This document shows positions 1 through 64,000 of a stretch of 64,000 nt of DNA, piece after piece. A program made the position numbers and the translations under genes. Source of the DNA: Panopea generosa (taxonomy: Eukaryota; Mollusca; Bivalvia; Adapedonta; Hiatellidae); the NCBI GenBank assembly GCA_029582155.1, contig CM055897.1, forward strand, positions 11,398,482-11,462,481, in the 5' to 3' direction. Under the pieces are notes generated by a model that had not been told where the DNA came from, did no database searches, and saw nothing but the letters and a program-made list of their open reading frames with translations. Each line of letters opens with the position of its first letter. Position 1 is the first letter of the stretch.

Positions 1-238
1 AGTGCTCCAGATAAGCTTTTCTTCAAATGAGTATTTTACCCTTTAAATTAGTATGCAATGCTTATTTTCAAAATATTAGGGTTAAAATTAACAAATTGCC
101 ATATAAAACAAAATAATCAACGCTGAAATTGAGAATAACCAATGCTTATTCTACCCCTTAATTTAAATCCCCATGCATTTTAGTTTTTTTTGCATTATAT
201 TAACAATATTAAATACATAAAATACATTTCACTTTTTA

Positions 239-587
239 GCTAGACTATTCATAGAATAGGGGGGCTATTGTACTCGTCCCTGCATCGGCTTCGGTGTTGG
301 TTTTTAAGGTAGTTTTTTATTAGGTAAGATATCTATGCAACTACTCATTCGATATGAATGAAACTTAACCCTTTACTCCATAGATACGCGTTTTCTCGCA
401 CCAATCACAAAAGGTCTTTGAAAACAGTGCAAGAAGAACCATAACTCTGGTTGCATTTTAGCAGAATTATGGCCATTTTAGACTTAGAAAATTTAGTTAA
501 AGATTTATATTTTATATTTCAGCTGAGCTACATGTTTAGCATTTCTAAGCATTATACTCTTTGAAAAACAAAACTTTATTGTTGTTT
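239..587 (+). mobile_element. Hairpin-family repeat, 5' portion (TTTTTAGCT start)
   Basis: It begins AGCTAGACTATTC after a T run and contains GGGGGGCTATTGTACTCG and GGTAAGATATCTATGCAAC. Both recur with small changes at 4262-4560, so this is a dispersed repeat and not unique sequence. It has no coding potential. Its tail is interrupted by the SINE at 600-868. Confidence 0.55.
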
Positions 588-599
588 TCTTTTTCCCAA

Positions 600-868
600 T
601 CTTGGGTTCGATCCCCGGCCGGGTCATACCAAAGACTTTAAAAATGGTACTAGAAGCTTCCTCGCTTCACGCTCAGCATTTAAAGGAGAGTTTTAGGTCT
701 GGTCTGCCCGGTGTCAGTATAATGTGACTGGATGGGGTATCATACCATGTGTCTGCGGCATGATACTCCAGTGTGACAGCGCTCGGAATACTGTCTCAAG
801 TAGACACCGTTGCGATATGACTGAAAATTGTTGAAAGCGACGCTAAACACCATACAACAACAACAACA
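600..868 (+). mobile_element. tRNA-derived SINE, MetaSINE-like body, 5'-truncated
   Basis: It starts inside the B box (GGGTTCGATCCCC). A conserved body follows (CTCGCTTCACGCTCAGCATT, GGTGTCAGTATAATGTGACT, GACTGAAAATTGTTGAAAGC) and then a CAA-rich tail. A perfect 12-bp target-site duplication TCTTTTTCCCAA flanks it at 588-599 and 869-880. Other copies lie at 30309 and 61658. The body resembles the shared central domain I know as the Meta domain of animal SINEs; that name is from memory. Confidence 0.88.
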
Positions 869-880
869 TCTTTTTCCCAA

Positions 881-1849
881 AATCTGGCTCATAGACTCGT
901 TTCAGAGTAATGTTACCTTAATATAAAAACATTTTAATGGTAACTTAACAAAAATTAATTAAATTTCTAAAATTATATAATCCTTTTTCAAAATGAATAT
1001 AATTTTCTAAAAGTTTATTTTCTTTTTTCAATAACCTTTTGAACGTCCGTTAAAGAAACATTAACGGTGCCGGGAATAAGGTTGTAAAACTTGGTCTGGC
1101 TGATGTTTAAACTGGTATTAAATTGTCACGCATACACGTCTCGATACCTTATAGAAAACAGAATAAAAAGTTTTTCAGATAGTATTTCGGCCGTACATTA
1201 CAAACAACTTTTTTGAAAAGTTTTATGATTTCCGCATCTTTATATTATACAAACAATCTAATACTGGGTATATATAAGTGCTATTATTGCAGCATACATT
1301 TGTTTTCACAGATGTCTTCAGCCTACAATATTATGTTAAAATTATGTATGTGTTCATAATCGTCTATATGATTGCGTCAATATAGGATTTATAACATTTG
1401 AAGCATTTATGTCACTTAGTACAACCCTGTGACCGTGGGTTTCCCTGAATCAGACCACGTGATCTGTCAAAACAGCTGGCATTGTAAAAATAACTCTGAA
1501 ACCAGCTTGCCGAAACAAATATGCGTAATTTGAATTTCTGTATTTTTAAAGTTGCATCATGGTGGACGCACTGAACAAACTTGATTGCGTCAAATGAGAT
1601 TTAATTGCGTCAAATACGCAAGAAATGCGCTCTGGAGAAAACACTGCTTTGATTTGTATATAAGTATTGCTTGACCAACTTATATTATTATTATTATTAT
1701 TCTAGTCATACAATTGAAGTATTTAGGGTTATTATACATACATGATGTGCCTTAAGTTGGGTATTGGCACACCTATGGTGTTATTTGTCAGCAATGGTTA
1801 ATGATTTTATAGAGCAATTTTAAAGTTTGAAAGACAAATGTAACAAATG
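881..1849. other. No gene seen; upstream MDH1 intron or flank
   Basis: AT-rich sequence with no exon-like frame and no match to the missing MDH1 N-terminal motifs. It holds a short (ATT)n microsatellite near 1684-1701. Confidence 0.5.
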
Positions 1850-2117
1850 GCAAATGCTGAATTAAATAATATTAAGGCAATATCAGCCATCCATTAACTT
1901 TGTTGTTGTCAGAAAAACATAACTGTTGATAATGAAAATAAATAGTGTTTGTGAACTATTTTGCTAATTCATTTTTAACAGACAAGCAATAATTATAGCT
2001 TAACTTTACTACCCCAGAGTTTTTGTCTTCCATTTGGTACCTATTTCCTAAAAATGCTGTTGTTTTAGAACAGCATCGAAATAGTCGAGAGTGCTGTCCC
2101 TCCGACAGCTCTTGTTT
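1850..2117 (+). mobile_element. Hairpin-TCTTGTT element, 3' part, copy 1
   Basis: About 265 bp that matches 6487-6746 almost throughout (for example TTAAATAATATTAAGGCAAT and TTCCATTTGGTACC). It ends with a 6-bp-stem hairpin GCTGTC-CCTCC-GACAGC at 2093-2109 followed at once by TCTTGTTT. The same terminus occurs at 6723 and 15141 and inverted at 30797. Confidence 0.75.
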
Positions 2118-3103
2118 ATTAGAACTGGTCGTCTAAGACTTTGTCTCAAGTGACCTTTTGCGATTGCCTTTTGTCCATTATGCGTTGTCCATCATGCGTC
2201 TGTAAACAATTCATATGTTTTGCTTCTTCTAAAAAAATATTGTAATGAAATTTTGCATGTAGCTTTGGTACTTAAAGGTGAATCAAAAAACATTTTTTCT
2301 CATTACTGAATAGACTCATTTAAATGGTTTTTGGTGTGATTTGTTATTGCTGACATGACGGTCATAATTTATGTTTGAATTTATGCCCCTGACCTCCAGG
2401 GACCTAGGGAAGAGACCTAGGGGTGGGACCAAAACAGCAAAATAAATAGTAAACTTCCAAAAAATTGTAATTAATATGGGAAGTGCTTGGAAACATATTG
2501 TCAGCATAATTAAAGAGGCCTACAGGTCCTTCATGAAATTTGTGAATTTCATGCCCCTGTGTGTCTCTCCATTTGACCCTTGGGGTGGGACCTACATTAC
2601 TAAATCCATATAGAGAAAATAACAAAAACTGTTATTTCTCATGACTGAAATAATAATTTATTTGAATGGTTTTTGGTGTGTTTTGTTGTTGCTAACATGA
2701 CAGTTGATATCTTTGTTTTATTGAATGCTCCATCCCCTCTGTGTCCTTCGGGATGGGGCCAAAACAGTCAAATGCAAGGTAAGATTAAAAATTATTTTTA
2801 TTATAAAAAAACCCAACTTGGAATCAAATGGTAAGCATGATTATTGAGGCCTTTGGGTCCTTTATAAAAAATGTGATTTGCATACCCCTGGGTCTAAGCA
2901 CTTGGTCCTGGGGTTGGAGCCTACTTTACAAAATCTATATAAAAGAAAATGACAAAAAGCTTTATTTCTCACATTACTGAATATACTTATTTGAATGGTT
3001 TTTGGTATGATTTGTTGTTGCTGACATGATGGTCAAAATGCCCTAAATTTCAGGCTAAAACGCCCCTCAGGTGACCACTAAGGCCCATGGGCCTTTTGCT
3101 CCT
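2118..3103 (+). mobile_element. Internally repeated element ending in palindrome AAGGCCCATGGGCCTT
   Basis: Three tandem units of about 335 bp share ACTGAATAGACTCATTT, GGTTTTTGGTGTGATTTG and TGCTGACATGACGGTC, near 2305, 2640 and 2970. The block ends at a perfect 16-bp palindrome (3080-3095) followed by TTGCTCC, like the hairpin-ended families elsewhere in the window. It lies just before MDH1 exon A. Confidence 0.6.
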
Positions 3104-3278
3104 TTTATATGCCAATGAAAATTGCAACTTTATTCTGCTCCTAACCTACTTTTCCACCAAGCCATATGCAGCCCCAGGCCTTCAGCACTCACAGCACTTT
3201 GGATTTAATTCAAGATAAGGTTCCTACATGTACAAATCAACTTAACAGACATTAGAATTTATAATTCTTGTATTCCAG

Positions 3279-3454
3279 AAATTATTCCAACAGCTGACCC
3301 AGCAGTTGCATTCAAGGATGTTGATGTTGCTATTTTGGTTGGAGCCATGCCTAGAAAAGAGGGTATGGAGAGGAAAGACTTGCTGGCAGCAAATGTCAAA
3401 ATATTCAAGGTTCAAGGAGAAGCACTTGACCAACATGCCAAGAAAAATGTCAAG
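3279..3454 (+). CDS. MDH1: MDH1 coding exon A (active-site loop)
   Basis: The acceptor is TATTCCAG before 3279 and the donor is AAG|GTATAT after 3454. After two carried bases it encodes 58 residues, from [13 protein letters not shown] to QHAKKNVK. It contains the mobile active-site loop with substrate-binding arginines ([11 protein letters not shown]). Confidence 0.93.
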
Positions 3455-6400
3455 GTATATATTTTTATATAATTGACATGAATAAAAATGATATGCAGTG
3501 GAGTTTATACAGTGGCTATGTAATACAACTTTCTGTATCGCCCCAGTTTTCATTCCTTGTATTACTACAGTGGCTCTGTAATACAACTTTCTGTACTCAC
3601 ATATGATTTCTTTCTTTCAATTACTACAGAGGCTATGTAACGGTAATGCAACTTTCTGTATCACCCACGTATGATTTCTTTCCTTATATTACTACAGTGG
3701 CTATGATATGTTAATACAACTTTCTGTATCACCCACATATGTCTTTTCTTATATTACTACAGTGGCTATGTAATACAACTTTCTGTATCACCCACATATG
3801 AATTCTCTCCTGTATTACTACTGTAGCCATAATACAACTTTCTTTATTGCCCACATATGATTTCTTGCCTGTATTACTACTGTGGCAATGTAATACAACT
3901 TTCAACTGGTTTGAAACAATAATCTTTCAAAAAATGTTTTTTTTATTTGATGAAATAAGTAAAAAAAAAGGTTACGTTAATTGCCAATATGAATTTAAGA
4001 CGTTTTTTACCAACTTCTGTGAAGCACGCTACACATTATCATGACACACTATGCTGGATTTACATCCAATTTCATTTACATACACTTTTTCACTAAGAAG
4101 ACGGTCATTTTTGTTGAATAAAAAAACTAAACGATGCCATTTCAAATACAACTGTACACCATTTTGAGCTCTTCTGGCCAAAGGTCAGCATGGCTTATGT
4201 CATGGTAAATGTTGTTGTCCATCTGTTAATGTTTTTGTTTTTTTGTAGATGCGATAGTGTCCCCCTTTTAAGCTATTAACTATTCGTAAAATATTGGGTA
4301 AGGGGGGCTATTGTACTCGCCTTGGTGTGGGCATTGGTTTTTCAGGTGAAAGTTTTTTAACAGGTAAGATATCTATGCAACCACTCAATCAATATGAATG
4401 AAACTTCACAAAGAACCATAACTCTAGGTTGCATTTTTGCAGAGTAATTACCCTTTTTGGATTTAATTTTTCAGGTTAAAGTTTTTATCAGGTAAGCTAT
4501 CTATGCAACCACTCATACGATATGAATGAAACTTCACATGTGTTATCAGCATAATCAATGAATCACACGGAGATATGAACCATAACTCTGGGTTGCATTT
4601 TTACAGAGTTATGGCCCTTTTGGATTTAGAAAATTTGGTTTAAGATTTTTAGAGGTTTAAGTTTTTGATTTGGTATTCATTTCATCGTCCTATCATTGGA
4701 CATGAATGAAACATCACATGTGTATTTAACATCCTCTGATAAACTCATAGAGACAAAATCATAACTCTTGATTGCATTTTGGCAGAATTATTTCCCTTTA
4801 GGCTTAGAAATTTTATTTTTAACAGGTTAATGTTTGTAGTACAAGGCCTTGATCTTAGATGTTTGACAAATAGGGTTAGTTTGTGGTCCTCTCTCAAATT
4901 TACTTCAAAACCATGACCCTGGGGACAAAATTGGCCCACCCTAAGGGGTAATTTTTTTTCTTTTTTTGTTCTAAAAGTTACCTTTTTTTTTGGCCCATCC
5001 TGAGGGGAAAACAATTTCACTTTTATTTCTTTTATCATTTTTTTTTATCAAAGTTTAATCTTTTTTCTTTTTTGGTGAAGTTTAATCCTTTTTCTTTTTA
5101 GCTCACCTGAGTGATCGCCTGGTGTCCGTCGTCTGTCATTCGTTGTTAACTTTTAACTTTTAACAACTTCTCCTCTGAAACCACTGGGCCAATTTTGATA
5201 TAATTTCACAGAAATGTTCCTTGGGTGACCCTCTACCAAATTTGTTCAAGTCATCTTGATTTGTCAAAAACCATGGCGGCCAGGGGGTGGGGTTAGTTTA
5301 CTATAATAAGCTATAGTAAAAACTAAAAAAAATCTTCTTGTCAGAAACTACCAGCTCGATTTTTAAATAATTTCACAGAAATGTTCCTTGGGTGACTCTC
5401 TACCAAGTTTGTTCAAGCCATCTTGATTCGTCAAAAAAAGTGGCAGCCAGGGGGTGGGGTTAGTTTTATGTCAAATTATTGCCCTTGTTTTATAGGATCA
5501 ATGTCTGTATATAGCAATTATTATAAGAAGAGGTAATAAACTCTTTAAATAAACTTTTTTTTTTTTCAATTATTATACAATAATATACCAGATATAAGTT
5601 TTAAAAGATAATTCATCATAAAAAGATGAATGAAACAATTATAATCAATGATTGAAATATTATTCATAAATCATGAACCATTTTAAAATAGGTGTTTTTC
5701 TGAATATAAAAGTCAGAGTTTGTATGGTTCAGACAGGGATGGTTTACTGCTTCATAATAAAGCAATACCATATTTTTAGCTAGTTTCTTCACAGCAAGAA
5801 GTCTGCTTGAGATTTTCAGTGTCAAAGTGTACTTGAAATCTCGGAGGAGGAGCTTAATTGTTTTGGGGGGAGAGTGCACTGCGACAAAGATTCTTTCAAG
5901 CGTTAGACTTTGGGAAAGCTTGTGTTTGAAAGTTTGAAACTGTGGATTGTTTCATGCACAATAGTTTAGTCTGATGCTTTAGTTTAAAACTGTTCTCAAA
6001 CATAACAGTTTAGTTTTGTGCTGGAACTTGATTTTTATCTTAGTTCGAAGACTTAGTTTTGGAACGGTCTTCAAACGTATAGGCAGCTATAGTAAATTTC
6101 AAAAGCCTTCTTGTCAGAATCTACTGACCTGATTTTGATGTAATTTCACTGACATTTACCATGGGTGAACCTTTACCAAGTTTGAACTCTTTTTCGCATC
6201 TGTTACATCTTAAAAACAAATCAAAATTCTAACTACTTGCCCATCTCAAATTTTGAGTGTACATGTATTATATAATCTACTTAAGTTGGGTGACTCTAAG
6301 GTGAGTCAGGTGAGCGATATAGGGCCATCATGACCCTCTTGTTTAGATTTATTTTCTTCATATTCATTAAAGGGTTTCCAGCTGCGATAAGCTGTGCATG

Positions 6401-9400
6401 CTGGTACAAGATTATTTCAACTATAGATCCATTTTCATGAACTGGTATCGATATATTGCCCTCTGAGGTGAAGAAAGTGCATAGGCCTATATGTCATGCT
6501 GAATTAAATAATATTAAGGCAATACAAGCCATCCATTCACTTTGTTGTTTTCAAAAAAACATAACTGTTGATAATGAAGGTGAATAGTGAATTATTTTGC
6601 ACATTTATTTTTAACAGATAAGCAGTAATTATAGTTTAATTTTGAGTTTTAATTGTCTTCCATTTGGTACTTATTTCCTACAAAAGCTGTTGTTTTAGAA
6701 AATCATCGAAGTAGTCGAGCGCGCTGTCCCTCCAACAGCTCTTGTTACTTTATATACTCCCTTAAACAGAGATGCCAACTCCTCCGATTTTGCCGGAGTG
6801 AATCCGATTTTTGTACGAAAAATCCGCTCTCCGATTTTCCGTGAATTGTCTCCGATTTTTAAAAAAAATGGTCCGGGATAAATTTTAAGGGTAAAACAAA
6901 TAATCAACACCGTTTACACTGACACCGGTTTTGATGTTCGGACATTTCCGTACGAGCTACATCACTTCTAGAAGCGCTATTAATTAGGTTATCCGGAAAA
7001 TACCCGAGTATTTACGAAAACAATATGGGATGATTCGGAAAGGCCGATCAACAACCTTCAAAATCCAATATGGCGGATGCAACACCACCAAAGAAAAAAA
7101 GTACGAACATAATCAAACATTTATTAAAAGTTACACCGATGCATATCCTTGCTTTTCGACATCGAAGATGGGGGTGTATTATTGCATTCTGCAAGGTCTG
7201 CAATGCAGAAATTATGTTATCTCACGGTGGGATGGGTGATTGGAAAAAAAACATTGCTACAAAACAGCACATCACCCGTTCAACTTGTCAGTCGTCGTCA
7301 AGGAAAATATCGACAATGGTCGCGACAACTCAACCAATGGATGAGTCGGTAATTAAATCCCAATAAAGCTTAATTTGAATGTTCAATAAAGCCTCGCTTT
7401 TCATCAGTTTGTCAGCTTTTTTAATTTATTCTATAAAACTCGATCACTCAATTCTCTTCTTCATCAGGTATTATGAAATATTTCTTAATAAATACATGAA
7501 TTTTTATCACTGAAAAGTGCTGAAATGCCATCTCAGAGCATATACAACTTGAAAAAAATTCTGGGGGAGGACCCCAAGACCCCCCACAAAAACCTTGCTT
7601 TGGACCACACTCCTATTTTCAGTATTTTAAGGGTTGGCATCTCTGCTTTAAAGAGTATTGTAATTGTATTCAGTTTAAAAGTTATGATTTTTTATTCCTT
7701 TTAAAGGTTGTAGTTATTGGTAACCCAGCCAATACTAATGCCCTGATCTGTAGTAAATACGCACCAAGCATCCCGAAGGAAAATTTCACAGCCTTGACAC
7801 GTCTGGATCAAAACAGAGCCCAGGCCCAGGTAATAATTATATTGATTGTTTACTGTACATGTATACTATACTTTATTCAACTTATTTTGTTTATGACTAC
7901 TTATTATTTTTACAACTTCTGATACACATCTTCCCAAAGTTGATATTGAACAAAGCTCTTTGCTGAGAATACAGGTTACTTGACAACTGAGACTTCCCCC
8001 AGTTTATATTGAATGCAACTCTCTACTGAAAATACAGGTTACTTGACCACTGAGGCTTCCTCCAGTTTATATTTATGAGGCTTTCTGCTGAGAATACAGG
8101 TTACTTGACCACTGAGGCTTCTCCAAGTTTATATTGAATGAGGCTCTCTGCTGAGAATACAAGTATCTTGGCCACTGAGGTTTCCTCCAGTTTATATTGA
8201 ATGAGGCTCTCTACTGAGAATACAGGTTGCTTGACCACTGAGGCTTCCCCCAGTTTATATTGAATGAGTCTCTCTGCTGAGAATACAGGTTACTTGACCA
8301 TTGAGGCTTCCCCCAGTTTATATTGAATGAGGCTCTCTGCTGAAAATACAGGTTACTTGACCACTGAGGCTTCTCCCAGTTTAAGTTGAATGAGGCTCTC
8401 TACTGAGAATACAAGTTACTTGACCACTGAGGCTCCCTCCAGTTTATATTGAATATATGACTCTGCTGAGAATACAGGTTACATAACCACTGAAGCTTCT
8501 CCCATTTTATATTGAATGGGGCTCTCTGCTGAGAATACAGGTTACTTGACCACTGAGGCTTCTCCCATTTTATATTGAATGAGGCTTTCTACTGAGAATA
8601 CAGGTTACTTGACCACTGAGGCTTCTTCCAGTTTATATTGAATATGACTCTGCTGAGAATACAGGTAACTTAACCACTGAGGCTTCTCCCATTTTATATT
8701 GAATGAGGCTCTCTGCTGAGAATACAGGTTACTTGACCACTGAGGCTTCCTCCAGTTTATCTTTAATGTGGCTCTCTGCTGAGAATACAGGTTACTTGGC
8801 CACTGAGGCTTCCCCTAGTTTATATTGAATGAGGCTCTCTGCTGAGAATACAGGTTACTTGACCACTGAGGCTTCCTCCAGTTTATATTGAATGTGGCTC
8901 TCTGCTGAGAATACAGGTTACTTGGCCACTGAGGCTTCCCCTAGTTTATATTGAATGAGGCTCTCTACTGAGAATACAGGTTACTTGACCACTGAGGCTT
9001 CCTCCAGTTTATATTGAATGAGGCTCTCTACTGAAAATACAGGTTACTTGACCACTGAGACTTCCCCAGTTTATATTGAATGAGGCTCTCTACTGAGAAT
9101 ACAGGTTACTTGACCACTGAGACTTCCCCAGTTTATATTGAATAAGGCTTTCTACTGAGAATACAGGTTACTTGACCACTGAGGCTTCTTCCAGTTTATA
9201 TTGAATATGACTCTGCTGAGAATACAGGTAACTTAACCACTGAGGCTTCTCCCATTTTATATTGAATGAGGCTCTCTGCTGAGAATACAGGTTACTTGAC
9301 CACTGAGGCTTCCTCCAGTTTATATTTAATGTGGCTCTCTGCTGAGAATACAGGTTACTTGGCCACTGAGGCTTCCCCTAGTTTATATTGAATGAGGCTC

Positions 9401-12400
9401 TCTGCTGAGAATACAGGTTACTTGACCACTGAGGCTTCCTCCAGTTTATATTGAATGTGGCTCTCTGCTGAGAATACAGGTTACTTGGCCACTGAGGCTT
9501 CCCCTAGTTTATATTGAATGAGGCTCTCTACTGAGAATACAGGTTACTTGACCACTGAGGCTTCCTCCAGTTTATATTGAATGAGGCTCTCTACTGAAAA
9601 TACAGATTACTTGACCACTGAGACTTCCCCAGTTTATATTGAATGAGGCTCTCTACTGAGAATACAGGTTACTTGGCCACTGAGGCTTCCCCTAGTTTAT
9701 ATTGAATGAGGCTCTCTGCTGAGAATACATGTTACTTGACCACTGAGGCTTCCTCCAGTTTATATTGAATGAGGCTCTCTACTGAAAATACAGGTTACTT
9801 GACCACTGAGACTTCCCCAGTTTATATTGAATGAGGCTCTCTTCTGAGAATACAGGTTACTTGGCCACTGAGGCTTCACCTAGTTTATATTGAATGAGGC
9901 TCTCTGCTGAGAATACAGGTTACTTGACCACTGAGGCTTCTCCATGTTTATATTGAATGAGGCTCTCTACTGAGAATACAGGTTACTTGACCACTGAGGC
10001 TTCCCGCAGTTTATATTGAATGCGGCTCTCTGCTGAGAATACAGGTTTCTTGACCACTGAGGCTTCCTCCAGTTTATATTGAATGAGTCTCTCTGCTGAG
10101 AATACAGGTTACTTGACCACTGAGGCTTCCCCCAGTTTATATTGAATGTGGTTTTCTACTGAGAATACTGGTTACTTGACCACTGAAGCCTCCCCCAGTT
10201 TATATTGAATGCGGCTCTCTGCTGAGAATACAGGTTACTTGACCACTAAGGCTTCTCCCAGTTTATATTGAATGAGGCTCTCTACTGAGAATACTGGTTA
10301 CTTGACCACTGAGGCTTCTCCAAGTTTATATTGAATGAGGCTCTCTGCTAAGAATACAGGTTGCTTGACCACTAAGGCTTCCCACAGTCTAAATTTAATG
10401 AGGCTCGCTGCTGAGAATACAGGTTACTTGACCACAAAGGCTTTCCTAAGTTTCTATTGAATGGGTCTCTATACTGAGAATACAGGTTACTTGACCACTG
10501 AGGCTTCTCCAAGTTTATATTGAACAAGGCTCTACTGAGAATACAGGTTATTTGTACACTGAGGCTTCCCTGATTATATATTAAATGTGGCTCTCTACAG
10601 TTAGGTCTCATTTGAAGATAATGGTTTATCTTATTTATGAGAAATTTGTTAATACACAGGTCAATTTTTTCCATTTTATTTGTCAATGTTTTAGCATAAC
10701 CAGATACTGGCCAATGAGTGATTTTTTAGCAGGCCGAGATTAATTATTTGGTCAACAAAATTAAAGAATTACGCACTACAGAGACAAAATACAATTATAA
10801 GTTATTGAAAAAAATATCCATGATAATATATGATGTTTGATATATAAATGTACAGTACTGTTGCTAGGATAAAAAAAAATATGATATAGGTGATGCATGT
10901 TTAAGTAGTTGTTCATTTTTTGCCTTCTCAAGGTACAAGGCATTTGACTCTTAAAATTTAAATAATTCCCATTCTAGAGTAAAATCTTCTAAAATTCCAG
11001 AAATACATCTCTCAGAGGATGATGATCACTAGGAAACCAAGTTAGGCAATGTTGTAATATTGGCTATTACAAATCTAAATCCCTAATGGAAACTTTAAAA
11101 AACATTTTCAAGTTCAAGCCATAGACCTTAGATATTTTTCATGTAGCTTTGTATGAAGGTCCCCTAAAAGGGTTGTTCAAATCAGGTCCCAGTGTCAAAT
11201 TTGGGGCTGCCATAGGGATTACTGATTTACATAAAGCAGTATTGCGAAATGTTTTCATATAGACACGATAACATCCCAATTTTTTCATTGAATCTTAACC
11301 GAACTTGCACAGCAGTTATATAAACACAAGATCTCGGAAAAGTTGTTAAACAAGCACGACTCAACCACAAATGCCCCTGCCACTGGTCTTATAAGCACAT
11401 TTTTAGCAGTTATATAACCTCATGATCTCAGAAAAGTTCTTGAACCAGTGTCATTCGACCACAAATGCTCCCACCACAGGGCTAATAAGCACACATAAAA
11501 ACATTTTCTCTGAATGTTCAAGTTAAAGCCCTTAGATTTTTGCGAGAGGTTTATAAGCACAATTTAATGGGAACTTTCAAAACAAAATCCTTTTGCATTT
11601 TGTTTCAAATAGAGTGATTCAGGTCCTCTTGTGCCTCTTGCTTTTCCTAAATTTTTAAATTCTTCTTCTCAGAAAGTACAAGGTGTTGTTAAGTCATATC
11701 AGTTATAGGATCTATTATAAGGGATTTGATAACCATAAGGGGCCAGCAGGGGCCCAAAAATGGAATAATATTGGGAACATCTTTTTCTCAATAACTGGTT
11801 TTCCAAATTTGTTTATACTTTGTGGAAATGAGCCATATGAGCAAGGGTTTTTAATTTTGTTCAAATAAAGGGCTAGAGTCTATTGGGACCAGTTATGTTT
11901 TTTTGATTGTTAGATGGGGATGCTATGAAAATACATTCTCAGTTCTTCATAGGATTAATCTTTTCAGAATTTTAAAATATATAACACATGTAATGCTCAA
12001 ACAACCCTCGACTGAAACTATATTGTCAAGTTTGAGCCATCAAAGTTCGACTGTAGGTAAAATTAGGTGATTTTTTTCTATTTCACTCCATTACTTAATG
12101 CTATGAGTTGGATTACTGTCAGATCTGGCAGAATCAGGAGTATCACAATCTTCTTCCAAGGTTGTACCTCCAAATTAAGGTAAACAGGCTAGTATTTAAA
12201 AATATTCTTTTATTTTTTTCACACAGTTGATTTTGTATAAATGTGGACACTCAAAGGTGTCGTGCTTTAATTTCAAAATGATATCTCATATATATTTTCA
12301 GCTTAAGTAAAGCTGTTCTGACCCATGTCCATCATGCATCCGGCCTTACAAGTTCAAATCCCCGCCCGGCAACAGTCTCCGTGATAATTGATATACGACA

Positions 12401-15400
12401 TTGTGTTCCATTATCATTTGTCTCTCACCACTGATACAAGTCGGAAAGTTATCAGTTACTTGCGGAGATAGGGTTTGCTCAAGTACTGGTTAACCTTTCA
12501 GGATCCCAGGAAACAGTGGTTAGGTTAACTGATCGTCTGTTAGCCCTTGATGGCATAAAAATGATGCTAAATATTCAATCAATCAGTCAATCAATCAAGT
12601 ACCCATATTTTTCATCGGACCTTTAACAAACTTAAATAGTAGTTAATTGGATAATTAATTAAAGTTATGGTCCTTGGAAAAGAAAAAAATGCTGTATTTG
12701 AATTTGGTTGTCTCTAGCACCTGCATTTTTCATTTGATATCACCAAACTTACACAGTTGTTATCTCAGACAAGTATTTGAACTGAACAAATCAGATGATT
12801 AATGGAGTTGTGATCCTGTGTGCACTCAGGCAGTCACAGTTTTTATTTGTTCTTCCCCAAACTTACAAAGTAGTTATATATCTGTAAAATATCAGCTGAC
12901 CAACTTTAAATGTTTGAGGTATGGCCTTTGCATCAACAAGAATTTTTTCTTTAGTCATGTCTACCCGCCTACAGTGAGCACTTCATGGTCAGTGTGGTTT
13001 AAGCATTATAGAAATACTCTCCATCCATCTATTTCTCTTAAAAAAATCTTATGGATCATACATTTAGTGACATATCTCATTTTCTGTTGAAATCCAATTT
13101 ACAAATTTGTATCGTCTTTATAATGTTGTGATCTAGAAAATTTTAATCTATTTATCCAGATAGCTGAGCGTTTGGGCATCTCCAACAATAATGTTTACAA
13201 TGTGATCATCTGGGGTAACCACTCATCCACTCAGTATCCAGATATCAGGAATGCCAAGGCTCTTGTCAATGGCAATGCAGTTGCTGTACCAGAAGCCGTC
13301 AAGGATGATGATTGGCTGAAGAATGCATTTATTTCTGTGAGTTGCTTTCTATTATCAGAAGCCTTGCTAAATATTTTCAAGTAGCTTCATCTTGATTCAT
13401 CAAAAAACATGGCTGCCATGGAGCGGGGCATGTTTAATTAGTAAAAACTTAAAAAATCTTCTTGGCAGAAACTACCAGCTCGATTTTTAAATAATTTCTC
13501 AGAAATGTTCCTTGGGTGACCCTCTACCAAGTTTGTTCAAGCCATCTTGATTCATAAAAAAACATGGCCGCCAGGGGGCGGGGCAAGTTTAATTAGTAAA
13601 AAACTTAAAAAAATCTTCTTGTCAGAAACTACTGGCTCGATTTTAAAATAATTTCACAGAAATGTTCCATGGAGGACCCTTCACCAAGTTTGTTCAAACC
13701 GTAGTGATTCGTCAAAAAACATGGCAGCCAGGGGGTGGGGTTAGTTTACTATATAAGCTATAGTAAAAACTTAAAAAATCTTTTTGTCAGAAACCACCGG
13801 ATCGATTTTAAAACAATTCGCAGAAATGTTCCTTGGGTGACCAAGTTTGTTCAAGCCATTGTGATTTGTTAAAAAACATGACCGCCACAGTGAGGTGTTA
13901 GTTTACTATATAGGCAGCTATAGGAACAACTTCAAAAGCTTTCTTGTCAGAATGTACTGACTTGATTTCAATGTAATTTCACTGACATTTACCATGGGTG
14001 AAGCTCTACCTGCTTGAACTCTTCTACGCATCTGTTACATCTTCAAAACAAATCAAAATTCTAACTACTTGCCCGTCTCGTTTTTCTGGAATTTTGAGTG
14101 TACATGTATGTATTATATAATCTACTTAAGTGTGGTGACGCATGGTCAGTCAGGTGAGCGATATAGGGCCATCTTGTATATATTTATATTGCTGTGAAGA
14201 GTTGTATATAGCTGTGAAGAGTTATATATTTTTATATAGCTGTGAAAAGTATATATTTTGATATAGCTGTGAAGAGTTATATATTTTTATATAGCTGTGA
14301 AAAGTTATATATTTTTATGTAGCTGTGAAGAGTTATATATTTTTATTTAGCTATGAAGAGTTATATATTTTTAGCTTGAATATTCAGAGAATAAAGAGAG
14401 CTATATTCGGAGAATAAAGAGAGCTATTCGACTCACCCAAGCGTCGGCATTGGCGTCACACCTTGGTTTAAGCTTTGCATGCAAGTTCCTATCTCAGTAA
14501 CCTTTGCATGTATTGACTTGAAACTGTACACAAGCCTTCCCAGTCATCAGCCCTACTACAATAACTAAGTTAGAGAACTCTTGCATGAATATAATACAAA
14601 TTATTGCCCTTGTTTTACTTAGACATTCTGGTTAAAGTTTTGCCTCCAAGTCTCTTTCAGTAACCATGGCATGTATTGACTTGAAACTTTACACAAGCCT
14701 TCCCAGTCATCAAGCCTGCTACAATAACTAAGTTAGATAACTCTTGCTTGAATATAGTGCAAATTATTGCCCTTGTTTGACTTAGAAATTCTGGTTAAAG
14801 TTTTACGTGCAAGTACCACCAAGTCCATATCACACCAACCACTCAATGTATTTGATTGAAACTTTACGTATGGCTTTGTAGTTATGAAACCAACTAAATT
14901 AATCAAGTGGGATAACTCTTGCTAGACTTTTTGCATATTAAGGCCTTTGTTTGACTTAGAAATTGTATAACTCGGTAGTCACTGCATGTATTAGATTGAA
15001 ACTTCATACAAGGTATTGCAGTAACAAGACGTACTCAATTTTGTTGATTTTGTAAGTTAGATAACTCTTATTTGCTTGGATTTGTCATCTGTCTCAATCA
15101 AATTTGTACTTTTGTGACAAATATTCAAATAGTTGAGCGTGCTGTCCCTCCGACAGCTCTTGTTATATTTTTTTATCCCCCTCAAAAAATCTTTTGGGTG
15201 GCATATAGTAATCGCAGCGTCCGTTTGTCCGGGTGGACAAATGGGTATTTAAGTGTCTAGGGTTTAGGGTTAGTAATTTTTATGGACAGTTGAAAAGCTG
15301 TTGAAAAAACATTAAGTGGCTGTTCTAGACACTTAAAAAACAGCTCTTAGGTGGCTTTTTTTTTCTTACGTGGCTAAAATTTAGCCACACAAGTAATACG

Positions 15401-18400
15401 ATTGATGCAAAGAAGCCACTTAAATACCCATTTGTGAGAACGTCCGTCCTTCCGTCCGATATTTTGTTTCCGGCCTGTAACTTTGTCATGCATAGATGGA
15501 TTTTGCCGATACTTGCAACAAATGATCAACAGAACATGACGACGTGTCGCGGGTAAACCCACACCTGTACTTCAAGGTCGAAGGTCACAATTTGAGTTTG
15601 TTTGACAACACTTTGAGTTTATGTGAGATTTCGTTTCTGGCCTGTAACTTTGTCATGCATAGATGAATTTTAATGATACTTGCTACAAATGATCAACATA
15701 ACATCATTACATGTTGGGGGGCATGTGACACTTAACAGTGACATTTTTTGTTTATATATCTGTGAAGAGTTATATATTTTTTATAGCTGTGAAGAGTTAT
15801 ATATTTTTATATAGCTTTGGAGAGTTATATATTTTTTATAGCTGTGAAGAGTTATATATTATTTTATGTAGCTTTAAAAACATATCTATATTTAATAGCT
15901 TTGAAGCTGTATGAGGTTTGATACTTTCATGTAAAGTTAAATATTTTAATGTATCTGTGTAAAGCTTTAAATATTTTATGTACATATGAAACCATGCATT
16001 GTGTTAAGTGTCGCATGCAACTTCTCTATTACAGACAGTACAAACACGTGGAGCTGCCGTCATTAAAGCTCGTAAACTTTCCAGTGCAATGTCAGCAGCA
16101 AAGGCCATCTGTGACCATGTCAGTAGCTGGTGGTTTGGAACAGAAGAGGTAAGAGGGAAGCTTAAAAATAAATTCCATAAAATTTAATTTGATAGGAGTA
16201 GTAGTGCAAGCTAAAGATAGGTTTCCTGTTGACGAAGAACCCAAAAATACCTATTTCAGGATATCTGCAGAACAGTTAATGGAAGTATGATCATCATTAC
16301 ATAGTTTAAGCAAGTAATATAAACTGAAAAAAAGAAGAATTTTATCATTTATCTCATTCATCACCAATAAAACTGGATATACCATATAAATAACCTGAAA
16401 TGTGTTGAAAATGATGTTAAACGGCTATGTGTATGTACATGTAGTGTCCTTGGGCAAGACACTTAATCCACATATGCTTAGTGCTGGTTCTACCCAGCAA
16501 GACTTCAAACCTGATTTGTCGCAAGTACACGTCGGTCACCTTTAATGGTCAAATGCTTGTCAGTTATAAGTCATGTCTAGTTGGGAACTCAATCAAACTT
16601 TACAGAAATATTTTGCATTCAAAATTCAGGTTTGATATGTATAAAGTCAACTTTGAAGTTTCATGGACTTATTTATTGGAGCATGGTTGTTTTTCAACTA
16701 TGTTTAGAAACCTTTAATATCACTATTTACCTGTGTTAAAAGTGCTGTGTCTAATTATTATACACACACAAACAAATGTTAAGTGATGTTAAAAACAACT
16801 GAACAAAAAGCAAAAAAAATATTTTCGTTTCTGGTTGGCCCCTGAAAAAAAAAAAGAACAGCAATTTCTTTTTTCCCCTTTGAGGTACAGTTGTTACTCA
16901 CCAACTCGAACTCTTTTATTTCGAAATTCCGGTTATCTCAAATTTGAAATTCGGTCCCGTTTTTTCTCCTTCTATTTCTATATTTATGAACTCCGGATAT
17001 ATCAAATTCCAGTAATTTGAATTATTCACTATTTCGAATTCGTTCTTCGGTCCCTCCATATTAAAATCTATTGATTTCTCACTCGTTATTTCGAATTTTT
17101 TATCACCGCGTGAAGATGAAATGCAAACCGCCGAAAGTTATAATTGCTGATCCTATATCTGTAATTTATCGCTTCATGTATCTGTACTGGCAGGAAAGAT
17201 AATTGGGTCATCAAAGTGTTATGATACAAAAACAAGCGAGACACATGCTAATTGGGCAAACAACGCTGCTGCTTGTTTTGGTTAAAGCGATAACACTAAA
17301 AATTGAGTGAAGAATTATTATTCACAATGTGTGAAACGCAAAGTAATCTCATGAAACACATTTTGTTTGTCTATTATATCACACTTTATTACAATGTTCA
17401 CGCACTGGGCAAATAGACAATTACACACGGATAACAACGTACAACATACGTTTGCTTAGAAGAAAATGATGCATATAAACAGTAGAATTTACCACGATTT
17501 AAGATCAATCCACAGTATAAACAAAGTTTATATCATGTGTAAATACAAAAACAACGTGTTATATTGAGTAAAAAACAACATATATAGGTAATTACATGTA
17601 AACATATATTTCCAATGATTTATGAAGTGGGTTGGGTAACGGTGAAAAGATGCACAAAGGTAGACTCCTGATAAATCGAAGTCCGGATATTTCGAATTGT
17701 TTTTACGGTCCCATGGAATTCGAAATAACGAGTGTCGACTGTATATGCACTAGTAATGTTCAAAACAAGCTGGTCATTAGTTGGAGGTGTATGTTAACCA
17801 AGCTATGTCATACATTAAAGATTCCTTGTACTGTTTGGGATAACAATAACAAATTTTCAGTCAAATTAGGGTGGGGTCTACTTGCGGCAGAATTCACTCT
17901 GTCACTCTGGGCAGCCATGTTGCATATCGTGCTGTAACCAAATTAGAGTATTGTATTGAAAGTAAAGATTTCGTCAGGTATAATGTAGTGACTGTAATGG
18001 AAATCATTCAGATCAACAAAATTTTAAATAAAGTTTTAGAAGGCAAGTGAAGTGATATCTTCTATAGCCATTGTGTGAAGTACAATTTTGTTCTATAACC
18101 TTTGTTATACTGTTGACCACAATTTCATCCGACTGATAAAATAGTTTCAAAATGCAATTGCCATAGTAGAGGACATGTTGCACAATAAGAGATCCAATTT
18201 TTATTTTATTGTGGTTTGCTTTTACCAAACAAAGTGAAAAACTGATACTTAAAGTATACATTTTCTTGAATATTGAAAAGCAGACAACACCTTTATCACT
18301 GCGCATAATAGAAAACACTTGGTTAACTTTTCATTGATAATCCAAAATATCCAATACCTGTTACTTTGATAATCCAAAATTCAGATTGTAATCAGCTTTA

Positions 18401-19283
18401 ACCATTATGTATGGTGCCGAGTTGTTTATCTCTTCACTGCCAAGTACATGTATTATCGGTTTGAGAATACCCTTAGCAAAATCATGACTGGAAGTAGGCC
18501 ATTTTGGTTGCATTCACAAATTAAACAAAGAAAGTGAAAACTTTGTACCAAAGTGTTTATACTTCATTAGCGATCACCGATTAATGGTGTATGTTTAATA
18601 TCAGCACATCAAAAAGTGAGGACATTCATTGGTATTGTGATGGACTTTCAGGACCTGAGAAAGATTGTTATGTCGCTAAAATTAAACTTGCATGAATGAT
18701 ATGATCCTTGCTATTCATTTACATTAATTTTCTATATAAAAATATCGACCAATAAACAACCAGATATATCTATCATCTGTTCAATTTCAATTTTTGTAAA
18801 CAGAAATGGTGACATAAAATGAAAGAAGAATGTATATAGATGATGTTTTTGGAGCATTTTTTCCTGATAATATTTTTCTGTGGTTAGAGATGTATATATA
18901 TGCTAGTGATGATGAATTTTTGAGGGATAGTCGGCCAACCAGAATCAAAGATATTTTCCATAGCCTCGCCAAATAAAAGATTGTTTTTATGTGGTTTCAT
19001 AATCAAGTTTCCAAACAATGATGTGATTTATGAAAACTGCTGTTATTTGTATATTCTCAATTTGTTTTAGGGCAAATGGGTATCAATGGGTGTAATAACA
19101 GGCGGGGAATACGGGGTGCCAGCGGGTTTGATGTACAGCATGCCAGTAATTATTGATAAGCAGAAGAAATGGACCATTGTTGAAGGTCTAGACATCGATG
19201 ATTTCTCTAGAGACAAGATGGATAAGACTGCAAAGGAACTGGAAGAGGAACGCAATGCAGCACTGGCAGTATGTCAGGATTGA
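3279..19283 (+). CDS. MDH1: Cytosolic malate dehydrogenase, C-terminal five coding exons
   Basis: NAD-dependent malate dehydrogenase of the cytosolic type interconverts malate and oxaloacetate and works in the malate-aspartate shuttle. Five exons join in frame: 3279-3454, 7707-7829, 13160-13336, 16035-16148 and 19071-19283, all with AG acceptors and GT donors. Together they encode about 266 residues that follow animal cMDH closely. The active-site loop [13 protein letters not shown], the GNPANTN motif, the RLDQNRA Asp/Arg pair and the catalytic His in [11 protein letters not shown] are all intact. Animal cMDH has about 334 residues, so roughly 66 are missing from the N terminus, including the glycine-rich NAD motif. 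Their exons were not seen in 1-3278 and probably lie upstream. The first visible exon begins with two bases of a split codon (phase 1). All later introns are phase 0. The gene converges on the TEDC1-like gene. Confidence 0.95.
3495..3910. repeat. Tandem repeat, about 60-70 bp unit
   Basis: About six imperfect units of TATTACTACAGTGGCTATG, then TAATACAACTTTCTGTATC and ACCCACATATGATTTC. They sit directly after MDH1 exon A, in the intron. Confidence 0.8.
4181..4260 (+). mobile_element. Fragment of a hairpin-family 5' end
   Basis: It reads GAGCTCTTCTGGCCAAAGG, then CAGCATGGCTTATGTCATGG. This is the head of the same family that starts at 59410 (CTACTGGCCAAAGGCCAGAA), with a further fragment at 47144-47220. 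The rest of the element is missing here. Confidence 0.5.
4262..4840 (+). mobile_element. Repeat element related to 239-587
   Basis: It contains GGGGGGCTATTGTACTCGCC and two or three units of GGTAAGATATCTATGCAACC, ATGAATGAAACTTCAC and ACCATAACTCTGGGTTGCAT. The units are about 120-170 bp and decay to the right. No open frame has support. Confidence 0.55.
5100..6344 (+). mobile_element. Complete hairpin-family element, about 1.25 kb
   Basis: It starts after TTTTT with AGCTCACCTGAGTGATCGCC. Near the 3' end, TCAGGTGAGCGATATAGGG (6306-6324) is the inverse of that start. It ends with the imperfect hairpin GGGCCATCATGACCC followed by TCTTGTTT. Inside are two tandem units (CAGAAATGTTCCTTGGGTGA, CATGGCGGCCAGGGGGTGGG). 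A T-rich segment and a sequence not seen in the second copy (5500-6070) suggest a nested insertion. It is non-coding and lies in a MDH1 intron. Confidence 0.65.
6487..6746 (+). mobile_element. Hairpin-TCTTGTT element, 3' part, copy 2
   Basis: Same sequence as 1850-2117, ending GCTGTC-CCTCC-AACAGC and then TCTTGTT. The left stem is intact and the right stem has one substitution. Confidence 0.75.
6767..7645 (+). mobile_element. hAT-like DNA transposon, internally deleted
   Basis: An 879-bp segment begins CAGAGATGCCAAC and ends with its inverse GTTGGCATCTCTG, both 13 bp and perfect. The flanks CCTTAAA (6760-6766) and CTTTAAA (7646-7652) look like a 7-bp target duplication with one mismatch. hAT termini typically begin CAGRG and duplicate 8 bp. 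It encodes only a zinc-finger exon (7070-7366); no transposase catalytic region remains. It lies in the MDH1 intron before exon B. Confidence 0.75.
7070..7366 (+). CDS. Zinc-finger N-terminal remnant of a hAT-type transposase
   Basis: A 98-codon frame starts [19 protein letters not shown] and carries a C2H2 finger, [19 protein letters not shown] then [13 protein letters not shown]. The spacing (CxxC, HGGxxDW, TKxH) is like the BED-type fingers at the N terminus of hAT transposases. The frame stops before any RNase-H-fold catalytic domain, so it cannot transpose by itself. It could still encode a small DNA-binding protein able to bind hAT ends, but there is no expression evidence. Confidence 0.55.
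   Translation: MADATPPKKKSTNIIKHLLKVTPMHILAFRHRRWGCIIAFCKVCNAEIMLSHGGMGDWKKNIATKQHITRSTCQSSSRKISTMVATTQPMDESVIKSQ
7707..7829 (+). CDS. MDH1: MDH1 coding exon B
   Basis: The acceptor TTTTAAAG precedes 7707 and the donor CAG|GTAATA follows 7829. It encodes exactly 41 codons, [11 protein letters not shown] to [10 protein letters not shown]. It holds the conserved GNPANTN motif and the Asp and Arg of the catalytic and substrate site. Confidence 0.93.
7930..10600. repeat. 62-bp minisatellite, about 43 copies
   Basis: The consensus unit runs GAGGCTCTCTGCTGAGAATA, CAGGTTACTTGACCACTGAG, GCTTCCCCCAGTTTATATTGAAT. Most units are 60-64 bp with scattered variants. A higher-order block of about 563 bp (nine units) is duplicated: the variant unit AATATGACTCTGCTGAG occurs at 8641 and 9204 with matching neighbours. 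It fills the front of the intron between MDH1 exons B and C. Confidence 0.95.
10601..12315. other. Intron sequence with decayed hairpin-family repeats; no gene
   Basis: It contains repeated phrases such as TTCAAGTTCAAGCC and CTCAGAAAAGTTCTTGAACC, plus GGTCCTCTTGTGCCTCTTGC near 11623-11642, which looks like a degraded hairpin-family 3' end. No exon-like frame is seen. Confidence 0.45.
12320..12600 (+). mobile_element. tRNA-derived SINE, second family, ATCA tail
   Basis: It has a B-box-like GTTCAAATCCCCGCCCGGC, a body including CAAGTACTGGTTAACC and GTGGTTAGGTTAACTGATCG, and a tail of repeated AATC. The 3' body recurs at 27925-27975. The A box is degraded or missing. Confidence 0.7.
13160..13336 (+). 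CDS. MDH1: MDH1 coding exon C (catalytic histidine)
   Basis: The acceptor TTTATCCAG precedes 13160 and the donor TCT|GTGAGT follows 13336. It encodes 59 codons, from [11 protein letters not shown] to DWLKNAFIS. The catalytic His lies in [13 protein letters not shown]. Confidence 0.94.
13385..14175 (+). mobile_element. Second copy of the 5100-6344 element, 5'-truncated
   Basis: It holds three or four tandem units of about 150 bp (CAGAAATGTTCCTTGGGTGA, CATGGCAGCCAGGGGGTGGG). Then come ACTGACATTTACCATGGGTG and GTCAGGTGAGCGATATAGGG, as at 5100-6344. The terminal hairpin is damaged (GGGCCATCTTGTA). It starts 49 bp after MDH1 exon C, with no visible 5' terminus. Confidence 0.65.
14176..14372. repeat. 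28-bp minisatellite, left half
   Basis: About seven units of AGCTGTGAAGAG then TTATATATTTTTATAT. The same array resumes at 15752-15930, so the DNA between is an insertion into one array. Confidence 0.85.
14373..15168 (+). mobile_element. Hairpin-family element inserted in a minisatellite
   Basis: It begins after TTTTT with AGCTTGAATATTCAGAGAAT and contains GACTCACCCAAGCGTCGGCA. Repeated units of about 170-180 bp follow (AACTTTACACAAGCCTTCCC, GATAACTCTTGCTTGAATA). It ends GCTGTC-CCTCC-GACAGC (15141-15157) then TCTTGTT. A truncated minus-strand copy is at 30797-31020. Confidence 0.7.
15169..15751. mobile_element. Second nested element with 19-bp inverted repeat
   Basis: It starts TTTTTTTATCCCCCTCAAAA and continues AGCGTCCGTTTGTCCGGGTG. 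Near its end are TGTTGGGGGGCATGTGACAC and TTTTTTGTTT. Nested in it is a segment bounded by perfect 19-bp inverted repeats: ACAAATGGGTATTTAAGTG at 15237-15255 and its complement at 15417-15435. That segment looks like a small MITE, but no target duplication is clear. Confidence 0.55.
15752..15930. repeat. 28-bp minisatellite, right half
   Basis: Four or more units of AGCTGTGAAGAGTTATATAT, decaying to the right toward MDH1 exon D. This continues the array at 14176-14372. Confidence 0.8.
16035..16148 (+). CDS. MDH1: MDH1 coding exon D
   Basis: The acceptor CTATTACAG precedes 16035 and the donor GAG|GTAAGA follows 16148. It encodes 38 codons beginning [20 protein letters not shown], one of the best conserved stretches of animal cMDH, and ending SSWWFGTEE. 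Confidence 0.94.
16325..16600 (+). mobile_element. SINE fragments of two families
   Basis: ACCAATAAAACTGGATATAC and CTGAAATGTGTTGAAAATG (16362-16415) match 38024-38090 and, inverted, 24310-24400. GTCCTTGGGCAAGACACTTA and ATATGCTTAGTGCTGG (16446-16490) match, inverted, 30660-30710 and 46095-46145. Confidence 0.55.
16888..17741. mobile_element. pogo/Tigger-like MITE
   Basis: It is an 854-bp segment flanked by TA at 16886-16887 and 17742-17743. The right end, read inward, is CAGTCGACACTCGTTATTTC. The left end CAGTTGTTACTCACCAACTC is a decayed form of it. Both ends carry repeated ATTTCGAA and CGGTCCC phrases. Tigger-like elements have such ends and TA duplications. No transposase frame survives. 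It is in the last MDH1 intron. Confidence 0.6.
17742..19070. other. Last MDH1 intron, right part; nothing recognised
   Basis: AT-rich, with frames of about 100 codons on both strands (17632-17937 plus, 18013-18318 minus) that show no domain, composition or splice support. Confidence 0.5.
19071..19283 (+). CDS. MDH1: MDH1 terminal coding exon
   Basis: The acceptor TTGTTTTAG precedes 19071. It encodes 70 residues ([17 protein letters not shown], then a C-terminal helix ending NAALAVCQD) and the TGA stop at 19281-19283. The tail [16 protein letters not shown] matches the family's C-terminal helix. Length and end point fit full-length cMDH. Confidence 0.94.
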
Positions 19284-19310
19284 CCGACTCCATGTGTGGC
19301 TAAATTGTAA
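19281..19310 (+). other. MDH1: Possible stop-readthrough extension with peroxisomal signal (PTS1)
   Basis: The MDH1 stop is UGA followed by C, a leaky context. In the same frame the next eight codons read Pro-Thr-Pro-Cys-Val-Ala-Lys-Leu, then TAA at 19308-19310. A terminal Ala-Lys-Leu fits the PTS1 consensus (S/A/C)(K/R/H)(L/M). Vertebrate MDH1 is known to be extended by UGA readthrough into a peroxisomal isoform with a cryptic PTS1. That this gene does the same is inference. Confidence 0.6.
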
Positions 19311-19745
19311 CCCTGATCTGCAGGAATTCAGATTATATTACAGTTACGCATTGTTTTTTTTTTACTGTGAAGCTATTTAAGTTACTGTGAACAAGGTCAG
19401 AACACTCGTTTTTAGATAACCAATTTAGAATAAGGTACAATTGTCCAACCATGGTAGTGTTGTTTAGAAGTTTGTAATATGGGTCATACTTTCGTTGTTG
19501 ACATTTCATTTTCTAAAATTTTTCATTGTTGTGTTGACACATCTTATAGGTTAATGAGAAACACTGCAAAACATTCATAGTTCCAATCCTAGGGACTCCC
19601 CCACCCCCAACTCAATGTGCTTATGTTTGTGCTACTTTCATTTAGTGTATTTTACCCCAGTGTTAACTGCTATTATGTATGGCTACATAGATATATAATG
19701 TGCTGGTATAAATTAATGATGAAATAAAATTACTTCAATAACCAG
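19284..19745 (+). promoter_or_regulatory. MDH1: MDH1 3' UTR with polyadenylation signal
   Basis: About 460 bases of AT-rich sequence without coding potential follow the stop. A canonical AATAAA at 19723-19728 gives a likely cleavage site near 19745. No closer AATAAA was noticed between the stop and this site. Confidence 0.6.
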
Positions 19746-19979
19746 ATGTAATTTTGTTTTTATTTCCTGAAAAATGTGATGTACATATTCTACCTCTCTA
19801 CGTGAATTAATGAGGACTCGGTCGCAGCAAGTTTCAATCCCTCTTGATTGGTTGTAGTGGCTTTTATGTCCTGAACTAATAAATACATCAGAAAACTGTG
19901 TCGTCCATATATTGGTGCAATGTGTCGGCTCCTGTGACCTGAAACTAATAAAGATGTAAAATACATGATCTGTTAATGA

Positions 19980-20290
19980 AGAATTGTGGCCATGGGGCAG
20001 TGTGTTTGTGTTATGGACAGAGTGGTGACCGTGCATGCAAGAAGTTGTTGGTTCAATACCAGGCTAGTTCTGTTGACCTATCAAAACAACATCCAGGCCC
20101 AGGTTTCACAAAAGTACTTAATTCTGTTATTTTACTTAATTAAATAGTGTGCTCAATTTTAGTATTGAGTAAGTAAAATAAAATAAGACTTGAGTATTTT
20201 CATGAAATTGGGGCCAGTACTCTACTCTGGGCAAATGAACCCTAGAACTACTTACAAGAGCTCTGTGCTTACATTGCAATCAACTTGAGT
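19980..20290 (+). mobile_element. tRNA-like SINE head with foldback MITE
   Basis: A tRNA-like stretch with B box GTTGGTTCAATACC (20048-20061) is followed by a near-palindrome at 20096-20215. Its left arm is GGCCCAGGTTTCACAAAAGT and the right arm read back is GGCCCCAATTTCATGAAAAT. The arms are about 45-50 bp and can form a long hairpin. Confidence 0.6.
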
Positions 20291-20559
20291 GAAATAGTAT
20301 ACATGTAAATCAAAATCCACATGAATCGTTGTATAGAATATTGGTGTGCAGGAATATCATGACATCAATATATACTCATTTATATAAGCAGTACCATGTA
20401 CAACAATACTTACATAAACCATGTAAAGAGCATGTCGGGAATAAATTGGCCAAACTGTTTCCACATTTCTACAGAAGCGTGTATATCAATAACCGGTCTT
20501 CACGATTCGACAATGTTACTCGCAGTCTCGGTTCAATATCACTAATCTTCACCTCATCA

Positions 20560-21720
20560 CTTTTTGTCGGTCATCAATTTTTTTTAAACAACTTCTCTTC
20601 ACAACTACTTGACAGATTTTCACCAAAGTTTGTGTGAATCATTCTTCCATGTAGCTCAAATTTGTTTGTTGTGATTCTGTGGTCAAATTTGGCCTTGCCA
20701 CAGAGGCTTATCAGTCTGCAGCCCCCTCCCAATTTTAAATATCTGCACCAAAGGTGCAAGGCCTGAAACTTTGATATTTGCATGTAGTAGGGGATTTCAA
20801 TTTTGTTCAATTAATGGGGCTAGGGTCGGGGTCCATTGGCACCCAGTAAGGGGATTTTGAATTTCACAGGAATACTATGGGAAAACAGTAAAGTTTTTTT
20901 TAATCTATTTTTTTTTTCAACCATATTTATGTCTGGAGCATTGTTTAGTTATAACAGTTGAGTCTGTCCTTTAAAGGGGATAAGAATATGAACAAATATT
21001 AGTATTTGAACAATCATGAATCGTCTGTTCTTAGGTATCATTTAATCCAAATATAAACAAATTTGGCTACTCAGTTCTTTGGAGAGTCCATATAAGAATG
21101 CTTCACACCAACTTTAGTGAAACTCTTTTGAGAAGATTCTGAAGTCATTTGAAGGCAAGCTTGAAATGTATTTCAGTATTGTCATGTGTCTCTTTGAGTA
21201 AAAATGCTAAAACTTTCAATTTCCATCTTACCTAAACTGGTTCAGAAGAGTAAATAGATGGAGAAATATTTAAATTGGCCAGATTAAACCAGAATCAACA
21301 GAGTTGTGGCCCTTGAATGATTGAAAACTGCAGACTTGAACCATGAAACACCTTAGCATCAAGTTTTTATCCAGTTGCTCAGCCAGACTGTTTCTAAGCA
21401 AGAACAAGTTTTTGAACAAACTTGTTTTGACCAGAACAACAGAATTATTGCTTTAATGCTAAGCTTTGCCTAGTGGATTGTCTTCATCCAATCCTAACTG
21501 CACATGTCAAGGATTTTTAGACCACAAGATCTGAGACATGTTCTTGAACCAGGTAATTGGACCTAAACGAAACATTGATAGGTACAGGCCCTGTTGAGGT
21601 ATTGTTGGTTTATTTTTTGATATCCAGCTTATATCGCATGCATCATAATACACTTCAAATGTCTTTACTACACTCTGGAACAAGTGCATTCCTCTTGAAT
21701 TAAGGCAGAATTATTGCCCT
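20560..21720. other. Intergenic; decayed hairpin-family repeat relics
   Basis: Phrases such as AATACTATGGGAAAACAG and GGGGCTAGGGTCGGGGTCC echo the elements at 59410-61364. There is no complete terminus and no supported gene. Confidence 0.4.
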
Positions 21721-22089
21721 TGTTATAGTTATCTTATACCTCTGCAAACAAATTTTAGGGTATATACGAGTCGCTGTTGATCTGTGTTTCTATTTATTAT
21801 GAGTTGAAACAAATTCCGAAGTTTTCAAGCGATCAACTTAAAACTTCGTATAGCTTACCAACATCAAGTATTTATGTGCATTATTACGTCATTGTGATGC
21901 TGACTTGATTCCATGCAGAGTGCTGAGCACATCTTCAAATATATGGAAGGGAATCCCAATGTGATTTGGAACGTGGGTAGAAGGCAATGTGTGGAGAAGC
22001 TGAGTGAAACCAGTGAGCTCTATCTTGACAGAGTTATCTCCCCTTTTGTACTATATTTTTGGTTATTTTTGCTTGTCCGGTCTGCATCT

Positions 22090-23049
22090 TCAATGAGAGG
22101 GCCAGATTGGCCTTAAATTGCTCATCTGTGGCAGAGGAGACAATGCCAAAGACTTGTCAGATATTATGGTTACGAAACAACTGTGTAAGTTTAATGAAGA
22201 TCAAAGGTAAACTGTGAGTGCTAGAGTGCACACATCAAATACACACAATTTTTAACAATTTAAAGACCATAACACTGACAATATTTATCCCATTGGCCAT
22301 TTTTGTGTAAGTTTGGTGGACATCAAGTGAAAGCTGCGAGTACTAGAATGCACACAAGGTCAAATAATGCAATTTTGACCATTCAATGGCTATAACTTGT
22401 ATATTTATTACCCAATGTGGCAAGTTCAAGAACTTTTCCAAGATATCATTGCTATATTAACAACTGTAAGTTTGATGAGAATCAAATGAAAAATGCTGGT
22501 GCTAGAGTGCACAAGGTTTTTGACAATTCAAAGGCCATTACTCTAATATTAATTATCCGATTTGGCCAGTTCAAGAACATGTCCAAGCTATTATAGTTAA
22601 ATAACTGTGTATAAGTTTGGTAGAATCATATGAAAAATGCGATGCTAGAGTGCACACAAGATCATATATTGCATTTCCTAATATTTCAAGGGCCATAACT
22701 CTGACATCAATAATCCAATTTGGCCAGTTCAAGAAATTGTCTAAGATATGGTTATACAACTACTGTGCAAGTTTGGTTAGACTCAAATAAAAAAATGCAG
22801 GTACTAGATTGCACACTGAACCGGACAAATAGTGCATTTTCTAATATTTCAATAGCCATAACTCTGACATCAATAATCCGATTTTGGCCAGTTCAAGAAC
22901 TTGTCTGATATATTATGGTTATATAACTACTACATAAGTTCAGTGAAGATCCAATGAAAATGTGGGTGCTAGAGTGCACACAACAAAAAGTTCACGGACA
23001 GACAACAGGCGATCAAACTAGCTCACCTTGAGTTTTGCTCATGTGAGCT
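22090..23049 (-). mobile_element. Minus-strand hairpin-family element with tandem core
   Basis: Read on the minus strand it starts at 23049 with AGCTCACATGAGCAAAACTC, then GATCGCCTGTTGTCTGTCCG. This is close to the start of the element at 5100. Inside are about six units of 120-170 bp with GTGCTAGAGTGCACAC, GGCCATAACTCTGACATCAA and TTGGCCAGTTCAAGAA. The far end near 22090 is not sharply defined. No coding. Confidence 0.65.
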
Positions 23050-23275
23050 AAAATATGTAAGGGAGTCCAGTGAGACTATTTATCCAACAGTTGTCATTTT
23101 GTTAGAACTGCTACAACTTCAGTTCCGTTGATCATTTTGCCTGCTATCCTTTTCTAATGAGTAAAGATTGTTTCAACTTGAACTATATTTTGTCACTTAA
23201 TGTGTTATGAGGTCAAGTAATCATTTAGAGAATTTCGAGATGTTTACTGACCCAGTTTGTCAACAATTTCCATTT

Positions 23276-23724
23276 AAGGTAGTTTGCAGTGTTCATACCC
23301 AATCTTTTTATTTAATATAGTAACGCAATTTCTCGTAAACAGCGAACCTTAGCAGTATGTCTTTTTCGCACGCTTTTCAGTTTTATACAGATAAATTGCA
23401 AATTGTGTTATCTTTACATCTAATTATTATGACGGGATTGATATAAACTGATATAAACGGGGGTTTAAAAACGACTATATTTGAAAATTGACTCCTGATT
23501 GTGCAAAAAAAACACCTGGTACAAAATCTTGAATTTCCAATCATTTTACTACAATATAACCGAATAAAAAGAGGATGTGTGTTAACACTAGTTTTTTTCA
23601 TAAATTCGAATTGAAATAAAAATAAAACACAAAATATTTGCTTGAGATTTTGGATGATATCAATTGAACGATATTAACAGCATATAATTTGATGTCATCC
23701 GATAGGAACACTGTGAACTACTTT
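23276..23724. mobile_element. Short inverted-repeat element (MITE)
   Basis: About 449 bp bounded by AAGGTAGTTTGCAGTGTTCA and an inverted partner that reads AAAGTAGTTCACAGTGTTCC. That is 16 of 20 matches. The interior is AT-rich with no supported frame, and the target duplication is unclear. Confidence 0.6.
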
Positions 23725-24309
23725 CAGTCGGTTTCGGAAATGGAATTGAACTTCACTCAGTTGTTCATTAAAGTGATCTGATGAGAACTGCAGTCAGATA
23801 TTACTCGGATTACATAACTCTTAATTGATTTTGATTGATTTCACCTTGTTGTTAAAGCCATTTTGTTTTATTAACTCTCTTTTGAACAGAATTATAGTCC
23901 TTGTTGGACTTGAAACTGTTGATGTACATGTAGTCTATATATAGAACCTGGTATCGCCCAATTCCAGTGTATCAACCCCCAATGAAAAAAGCAGGGAATT
24001 CTATGCCTGTCCCACAGTTCATAGCAATTGATTGCATACTAAAGTATGATGTCGTTCAAACTTTCCCTGAAGCAACTGATCAATCAATGTGCTTAAATGT
24101 GCTGCTATTTAATGGACCTTGCTATTTAATTGGGAGCTTGGTCTGTTCTCCACAGTACTGTAGATGGGAATAAAATATTCACAATATTGTTAATTAAGCT
24201 GTCATGATGTGATAAGCTCAAATTTCATACATTTTTCTTGATTTTAAACGTAGTTAGGCTCCGTGATTTAAAATTTTTTGTGAAAGCCAGTGTCTTGAAT
24301 TGGGATTAA

Positions 24310-24490
24310 CACCATTTTAAACACATTTCAGGTTATATATGGCATATCCAGTCTTTACTGGGTAGAAGAAGACATCGGAATGAATCTTGAGTAGAACCAC
24401 CCTCCTTCCACAACTGACAAATTTCTCTCATAAAGTTTTTTTTAGCCTGTAGGACTCGAACCTACGACCTTAGCGGTGAGAGGCAAGTGA
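24310..24490 (-). mobile_element. tRNA-derived SINE, third family, minus strand
   Basis: On the minus strand a tRNA-like 3' half with B box GGTTCGAGTCC (CGTAGGTTCGAGTCCTACAG) is followed by a body with GTTCTACTCAAGATTCATTC, CCAGTAAAGACTGGATATGC and ATAACCTGAAATGTGTTTAA. The same body occurs at 16362, 31555 and 38024. Confidence 0.7.
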
Positions 24491-24499
24491 TTTTGAAAT

Positions 24500-25080
24500 C
24501 TTTACAAACCACATACAGTCAAACCTGTGCAAGTGGTCACCTCTATTTTTGTCGAGAGTGAGCAATATTTATTAAAACACAAATAATAATATAAATAGTT
24601 TGAACAAGAACTAATGAATGATATTTTTTTTAATTATCAATGTAACAAAATAAAAAAGCAAAAACAATAAACATACACATGTATATACACACAATTCAAG
24701 AAAGGAATGTAAAACAATAAAAACACAATGTATAGAAAGGTTGATGAGCACTTAATTCTGTCTGAAATATTCCATAAACCCCAGATACCTTAAACTTGAA
24801 ATTCAAGATAATCTTTAAATAATAACTTGGCTTTCACCATGAACCCACTTAAACTTACTTTGAACAATAAGATTTAAAAAAATGGCAACTTTTCCCAAGA
24901 GTCCAACACCTTAAACACAATTTGAACGTCCAGACAATCTTTAAATAATGACCAAAATTTTCCCATGAACCCAACACCATCAATTCATTTTGAACAATAA
25001 GATTATCTTTAACTAAACTGACTAAACTTTTCCCATGAACTTGGCAAGACTTATATATAGAGATACTAAACATTTTATGA
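24500..25080. other. Intergenic; no gene seen
   Basis: AT-rich, with loose repeats of AACTTTTCCCATGAACCC and TTTGAACAATAAGATT near 24830-25040, a degenerate tandem repeat leading into the 34-bp minisatellite. Confidence 0.45.
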
Positions 25081-26700
25081 TGTAACAGATTACCATTTGG
25101 ACAAGTCAACCAATGAGGTGAGTCCATTAATTGGAAGAGTCAACCACTGAGGTAAGTACACTTCTTGGACAACCACTGAGGTGATTCCACCACTTGGACG
25201 AGTCAACCACTGAGGTGAGTTCACCACTTGGACGAGTCAACCACTAAGTTGAGACAACCACTCCGATGTGTCCACCATTTAAACAAATCAACCACTGAGG
25301 TGAGTGAACCACCTGGACAGGTCAACCACTGATGTGAGTCCATCACTAGGACAAGTCAACCACTGAGGTGAGTCCACTAATCGGATGAGTCAACCACTGA
25401 GGTGAGTCCACAACTCAGGTGAGTCAACCACTCAGGTGTCAGCCACTGAGGTGAGTCCACAACTGAGAGGAGTCAACCACTGAGGTGAGTCCACCATTTG
25501 GACGAGTCAACCACTGAGGTGAGTCCACCACTTGGAAGAGTAAACCACTGAGGTGAATCCACCACTCAGACAAGTCAACCATTGAGGTGAGTCCACCACT
25601 AGGACAAGTCGACCACTGAGGAGAGTCAACCACTTAGACGTGTCAACCACTAAGGTGAGTCCACAACTCAGGTGAGTCAACCACTGAGTTGAGTCTACCA
25701 CTTGAGTGAGTCAACCACTGAGGTGAGTTGATCACTTCGACAAGTCAACCACTGAGGTGAGTCCACAACTCAGGTGAGTCAACCACTGAGGTGAGTCCAC
25801 CACTCGGGTGTCATCCTGTGAGGTGAGTCCACGGCTTGGAAGAGTCGACCACTGAGGTGATACCACCACTTGGACGAGTTAACCACTGAGGTGAGTCCAC
25901 CACTCAGACAAGACAACCACTGAGGTGAGTCCACCACTCGGATGAGTCCACCACTGAGGTGAGTCCACCACTCGGACAAGTCAACCACTGAGGTGAATCC
26001 ACCACTTGAATGAGTCAACCACTGAGGTGAGTCCACCACTCGGACAGGTCAACCACTGAGGTGAGCCAACCACGTTAGTGAGTCAACCACTGAGGTGAGT
26101 CCACCACTCGGACAAGTCAACCACTGAGGTGATACCACCACTTGGACGAGTCAACCACTGAGATGAGTCCACCACTCAGACAAGTCAACCACTGAGGTGA
26201 GTCCACCACTCGGATGAGTCCACCACTGAGGTGAGTCCACCACTTGGACAAGTCAACCACTGAGGTGAATCCACCACTTGAGTGAGTCAACCACTGAGGT
26301 GAGTCTACCACTTGAGTGAGTCAACCACTGAGGTGAGTCCACCACTCGGACAAGTCAACCACTGAGGTGAGTCCACCACTTGGACAGGTCAACCACCGAG
26401 GTGAGTCCATTACTTGGACGAGTCAACCAACTGAGGTGAATCCACGACTCGGGCGAGTCAACCATTTGGATAAGTTGACCACTAAGGTGATTTCACCATT
26501 TTGGTGAGTCAAACACTCAGGTGAGTCAACCACTGATGTGAGTCCACCACTCTGATGAGTCAACCACTGAGGTGAGTCCACCACTTGGACCAGTCAACAA
26601 CTGTGGTGAGTCCACCACTCGGGTGAGTCAACCAGCGAGGGGAATCTACAACTGAGGTGAGTCCACCACTTGGACAAGTCCACCACTGAGGGCAGGGTGA
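25081..26700. repeat. 34-bp minisatellite, about 47 copies
   Basis: The consensus unit is GTCAACCACTGAGGTGAG then TCCACCACTTGGACGA, repeated with point changes over 1.6 kb. Every unit carries GAGGTGAGT, which fits a 5' splice donor on the plus strand. It lies between the ends of the convergent MDH1 and TEDC1-like genes. The open frames on its minus strand (repeats of VDSPQWLT) are by-products of the repeat. Confidence 0.95.
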
Positions 26701-27385
26701 CTCCACTCTAATGAGTATTCTGCAGAGGTGAAATGATAACGATCATGATATTTGGCATGATTAGCTGCAGTTTTTTTTGTTACTTGCTCTGCATATAAGC
26801 AATTTCACAATTATCAACAAAACCCTATACATTTGGAAATATCTTTTTATCACAAGCATTAAAGAGACTTCTGTTTAAGGAAATGAATACCTGATAAACT
26901 GACCAAAAACAGATGCCACACATTTTTTCACAACCTTTCAAGATGAAAAATACTGAGTATTCACCAAAACAATTTAGAACATGTTATATTACAATGTATT
27001 TGTTGTCTAATTATCTGTCACTTCTCTAAAGATCACATTTGAATGTAAATTGGACACAAAAAGCAAGTGCACTTGACCTATTCTACATGAATGTTGCATC
27101 CTACATTGTATTAACAAATGAAAATGCACGCTTCTTGTGGTGCATGAAATTGTGAAAATGTGTAGAATAACTTTTATATACAATTATCTTATATCAATGG
27201 TATAAACCCAATATGCTGTTGTGAAACTATGTTGTTTTATTAACATTAACATTAACTCGTCGAATACAGGTAACACACTAATACTGAATCTATTGTATTG
27301 TATAATGTAAGTAACAGATAAATGTGCTTTCATCCATAATACTGTAGGTTCCATCTTGAAATAGAATGACATAGTTTCAAAAGAG
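26701..27385. other. Intergenic and probable 3' flank of the TEDC1-like gene; no gene seen
   Basis: Unique-looking AT-rich sequence. The only signal noted is the second TTTATT at 27236-27241 (AATAAA on the minus strand). Confidence 0.45.
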
Positions 27386-27391
27386 TTTATT
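27386..27391 (-). promoter_or_regulatory. Polyadenylation signal for the TEDC1-like gene
   Basis: AATAAA on the minus strand, about 96 bases after the stop codon. A second one lies at 27236-27241. Either would end the transcript before the intergenic minisatellite. Confidence 0.5.
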
Positions 27392-27486
27392 GGGTTTATA
27401 TCTTACGCTTCGACATGTAAAATACATGTTCATATTTTGATATTGGTGCTCCTCAATCTTGCGGCAATATTCACATGTTTAAACTT

Positions 27487-27870
27487 TCATCTGAGTGACA
27501 TGGGTTGTATGCAGATTGCCTCGGGAATACTGATGGCAATTTTGTCCAACTCCTCTCTGTACAACCTTTCTTTTCTCTTTGCCTCTAATTCAAGTTTTTT
27601 TATATGAGATTCAAGAACAGAAATTTCAGATTGGATTTCCACTGGTTCGTCTGCTCCACATTTCTCTGTTTGGCTGATGTTAAGATGGTTTGGTTGGCGG
27701 ATATTTGTAGATTTCTTGTTTGAGGGTTTGAAATAAAGAAAGCGTGGCTCTCTGTAAGGTGGATGCTGGCTAAGTCTCTTACCAGATGCTACATTGGCTT
27801 TGTGCATGGCAAGCTCCTGATCAATAGTAGACAAGAGGTCATCAAGGTCATCTTCATCTAGACTCTCACA
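27487..27870 (-). CDS. TEDC1: TEDC1-like terminal exon
   Basis: The acceptor TTATTTACAG precedes CESLDEDDLDDLLSTIDQEL. The 127-residue exon has an acidic start, a basic middle and a predicted helix (ISVLESHIKKLELEAKRKER), and ends PMSLR before the stop at 27487. The C-terminal half is less conserved than the rest. Confidence 0.75.
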   Translation of the reverse strand, partial: CESLDEDDLDDLLSTIDQELAMHKANVASGKRLSQHPPYREPRFLYFKPSNKKSTNIRQPNHLNISQTEKCGADEPVEIQSEISVLESHIKKLELEAKRKERLYREELDKIAISIPEAICIQPMSLR

Positions 27871-30800
27871 CTGTAAATAAATAAATAACAACATAAGGTA
27901 TATAGTACATACTAGTAGTTCATTCAGTGGTTAGGTTAACTGATCGTCTGTTAGCCCCTGAAAATGACACTAACAATTCAAATATACATAATTTTGAAAA
28001 TAAAAAATTGTTTTGTCATGAAAAAAATACAAATGACCCAATATTTGTAAAGTTATAAGCCTGACACAATGGTTCACTTGAAACACAATGACTTGTATTT
28101 TTTTACCCTTTGTTGGAAGTTTTTTTCCAGATAGCAGTTCATAAATACAAGACTTGAGCCTAAGAGTGACCGGACTGGTAGATGAACTGTTGGACATGCT
28201 AAAACTATGTGCCACCCAATCGTTCAAGAACAGAAATATTCAAAACCAAAAGTAAAAAAAAGACAACAACGAATTTCAATATAACGAGTATCAGGGGTGA
28301 TTTTGTTACAATTTTATTTGCAATGTTAAACTTTAGCAGCCATATATGAGCTTTTCAGAAATAGTGTACAAGTACATGTAGATGTGAAGAAATTTATGTA
28401 AGAATTATGGAACTATTTCTTACAAGTATTGATAGATAAAAATAAATCAATGTCAGTTAAATGCAGAGCTGCATGTTTTAAAGAGTTTGTCCAGTCAATG
28501 AAAATTTGTTTACTCCAGTAGTTTCTCATTACTTGTTACTGGGATCATTATTTCAATGTGTACAGGAATTGATTTGGCATTTACTGGGTGTGATATATAT
28601 TCACAAACCTGTAAACTTTGTTTTGTTTATAAAGCATATGTGGTCATTAGATTACTTTTATATCACTATTGAGAGATTCTGCTGGATTTTATGAAATTAT
28701 TCCAGCAAAAGATAGAGTCGTCAGCAAAGTGTTCATTAAGACTGGCTCGTAGTGCAGTGGATACAGTATTTGGCCACTCACGCAGAGGTTCCCGTTCAAT
28801 CTCCAGCTCAACCCGATACTCAGTACTGGTTCTACACAGGAAGTGGACTCGAGCACGGTTCATACACACTCTGAGCTTCTTCCCGATCAAACTTAAATAA
28901 ATTAATCGAACTAAATATGTTCACTTTGAACATCAAGTTCTTAAGGGCGTATCAATGATATAAATAATTAGCTATACCACCTGTTATAATGCAGGAAATT
29001 AGATAGCTTTATATTACTTTCTTTTTCATAACACATAAGACGGTATTTAAATACAATGTTCTTTATTTTTTTTCACGCTCAAATTTACTTAAAATCTTTC
29101 TGATGAAGGAACAAATCTTAATTTAATACTTTTATTTACACCTAAGGCATCATGTCATACCATATTTGTTTACATAATATTCCTTAAGTTATGCAAAATG
29201 TTTGCATAACGAAACTCAATAATTTCTGATTAAACAGAGATATGTTCAAAAATATCTAAAAATGTATTTTTTTTTAATCTGTATTTTTTAATCTATAACT
29301 CATAGAAAGATGTACATGTATTGTAACTTAAAATACACATAATCAAATCTACATAGAATAAATTAATTACAGAATAAACCAGTTGACCAGATTTAATACT
29401 GTTTATACTTATTTCTAAAGTTTTTTACCTCAATGTTTTTTTTCATTTATCTTAAAGCTACCTTGGTTTCCCACAGTTCTTCCAACTGTTCTATGATTGG
29501 TTCATATTTCAAAATGGCTGCCTCCAGCTGTCGTCGTGCTGTATTCATTTTGCCCATGAGATCTGGTGGAATGTTGTAGTGCATCATCGGATTGACATTT
29601 TCATGTTTGTCTGTCTGTCTGCACTCCTGCATCTTCATGTCCAGTACACTCTCCTGATAATAAAGGTTAGAAGTTTTATAAGCATGTATCAGGACTGTGG
29701 TCAGTACCGTTAAGAAACAAATACATATGCTGTCTGCTTCCTTGAATTTATCTTGTAATCTTGAGTGCTAATTTGAAGTTAAGCCAGAATTCAGAAAAAA
29801 AATAATTATAATTATAATGTTAGCAATAAAATTGAATCTAACCCTGGCTTTTTTTTATTATAATGCATGGTTATGGATAGTGTTGGCCATTCCCTCCAGA
29901 GGTTGGGGGTTTAATCACCAGCTCAACCAGATGCCTCTCAGAAAACAACACTCAGTCCTGGTACTTCCCAGGATGCAGACTCGAGACTGTTCATAATAAT
30001 AAGTTTGAGTTTTCTTTGCGATCTAGCTAAAATCAATAAGTATAAACTAAACTAATTAAATACAAAAGTTGTTTCTGCCAAACATAATTTTCATTTACTT
30101 AAATCATTATAGCAGAGTTTCAATTTGTCAGTATTGTAGGTATTTGGGTTTATAACCAAAAGTGCAGAAAATGTTTTCAATGTCATTTATGGCCATCTGG
30201 TAACCTTGGTTTCATCATAAAAACAATAATTAAGGCTATCTCTGACCACTGCAAATACAGTAGTTTTTTGTTAGCCTATGCTTAAAATGATTTATTTTAC
30301 ATTGATTGATACCGCGGCGTGGTCTAGTGGTAGAGCACCCGCCTGGCATGGGTCGTGGGTTCAATCCCCGGCCGGGTCATACCAAAGACTTTAAAAATGG
30401 TACTAGAAGCTTCCTCGCTTGACGCTCAGCATTTAGAGGAGAGTTCTAGGTCTGGTCGGCCCGGTGTCAGTATAATGTGACTGGGTGGGGTATCATACCA
30501 TGTGTCTGCGGCATGATACTCCAGTGTGACAGCGCTTACAATACTGTCTCAAGTAAACATCGTCGCGATATGACTGAAAAATTGTTGAAAGCAACGCTAA
30601 ACACCATACAACATTTACATTGATTGTGAATTAAGTTCTTACAACCTAGATGAAATCTTCATGGGAAGAACCAGTACTAAACATGTGGATAAAGTGTCTT
30701 GCTTAACGACACCACCATAGCCATTGCAGAGGATCAAACCCACAATACCCGATCCTGCACTCTACCACAGGACTGTGCGCTCCACAATAGTTGTATAACA

Positions 30801-31314
30801 AGAGCTGTCTGAGGGACAGCGCCCTGGACTATTTGAATATTTGTCACAGAAGTACAAATTTGATTGAGACTGACGACAAATCCAAGCAAACAAGAGTTAT
30901 CTAACATACAAAATTGAGTAGGTCTTATAACTGCAATACCTTGTATGAAGTTTCAATCAAATACATGCAGTGACTGCTGAGTTATAAAATTTCTAAGTAA
31001 AACAAAGGCCATAATTCGCAAAAAATCTGGAAAGAGACTTAGTAACTAAATATAAAGTTTTCTGTGCATTACTTATTCTATCATTTGTAAGTGTTCAACT
31101 CTCGGTTTACTGTTTGAGAAATGAAACTACATACACAAAACCTTTATATAACATTTTCACATTTTCTGTGTAATAAACATTTTATCATTGGTAAGTGTTT
31201 AACTCTCGGTTTACTGTTTGAGAAATGAACCTTATTTAATATAAACTTCCTGTATACTAAACATTTTATCATTTTCTGAGTGTTTAACTCTCGGTTTGCT
31301 GTTTGAGAAATGAA

Positions 31315-31366
<52 letters not shown>

Positions 31367-34300
31367 TTTCTGAGTGCTGCACATTCTATCATTTTCTAAA
31401 CGTTTAACCCTCAGATTGCTGTTCTTCTTATCTACATATATAATATGCCATCAATGCTAACCAAGATCTGAATCGGAACAAGGTCTACATTTTTGTCTTC
31501 TGTCAAAACATCCTTACTGACACCCCTTCTAAATATTAATGGAATGGTCCAAATGTTTAATGCCATTTTCAACACATGACAGGTTATATGTTACATAACC
31601 CATTTTATTTGAGGAGGAAGATCTCAGAATGTGTCTAAGAAGAGCCACAGTCACTCTTCAAGTAACTGATAAACTTTCTAACATAAATTGTATGGATCAA
31701 GATGGGCTTGAGTACGACTGCAGTAGTGAGAGTGTAAGTGGTCGTAAGATGACAGTGCCATAGAGGATCCAGGATAAGTCCAACACAATGATCACTGAAT
31801 TCTAATGTATATTTGATTGAGATATATACCATCCACTTCCAGAATATATCTTCTTGCTCCTTCCACAACAGCATGTGTTGTAATCGGGTGTTGTCCTTTT
31901 CCAAGAGATGCAGCAACTGTGTAATGCAGAAATCAAACTAACAATCAGTAATGACATATTATATAGGATACAGTACCTCATGGCAAACTAATTAAATTCA
32001 AGTCATGGCATGATATTTCTTTCCATTACTACCAAATCCCTTTTTTGGGGCACAGAAGGTTATGAGCACTATATATCACTGATTGACATAGAAGTTCAGT
32101 GAGATACTTTATGTACACTGGATATGACTTTCCCTGCACACAGGACTGACAGCTTTATTGCCTCGCCAAACGATGGCCTCCTTTCAAAGCACATTGCTCA
32201 AATAGAGCACTCTAGTAGTGTGTTCAAAAACCACAGATGTGGCCCCACTGGGGATTGAATGGGGACCTCCGGATCACAAAGCAAGCATGCCAATGCTAAT
32301 TACTTTTATTAGAATCCTTTATTGGATACCATGATAATGGCATATAATTTACAAAACAAAACAACCTTATGTGAAATCACTTGTTAGGAAGAGCCATACC
32401 AGGGAGATGATATCAGAACCTATTATCTCTATGTTACAACTCTGGAAGTTATCTCTATGTTACAACTCTGGTAGTTATCTATATTACAAATCTGGTAATT
32501 ATCTCTGTGTTACAACTCTGGTATTTATCTATATTACAAATCTGGTAATTATCTCTGTGTTACAACTCTGGTAGCTATCTCTATGTTACAACTCTGGTAT
32601 TTATCTCTATCTTACAACTCTGGTAGTTATCTCTATGTTACAACTCTGGTAGTTATCTCTATGTTACAACTCTGGTATTTATCTCTATATTACAACTCTG
32701 GTAGTTATCTATATTACAAACCTGGTAATTATCTCTATATTACAATTCTGGTAGTTATCTCTATGTTACAACTCTGGTAGTTATCTCTTTATTACATCTC
32801 TGGTAGTTATTTCTATATTACAACTCTGGTAGTTATCTCTATGTTACATCTCTGGTAGTTATTTCTATATTACAACTCTGGTAGTTATCTCTATGTTACA
32901 ACTGTATTTATCTCTATGTTACAACTCTAGTAGTTATCTCTATGTTACAACTCTGGTAGTTATCTCTATATTACAAGTCTGGTAGTCATCTCTATTACAA
33001 CTCTGGTAGGTATCCAGGGTTTCCCCCAGGATTTTCTGAAAGTATGTTAAAAAAAATGCGAGTGGTTGGGTATGGGAGGGGTGTCCCCTCCTGTGTTGAA
33101 AAAAAAGTTTGACACTTATGAATGGTGCATTTTTAAGTATGTTTCTATTTAGAATATTGCATATATAATTGTGAATACAAAGAAATTTAAAGTGTTTTTT
33201 AATGGATGACTAGCAAGGAATTATATAGAGAAGGAAAGGCAACTGATTGAGATTTTGTGCTCGGGTATTCACGCAAAATCTTGCAATATCTCGTTTTCAA
33301 TTATTTTAACTTCCATTCAAGAACACAAATCAAAATTTGTGCACTGCAGAAAATCTCAAAAATTTGTGTTTAAGTACTTTTGATTACAAATTTCTGTAGT
33401 GCAGCTTAAATAACGACAAATTATGCTAAATTTTCCTTCAAATTTCTATATCTTTAATTTAAGATCATTTTTCATGATTGAAACATGTTTAAACATCTAA
33501 GATAACATACAACTTACAGTTTATGTGCAAGAAATCAGTTGCCTGTGAATTATGAATGATTGATTTGCCAAATAATTAATCCTTATTGTGCTGCTTCATC
33601 AACAGTAAGTCTGGAGATGCAAGTTTCCTATCCTTCTATGCAAGTCCTTAATGACTAGTCATATTTAAAAGTTACAATTTATATGTTTTAATGTTTGATT
33701 CTTTATAGAAGAGATTTTATTTTTTATAAAGTATTTCTGTATTTCTAAATGAATACTAATTCTGTAAAAGTAAACACAAATAGATTATTCTTAAAAAATA
33801 TTTTTCCCTATCCCCTAAATGTTCCACATAAACAGGACCACAGTATTAACCAAATTTTGACAGTGCTGACATTTAGACCGTCACCCATTCATTTCCAATG
33901 AACGAAAACACTTTTATTCATGTTAAAAAAATGTTTCAAGTGGGGATTTTATTCTAGCTTTGTAGAAATAAGATGGCTGAGAAAATCGGGTTATCCGAAT
34001 TAATGTGCATTTCAAATATATGTTTTTATTCTATATTAGAATATTATTTCCATAAAAATATAGTAAATGAGTGTTTTAATGGACAACTTGTCATATATCG
34101 AAGTTAATACAATTGAGAATTTGCATTTTAATGTTTGATTTTGTAATTTTCATTAGGTGTCAGTGTATTTCCATATAAATATAAAATAAACCATTTTAAG
34201 TTGGGATTTCATTCTAGCTTTGTTGAAATAAGATGCTGAGAAAACCCTTACTTACATAAAGCCCTCATTATACAATGCGATTTATTTCTAGTTGTCTTGA

Positions 34301-37300
34301 TCTGAGAAATTTCGTGACACACTTAATTTAGTGTTGCGTTCCAAATGATTACATACATACTACACAGACTTCACATGATTGGAAGCTTAATGGATCAAAT
34401 GAATGGTCATGCGCAAACCATAAATGGTTTTAAATCTTGACAAACACCTTTGTCAATAATCAATTTTAAATCTTATGAAAAACAACCTTGAATCAAGAAA
34501 TTTCACAGGACATAGCGTTCTATATTGAGGCAGAGTCTCTTTCTGATTGGCTTACCTGTACACACCTCCAGTTTAGATTTGCAAGTGATTGACAAGTCTG
34601 CGAAATAGGTCAATTGATCACGGGGTCACTTGTTTACTTACTGATTGGGTTGTGTAATGGGATTATTAACAGCAGTTGCACTGGGTGGCATGTCGGGGGC
34701 AATAAGGGATGTCGCTAATCAACCAAATCTTTTGAAGGGATGTCGCATGTGACATGCGTTACGACTCTGGGGGAATCCCTGGTATCTCTATGTTACAAAT
34801 AAGCTGCACAGTTACTTTCAAGATATACGGGGGCTAACTACATCAATGTGTCAAGCATTCATGAGTTCAATATAAATATTTTCTGAATGAGTATTTCAAT
34901 TGTGGCATCCATTATAAACATCACTTACCTTTTTCAAATATTCTGGGTGTCGTAGAAGGTGTACCTCTAGAACAGACAGATGCGTTTTGTCTGGGGCCGT
35001 ACTCACACCCTGTGTATTTTCATGGACCTACACAATAAAGAGAAAATACACATATGATTTGAATCAAACTGTTTGCACGTATGAGTGTACGTACGTGTCT
35101 GAAATAAAAAAACATAATGAAATAATAATATATTGACATATGACTGTATGTAAAGATAAAACCAAAAAGACAGATGGATGGCCTCAATTCCCTCATTTGA
35201 TGAAGGAAAAGCTTTAAAATAAAACTGACATCATGCAGGTAGCATCAAAGAAATAATTGTAGTGATGTGACATTTCATTACATTCATAATTTAGAAGACA
35301 TTGTCGCAGAGTGAAGTTCAAACAATTTATTCATTTTTAACAATTCAAATTCTCTCGTCTCATATTGGACTTTGTTACAGGTGGAAAATAAAACTCAGGT
35401 GGTATATAAATCTATAATTTCACAAAGATGTTAATGTTAGAACAATTAAAAGACTGACACAATTATTGTGTTAAGTCAGTTCAGTAATTAGCTGATCTTA
35501 TATTATATAATTACTAATACAACTATAAATAAAACAAGAGATGTCAGAGGTCAGCTCGCTCCACTTTTTGAAGTTTGAATAAAAACAATAACTATTGGAT
35601 AACTGGAAATAGATAATTATAATATGGTGCATTCTATAAAAATCTATCCCATTATTTTAAGTGCTAAAAATAAAAGAATATAATTCTATCAAAATTTAGG
35701 TACAAGTTACGGCACTTTTCCCTGTAAGTATTTATTTTATACTGAACACACCAATTAATTTTTAGCTAAATCCCAAAAATATTTTCTGATTATATAACTT
35801 ATATTGAGGAGGAAAAACAACACACTGAGATTTTATGAATGCTCACATAATCACACAAACTCTCGCTGAATTTCGTTTACAAATATCCTTACTTACATTT
35901 ATCTTAGACATACAAAACAAAATTCTTACTTTGCACAATATTATAAAACATCTAAGGTTACACTTTATGTATAAGAAATCGATTTCCCGAGAAATCTGAA
36001 TGATTAATTTGACAAGATACTAATTTTTCATGTGTTATTTTATCATCATTTAGTAAAAAGATGCAAGTTTCCTATCCTTCTATATAAGTCCTTGATTACA
36101 AGTACTCAATATGAATGCAAAAGGGCGCAAGTCCTGAAATGTTCACAGCTGGATGGATGAAGGACACAGGTATATTACAAACACTCCATCTACAGCCATT
36201 TTGTACAGTTTCTCATTGCACATTGTTTTTATATCTCGGGAAAAATCTTTACGCTCAACAACATTTAAAATCAGTCACCTGGAGTAATTGATATTTTTTG
36301 GAAAATATGCGCAATGAATTTGTTCATTAGATTGTAGATTCAATTATGAAATTTACAAACTTGTGTTAACGAATGTCAATAAATCAATGTGACCTATTGT
36401 GAAACTTGAGTAGAGCTTTAAAACTCACAGACCTTGTGCTGCAGCTTTGTTCTCTCCCTTTGTAGAGAATAGAGGCGTTTGAGACTGAGATGAAGTTTGC
36501 CATTGAGTAGCTGTAGTTGTTGAACTCTCTGTACGGGAGATAGAGCAGCCTGCAACTGACCCCTTACATCTGGCTGTATCTGGAAGTAAGTATCATGACG
36601 ATGGTTAAAATGATTGAAAGAAATTTTCTTTTCTTTCGACAAACCGGTTTTCTGGTGCCTGGGACCACTTTCTGGTATAGTGATTTCAACACATGTTCAA
36701 TAAAAGCATATCTCTTTACAATGAATGTGTTATTCATGTAAATGAAAGCTTTAATAAGAATCTCATACTTTCATTTACAATTCTTGTTATGAATTTGTCT
36801 CAATATTAGTGTCCACTTGCTGTCAATTAAAAATTGACATTGATTCAATTACAACTGACCATAGGTTCCATATTAGTTACTGGAGCTAAGTTCTTACCCT
36901 TGGAGATTCAGGAAATTCTCCATCAAGTGGGGAGGCACACTTTTCCATGAACTTATCAACAATGTTCTCCGTACAGAGCAGCCATGAGCAGGCCAGTAGA
37001 AGCTCCCTGCTGCCACCTGTCATGTTGTTGTCAAGCTGGGAGAACTCCCGCGAGTAATACCCTTGTTCCTGCATGCATTGCTTCACGTATACTACCAACT
37101 CCTCTGTCAAAATATAATTATATTATCAAACAAGTTTTAATATCAAAAGTAACTTTGTAGTTAAGTTCCTATTAAAGATCTCTCAAAAGACTTTCTCAAT
37201 ATCTGATCACGCTCTATGCATTTTAACATAACAGATTCAATGGGTTTTTTGTTTAGAGAGAGAAGCAATAAGATGGGGCCATAGGAAATACATGTATGTT

Positions 37301-40300
37301 GGAATATCAACCAGTGATCATTAAATTGTTCAAAATCATTTTTTTCTATTGTTTTATTACATATCAAACATATGCTGAATGAAAAGCTAAACAGCCACTT
37401 TTGTTACAATTTCCAATAGCTCCATCAAAATATTGGGTAGGGTTATTTAAATGTGTATACGACTTTAACAGACAATATGTATTGATTTTATATGTGTATA
37501 CGACTTTAACAGACAATATGTATTGATTTTATATGTGTATATGACTTTAACAGACAATATGTATTGATTTTATATGTGTATACGACTTTAACAGACAATA
37601 TGTTTTGATTTTACATAGCCTAAATGTTCTTTCTTATGCACGTCCAAATTTCAAGGAAATTGCTTTGATATTTTTTGAGAAAATACATAAAATGTAAGGT
37701 ACATATAAAATGTCAGATGGCGGGCTAGCTGTTCCTTTCAGTAAATTATCATGTTATATGCTTCTCTGTAATATATTAAAGTTTAAATTAAATTAAACTA
37801 AATTAAAATAATAATGATAATCATTTTTCTGAAACCTTGCTTCTGTGTTGTCTGTGGAACCTCACAATCAAGGTAAACAGTGGCTTTGTATAATTAAGCA
37901 AAATAACTATTTTCTACTCCTCTTTACTTGTCTTACAGTATGAGACCTGCTTGCTCGAGACAGTTTGCCAGTTACTTGCAGAAGTATGGTGGTTTTACTC
38001 AGATTCATTCTGAAATCTTCCTCCACCAATAAAACTGGATATACTATTACATATATAACCTGAGACGAGTTGAAAATAAACCCCATTGAAAAAAAAATTG
38101 TTGGGGAGGACCAGATCTAATGTTGACCCAACACATTTGCTGATCAATGTAAAAAGAAACAATAAAATATGTTTAAAGTAAACACATTATCTTACCTGTG
38201 GTAAGTTCATTACAGGCTCTAATAACAACTTCATCAATAAGTCCATGGTCCAAGAAGTAAAGCAATTCAAACAGCAACCTCCACAATGGACCAACCTATA
38301 ATTTAAACACAGATAATTGCAGACATGTAATATCGTGGGTTTTCTCTTCGATTCCGGGAATTTCGTACACAATGTGGTAGTCTCCCAGAATCAAAGAGAA
38401 AACTCATGAGTTCTGGACAGGAGTCAAAATCTCCCACAATCACAATATCCTGTGTATTATATTTTCACTCCAGTGCAATTTGTTGTAAAAACAAACTAAT
38501 TGACACTGTGAATGGCAATCATTTGTTGTAAACATGACCCAGATAACCAAGCTCTGCTCTTATTGGTTGTAAGCCAATCAGAATGCAGAAGGTATCAGCA
38601 ACCAGTTGGCTTCTTGAAAAAGAATCCAAACGTGGTCAGCAATATAGTGTAATAAGGTTGAATTTTGTTGAAATAGGATGGCATGTCCACCTGATTGGTA
38701 AAATCAAATTAGTAGTCAGTCACCTTGCATGTTCACGTAAACAAACTGGGGTTGTATTCACCAACATTCTTGAGAATATTTATTGACTTGAGCTTGAAAA
38801 TCAAAAGTTTTAACCTTAGAAATCTAGTTTACCATGACAGAGAGAATAATTGTGAGAGTGTATTTGATTATATATGAGGGGTGTTTTTATAAATAATGCA
38901 ACCATTATGAAATCTCGAAAATCACATGCACTACAGACAGTTAAACCAGTTATAATACATGGTCAATCACATATCTAGTCTTGCGTGAAGTTTTGTACAT
39001 ATATTGAACCATATTTTAGTACCGGTACGACCATTTTCAAATAGGTCGCTTGATACCACTGCATACAAAAATGGTTCGTAAACTTTCTAAAAAGTGGCTA
39101 CAAATTCGATCATATATTCAAGCTCGGCAAAAAATTGCAATCAGTGCAAAAAACATTTTTAATGAAGTTTGTGATATCTATAGGCATAATGAAATTTCGT
39201 ATAGCACAGTTACGAGGTGGATATCTCAGTTCAAATCTGGAAAGGAGCAGTTTGAAGACCTTGGACATTGTGGATGTCCAAAATCAGCACCGACTAAGAA
39301 TTATATTCATTTAATTAAGAATTTAATAGAGAATGATACTCGGTTAACTCCACATGATCTAGCTCGTCGATCAGGGATATCACCGGCACGAGTTTATTTC
39401 GTTCTATGCAAAATCCTGCTTTTTAAAAAGAAATGTTCATGTTGGATACCCCATTTAATGACAAAAGAGCAGAAACAGGAACATGTTAAAAAAGGTCAGG
39501 AAATTATTGAAGTTGTACCCGAAATGTGACAATAAGAGTTTTTCTGACTTAATAACTAGTGATGAGACTTGGATACACTTTTTTGAGCCACAAGGAAATT
39601 GTGTATGGGCTACGAAACATGCTTAGAGGCCAGTTATTGCCAAACGAACTGCAACGGTGAAGTAGGTGTTGTACAGTATTTACTTTTCAATTCATGGACC
39701 TGCAATACAAGTGCCTGTTCCCAAAGGTAGAAGTGTGACTGAAAAATTCTATAAAAAACATTATTTTTAAGAAACTGAACAAATACTTCAAGGTACGTCG
39801 ACCTAAACACGGCATTAAGTATGTTTCGATCCTTTAAGATAACACATCCTGACATAAGGCTCATATTGTGAAGGGTTATTTAAACAGAAAAAAGTGCAAG
39901 TGTTGGAGCATCCACCCTATTCACCAGACCTGGCACCCTGCGACTATTGTCTGTTCCCTCCGCTGAAATTGATTCTCGCTGGGAGGCATTATGCTTCGTG
40001 GAAAGCACTTTGATTTGCCATTTGCCAATACTTGAGACGTATACCTATTACGGACTATCAAAATTGCTTTCAGAACTGGATAAAAAGACTGAAATTGTGT
40101 GTGAAAGCAAAAGAAGAGTACTTCAAGGGAATCACTGATTTTATTTGTAAAACAAATCGATAATAAATGGTTACAACATGAGTTGCATTATTTATACACA
40201 CCCCTCATATTAGGTGTCCCTTCAAACTTACATACTTGCAAATTTTGGTCCCAAAAAGTCGGCTCAAAATGTGTTTTTTTAAAAATCATTCTTGAGTTCA

Positions 40301-41448
40301 AGTCTAAAAATATTCATAAGAATGGTTGGTCAATGATGAATAAAATTAAAAAAATCCCAACAAATTTTAATGATTTTAATGCTTATCACACAAATACAAT
40401 CTTCCATTAGTCCGAATGAAAAAACAGTTTCATTTCCTGTGACCTGATCGAGTCAATATTTTAACCCAGAGTTAAAAAAAATAATTTTTTTTTTTGTCTT
40501 TTGCTTCCATTGATTACCATGAAGAAAAAATAAAATAAATTTGACTCTGGGATTAGAATAATGACTTGATCGGGTCACAGGAAACAAAACTATTTGTTTC
40601 ATTTGGTCTTAGTAAACTAAAAATTGTTTTTGGAAGAAAAACTATGTCTCTACCTCATAAAAATGTGAGACTTATCTTAAATGTTTTTATTAATGTTCAA
40701 AACTTGCAAGATTTTTGGACAGACAGACAGCAGATGTAATGAATAAAAGCACAAAAATATTATGTACCAATCCCTGGATGAGGAAGACATAATTTTTGTT
40801 TCCATAACGCGATTTATAATGCAATTTTGTTTATAAATAACACAGTATTTTTAATGTGGGTAGGTAATATTTTCTAAAGTTTGATTTTGTAATTACTGTC
40901 ATTTTAAACATAAATGGATAGATATCATGTGGAAAAAATCAATGCTTTGAAAGCCAATAAAAAAGTTGCAAAATAACAAACTTTTCAATCACATTGGCAG
41001 GATAACCTGGTTAAACAACCATTGGTTAACATAGGATGGGGTCTTGGCAGTCCTGTGTGCCAGAACACCAATACCTAGAGAATGTATTGTATAATCTTAA
41101 ACTTCAGTAAAAACAGTGAAATGACACGGTGTGAAAATATTCCCAAATTAGTCAATATCGAGTCATGCACTTAAATAAAATATTTTTAAATGTTTACACC
41201 GGAAACGAATGGCATCTAGATTATTCCGAGCTGTTAGAGGTTGTAGGACGGTTTCTGGATGTACGTGATGTTCTCATGTCAAATGTTGTTGCACTTTTAA
41301 CAATCAAGATCAAACATTTTGCATAATAATTTACCGCTTCATTCTTATCAAACTTCGCCAATCTGAACACTTCTGCTTTTATTTTTGATGCACCATTTGC
41401 TTTCAAAACCTTTGCTAACAGTTCTATCACTTCACGAACTTGTGACAT
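27487..41448 (-). CDS. TEDC1: TEDC1-like protein (tubulin epsilon and delta complex protein 1), eight exons
   Basis: TEDC1 (C14orf80) forms a complex with TEDC2 and the epsilon and delta tubulins and is needed for centriole stability and triplet microtubules. On the minus strand eight exons join in frame: 41448-41335, 38295-38196, 37103-36898, 36579-36433, 35027-34929, 31916-31830, 29653-29462 and 27870-27487, giving about 442 residues. Human TEDC1 has about 425. Family-like stretches, in order, are AEVFRLAKFDKNEA, GPLWRLLFELL, the highly conserved GGSRELLLACSWLL, LLNGKLHLSLKRLY, HLSVLEVHLLRHPEYLKKLL and DIFWKWMESVL. The last third is charged and probably coiled coil. One intron is phase 1 and the rest phase 0. 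I recognised the family from remembered similarity, not a search. The exon structure is firm; the name is less so. Confidence 0.78.
27925..27980 (+). mobile_element. SINE fragment (second family)
   Basis: GTGGTTAGGTTAACTGATCG and TCTGTTAGCCCCTGAAAATG match the 3' body of the SINE at 12320-12600. It lies 55 bp from the last TEDC1-like exon, in the intron. Confidence 0.6.
28730..28915 (+). mobile_element. tRNA-derived SINE, fourth family
   Basis: Box A-like CTCGTAGTGCAGTGGATA and box B-like GGTTCCCGTTCAATC are followed by CAGCTCAACCCGATACTCAG, CTGGTTCTACACAGGAAGTG and a short AT tail. A related copy is at 29870-30050. It is in a TEDC1-like intron. Confidence 0.65.
29462..29653 (-). CDS. TEDC1: TEDC1-like exon 7
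   Basis: The acceptor TTATCAG and donor AAG|GTAGCT bound 64 codons, from ESVLDMKMQECRQ to LEELWETK. The second half (MNTARRQLEAAILKYEPII) is helical and coiled-coil-like. Confidence 0.75.
29870..30055 (+). mobile_element. tRNA-derived SINE, fourth family, second copy
   Basis: It contains GGTTGGGGGTTTAATCACCA, AGCTCAACCAGATGCCTCTC and CACTCAGTCCTGGTACTTCC, then AACTAAACTAATTA. It matches 28730-28915 in order and spacing, with more decay in the head. Confidence 0.6.
30309..30613 (+). mobile_element. Full-length tRNA-derived SINE, MetaSINE-like
   Basis: The best copy of the family at 600. Box A is TGGTCTAGTGG within GCGGCGTGGTCTAGTGGTAG, box B is GGTTCAATCCC, and the conserved body and short tail CACCATACAAC follow. 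A perfect 13-bp target duplication TTTACATTGATTG lies at 30296-30308 and 30614-30626. The clean duplication suggests a young insertion. It is in a TEDC1-like intron, antisense to the gene. Confidence 0.93.
30640..30780 (-). mobile_element. tRNA-derived SINE, fifth family, minus strand
   Basis: On the minus strand a degraded tRNA-like head is followed by GTCGTTAAGCAAGACACTTT and ATCCACATGTTTAGTACTGG. It shares its body with 46000-46240 (minus) and 16440-16510 (plus). Confidence 0.6.
30797..31020 (-). mobile_element. Hairpin-TCTTGTT element, minus strand, truncated
   Basis: Its 3' terminus, read on the minus strand, is GCTGTC-CCTCA-GACAGC then TCTTGTTA at 30820-30796. Upstream are units shared with 14373-15163 (ATACAAGGTATTGCAG, AACTCTTGTTTGCTTGG). 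The 5' part is missing. Confidence 0.7.
31065..31415. repeat. Tandem repeat with TA microsatellite
   Basis: Four units of about 70-100 bp carry GTTTAACTCTCGGTTTACTG, TTTGAGAAATGAA and ACATTTTATCATT. A (TA)n run of about 45 bp at 31317-31361 has expanded within the third unit. Confidence 0.8.
31555..31740 (-). mobile_element. SINE of the third family, minus strand
   Basis: CATTTTCAACACATGACAGG, TTACATAACCCATTTTATTT, then AAGATCTCAGAATGTGTCTA. This is the 24310-24490 body in the same orientation, without a clear tRNA head. Confidence 0.55.
31830..31916 (-). CDS. TEDC1: TEDC1-like exon 6
   Basis: The acceptor TTACACAG and donor ATG|GTATAT bound 29 codons, LLHLLEKDNTRLQHML to DIFWKWM. The aromatic FWKWM motif runs straight into ESVLD of the next exon, as in the family. 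Confidence 0.75.
32150..32300 (-). mobile_element. tRNA-like SINE fragment, minus strand
   Basis: CCCACTGGGGATTGAATGGG is a B-box-like hairpin on the minus strand, and GGACCTCCGGATCACAAAGC resembles a tRNA anticodon arm. No target duplication was found. Confidence 0.45.
32410..33009. repeat. 26-bp minisatellite interrupted by a transposon
   Basis: About 23 units of TCTCTATGTTACAACTCTGG then TAGTTA. One further partial unit (TCTCTATGTTACAA) lies at 34787-34800, on the other side of the element at 33015-34781. Confidence 0.92.
33015..34781. mobile_element. 1.77-kb non-autonomous DNA transposon, hAT5-like
   Basis: It interrupts a 26-bp minisatellite. The terminal inverted repeats are CAGGGTTTCCCCCAG and, read inward from the right, CAGGGATTCCCCCAG (14 of 15). 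GTATC at 33010-33014 is repeated at 34782-34786. Deleting element plus one GTATC rebuilds a normal minisatellite unit, so the boundaries and the 5-bp duplication are well fixed. A CAGGG start is typical of hAT; most hATs duplicate 8 bp and I recall a subgroup with 5. The interior has no frame over about 60 codons and contains a 258-bp-spaced internal duplication (TATTCTAGCTTTGTAGAAA and TTCATTCTAGCTTTGTTGAA). Confidence 0.85.
34929..35027 (-). CDS. TEDC1: TEDC1-like exon 5
   Basis: The acceptor TTGTGTAG and donor AAG|GTAAGT bound exactly 33 codons, VHENTQGVSTAPDKTHLSVL through RHPEYLKK. The exon is too short for simple ORF finding. It was found by requiring continuity with its neighbours, and both splice sites are strong. 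Confidence 0.75.
35040..36430. other. TEDC1-like intron 4; no further gene seen
   Basis: AT-rich. Apart from the fragment at 35532-35600, it contains phrases shared with the transposon at 33015-34781 (GATTGATTTGCCAAATAATT versus GATTAATTTGACAAGATACT, and AAGTTTCCTATCCTTCTAT at 33622 and 36065). This suggests an older related insertion near 35750-36120. Confidence 0.45.
35532..35600 (-). mobile_element. Fragment ending in the hairpin-family 3' signature
   Basis: On the minus strand GAGCGAGCTGACCTCTGACA is followed by TCTCTTGTTTT. The stem is not obvious, so this is a weaker member of the hairpin-TCTTGTT group. Its extent upstream is unknown. Confidence 0.4.
36433..36579 (-). CDS. TEDC1: TEDC1-like exon 4
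   Basis: The acceptor ACTTCCAG precedes IQPDVRGQLQ. The 49-codon exon ends LQHK at a weak donor AAG|GTCTGT. A better-looking GTGAGT four bases further on would put the next exon out of frame, so the weaker donor was chosen. A cDNA should test this boundary. Confidence 0.65.
36898..37103 (-). CDS. TEDC1: TEDC1-like exon 3 (GGSRELLLA motif)
   Basis: The acceptor TTTTGACAG and donor AGG|GTAAGA bound 206 bases, two of which complete the split codon. It encodes EELVVYVKQCMQEQGYY, the diagnostic GGSRELLLACSWLL and a tail ending EFPESPR. Confidence 0.8.
37452..37615. repeat. 41-bp tandem repeat, four copies
   Basis: Four nearly identical units of TGTGTATACGACTTTAACAG then ACAATATGTATTGATTTTATA. 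The last unit has more changes. It lies in the intron before TEDC1-like exon 3. Confidence 0.93.
37925..38095 (+). mobile_element. SINE of the third family, plus strand
   Basis: TTACTCAGATTCATTCTGAA, CTTCCTCCACCAATAAAACTG and AACCTGAGACGAGTTGAAAA give the best plus-strand copy of the body seen at 16362, 24310 and 31555. The tRNA head is not clear. Confidence 0.6.
38196..38295 (-). CDS. TEDC1: TEDC1-like exon 2
   Basis: The acceptor ATTATAG and donor CAG|GTAAGA bound 100 bases. They encode VGPLWRLLFELLYFLDHG and on to NELTT, plus one base of a split Glu codon. The phase-1 end matches the two-base start of exon 3. Confidence 0.75.
38875..40207 (+). mobile_element. Degenerate mariner transposon
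   Basis: A 1,333-bp element begins TGAGGGGTGTTTTTATAAAT and ends with the inverse ATTTATACACACCCCTCA. Its terminal repeats are about 29 bp with small indels. TA flanks both sides (38873-38874 and 40208-40209), as expected for Tc1/mariner insertion. It carries a broken transposase (39050-40138) and lies in TEDC1-like intron 1, antisense to the gene. Confidence 0.92.
39050..40138 (+). pseudogene. Mariner transposase pseudogene
   Basis: The first 159 codons stay open. They encode the paired helix-turn-helix DNA-binding region (RSYIQARQKIAISAKNIFNE, then a second HTH near NDTRLTPHDLARRSGIS). Downstream the frame is broken by several stops and shifts. The catalytic blocks are still visible: TSDETWIHFFEPQGN with the first Asp, a DN at 39838, and HPPYSPDLAPCDY with the third Asp at 39942. 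The last two Asp codons are 104 bases apart, one short of the 105 expected for D34D, so a one-base deletion lies between. It cannot make an active enzyme. Confidence 0.9.
40410..40608. mobile_element. Palindromic MITE, Harbinger-like
   Basis: A 199-bp near-perfect palindrome. The left arm holds TTTCCTGTGACCTGATCGAG and the right arm read back holds TTTCCTGTGACCCGATCAAG, with about 70 bp of pairing per arm. TTA flanks both sides (40407-40409 and 40609-40611). A 3-bp TWA duplication is typical of PIF/Harbinger. It is in TEDC1-like intron 1. Confidence 0.75.
40612..41334. other. TEDC1-like intron 1, left of exon 1; nothing else recognised
   Basis: No coding frame outside exon 1. No obvious repeat was noticed. 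Confidence 0.4.
41335..41448 (-). CDS. TEDC1: TEDC1-like exon 1
   Basis: The start ATG is at 41448 and the donor GCG|GTAAAT lies after 41335. It encodes 38 codons, MSQVREVIELL to FRLAKFDKNEA. An in-frame ATG further upstream (41559) would add unrelated residues, so the internal ATG was chosen. It sits next to the family-like 'FRLAKFD' start. Confidence 0.75.
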
Positions 41449-42050
41449 GATAACTAGTTTAAAATACGTAACAAAATAATGCAAAATAATAGAATTCATA
41501 AATATTCCAACATTCATTGGTTTCCATTTTGGATGTTCAAGTAGCAAGTAAAATAACAATTGTCTACTATAAATATAACAAATATTTCAATGAAATTTTA
41601 CAGAGTAAATGTTCAGTTAAGCGATAAAGTATTAAGTCTTTTATAAACAATAATGCTAAGTATATAAAAAATAAAACCAAAACTTGAACATTAAGTGTAA
41701 ACTTGCTTATCTAAAACCCGGTCAAGTTTTCGGCTGACTCGGCTCTATCCCGGCTGCAAGGAAAAGGGCAATTATTGTGACTCAGTGACTTAATAGTAAT
41801 GTTTATTTGTCTCTGGTTTAAATAGTATTAATACACTAATGTCAATCAGTATGCATTGTCTTTTGTATATGTTATGAGAAAAATATCGAAACATAAAATT
41901 TAAAAAATACCTTAATTTTAACAATTTGATAATAATATGATAGTAGTGAAACAATATTAGTTTTAATTGTGAAAAAAGTATCAGGTATGGAAATGTAAAA
42001 TATATGTAAATTCAGAATAACGGTATGTTTGCTGGAACCTTGATGTAAAA
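41449..42050. other. Upstream flank of the TEDC1-like gene
   Basis: It probably holds the 5' UTR and promoter on the minus strand. No TATA box at a convincing distance was identified. A short less AT-rich patch at 41718-41768 (ACCCGGTCAAGTTTTCGGCT, ATCCCGGCTGCAAGG) is the best candidate for a proximal element. Confidence 0.35.
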
Positions 42051-42059
42051 TGTATCAGG

Positions 42060-42500
42060 TATGAAGTTGTGAAATATAAATATATAAAATTCAAACTCAT
42101 TGAAAATGTTATTAAAATATATCACATGTATAGATGTTAAAATGGTAGTACGTTGTAACAGTTATAATAAGTAAAATATAAATCACACATGAATACAAAC
42201 TATAAAACACATAAATATACATCAAAAATGTTTTAATATTACTGACAGATTCATCATCATGTGAAATATAGATATATGCATTGGAATTGAAAATACATTT
42301 AATTGGAAATGTTAAACATATATCACTTGTATAGATGTTAAAATGATACTTATTTGTTAAAGTTAAAAGTGTCATGGCTATTGAATGCTTGATGCAAAAT
42401 GTATAGAAACTTACAATTAAAATTGTATGAAAATGTGAAATATAAATATATAAAATTCAAAATCAATGAAAATGTTATAAATATATTACAGTGATAACTC
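42060..42500. repeat. Tandem repeat, about 200-bp period
   Basis: Three imperfect units share AATATAAATATATAAAATTC, TTGAAAATGTTAT, ATATATCACATGTATAGATG and TTAAAATG. Confidence 0.65.
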
Positions 42501-43068
42501 TTTAGCATATTGCAGATATGCCATAGTTAATTCCCTTTACTTGGAATATAATTACATGCATTTCCATACAATAATTCACTTGCTACTTTGATACCGAGAA
42601 TTAAACATCTTGTTTAGAACACACGTTTTGTGTCGTTCATTTTAGTTCCATTACTTCAATAGTATTATTGCGCGTTCCTGTGTATACTACAAATCCAACA
42701 CACATGTAAAGTAGCTGTATAGATATTAAAATGAAAGTACATTGTAAACATACAAGTAATTTAATTTATTCCGGTTACTTTACTGTGGTAAAGTTAGAAT
42801 TCATAAATAATTCTAGCAAAATATATAACAAAAAGCATCTCAAGAAAGGAAATTGAAATTAAAACTATGTCTTGATCATTTAACTTTCATATTCACTCTT
42901 ATATACAATGTATTTCATACTGGACTATTTCAGACAAGAGTTATCCGATAATTGCACCTGCTCAGTTTGATGTTATTGGAGATGAATCCAATTACTTCCT
43001 TTAGACTGACGATAAAACCATACAGGTACCGTTCCGCTCCGACACTTACATTAAGTAGGCGTGACGTG

Positions 43069-43070
<2 letters not shown>

Positions 43071-43107
<37 letters not shown>
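43071..43107. repeat. (TA)n microsatellite
   Basis: An uninterrupted TA run of about 37 bp. Similar runs are at 31317-31361, 45105-45128 and 53133-53188. The open frames across it are repeat artefacts. Confidence 0.95.
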
Positions 43108-43113
<6 letters not shown>

Positions 43114-43456
43114 ACATACAGTAAAACATACAACGTACATAGCCATTCAATATTAGAATTACAAGAGCCTATCGCTATAAAAATAATTGACATAAAATAT
43201 ATACAACTATCACAGATTATTCATGCATTATTTTTGAAAAAGATGTATACTATAAAGCATTATACACTAAGAATTGAGACACCGGCGCTAATCTTGGCTC
43301 TAGACCTAAAAGATTATTAAAATAAATTTTGTTAAATCGTGAAAGGAAAAATAAATGCAAATGCATCGCTATATAGTCAAAAGCTTTTTTAAAAAATATT
43401 TTAAAAGATTTCTCAACATAATATAAAATTAATTTGTTTTACATTTAAGATATAAT

Positions 43457-44040
43457 ACATTATTTATATAAAATATTTCTACGTTTTTGTAGTATTGTAA
43501 AACAGGTTTTGGCACATATTCTTATCATATCTTTATTGGAAAAGAGAAACTTCATTTTATTACAGTCATCAAAATTATTAAAGTTTGCATCTATGCTTAC
43601 TGCTTTAAGCATCAGATCTGTCCTAATATCTTTATAAGAGGCACATTTTAAAATAACATGACACTCATCTTCTATAGCATCATTACAGAAAGGACATAAC
43701 CGGTCATTCTCATTAATACCCTCATATCGACCAGTTTCTAGTTTTAATGGCGCAACACCACATCTGAATTCTGCAAACGCTGATCTATGCTTCATTGGTA
43801 GCATAATTTTACAGTAATTTTCTACTTCATAATCATTTTTAAAAAGCCTATAAGTTCTTAATTTGTTACGTCCATTACCACGTATACTAGTTGTTTCATT
43901 TACACTTGCTTTCCACTCCGTAATATATGTAGACATCATCTTTTCAAATACAGTATCAACAAATTTAATTTTGTTAATGTTTGAGTATGTATGAATATGA
44001 AGCTGTAAACTATCAAATTGATTTATAACTGTGAAAACCC
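43457..44040 (-). pseudogene. LINE ORF2 C-terminal fragment with CCHC zinc finger
   Basis: A minus-strand frame of at least 190 codons runs from about INQFDSLQLHIHTYSNINK through MLPMKHRSAFAEFRCGVAPL to a zinc finger, CPFCNDAIEDECHVILKC, and a stop at 43460. This is the domain after the reverse transcriptase in many invertebrate non-LTR elements. The RT and endonuclease are absent, so it is a 5'-truncated copy. The 52620-53040 fragment is a relative (CSLCRLDDIEDEYHFILLC). Confidence 0.8.
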
Positions 44041-44494
44041 AATTTTTTCAAGAGTTATTAGCTTTATTTCGTGCCCAAATAAATATTCTTTTATTTAATC
44101 TTGTATCAATTGTATAGATGTTGCGTTATATATGCCCTCGGGTACAATTTGACATGGTCTTATATATATTACCTTGTTTTGATAAGCACGTTTTTGGTGA
44201 ATTTGATGTGTAGTATAAAAAAGAAATTATTGAATTTGACTTAAACGTTAAAATCTTTTGATTAAATTTAATGTGTAAAAATATAACATAGATTAATGAT
44301 TTTAATTACAAGTTTCAATATACTTTGATATAGTTTATTTTATTATTAATCAACAGATAAGAATTGATTATTTTGTGTTATTATAAATAAATATTATTAT
44401 TACGGTTAACTTAGATATAAAAGAGACAGTATGACAATGAGACATGATTGAACAGTGAATTTTCAGTTTTTTGTTTTTCTATGCATACGCATAT

Positions 44495-45660
44495 ATGTAT
44501 TGTAACAAAATGACCAAGGGCCGACAACTCACTAAGGTAGAATAAAATATACTCAAAATAAAAGTTACGATTTTATTGTTACATGGACATAATTATGAAC
44601 ATACAGTTATACAATATTCACAAATTAACGAAATTTACTCAACCACATGAAAAAATACCGGCCTAACAATGTCCTAAGATGTAATTACACAAACCACTTT
44701 ATACACTTCAGTTCAATTGATGTTGCGATACAAACTGCTACTTTTTATACGAATATTTTACTGATACAAATTCTTTATCCTTAATATGAATGTTTTACAC
44801 TGTTTTAAAATACTAGTATACTAATGTATTCAATTACTACATCCGCGTCCGGATCATTCGTAGATAATCTCTGATTGTCCCTTATGGCGATGAATGTATC
44901 AACAGGGTTATCTTCCCATGCTCTACGTAGTACTAAGCTATTATGGCCTTACGTTGCCCCGTGCCGACTCCGCATTGACGTCAGGGTTGTCAAGTCGTCA
45001 ATATGGCGATTATGTGGGTTGCGCGTCATTATGACGGTATTACCACAGACTGATTCCTGTTACGTCGTTAACATTACAGGACCAGCGCCAATAAACGGCT
45101 ACAAATATATATATATATATATATATATGAACACAGAATTACTATTTACTCAATATGTAATAACATTACGTTTATTACTTATCATCTAATAATTCTATGA
45201 TAGTTTTATCAATATATAATAACAGTACATTCATATATCACCGTCTACCAATCTCGCGGTAGCAAATACATCTCTACATATTTCCACATTATATAATATA
45301 AACACTGACGGACAAATTCTGTATCTAGTCGCTTTGTAAATACAGAATAAACCAACACAATTTAATTACACTTATAATACAATTCTAAAATGCCGATTTT
45401 CAATACTTCATCATAAACACAATATAAATAGTTCAAAATACGTTCCAAGATTCCGTGGCCGATATCCTAATAAACAACTCTCAATACTGCGGATATGAAA
45501 TTGATCTCATTCTAGTCTGAATATATATCAACAATTTATACAAAAATTACTTAGATCTGATTATGTCGAAATATAGCTATCTGACATTTAAATTACTATT
45601 AAAAAAAGGCTACTTGTAAAATATGGTTAGTTTTACCATAATAAACCCACTAAATTTTTC
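44495..45660. other. Unidentified segment, partly GC-richer
   Basis: 44840-45090 stands out from its AT-rich surroundings (GCCCCGTGCCGACTCCGCAT, TGACGTCAGGGTTGTCAAGT, TGGGTTGCGCGTCATTATGA). A 104-codon plus-strand frame crosses it but looks like chance. The segment opens with TGTAACAAAATGACCAAGGG, which could be an LTR-like start; no matching end was found. Function unknown. Confidence 0.35.
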
Positions 45661-45779
45661 TAAAATGCTCAATACTCAACGGATTTTCATGAAAAAAATG
45701 TCAAATGACTTATCCTTTAACCCGAAAGTGAATATGTGAAAATATCTTTAAACTGTTTTGTCCCTATTTACGAGGCCCT

Positions 45780-45900
45780 CCCGGGGGATTTGGAGATCTG
45801 GAGAACATGGCCATTTATTTTCAGAGATCTGGGGAACATTGGCTATTACTTTCAGAATTCCAGGGATCAAAGGCCTAATTTTAGAGATCTATGGATATTG
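45780..45900. repeat. Short tandem repeat, about 32-bp unit
   Basis: Three to four units of TTTCAGAGATCTGGGGAACA with a GGCCATTA or GGCTATTA end. Confidence 0.65.
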
Positions 45901-45999
45901 TCCTTAATGAAAAAAGTACCTAGAATTTGATCAATTTTATCAGAGACATATAAACAGAGATAGACAACTGGAGGCACTTGTCTAAATTTCAGGTGGCAC

Positions 46000-46240
46000 A
46001 TTTTGGCTTTTTCATTTTTGAACTTATTTATTTTACTTCGATTGTGAAACAAGTTCTTACGACTTAGATAAATCACGCTCGAAGTCGCCCTGGGTATAAC
46101 AAGTACTAAGCATATGTGGAAAAAGTGTCTTGCTCAAGGACACCACACATAGTCGAAGGATTGAAATACCCACGACCCTTCGATCACGGGTTCGGTGCTT
46201 TACCTCTAGACCACGTGGCGTTTTCTAAATCATGGAAACA
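46000..46240 (-). mobile_element. tRNA-derived SINE, fifth family, minus strand
   Basis: Read on the minus strand it starts with a tRNA-like head (CCACGTGGTCTAGAGGTAAA, box A TGGTCTAGAGG). Box B is degraded (GGGTATTTCAATCC). The body TGTCCTTGAGCAAGACACTT and CATATGCTTAGTACTTG follows, with a tail ending near 46000. It is the most complete copy of this family here. Confidence 0.7.
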
Positions 46241-46929
46241 CACATCCTCCAGAATCAAACAACATATTTTTGTGATTATGGTATCAAAAGAAAGGGCTTG
46301 ATTTTGGAGATTAACTTTTTCTTTTTTAAATTTAAGGAAATGAAGAATTTTACGCTTGAATTTTTTTTTTGTGATCATTTTTTCTTTTTTAGCCCATTTT
46401 TGAAATAAGAAAAACGACTTCAATACATATCAATATGAAACTTTCACCACCGATGGAAAACTTACTGCTTCATTTTTTCTACCATATATTTCTATCTTTA
46501 TTGTGTTTTGTTTAAACGTACATGGTATTTGTTAAATCAAGACTACCGTTTTTTGTTTAATTTTTTTTTTCGTGAAATTTCAACATATTTTTATCAGCTT
46601 TACTTTGGCTTTACTTTGGCATCAAAATTGTAAAATTCAGACAAAGATTCGAAGAGTTATTATTGAAACATTAAAGGTGCCGTGGACATTATATTGCTAT
46701 CAGCCTGCCAGTCTCTGTAATTAAGTCACTAATGTTATGTATAATTTTTATAATTGATCACAATTTATTTTTAAAATGAGATGTCGACTGCTTGAAACAG
46801 CTTTTGACAGCTTTGGAGGTTTCTTACGTGTTAGTATGGGCCCCTGCACAACTTCATCCCATAATCGTATGTACCCGAAATAAATTTTGGATGGTAATTC
46901 GGAGCAAAGATATATTTACAGTACTGAAG

Positions 46930-47012
46930 CTTAAAGGCAGAATAGTGCAGTGGTTAATATCGTCGATTTCGGGTCGTAAGGACTGGTGTTCAATCCCACC
47001 CGGCATCTATTT
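46930..47012 (+). mobile_element. tRNA-like sequence, SINE head or pseudo-tRNA
   Basis: AGTGCAGTGGTTAATATCGT (box A-like) and CTGGTGTTCAATCCCACCCG (box B-like) are spaced as in a tRNA, but the acceptor stem does not pair cleanly. I do not call a functional tRNA. Confidence 0.5.
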
Positions 47013-47143
47013 ATTTTTTATTAGATCGTGTTTACACAATAAAGTCAATTATTTATGTGTGTTTATTGCCTTTTGTAAATTAACCGTTCAGCTGTTAATT
47101 TTTTTTGTCTCTTCTGTCCTTCCATCGATATCTTCTATTGTTC

Positions 47144-47220
47144 TACTTGCCAAAGGCCAGCAGGGCTTATGTCGTGGTAAATTGTCCGTCGTCCATTCGT
47201 TAAGCTTTTTCTTGTAGAAG
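47144..47220 (+). mobile_element. Fragment of a hairpin-family 5' end
   Basis: CTTGCCAAAGGCCAGCAGGG, CTTATGTCGTGGTAAATTGT and CCGTCGTCCATTCGTTAAGC match the head of the family at 4181 and 59410. Confidence 0.5.
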
Positions 47221-47318
47221 CTATACCCCCCACATTTTTCAAAGAATCTTATCCAAACTCGCACATCATTTGTATAACCACAAACTCTTGAAGTTCTTGA
47301 ACCAGCGTCATTGTTTAA

Positions 47319-47470
47319 AATGTTGGTAATTTCGTAACCATATTTTTGGTAATTTCGTAACCGTTTGAAAATATTGTGTAAATGATTTATAAAGATGAAT
47401 AAAGCAATATTTCATGGTATTTTATGATATTAAAATCATACTAAAATGAAAATGACATACATGGAGTAAG
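47319..47470 (+). repeat. Left arm of a foldback structure, motif GGTAATTTCGTAACC
   Basis: It starts AAAATGTTGGTAATTTCGTA, with two copies of GGTAATTTCGTAACC 23 bp apart (47325 and 47348), then AAAATATTGTGTAAATG and TTTATGATATTAAAATCATA. It is repeated as an inverted copy at 54253-54407 with the same 23-bp spacing. A partial direct copy follows at 47461-47585. Confidence 0.85.
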
Positions 47471-47585
47471 TTTTGGTAATTTTGTAACCGGTTAAAAATA
47501 TTGTGTAAATGGTTTATAAAGATGAATAAACAATGTTTTATGGTATGTTTATGATATTAAAATCATACTACATACATGGAGTAAG
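47461..47585 (+). repeat. Second, direct copy of the foldback arm
   Basis: ATGGAGTAAGTTTTGGTAAT, then TTTGTAACC, AAAATATTGTGTAAATGG and ATGATATTAAAATCATACTA. The motif has lost its CG. It lies immediately before the LINE pseudogene. Confidence 0.8.
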
Positions 47586-47639
47586 GGAGAAAACTCGTTT
47601 TCTTCGACAATTTCGTGTGACAAACGAAAGGCATGGTTT

Positions 47640-49187
47640 GTTAAAATACAAACTATCCAGAAATAAATTTAAATCACTGTGTAAAAATAAAAAAGTATTC
47701 ACATTGTAAAGCAAATCGAAAGTTGTTAATTGACTCAAGAAAAAATGCTAAACGATTTTGGAATATTTTAAAAAAATGGAAAAATCAAAGATAACACAAA
47801 TTCATTAATAACATGTAATGAATGGCACGACTACTTTAAAACCCTTTTAAACCCTGTTGTTGTTGAAAATAATATTAATTAAGATAATAATGTTTTTTCC
47901 AATGTACATCATGATTTCAATTGTGATGAACTAAATGTACCAATTTCTGATATAGAAATTATTCAAAGTATAAATCATTTACGTGTAAATCGCTTACCTG
48001 AACCAGATGGTGTTTGCTTAGAAATATATACATACTATTCATGTTATTTTACATTTTTAAATGCTCATTTCAATGAAATATTTGAAAATGGAGACTTTCC
48101 TGTTCAATGGAGTGAAAGCATTATCACTCCAATACATAAAAAGGGTTCCAAATCCGACTCAAATATTTACCGCGGTATCTCGTTAACAGATTTATTATGT
48201 AAAATATTTGTTGATATATAATCTATTCGTTTAACAAAATAATGTGATAACTATAATGTTATTGATGAGTCTCAGGCCGGTTTCAGAAAGGGCTATTCAA
48301 CAACAGAAATATCTTTACTTTAATGGCACTGATTCAGAAATATTTATCAAAGAAAAGGGGAAGATTTTATTGTATCTATATAGATTTTGCTAAAGCTTTT
48401 GACAGCATCCAGCATAACAAATTATGGGAAGCATTTGCTAGAAATAACATTAATGGAAACTTTTTAACCATTATAAAATCTATGTATGCAAAACTTAAAT
48501 CATGTTTTAAAGTTCATGACAGACTCACAAACCTCTTTATATGTAATATTGGTAGCCCTATAATATTTTTCTTTTCATCAATGATCTTGTTACTTTTCTA
48601 CATGAAAAATGTGATAGAGGTATTTTTTTTTCTAATGATATTGAAGATTTAGTCACACTTATGTTTGCTAATGATGTTACTAGTTTTTCCTGATACTGTT
48701 ATAAACCTACAACACTAGATCAACTATATTGAAGAATATTGCACGTCAGCTAATATGAATATTTAAGTAAAACAGAAGTTGTTGTTTTCAGAAATGGTGG
48801 TGTTTTAAAACAAACTGAAAAATGGTATTTCAACAATGAACTTATCGAAGTTGTTCCTTTCTATATATATTTTGGTGTATTTTTCACACCCAAGCTAGTA
48901 TGGTCCAAAACCCAAGAGACACGTTCACTACAGGGTCTAAAAGCATCTGCCTGTATTTTTAGCTTTCAACGACAATTCGGACACATTAATCCCATTGATA
49001 TTTTTAAAAGTTTTGACTCAATGGTTAAGCCTATTTTATGCTATGCATTAGAAATTTGGGGTTTTAATCATGTTGATAAAATAGAATCTATACAAGTTAA
49101 ATTTTGCAAACAAATTTGTCTCAAAATACTGCATGTTATTTTGCTCTTAGTGACTGTGGAAGAGTACCACTTTGTACTTTGTAAAAT
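47640..49187 (+). pseudogene. Degenerate LINE with reverse transcriptase remnant
   Basis: Broken frames carry recognisable RT blocks in order. VPISDIEIIQSINHLRVNRLP and WSESIITPIHKKGSKSDSN are followed by DESQAGFRKGYSTTE and FCKVLIDFAKAFDSI-like IYIDFAKAFDSIQHNKLWEA (48368-48427, first catalytic Asp). A late part includes SMVKPILCYALEIWGF. The YxDD region near 48655-48690 reads as FANDVT, so the second catalytic pair appears lost. More than ten stops or shifts are present. Copies of the GGTAATTTCGTAACC repeat bound it on both sides. Confidence 0.85.
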
Positions 49188-49330
49188 GAAAAATGACATA
49201 AATGGAGTAAGTTTTGGTAATTTCGTAACCGGTTGAAAATACTGTGTAAATGGTGAAGAGGATGAATAAAACAATATTTTATGGCATTTTTATGATATTA
49301 AAATGAAAACTGTCATGATGTAAGTTGACT
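49188..49330 (+). repeat. Third direct copy of the foldback arm
   Basis: AATGACATAAATGGAGTAAG, then GGTAATTTCGTAACC (49216-49230), AAAATACTGTGTAAATGG and ATGATATTAAAATGAAAAC. It cuts off the LINE frame just after ALSDCGRVPLCTL. Confidence 0.8.
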
Positions 49331-49389
49331 AATATTTTTTATTCCATGCTTATATGCCAATAATTAATTTAGGTGTTAAAGAACAGAAT

Positions 49390-49645
49390 GAGTCATTTAC
49401 TAATAACTGTTATGCTAATTGCTTATCATCCTTAAATAATTGCAATTAAAAGTGATGTATTTTCAGTGTGACTGATTACAATTATTTAATTTAACTAATA
49501 ACTATTATGTTGATTGCTGATTATCATAATTGCATTTAAAAAATATCAGTGTGATTGATTTATTGCATTTAATTAGTTTAACTTATAACTATTATGTCAT
49601 CCTTAGATAATCGCAAGTGAAGAATTTAAATTGATAATAATATCG
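49390..49645. repeat. Tandem repeat upstream of a LINE, about 95-bp unit
   Basis: Three imperfect units share TAATAACTGTTATGCTAATT, TCATCCTTAAATAATTGCA and CAGTGTGACTGATT. They end about 220 bp before the first LINE start codon and could be 5' UTR promoter monomers. Confidence 0.55.
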
Positions 49646-49939
49646 CAATTATTATGTTCAAACAAGATAATTTATGTGTCACAACACGATATAATGAGGC
49701 GTGTCACACTGCGATAGATCTAGTATAAGTTATTTTATTATAAGGTTATTTTTTGTGCTTGGATAATCGTTCTTAAAAATATGGAATTAACTTGTTAAAA
49801 TGTAGTTCTAAAAAGTTGAAAATGGTACGTTGATGACTTTGTTATAGTGCTGGAGTAAATTAATGCCGAGAAAACGTAAGAAGACAAGGGAAGGGAGTCG
49901 CCTGAAAACTGTCAAGTTTCACCCAAGAGACAGTCAACA

Positions 49940-50884
49940 ATGGATCAAAATGGCGCGAAAAAATCGACAAAGAAACAGGGAAACAATGTTACACAAAACA
50001 GTCAAAAGAATCAATATGGACAATATCAGGCAAGTCACGTTTTTAATACGCCGCAACCTGTACAATTACATTCAAATAATATGAATGATAACCATCAGTA
50101 TATGGCTATTAACTCTGCACCGCCAGTGTTTTCCCCTGCAACAACCAAGTCATACCAGCCCAACCGACACAAGCTGATATGTTCTCAATAATACTTCAAC
50201 GGCTCGACTCCATGGACGTAAAATTAAAACAGTTAGATACCATTCAATCTACGGTTATCTCGTTAACGGTACAAATGGATACAACGGGACAGAAGATCGC
50301 CAGTATCGAGGTCAAAATGAAGGACATTGAACGCAGTAGGGAATTTGACAGTAATTTATTGGAAAATGTTAGTAAAAAGCAAACTGAGCTAGAAAAATTA
50401 GTGTCGAAAAAGAAAAAGGATGAAGAAGAGCAAAAAACAAAAGAAGCAGAGCTGAAGTCGGAAGTTATTGATTTGAACAGCCGCAGTATGAGAGACAATT
50501 TAATGTTTTACAAGCTACCAGAGGAGAAAGATGAAAATTGCGTCGAGAAAGTGCTTTCTTTCATAGAAGATAAAGTGAAGATCCCGAATACAAAAACGGA
50601 CATTTAAATACAAAGAGCACACATGGTGGGTGGATATAGCTCTGGGAAAATACGACCAATTGTGGCCAAATTTGCATACGACCCGGACAAGGAAAGAGTA
50701 CGGAAATCGGCTAGGAACCTGAAAGGTACGGAATATGGCATATGGCGAGCAGCTCCCGAGGGAAGTTATGGAAACAAGAAGGAGACTCATCCCCATAATG
50801 AAACAGGCACGCGGACAGGGTAAGAATGCCTACATCAGGGTTGACAAACTGTTTATTAACAAGACTTTGTACAAAGAAAATCAA
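49940..50884 (+). pseudogene. LINE ORF1 protein (coiled coil plus RNA-binding region), frameshifted
   Basis: It begins MDQNGAKKSTKKQGNN with a Gln/Asn-rich head. It shifts frame near 50175 into a 143-codon block with a long coiled coil (LDTIQSTVISLTVQMDTTGQ, KKKKDEEEQKTKEAELKSEV). The RRM-like SRSMRDNLMFYKLPEE follows, then a stop near 50605. Another frame continues with YSSGKIRPIVAKFAYDPDKE and ends near 50885 (RVDKLFINKTLYKEN). This is the L1-like ORF1p layout: RNA-binding chaperone made of coiled coil, RRM and C-terminal domain. At least two shifts make it inactive. Confidence 0.8.
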
Positions 50885-50899
50885 TAGGACCCATGTGAG

Positions 50900-52310
50900 A
50901 GTGTTTTAAAGTGTTTAACTTGGAATGTAGAAGGACTAACTGTAGCAAAACGATCATTGGATGACTTTGTGGATATTATAAGTAATTATAACATAGTATG
51001 TTTATCTGAAACTTGGACAAATAAAGACTCAAATATTGATATTAAAGGTTTTAGTAACCCAATTCACTCGTACAGAAAATTGCAACATAGAAAAGCAAGA
51101 CGGTCCAGTGGCGGCATAATTGTGTATATTAAAGATTGCTTTAGAAAAGGTGTAAAAGTTGTTAAAAATGATATCCATTGTTTAGTATTGCTGAAGTTAG
51201 ATAAATTGTTTTTCATATTGAAACTGATATTTATTTAGCATTGACCTATATAGCGCCAGAAAATTCGCCTGCGCATAATATGTATGAAGTTGATATATTT
51301 AGGCAAATTGAAAACGACATAAATAATTTCCATGATTTGGGCAAAATATTCATTGCAGGTGACACAAATAGTAGAACGGGACATAAATGGGATTACATTG
51401 TCAACGATCGTAGCCTTGACAACGATGACGTATTTGATAGCGATATTCCATTGCCTCGGGCGTCATGTGATTTTAAATCTAATCGATTTGGGGAATACTT
51501 GCTAAACCTTTGTAAATCTACAAATATTCGAATAGTTAATGGGAGATTACACAGTGAAAAAAATATAGGTAACATGACTTGCATGACATATAACGGAGGA
51601 AACGTGGTCGATTATCTGTTAACCTCGTTACCTTATTTCAAGGACCTAGCCGATTTTAATGTACACGATTTTAACGAGCATTCAAATCATGCACCGGTCT
51701 CCTTTTTCATTCAAAATAATGACTAGACTGGAAACGAAATTAAATAATACGAGAACGTTTTACAAGTGGAACCCTAAATATAAAGAACAGTTTATAAATG
51801 ACGTCATTTCCGATATTCGTAATCTTGAGAGTACCTTAGCAGACGACATAAACCGAGGCGAGGACACGGATGTATTAGTTAATAAATTTTCCGAGTTCCT
51901 AAATACAAAAGGGAAAAAGTATTTTGAGAAAAATGTAACGATAAACGGTAAGTATTTCTTATCGAAAGATAAAAATAAACATAAATGGTATAACGATGAA
52001 TGTAAACACAAATATGAAATGTACAAACAGGCTATTTATAATTATAATATTATTAAAACCGATGAAACAAGACGTGAGGTATATAGAACGAAAAAAGACT
52101 ATAAATACTATTGTCGAATATGAAAAAATAAATTTAATAGAGATTTAGGTAGTAAAATGAATGATATGAGACGTTTAAGTCCACGTGAGTTCTGGAAACT
52201 ATTTAAACAAAAACCATCTAATCCAAGCGGCGAGCACATATCAAATGGCGAATTCTACACATTAAAGCAGAAAATTTGGAAACTGTTCATAATTAAATTT
52301 GTAAATGGTT
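50900..52310 (+). pseudogene. LINE ORF2 endonuclease and linker, broken
   Basis: The apurinic-type endonuclease is recognisable. LKCLTWNVEGLTVAKRSLDD contains the N-terminal catalytic Asn. YNIVCLSETWTNKD has the catalytic Glu, FIAGDTNSRTG the Asp/Asn pair and HSNHAPVSFF the terminal His region, where SDH is replaced by SNH. The frame breaks at 51238 and at 51724 and then runs to 52123 and 52310 as the linker (HKWYNDECKHKYEMYKQAIY). There is no RT after it. Confidence 0.8.
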
Positions 52311-52379
52311 AATGAATGTGAAAATGTCAACAAACACTTATTCAAAGGTTCCCTTTATATATAACAAGATATGTAAGAA

Positions 52380-53040
52380 TAGTTCAGTATTGGTTGAAAC
52401 TATATAAAAATAAAAGCAAAATTGTATTATAAGTTCTATTGCATGCAACCAGAGAAAAGAAATTGATAATGACAATCGTATCATCAATTGGTCGTCTTGG
52501 GTACGCGATATTATACAAAACACTGGTTTTCACGAGATTTGGTTATATCCAGAATCAGTTAATATAAATAGTTTTATACCAGTTTTAACAAACCGCCTGA
52601 GAGACATATATATTACATAATGGCGTACAAGTATGGCATTATGTTCTTCATTGTATTTATATAGCGGAATGAAGGTAACTTTTGAAAGGTCTTATTATCT
52701 AACTATGTTCGATAACACCAAATATAGAAATATTATTGCAAAAATAAGATTGTCATCCCATAAATTATTCATTGAAACTGGTAGACATATGAATATTGAA
52801 AGAAGTCAGAGAAAATGTTCATTATGTAGATTAGACGATATAGAGGATGAATATCATTTTATTTTATTATGTCCTTTCTATACCGATTTAAGGAAAGCGT
52901 ACAATCCAAAATACTATTTTAATAAACCAAGTGTTTTAAATTGATTAATCTTCTGAATACAAATAAAAAAACATTGTTAATAGAGCTAGCAATTTACTGT
53001 CAAAAAGGATTTAAAATAAGAACAGCTGATCTTAAAGTTT
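52380..53040 (+). pseudogene. LINE ORF2 C-terminal domain with zinc finger
   Basis: WSSWVRDIIQNTGFHEIWLY, LYSGMKVTFERSYYLTMFDN and a CCHC finger CSLCRLDDIEDEYHFILLC occur in several frames, and KKTLLIELAIYCQKGFKIR ends near 53040. It follows the endonuclease part with the RT missing and is a homologue of 43457-44040. Confidence 0.78.
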
Positions 53041-53127
53041 GAGGAATTTAATGATTTGTTAACTTGTATTTTTTATCCTATTCATGCTAAAAATGATCAC
53101 TCTCACAATAAACTCAATTGACTATGT

Positions 53128-53191
<64 letters not shown>

Positions 53192-53516
53192 GAGAGAGAT
53201 AATAAATTAATTTTTAAAAATTAATTAATACACCCAAACAATACTGAATTATTTAAATTTATTTTAAAAAACCCAAATATATATTATTCCTTCTTCAGGG
53301 GATGAAAATGAAACTATGTATGATGATAATGTTATGATGTCAAACGATTACGATGATAAAAACATGGAACTGTATATGTGTGTACGTGTGTTTATGTGTA
53401 TGTTTTTGTGTATTTCACGCATGCATTGATTTAATTGTACTTTGTATGATGATGAGCTGTATATGCTTAAGTCGAAATAAAATATATGTTCTGTTCTGTT
53501 CTGTTCTATAAGTATT

Positions 53517-53905
53517 TAATTTTTATGTGGTAAAATCTCTTTCGTTAACAATTTGCTTTGGAATTGCTCTGTTAATATACTTTTTATGTGGTAAAACTAT
53601 TTTTATAATTATCTTCTGTAAATAATTTTAAGTATGCTCCGTTAATATAGTTTTTTGCCCTTTCGTAAATAATTTGCTTTGAAATATGCTCCGTTAATAT
53701 ATATGTTTTAATTTTTATGTGGCAAAAACTCTTTCGTAAATAATTAGCTTTGGAATATGCTCCGTTAATATATATGTTTTAATTTTTATGCGGCAAAAAC
53801 TCTTTCGTAAATAATTTGCTATGAAATGTGCTCTCTTAATTAACTTTTGATTTAATAAGTTTTATGTGTATATACACAATCATTTGCTTTGAATTTTGCT
53901 GTACT
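53517..53905. repeat. Tandem repeat, about 70-bp unit
   Basis: About five units of TTTTTATGTGGTAAAACTC, TTTCGTAAATAATTTGCTTT and GGAATATGCTCCGTTAATAT. It starts where the LINE 3' tail ends. Confidence 0.82.
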
Positions 53906-54252
53906 GTGCTTATTTTATGTCCTAACAACCCTTTGGTTTTGATAATAATGTAATAAAATTTAAAATGTTTGCATGTTGATGTTGTTTTTGTCTATACCAG
54001 AAATGTAATTTTCTTCCCAGTAATCCTTAAGTGAAGAAATTATCATTTCGACTTTCTGTTTACATCGGCACGTGTACTTAACATCACCAATCAACTAGCT
54101 GCTTTAATTATTTAAATGTGCAAATAACACCAATAATATAGTTAACGAGTAACACGTGGATCACATGATAGGACCCATTAGCACCTCTTTAAAGTTATCG
54201 TACTCTATAACAAAGGAAGGTAAATGACCAATAATGTGGTTGAAAATAGTCA

Positions 54253-54407
54253 ACCTATTCCATGTTTCATTTTAATATGATTTTAATATCATAAAAATAC
54301 TATAAAACATTGTTTTATTCATTTTTATTCAACTTTATAAACCATTTACACAATATTTTCCACCGGTTACGAAATAACCAAAAATATGGTTACGAAATTA
54401 CCAACAT
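54253..54407 (-). repeat. Right arm of the foldback structure (inverted)
   Basis: On the minus strand it reads AAAATGTTGGTAATTTCGTA, ACCATATTTTTGGTTATTTC, GAAAATATTGTGTAAATGG and TTTATGATATTAAAATCATA. It matches 47319-47470 end to end with the same 23-bp motif spacing. TA-containing sequence flanks both outer ends, so a TA target duplication is possible. Confidence 0.85.
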
Positions 54408-54424
54408 TTTATACGGTTACGAAA

Positions 54425-56839
54425 TGGGTCCAAGTGAAGCTGAAAGGGAGGAAGTCCTTGTTAATATCCTCCTTTTACATGCCACACCGAAACTTGTCTG
54501 ATGTCAACGAACTTCGACGATCAATAAAACTAGTTAAGACCGACAAAGAGCGTCTAACCATTATTGCCGGCGATTTCAACTGCCCAGATATCGACTGGCA
54601 GAATTCCTCGTTGCGAAGGGATGCCCAAGACAGAGAGGTACAGCAAGCGGTCCTAGACCTGTCCACAGACTTTAACCTCACACAAGTGCACGACAAACCG
54701 ACCAGAGATAACAACCCCATTGACCTTATCTTCACCTCCAATCCATCATTGATTAAATCTACTGCCAACGCCCCAGGAATATCTGACCGTGATATTGTAG
54801 TTGCCGACTCCGACACTAAACCATATTATACCAAGCAGAGACTGAGAAAGTATTTCCTCTTCTCCAAAGTCGACTGGGACGGATTAAAGACCAGTGTCAC
54901 TGACATAACATCTCGTATACAGCATCTCTACAACAGCGTGTCATCGGTACACCAACTTATGGACACTTTCAAGTCGAAACTTCTGGCTGCCATCCAGTAT
55001 AACATTCCATCAAAGATGAAGACATCAAACAAATCCACACCTTGGATCAATAGAGATGTGAAGCGCCAACTAAGGCGGAAGGCAAGACTGTACAAAACAG
55101 CTCGCCAGACCAACGACTGGAAACAGTACCGCAACTGCCAGAAGGAAACCAAAAGACTCTTGAGAAAGGCTGAAATGACACATGTTAACAACATAATCAG
55201 CGATGGACTACAAAAGAATAACACTAAGCCCTTCTGGAACTACGTGAATGCAAAGAAGGAAGACAATATTGGTATTGCTCCATTACGGGACCATGACCAC
55301 CTAGTTAGCGACTGCAAGGGCAAGGCAGAGGTCCTATTCAACCAATTTGAGTCGGTGTTCACCAAAGACGACGAATCCGCTCAGCCGCCACAAACTACTA
55401 ACCGTGTGAACGTAGATGTACCAGCCTTAGAAATTGGAATAGACGGTGTATCGAAACTCTTGAAAAACATCAAAACCAACAAAGCAACCGGCCCAGATGA
55501 AATACCGAATCGAGTCCTACAGACATGTGCCACAGAAGCAGCACCAGCCATCACTGCCATCTTCCAACGCTCCGTGGACTCTGGAGAACTCCCCAAAGAT
55601 TGGAAGGACGCCAACGTCGCACCAGTATACAAGAAAGGAGATCGACATACTCCAGAGAACTACAGACCAGTATCCCTTACATGCGTCTTGTCCAAGTTAC
55701 TGGAACACATAATCTGCCACCACATTCTAAACCACTTTGAAAAGCACAAGGTCGTCACTTCGTTAAATCACGGCTTCCGCTCAGGCTATTCCTGCGAGAC
55801 TCAACTAGTAGTAACAGCCCATGATCTGCTCAACTACTACGACAACAACAAAAATCCTTGACTTCAGCAAGGCCTTTGACACAGTACCACACAAGCACCT
55901 ACTACAAAAGCTCGACAACTACGGAATCAGAGGCCCCATACTCACCTGGATTACAAGCTTCCTGATCGAACGAGAGATGTGCGTTGTCGTCGAAGGTTAG
56001 AAGTCCCGCCCTGCCCATGTAGGTTCCAGCGTTCCACAAGGCACTGTACTTGGACCCCTGTTGTTCCTGTGCCACATAAATGATTTGCCAGAAAAAGTCA
56101 CATCACATATACGCCTGTTTGCCTTCTGTATAGAACCATTAAGATCTACACTATCAATGATGTGATACTTAAACAAGTTCAGGATAACCCATACCTGGGA
56201 ATCACTATATCAGACTACCTGAAGTGCAAAACTCATATCAACAACATAGTCAAGCGAGCCAACTCTACATTAAGATTCCTCCGACGAAACCTTAGGCACT
56301 GCTCAAAGGACTGTAGAAAGAACGTCTACATAGCGCTCATCAGATCCAAACTGGAATATGGATGCACCGTCTGGGACCCTTACCTGCAAAGTAACATCGA
56401 CAAACTTGAACGTGTCCAGAGATCAGCAGCACGCTTAACAAAATACTACAGATCCCAGGAAGTAGGATGTGTCACCGACATGCTGAGGGAATTAGAGCTA
56501 CCACCACTACAGGAGAGACGACGCCACAAGAAGCTGACGCTGCTGTACAATGTGGTGAAAGGGCACGTACCGGCTATCAACACTGACCACTATCTAAAAC
56601 CGTTAAGACAAAAACGAACTGTCAGGGCAAAACAGTACGAGGACTTTATTCAGAAAAATATTGTAGAAAACAGTGTGAACAATAACAACAAGTGCTTTAA
56701 ACCAATATTCACAAACACATTGAATTACAAGAACTCATTCTTTGTGAAAACTGCCATAGACTGGAACAAACTAAGTGACAATTTAGTGGAAGCTGACTCC
56801 ATCGAATGTTTCAACTCACTACTAACAAAATTGGACTAA
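54425..56839 (+). pseudogene. ORF2 of the Jockey/CR1-like LINE (endonuclease plus RT), broken
   Basis: The reading frame is open from the left edge to 55861. It contains endonuclease motifs SFYMPHRNLSDV, IIAGDFNCPDIDW and SDRDIVVADSDTK, then the RT entry blocks NKATGPDEIPNRVL, WKDANVAPVYKKGDRHTPEN and LNHGFRSGYSCETQL. After a shift, LDFSKAFDTVPHKHLLQKL carries the first catalytic Asp (about 55860-55915). [12 protein letters not shown] follows. The FADD box that should come next is missing: HIRLFAF near 56105-56125 joins directly to later sequence. The last frame, 56162-56839, is the C-terminal domain (NPYLGITISDYLKCKTHINN, LRFLRRNLRHCSK). It is inactive. Confidence 0.88.
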
Positions 56840-56925
56840 TGCACATTCCTTCCCGTTGAGTTAAAGCCAGCAGTGGTCACTTCAACGTATTTATCCAGAT
56901 CAAGATCCAGACCGAAAATAAAAGG
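54425..56925 (+). mobile_element. Jockey/CR1-like LINE, 5'-truncated
   Basis: A 2.5-kb non-LTR element lacks ORF1 and the start of the endonuclease and ends with GATCAAGATCCAGACCG and a short AAAATAAAAG tail. It sits inside an array of GGTTACGAAAT motifs: one copy abuts its left end (54415) and three follow its right end (56924-56978). Codon use looks less decayed and more GC-rich than in the neighbouring LINEs, which suggests a younger insertion. Confidence 0.88.
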
Positions 56926-56978
56926 ATACGAAACGACCAAAATTACCGGTTACGAAATGACTTGGTTACGAAATGACC
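56924..56978 (+). repeat. GGTTACGAAATNACC motif array
   Basis: Three copies in 55 bp: GGATACGAAACGACC (56924), GGTTACGAAATGACT (56948) and GGTTACGAAATGACC (56964). They have the same orientation as those at 54365, 54388 and 54415, and the opposite orientation to 47325, 47348, 47475 and 49216. Confidence 0.85.
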
Positions 56979-56999
56979 GGATACCTTTGTCACAACTTG

Positions 57000-57810
57000 C
57001 CAGATAGCATGATCACCGGGTTAGAATAAATGTTGAAAACACTAAGTGTACTGTGCTTCCATAAATTGTCGAAAAACGATAATACATGACTTAACTGATA
57101 TGAAAAAAGCACATATGTGATATATTTGATATATCAACAGTGCTTTTTTTGTGTGTTTTCCGTTGTTTCTATGTACCGGACGATCAATACGACTATATTT
57201 TTAAAAACGAAAGTAGAAAATTTGGAATTAATAAAAACACATAGAGGAATTACTGATACCATTTGACCCAACACCTTTATGGTATTGAACTGAAATAATA
57301 AATCGAAATGTAAGTTTTATCAATTTTGTTTAAATATGTTTAAAATTATCCGTCTTCTTGAGAATTTTCCCAAAGTAAAATATTTTAATGCCCGATAAGT
57401 TTTACTTTGTTTATGTTGATCATTTTGCGTGTTATACTTTACTAATGAATACTTTTTATATGTTTTTATGGTTTTGGGGGAATGGATGGTGGGTCCCTTC
57501 AAAAGGGGAAAATAGCGTCGTAATGGTGAAAAATCGAAACAATGCAGTTTTCGATCACTTAAGAATCGCCGTAAAATATTACAATGCAAAACGGATGTTG
57601 ACACTAAATACTTCTATATAATGTTTGAATAACTATACAATAATAATTTACTACAAAAAATATATATGGAATACATGTCCATTGCCTTCACCATTGACGG
57701 TAGATGAATGGGACCCAAATATATATACTTCCAACAAAATGGTGAATGGAGATTTCGATTACATGATATAGAAGTGCAAATAAATGAAAGTAGATAAACC
57801 CACCATACAA
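57000..57810. other. No gene seen
   Basis: AT-rich. Two overlapping frames of 77 and 94 codons on opposite strands (57320-57621) have no recognisable domain. Confidence 0.45.
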
Positions 57811-57814
57811 ACTA

Positions 57815-58875
57815 CCATCTTGAACTACTCATAAAACTGCTATACTGAACCCACCATTGACTTTCAAACTGAACCCATCACTCAGACTGCCATATTGAAC
57901 CCACCATACAGACTTCCATACTGAACTCAAAATAGAGACTGCCATACTGAACCCGCCTTGCAGACTGCCATACTGAACCCATGATCATATAGACTGCCAT
58001 ACTGAACCCGCCATATAGACTGCCATACTGAACCTCCATATAGACTGCCATACTGAACCTCCATATAGACTGCCATACTGAACCTCTCATACAGACTGTC
58101 ATATTGAACCCACCATACAGTAATGAGTCTGTTGTACTGAACCCACCATACAGACTGCCATACTGAACTGATCATACAGACTGTCATACTGAACCCGCCT
58201 TAAAGACTGCCATACTAACCCCACCATACACATTTCCATACTGAACCCACCCAACAGTCTGCCATACTGAACCCTCCTTGCAGACTGCCATACTTAACCC
58301 ATCATATAGACTGCCATACTGAACCCCCATATAGACTGCCATACTGAACTCCCCCATACAGACTGTCATATTGAACCTACCATACAGTAATGAGTCTGCC
58401 ATACTGAACCCACTATGCAGATTGCCATACTGAACCCATCATACAGACTGTCACTGCTATACTAAAACCAACTTACAGATTGCCATACTGAACCCATCAT
58501 TCAGACTACCACACTGAACCCATCATACAGACTATCTAGCTAAACCCACCATAGAGACTGCCATACTAAACCCACCATACACATTTCCATACTGAACTGA
58601 CCCTACAGTCTGCCATACTGAACCCTACATATAGACTGCCATACTGAACCCTCTTCGCAGACTGCCATACTTAACCCATCATATAGACTGCCATACTGAA
58701 CCCCCATATAGACTGCCATACTGAACTCCCCCATACAGACTGTCATATTGAACCTACCATACAGTAATGAGTCTGTCATACTGAACCCACTATGCAGATT
58801 GCCATACTGAACCCATCATATAGACTGCTATACTAAACCCACCATACAGACTGCCACACTGTACCCATTAAAAAA
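57815..58875. repeat. 26-bp minisatellite, about 40 copies
   Basis: The unit is ACAGACTGCCATACTGAACC then CACCAT, with variants. A segment of about 190 bp around 58254-58440 is repeated at an offset of 377 bp (58630-58820), including the odd unit TACTTAACCCATCATATAG. The minus-strand frames (repeats of YGSLYGG) are repeat artefacts. Confidence 0.95.
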
Positions 58876-58907
58876 GATGCACCGATTTTTAAAAACGGAT
58901 ACACAAC

Positions 58908-59035
58908 ATTTGACTTTCTTACTCGACACTCGACATCCTTACTCGACACTCGGTTTTCTTACTCGACATTATTATTCGACATTCGATTTTAATATTCAAC
59001 ACTAGACTTTCTTACTTGGCACTTGACTTTCTTAT
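58908..59035. repeat. Degenerate 19-20 bp tandem repeat
   Basis: About six units of TTCTTACTCGACACTCGAC, decaying to the right. Confidence 0.75.
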
Positions 59036-59296
59036 TATATTTTTTCTGAGAGCTAGAAATACATGCATGTATAAAAAAAATAGCACAAGGATACCTTATT
59101 TTGTAGCATATACACCTTACACAGCTAATATGTATACAATGTGTAAAAACTGTTTTTCTTTAACATTTACTTGTTTATGAGGATATGGTACAAGTTGAAA
59201 CAGGCCATAGGTAAATGTCACAAGTGTAACATTCAGTGTTTGGATGCAAAGCATTATTTTTCTGCCCAGCAGTGACACATTTTGTGTTATTTTTTA

Positions 59297-59409
59297 TAAG
59301 CAAATATCACACAGAGATCATTATTGATTACATGTTGATGCTGTTTACTATGATCATAAGCGATATCACAAGTGTAACACATTTTTACCGTATTTCGGCA
59401 TACATTTTT
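59297..59409. repeat. 113-bp direct repeat, left copy
   Basis: TAAGCAAATATCACACAGAG to TTCGGCATACATTTTT. It is repeated at 61367-61479 with about eight differences. It ends exactly where the hairpin-family element begins. Confidence 0.9.
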
Positions 59410-61364
59410 AGCTCTACTGGCCAAAGGCCAGAAGTGCTTATGTAATGGCGCATTGTCTGTAGTCTGTCGTCTGTTAGCAGCACTTTCTCTGAAACCACTA
59501 GGCCAATTAAACTGAAACTTCACATGGGTGTTTCTATTTGCATAGGAGACTATACAGAAGATTTTTTTTCGATCTGAAATTCAATATGGCCGCCGTTACT
59601 AAAAATAGTCCAAAACTTAAAAAATCTTCTTCTCATGAACGGCCCAACAGATTTTCGGTTCCACTGTCTTAAGGGGTCAGGAGGGGCCCCAAAAGGGTAC
59701 AAATTTGGAATTACTAAATTCGTTTTCTTAAGAACCGGTATGTCACATTTGTTCATATTATGCATAAATTATCCCTATATGTAGGGGTTTGATTGCAGAT
59801 AAGAATTTAGGGGCTAATATTTATAAGGGCCCTGTAAGGGGACTTAGAATTTTACATAGGGATATTGTGGGAAAACAAAAAATTCTCTTTTTCTTTCACC
59901 TGTTCCGAAACCACTAGGCCAGTTAAACTGAAAATTCACATGGGTGTTTCTATTGCATGGGAGACTAAACCGAAGATTTTTTTTTTCGATCTGATATTCA
60001 AGATGGCTGCCGTTACTAAAAATAGTCCAAAACTTTAAAAATCTTTTTCTCATGAACGGCCCAACAGATTTTCAAAATGTTTATGTAGTAATGATGACTA
60101 ACTATAGTTCTGTTAGATTTGTTCAAATGGTGTCCCTAGCGTTAAATATGACCCCGCCCCGAGGGTTCAATTAGGGGACATGTCATTATAATATTTTTTT
60201 TATTTTTTTTTTTTAAATTTAAATGATTTTGCCTATATCTTCACAGAAGCATTGTTTGGTGAAGGAGGTTCAGATTTGTAAAAATGACTGGGTTCCACTG
60301 TCTTAAGTGGTCAGGAGGGGCCTCAAAAGGAAACAAATTGGGAATTACTAAATTTGTTTTCTTAAGAACCAGTATGTCAGATTTATTCATATTTTGCATA
60401 AATTATCCCTATGTGTAGGGGTTTGATTGCAGATAAGAATTTAGGGCTAAAATTTATAGGGGCCCTGTAAAGGGACTTAGAATTTTACATAGTGATACAA
60501 TGGGAAAACAGCAAATTCTCTTTTTCTTTCATCTGTTCTGAAACCACTTGGCCAGTTAAACTAAAACTTCACATGGTGTTTCTATTGTATAGGAGACTAT
60601 ACCGAAGATTTTCTTTTTCGATCTGAAATTCAAGATAGTCGCCGTTACTAAAAACAGTTCAAAACTTAAAAAATCTTCTTCTCATGAACGGCCTAACAGA
60701 TTTTCAAAATGTTTATGTAGTAATGATGACCAACTATAGTTCTGTTCGATTTGTTCAAATGGTGTCCCTAGGGTTAAAAATGACCCTGCCCTGAAAGTTC
60801 AATTAGGGGACACATGTCAATATAATTTTTCTATTATTTTTTTTTAAATGGAAATGATTTTGCCTATATTTTCACTAAAACATTGTTAGGTGAAAGAGGT
60901 TCAGATTTGTAAAAATGACTGGGTTCCTATCTCTTAAGGGGTCAGGAGGGGCCCAAAAAGAGTACAAATTGGGAATTATTAAAATTGTTTTCTTAAGAAC
61001 CGGTATGTCATATTTGTACATATTTGATATAAATTATCCCTAAGTGTAGGGGTTTGATTGCAGATAAGGATTTAGGGGCTAAAATATATAGGGGCCCTGT
61101 AAGGGGACTTATAATTTTACATAGGGATACTATGGGAAAACAGAAAATTCTCTTTTTTTCTCCATTTATTCTGAAACCACTAGGCCAATTAAACTGAAAC
61201 TTCACATGGATGTTTCTATTGCATAGGAGACTATACAAAAGATTTATTTTTTCTATCTAAAATTCAAGATGGCCGATGTTTCTATTGCATCGTAGAATTT
61301 CAAAAAGTGCTATGGCCATTACGAGTCAGTAGAGCGTCCTCAGGCCCTCTTGGGCCTCTTGTTT
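59410..61364 (+). mobile_element. Long hairpin-family element, about 1.96 kb
   Basis: It starts after TTTTT with AGCTCTACTGGCCAAAGGCC, then GCTTATGTAATGGCGCATTG. The core is a tandem 632-bp unit repeated about 2.7 times: GAAACCACTAGGCCAATTAA occurs near 59490, 59905, 60537 and 61170, the first unit being shortened. It ends with the hairpin GGCCC-TCTTG-GGCC at 61343-61356 then TCTTGTTT. It has no protein-coding potential. Confidence 0.8.
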
Positions 61365-61366
61365 TG

Positions 61367-61479
61367 TAAGCGAATATCGCACAGAGATTATTATTGATAA
61401 CATGCTGATGCTGTATACTATGAGCATAAGCGATATCACAAGTGTAACACATTTTTACCGTAATTCGGCATACATTTTA
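61367..61479. repeat. 113-bp direct repeat, right copy
   Basis: TAAGCGAATATCGCACAGAG to TTCGGCATACATTTTA. It begins two or three bases after the TCTTGTTT end of the element. See the left copy at 59297-59409. Confidence 0.9.
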
Positions 61480-61657
61480 AAACTGGAATAAAATCAATAC
61501 ATGTCAAACAATTTCAAACGTTGCTGCCAAAGTTTCAAAAAGAGGTATTGTTTCAATACTTCAATGCTAACTGGACCCACCATCTTAAAAATCTTAAAAA
61601 ATATCATGAAGTGATTGTTATACAAAGTTTTGATACAAGACATTGTTAGAATTAAAT

Positions 61658-61912
61658 GTTGTTGTTGTTGCTGTTGCTGCTGCTGCTGGAGTAACACTGG
61701 AGTATCATGCCGCACACACGTGGTACGATACCCCACCCAGTCACATTATACTGACACCAGGATGACCAGACCTAGAACTGTCCTCTAAATGCTGAGCGCC
61801 AAGCGAGGAAGCTTCTAGTACCATTTTTAAAGTCTTTGGTATGACCGACCCAGTCGGGGATCGAACCCACGACCTTCCGCATGTGAGGCGGGCGCTCTAC
61901 CACGCTGCGGTC
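61658..61912 (-). mobile_element. tRNA-derived SINE, MetaSINE-like, minus strand
   Basis: Minus-strand copy of the family at 600 and 30309. Its head is GACCGCAGCGTGGTAGAGCG with part of box A deleted, and box B GGGTTCGATCCCC is intact. The tail is an expanded (CAG/CAA)n run at 61658-61689. An 11-bp target duplication TAGAATYAAAT, with one mismatch, lies at 61647-61657 and 61913-61923. Confidence 0.9.
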
Positions 61913-61924
61913 TAGAATCAAATT

Positions 61925-62400
61925 ATAAATCAAAAGATCAGACAAGTAGAACAAATAATATTTTTTCTCTACTATCTATTTTTTAAAGGGAAACTTGACA
62001 TCAGTGAACAAATTTATACATATTTAATAAAAAATATAGCAAACAAAATCATTATCGTTTTATTTTAACTCATTTTGTGAATAATTAGAAACTATTTTTG
62101 ATATTTTACAAAATGAAAATAAATTTGAAATAATATTTTTTTCTATTCATTTAAACTTTATTTGTCAAGTTATTTACAAATGTTTGATATATTTATAAAC
62201 TAGAGTACACATACTTCATTATGACATGAAAGACAAAACTCTCAGGGTAGTTTTTTTTTACCACAATGTCACACTTTTACATCATTTATTTTGAAAGTGC
62301 TCATTAGCCACTAGACAAAGCAAGAAACATACCATCGTACCCCAGGTGTCAGTTCCGATACTCTCCATTTATCAAGAGTGTCGGAACATGAAGCAAACAT
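61925..62400. other. No gene seen
   Basis: AT-rich; nothing recognised. Confidence 0.4.
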
Positions 62401-62500
62401 TTAAAATAAACCTTGCACACATAACCGTGACAGAGGATCGAACTCACGAACCTCTGATGCTCTACCACTTGAACACGCATACCACTTAATAGCTCCGATA
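62400..62500 (-). mobile_element. tRNA-like SINE fragment, minus strand
   Basis: On the minus strand, GTGTTCAAGTGGTAGAGCAT (box A-like) and GTGAGTTCGATCCTCTGTCA (box B-like) are spaced as in a tRNA. The body after it is short. Confidence 0.5.
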
Positions 62501-62524
62501 GGTTTGTCACAATACAAAGACAGC

Positions 62525-63143
62525 TTCGTTTTTACTGGCCAAAGGCCAGAAGTGCTTATGCAATGGCGCGTTGCCCATCAACCGTCGTCTGTCATCTGAC
62601 ATCTGTCGTCTGTTAGCAGCACTTTCTCTGAAACCACTAGGCCAATTAAACCGCAACTTTACATGGATGTTTCTATTCTCAAGAACGGCCCAACAGATTT
62701 TCAAAATGTTTATGTAGTAATGATGACCAACTATAGTTTTGTTAGATTTGTTCAAATAGTGTCCCTAGGGTTAAGTAATGACCCTGTCCTGAGAGCTTAA
62801 TAAGGGGACACATGTCATTATATTATATTTTTTTAAATGGAAATGATTTTGCCTATATGTTCACGGAAGCCTTGTTTGGTGAAGGAGGTTCAGATTTGTA
62901 AAAATGACTGGATTCCACTGTCTTAAGGGGTCAGGAGGGGCCCCAAAAGGGTAAAATTGGGAATTACTAAAATCGTTTTCTTAAGAACCGGTATGTTAAA
63001 TTTGTTCATATTTGGCATAAATTATCCCTATGTATAGTGGTTTGATTGCAGATAAGAATTTAGGTGTTAAAATTTATAGGGGTCCTGAAAGGGGACTTAG
63101 AATTTTACATAGGGATCCTCAGGCCCTCTTGGACCTCTTGTTT
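62525..63143 (+). mobile_element. Second copy of the 59410 family, internally deleted
   Basis: CTGGCCAAAGGCCAGAAGTG, GCTTATGCAATGGCGCGTTG and the 632-bp core occur only once. It ends GGCCC-TCTTG-GACC (63122-63135) then TCTTGTTT. The usual AGCTC at the start is altered. About 1.3 kb shorter than its neighbour. Confidence 0.75.
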
Positions 63144-64000
63144 TGTGTATTTTCATGTCATATTAAGAAAGTGATTTGCAAAAATATTACCTGCAGAGGG
63201 CACGTTTCTTTCGACTTTTACCGTATCAGATCACGTCGATTCGCTGCCGCATGCAACTACACAATGATCACGTGATCATCACTCAAACTGACATTCATTT
63301 TCAGTGATCAACACGCTTTCAAAATTCATTTATTCCAATGAAAACTTAAGAGGAGCGAGCCAAATAATTGTTACCAAACAATGCTAATGCGCACACGCTC
63401 GTGTATGTGCCTGTCAATCAATGTTCGTTTATTTCATGGACTTACTTCTATAAATAAAAAATATGCAACAAGACAATGACTGGTACCCGGGAACGAGAAC
63501 GTAGATCAACATCTAAGCAGGTTAGATGTAACATGGAATATTCTTCTGGCGTAGAATAGTTTACAACTCGATTTTGTCACGTTTTGTTGGATTTGACAAA
63601 CCGAACCATTTGGAGTTTAGTTATTAATGACAATGACGTGCTTTTTATCCATTTGAATACATGTAGTTATTTTATTTTTTAATACGTTTTATAGCGTATT
63701 TTCCTGATATACTCCCTTTAAGCCGGAGAGCTTATTTTCAGTAAGGTTAAACCGTTCCTGTATATATGTAAATATTTGGGAACAAGATTTGCACGTGAGA
63801 ACCTTGACATTATAAAATATAGTGTTTTTACGTCTATCATCAAAGATGGCCTCTAGGACACTGCTCAGTTTCTTATTTATATAGGGATAAAAAGTTATGG
63901 GAACCACTGACTTAATTTTAATGAAATTTGGCTGCAATGTATCATGAGCTGGGCTCTTTCAGAATATATACCTTTATACTCCTGCAAACAAAATTTGAAA
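63144..64000. other. No gene seen; possible start of another repeat at the edge
   Basis: It contains a perfect 16-bp palindrome ATGATCACGTGATCAT at 63264-63279 with an E-box core. At the right edge, ACTCCTGCAAACAAAATTTG resembles the repeat start at 21737 (CCTCTGCAAACAAATTTTAG). The 82-codon minus frame at 63689-63937 has no recognisable domain. Confidence 0.4.

What the first reader, a model, noticed from the sequence alone, without database searches (positions are those of the whole stretch)
19281..19310. MDH1 readthrough frame ends in a peroxisomal signal, Ala-Lys-Leu
The stop is UGA-C, a leaky four-base context. The same frame then reads Pro-Thr-Pro-Cys-Val-Ala-Lys-Leu before UAA. Ala-Lys-Leu is a valid PTS1. 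By simple codon counting, a random frame would end in such a tripeptide about once in 270 times. Vertebrate MDH1 is known to produce a peroxisomal isoform by UGA readthrough. If this holds in a bivalve, the dual-targeting trick is far older than vertebrates, or evolved more than once, with a different stop context (UGA CCG rather than UGA CUA).
Basis: partly seen in the sequence, partly recalled or inferred. Interest (0 to 1): 0.85.

Follow-up and report, generated by a model that had tools for sequence, protein, structure and literature searches.

The report
Hidden peroxisome tag behind MDH1 stop
The gene for cytosolic malate dehydrogenase here carries, eight codons past its normal stop, a signal that could send a little of the enzyme to peroxisomes; the same trick is already reported for this gene in other animals, and here it lacks the usual leaky stop context and is unproven.

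Summary
The MDH1 last exon ends GAT-TGA (19281-19283); the same frame reads Pro-Thr-Pro-Cys-Val-Ala-Lys-Leu, then TAA (19308-19310). By alignment the stop lies one residue short of the human end, so it is the true gene end. No GT-AG intron can keep AKL and drop the UGA, because no AG lies between the stops; UGA decoding is needed.

A hidden PTS1 behind MDH1 outside vertebrates, as far as Hydra, is already in print (Stiebler 2014, passages). UGA CCG lacks the U and A of UGA CUA, and published human-derived weights place it mid-range among UGA contexts. No stabilising RNA structure or SECIS was found. No mollusc sequence could be reached, so conservation, the decisive test, is untested, and the bivalve label is unverified. 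I rate a maintained, low-level peroxisomal MDH1 by UGA readthrough at about 55%: a variant of a known kind.

The parts
3279..3454 (+). MDH1 exon ([13 protein letters not shown]...KKNVK); the first exon or exons were not found and probably lie before base 1
   Evidence: AG/GT flanks and open frame; TIGR01758 MDH_euk_cyt 1.3e-26 for the ORF 3209-3469
7707..7829 (+). MDH1 exon ([12 protein letters not shown]...NRAQAQ)
   Evidence: AG/GT flanks, in-frame junctions
13160..13336 (+). MDH1 exon ([14 protein letters not shown]...NAFIS)
   Evidence: AG/GT flanks; TIGR01758 5.1e-18 for 13163-13339
16035..16148 (+). MDH1 exon ([14 protein letters not shown]...WWFGTEE)
   Evidence: AG/GT flanks, in-frame junctions
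19071..19283 (+). MDH1 last coding exon, ending AVCQD-UGA
   Evidence: residues 264-328 of cytoplasmic MDH in PDB 7rm9 align
19281..19283 (+). first stop codon UGA; context CAG GAU UGA CCG ACU
   Evidence: readthrough regression score
19284..19307 (+). in-frame extension PTPCVAKL ending in a PTS1-type tripeptide AKL; contains no AG dinucleotide
19308..19310 (+). second stop codon UAA
19723..19728 (+). AATAAA, candidate poly(A) signal of the MDH1 transcript
   Evidence: pattern scan, sequence

Best explanation
This is an ordinary cytosolic MDH1 gene whose UGA stop is followed in frame by a nine-residue hidden extension (the residue placed at UGA plus PTPCVAKL) ending in a PTS1. Usually the ribosome stops at UGA and makes the cytosolic enzyme. 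Occasionally a near-cognate tRNA decodes UGA (Trp and Arg in human MDH1), the extended subunit ends in AKL, the receptor PEX5 (recalled) binds it, and it, perhaps with unextended partner subunits, enters peroxisomes, where it reoxidises NADH from beta-oxidation through the malate/oxaloacetate couple. Shown here: the gene, the stop, the frame, the tripeptide, its rarity by chance, and that no GT-AG intron reaches AKL without the UGA. Inferred: readthrough in vivo, PEX5 import, and selection on the signal. Expected readthrough is basal (roughly 0.1-0.7%, by analogy with the HeLa values of other UGA-C contexts), below human MDH1.
For: Chance of the motif is 0.08-0.78%, depending on motif list and null, for one gene and one frame that the literature names in advance: MDH1 hidden PTS1 is reported across animals including Hydra (passages of PMC4207609) and experimentally shown in human cells. 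The UGA is at the conserved gene end. UGA with C at +4 and G at -3 is on the favourable side: UGA CCG is 48th of 192 stop-plus-triplet combinations in LINfs3, and G at -3 is frequent in high-efficiency contexts. A 2022 review (passages) says low readthrough rates seem sufficient for peroxisomal supply and calls such sites patchy among species.
Against: UGA CCG ranks 28 of 64 among UGA triplets and 15 of 16 among UGA-C triplets in the Schueren LINfs3 weights. LINiter gives 0.16 against 0.82 for human MDH1; 54% of random UGA contexts and 35% of random contexts with any stop score as high (weights read). U at -1, as here, is associated with lower readthrough. No structure downstream (z -0.27). 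Abundant readthrough was found only in Pancrustacea among 52 species (whether molluscs were among them was not seen). A competing view holds that most readthrough is nonadaptive error (cited). No comparative, footprint or peptide evidence could be obtained.
Confidence: 0.55

Rival explanations
1. Chance. The stop is a normal, efficient terminator and the downstream frame happens to end in AKL; nothing is selected.
For: Context unremarkable, no RNA structure, no SECIS. Eight other stops in the window are followed by frames ending in the same motif class, so such endings occur in frames with no reason to carry them. Readthrough may be mostly nonadaptive error (view cited). The finding was picked by a reader looking for striking things.
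Against: Expected only 0.08-0.78% of the time, and it falls on the gene in which animals are reported to have exactly this feature.
Confidence: 0.3
2. Vestige. An ancestor had the UGA CUA readthrough context (or the PTS1 inside the main ORF, as Stiebler reports for some animals) and this lineage has lost efficient readthrough while the tripeptide has not yet decayed.
For: Stiebler 2014 reports both states in animals (text and Figure 4 legend). The present context differs from UGA CUA at +5 and +6.
Against: An 8-codon unselected frame should decay quickly (inference); no relatives were available to date the change.
Confidence: 0.1
3. UGA is recoded by another route: A-to-I editing of UGA to UGG, or selenocysteine insertion, giving a regulated extended isoform.
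For: Either would reach the same AKL end (inference).
Against: No SECIS family among the 4 weak matches in 19000-21500; bases 19284-19400 fold no better than shuffles. Editing was not testable without RNA reads.
Confidence: 0.03
4. Peroxisomal MDH in this animal arises by alternative splicing of the last exon, and the AKL frame is irrelevant.
For: A GTATGT donor-like motif lies in the last codons (19269-19274).
Confidence: 0.02

Closest known systems
Vertebrate MDH1x (functional translational readthrough of MDH1; Hofhuis et al. 2016 PMC5133446, Stiebler et al. 2014 PMC4207609)
   Same: Same enzyme, same stop codon (UGA followed by C), in-frame extension ending in a PTS1-type tripeptide.
   Different: Human extension is 19 residues including the UGA residue; the tripeptide is CRL in mammals and SRL in non-mammalian vertebrates other than amphibia. 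Here it is 9 residues ending AKL, with CCG ACT after the stop instead of CTA GAC and no demonstrated readthrough.
MDH1 hidden PTS1 of other animals including Hydra vulgaris (Stiebler et al. 2014, Figure 4C)
   Same: Reported conservation of a cryptic PTS1 behind MDH1 outside vertebrates, so this locus would be another entry in that list.
   Different: I saw only text and legend, not the figure's species list. The authors' human screen took genes ending in TGA CT, so a CCG context falls outside such a search.
Mammalian LDHBx (Schueren et al. 2014 PMC4359377)
   Same: Short readthrough extension with hidden PTS1 on a cytosolic NAD-linked dehydrogenase; an 18-nucleotide extension, near the 24 here.
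   Different: LDHB, not MDH1; UGA CUA G context with 1.55% measured readthrough.

Membership tests
MDH1 functional readthrough with hidden PTS1 (MDH1x) | Gene is the cytosolic NAD malate dehydrogenase and the stop is at the conserved end | tested here: met
MDH1 functional readthrough with hidden PTS1 (MDH1x) | In-frame extension after UGA ends in an accepted PTS1 tripeptide | tested here: met
   AKL fits the [SATPCVNG]KL term of the Stiebler 2014 list (list; frame); a PTS1 predictor was not available
MDH1 functional readthrough with hidden PTS1 (MDH1x) | High-readthrough context UGA CU(A) of the characterised cases | tested here: not met
   UGA CCG; mid-range among UGA contexts by published weights
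MDH1 functional readthrough with hidden PTS1 (MDH1x) | Measured readthrough | not testable with these tools
   No RNA, ribosome or peptide data on hand
MDH1 functional readthrough with hidden PTS1 (MDH1x) | Extension and PTS1 conserved among related species | tested here: inconclusive
   Viral contigs: 20 pattern matches, none a relative. Genome contigs: 80 loci kept of 81 relatives, the 80 titled as bacterial records. The genome search did not complete
MDH1 functional readthrough with hidden PTS1 (MDH1x) | Import into peroxisomes through PEX5 | not testable with these tools
   needs a reporter assay
Structure-stimulated readthrough | Stable RNA structure just after the stop | tested here: not met
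   bases 19284-19400: z -0.27, 66 of 200 shuffles fold at least as well; structures farther off were not tried
Selenocysteine UGA | SECIS element in the 3'UTR | tested here: not met
   4 weak Rfam matches in 19000-21500, each below its family's gathering score, none a SECIS family

The most novel reading that the evidence does not exclude
This lineage keeps a selected hidden PTS1 on MDH1 without the UGA CU(A) motif, so that peroxisomal MDH1 is supplied either by basal UGA-C leakage alone or by a readthrough rule not yet described in its group, with an extension that evolved independently of the vertebrate one.
Probability: 0.3. Interest if true: 0.55.

Novelty: new variant of a known kind. Interest (0 to 1): 0.33.

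Why it matters
If conserved in its relatives, it would show that peroxisomes get MDH1 through stop readthrough in another animal branch, and that a weak UGA-C context may be enough. Searches restricted to UGA CU would then miss cases. It does not by itself change the reported age of the trick, which the 2014 report already extends to a cnidarian.

Tried and rejected
Relatives: viral contigs with the last exon gave none. Genome contigs, with the alignment of the last exon and a human MDH1 stretch, gave 81 relatives, 80 kept, all 80 titled as bacterial; their matches reach at most residue 69 of 70 and they were not examined further. The genome search 'own' with the last-exon protein was sent seven times in the same form and never answered.

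Literature, nine searches. Searches (16 papers; MDH1, readthrough, peroxisom, invertebrate; 5 papers) gave the main papers; passages of two of the five were read, and the other three were seen in the listing only. (stop codon readthrough, peroxisom, mollus): 1 paper, passages read, no mollusc MDH1 case in them. (with oyster): 0. (MDH1x): 4 papers, one of them (PMC10873952) seen in the listing only. ('UGA CCG' with readthrough): 0. (bivalve cMDH; Mytilus peroxisome): 3 papers each, listing only, none opened. One search was uninformative: 1,509 papers matched, 12 were listed, and none of these 12 holds 'readthrough' or 'PTS1'. Only CC-licensed PMC papers were searched, so absence in print is not shown.

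Full report
What is there. Bases 19281-19283 are TGA, closing the last exon of an MDH1 gene. The same frame continues CCG ACT CCA TGT GTG GCT AAA TTG and stops at TAA, 19308-19310, giving PTPCVAKL. The gene was rebuilt from five exons, 3279-3454, 7707-7829, 13160-13336, 16035-16148 and 19071-19283. All junctions are AG/GT and the joined frame is open to the UGA. The 266-residue product matches both Pfam domains of the lactate/malate dehydrogenase family. Three stretches covering single exons rank the eukaryotic cytosolic MDH model TIGR01758 first, below its whole-protein cut-off as expected for fragments. The first exon or exons were not recognised by eye in the forward frames of bases 1-3300 and probably lie outside the window. 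Residues 1-65 of the last exon align with residues 264-328 of 334 of cytoplasmic MDH in PDB 7rm9. Five residues remain here and six there, so the UGA is the real end of the gene.

Is it more than chance? The class [SAC][KRH][LM] arises in 0.242% of random frames under a first-order model of the MDH1 3'UTR and 0.235% from the whole window; the wider list of Stiebler 2014 in 0.68% and 0.76%; the narrow class [SA][KR]L in 0.08% and 0.12%. A single-base model gives 0.24% and 0.78% for the first two. Of 520 such TGA-C sites, 1 and 4 respectively.

How could AKL be reached? There is no AG between the stops, so no GT-AG intron can remove UGA and keep AKL in frame. The UGA itself must therefore be decoded or edited. 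A selenocysteine route finds no SECIS match (four weak hits to other families, each under its cut-off). The 117 bases after the stop fold no better than shuffles (z -0.27, 66 of 200 at least as stable).

Is the stop leaky? Stiebler et al. found that the first and second bases after the stop mainly set readthrough and that A at the third adds to it, defining UGA CU(A) (passages and one section read). Schueren et al. print regression weights and reporter values (section 6, part 1 of 2). With those weights the present context scores 0.16 (LINiter) and 0.34 (LINfs3), against 0.82 and 0.94 for human MDH1. UGA CCG is 48th of 192 stop-plus-triplet combinations, 28th of 64 UGA triplets and 15th of 16 UGA-C triplets. 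Of random contexts with window-like base composition, 54% with UGA and 35% with any stop score at least as high. These models correlate only weakly with measurements (0.34 and 0.41) and are human. Eight UGA-C contexts without CUA in their Table 1 gave 0.10-0.66% in HeLa, against 2.91% for MDH1; none of the eight is UGA CC. A 2025 study (passages) shows that flanking bases act in non-additive ways, so prediction from CCG alone is uncertain; of the features it names, G at -3 is present here and U at -1 is unfavourable. Jungreis et al. 2016 (section 17 read) find abundant readthrough only in Pancrustacea among 52 species; words beginning 'mollus' or 'oyster' do not occur in that paper's main text. 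A competing view that most readthrough is nonadaptive is cited in a paper read in passages.

What is already known. Stiebler et al. [quoted passage not shown] I could not see the figure's species list. Hofhuis et al. 2016 describe MDH1x in vertebrates, with a 19-residue extension in human, ending CRL in mammals and SRL in non-mammalian vertebrates other than amphibia (passages). A 2022 review calls the distribution patchy and says that low readthrough seems sufficient (passages). In the searches I saw no paper on a mollusc case; one search was crowded out by unrelated papers. That is not proof of absence, since only open-licence papers were searched.

Verdict. The feature is real, sits at the right place, and is unlikely by chance. 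It would work like MDH1x: same enzyme, UGA-C, short extension, PTS1. It lacks one feature of the characterised cases (the UGA CU context), which is why I file it as a variant and not as a member, and the decisive feature (conservation) could not be tested because no animal collection was reachable: viral contigs gave none, the 80 loci kept from genome contigs are titled as bacterial, and the genome search did not complete. I put 55% on a maintained low-level peroxisomal isoform, 30% on chance, 10% on a vestige and 5% on other routes; these are judgements, not computed. It is of modest interest until comparative data exist.

Noticed in passing
window 7930-10596: A 63-base minisatellite of about 42 copies (88% matches) fills about half of the MDH1 intron 7830-13159.
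   Followed up: no
window 36418-36696, - strand: An ORF matching Pfam TEDC1 (tubulin epsilon and delta complex protein 1, 5.1e-08, above its cut-off); other minus-strand ORFs between 27487 and 41586 may be further exons of this gene, but none of the five others tested matched a Pfam family.
   Followed up: partly
window 39020-39529, + strand: ORF with a Mos1-type transposase helix-turn-helix (HTH_48, 2.8e-06), probably a mariner-like fragment.
   Followed up: no
window 54341-55861, + strand: ORF of 506 aa matching an endonuclease-reverse transcriptase family (Exo_endo_phos_2, 8.3e-10; RVT_1 only below its cut-off), probably a non-LTR retrotransposon piece.
   Followed up: no
window 25092-26634, 32423-33014 and 57797-58868: Further long tandem arrays with units of 34, 26 and 26 bases.
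   Followed up: no
   Followed up: yes
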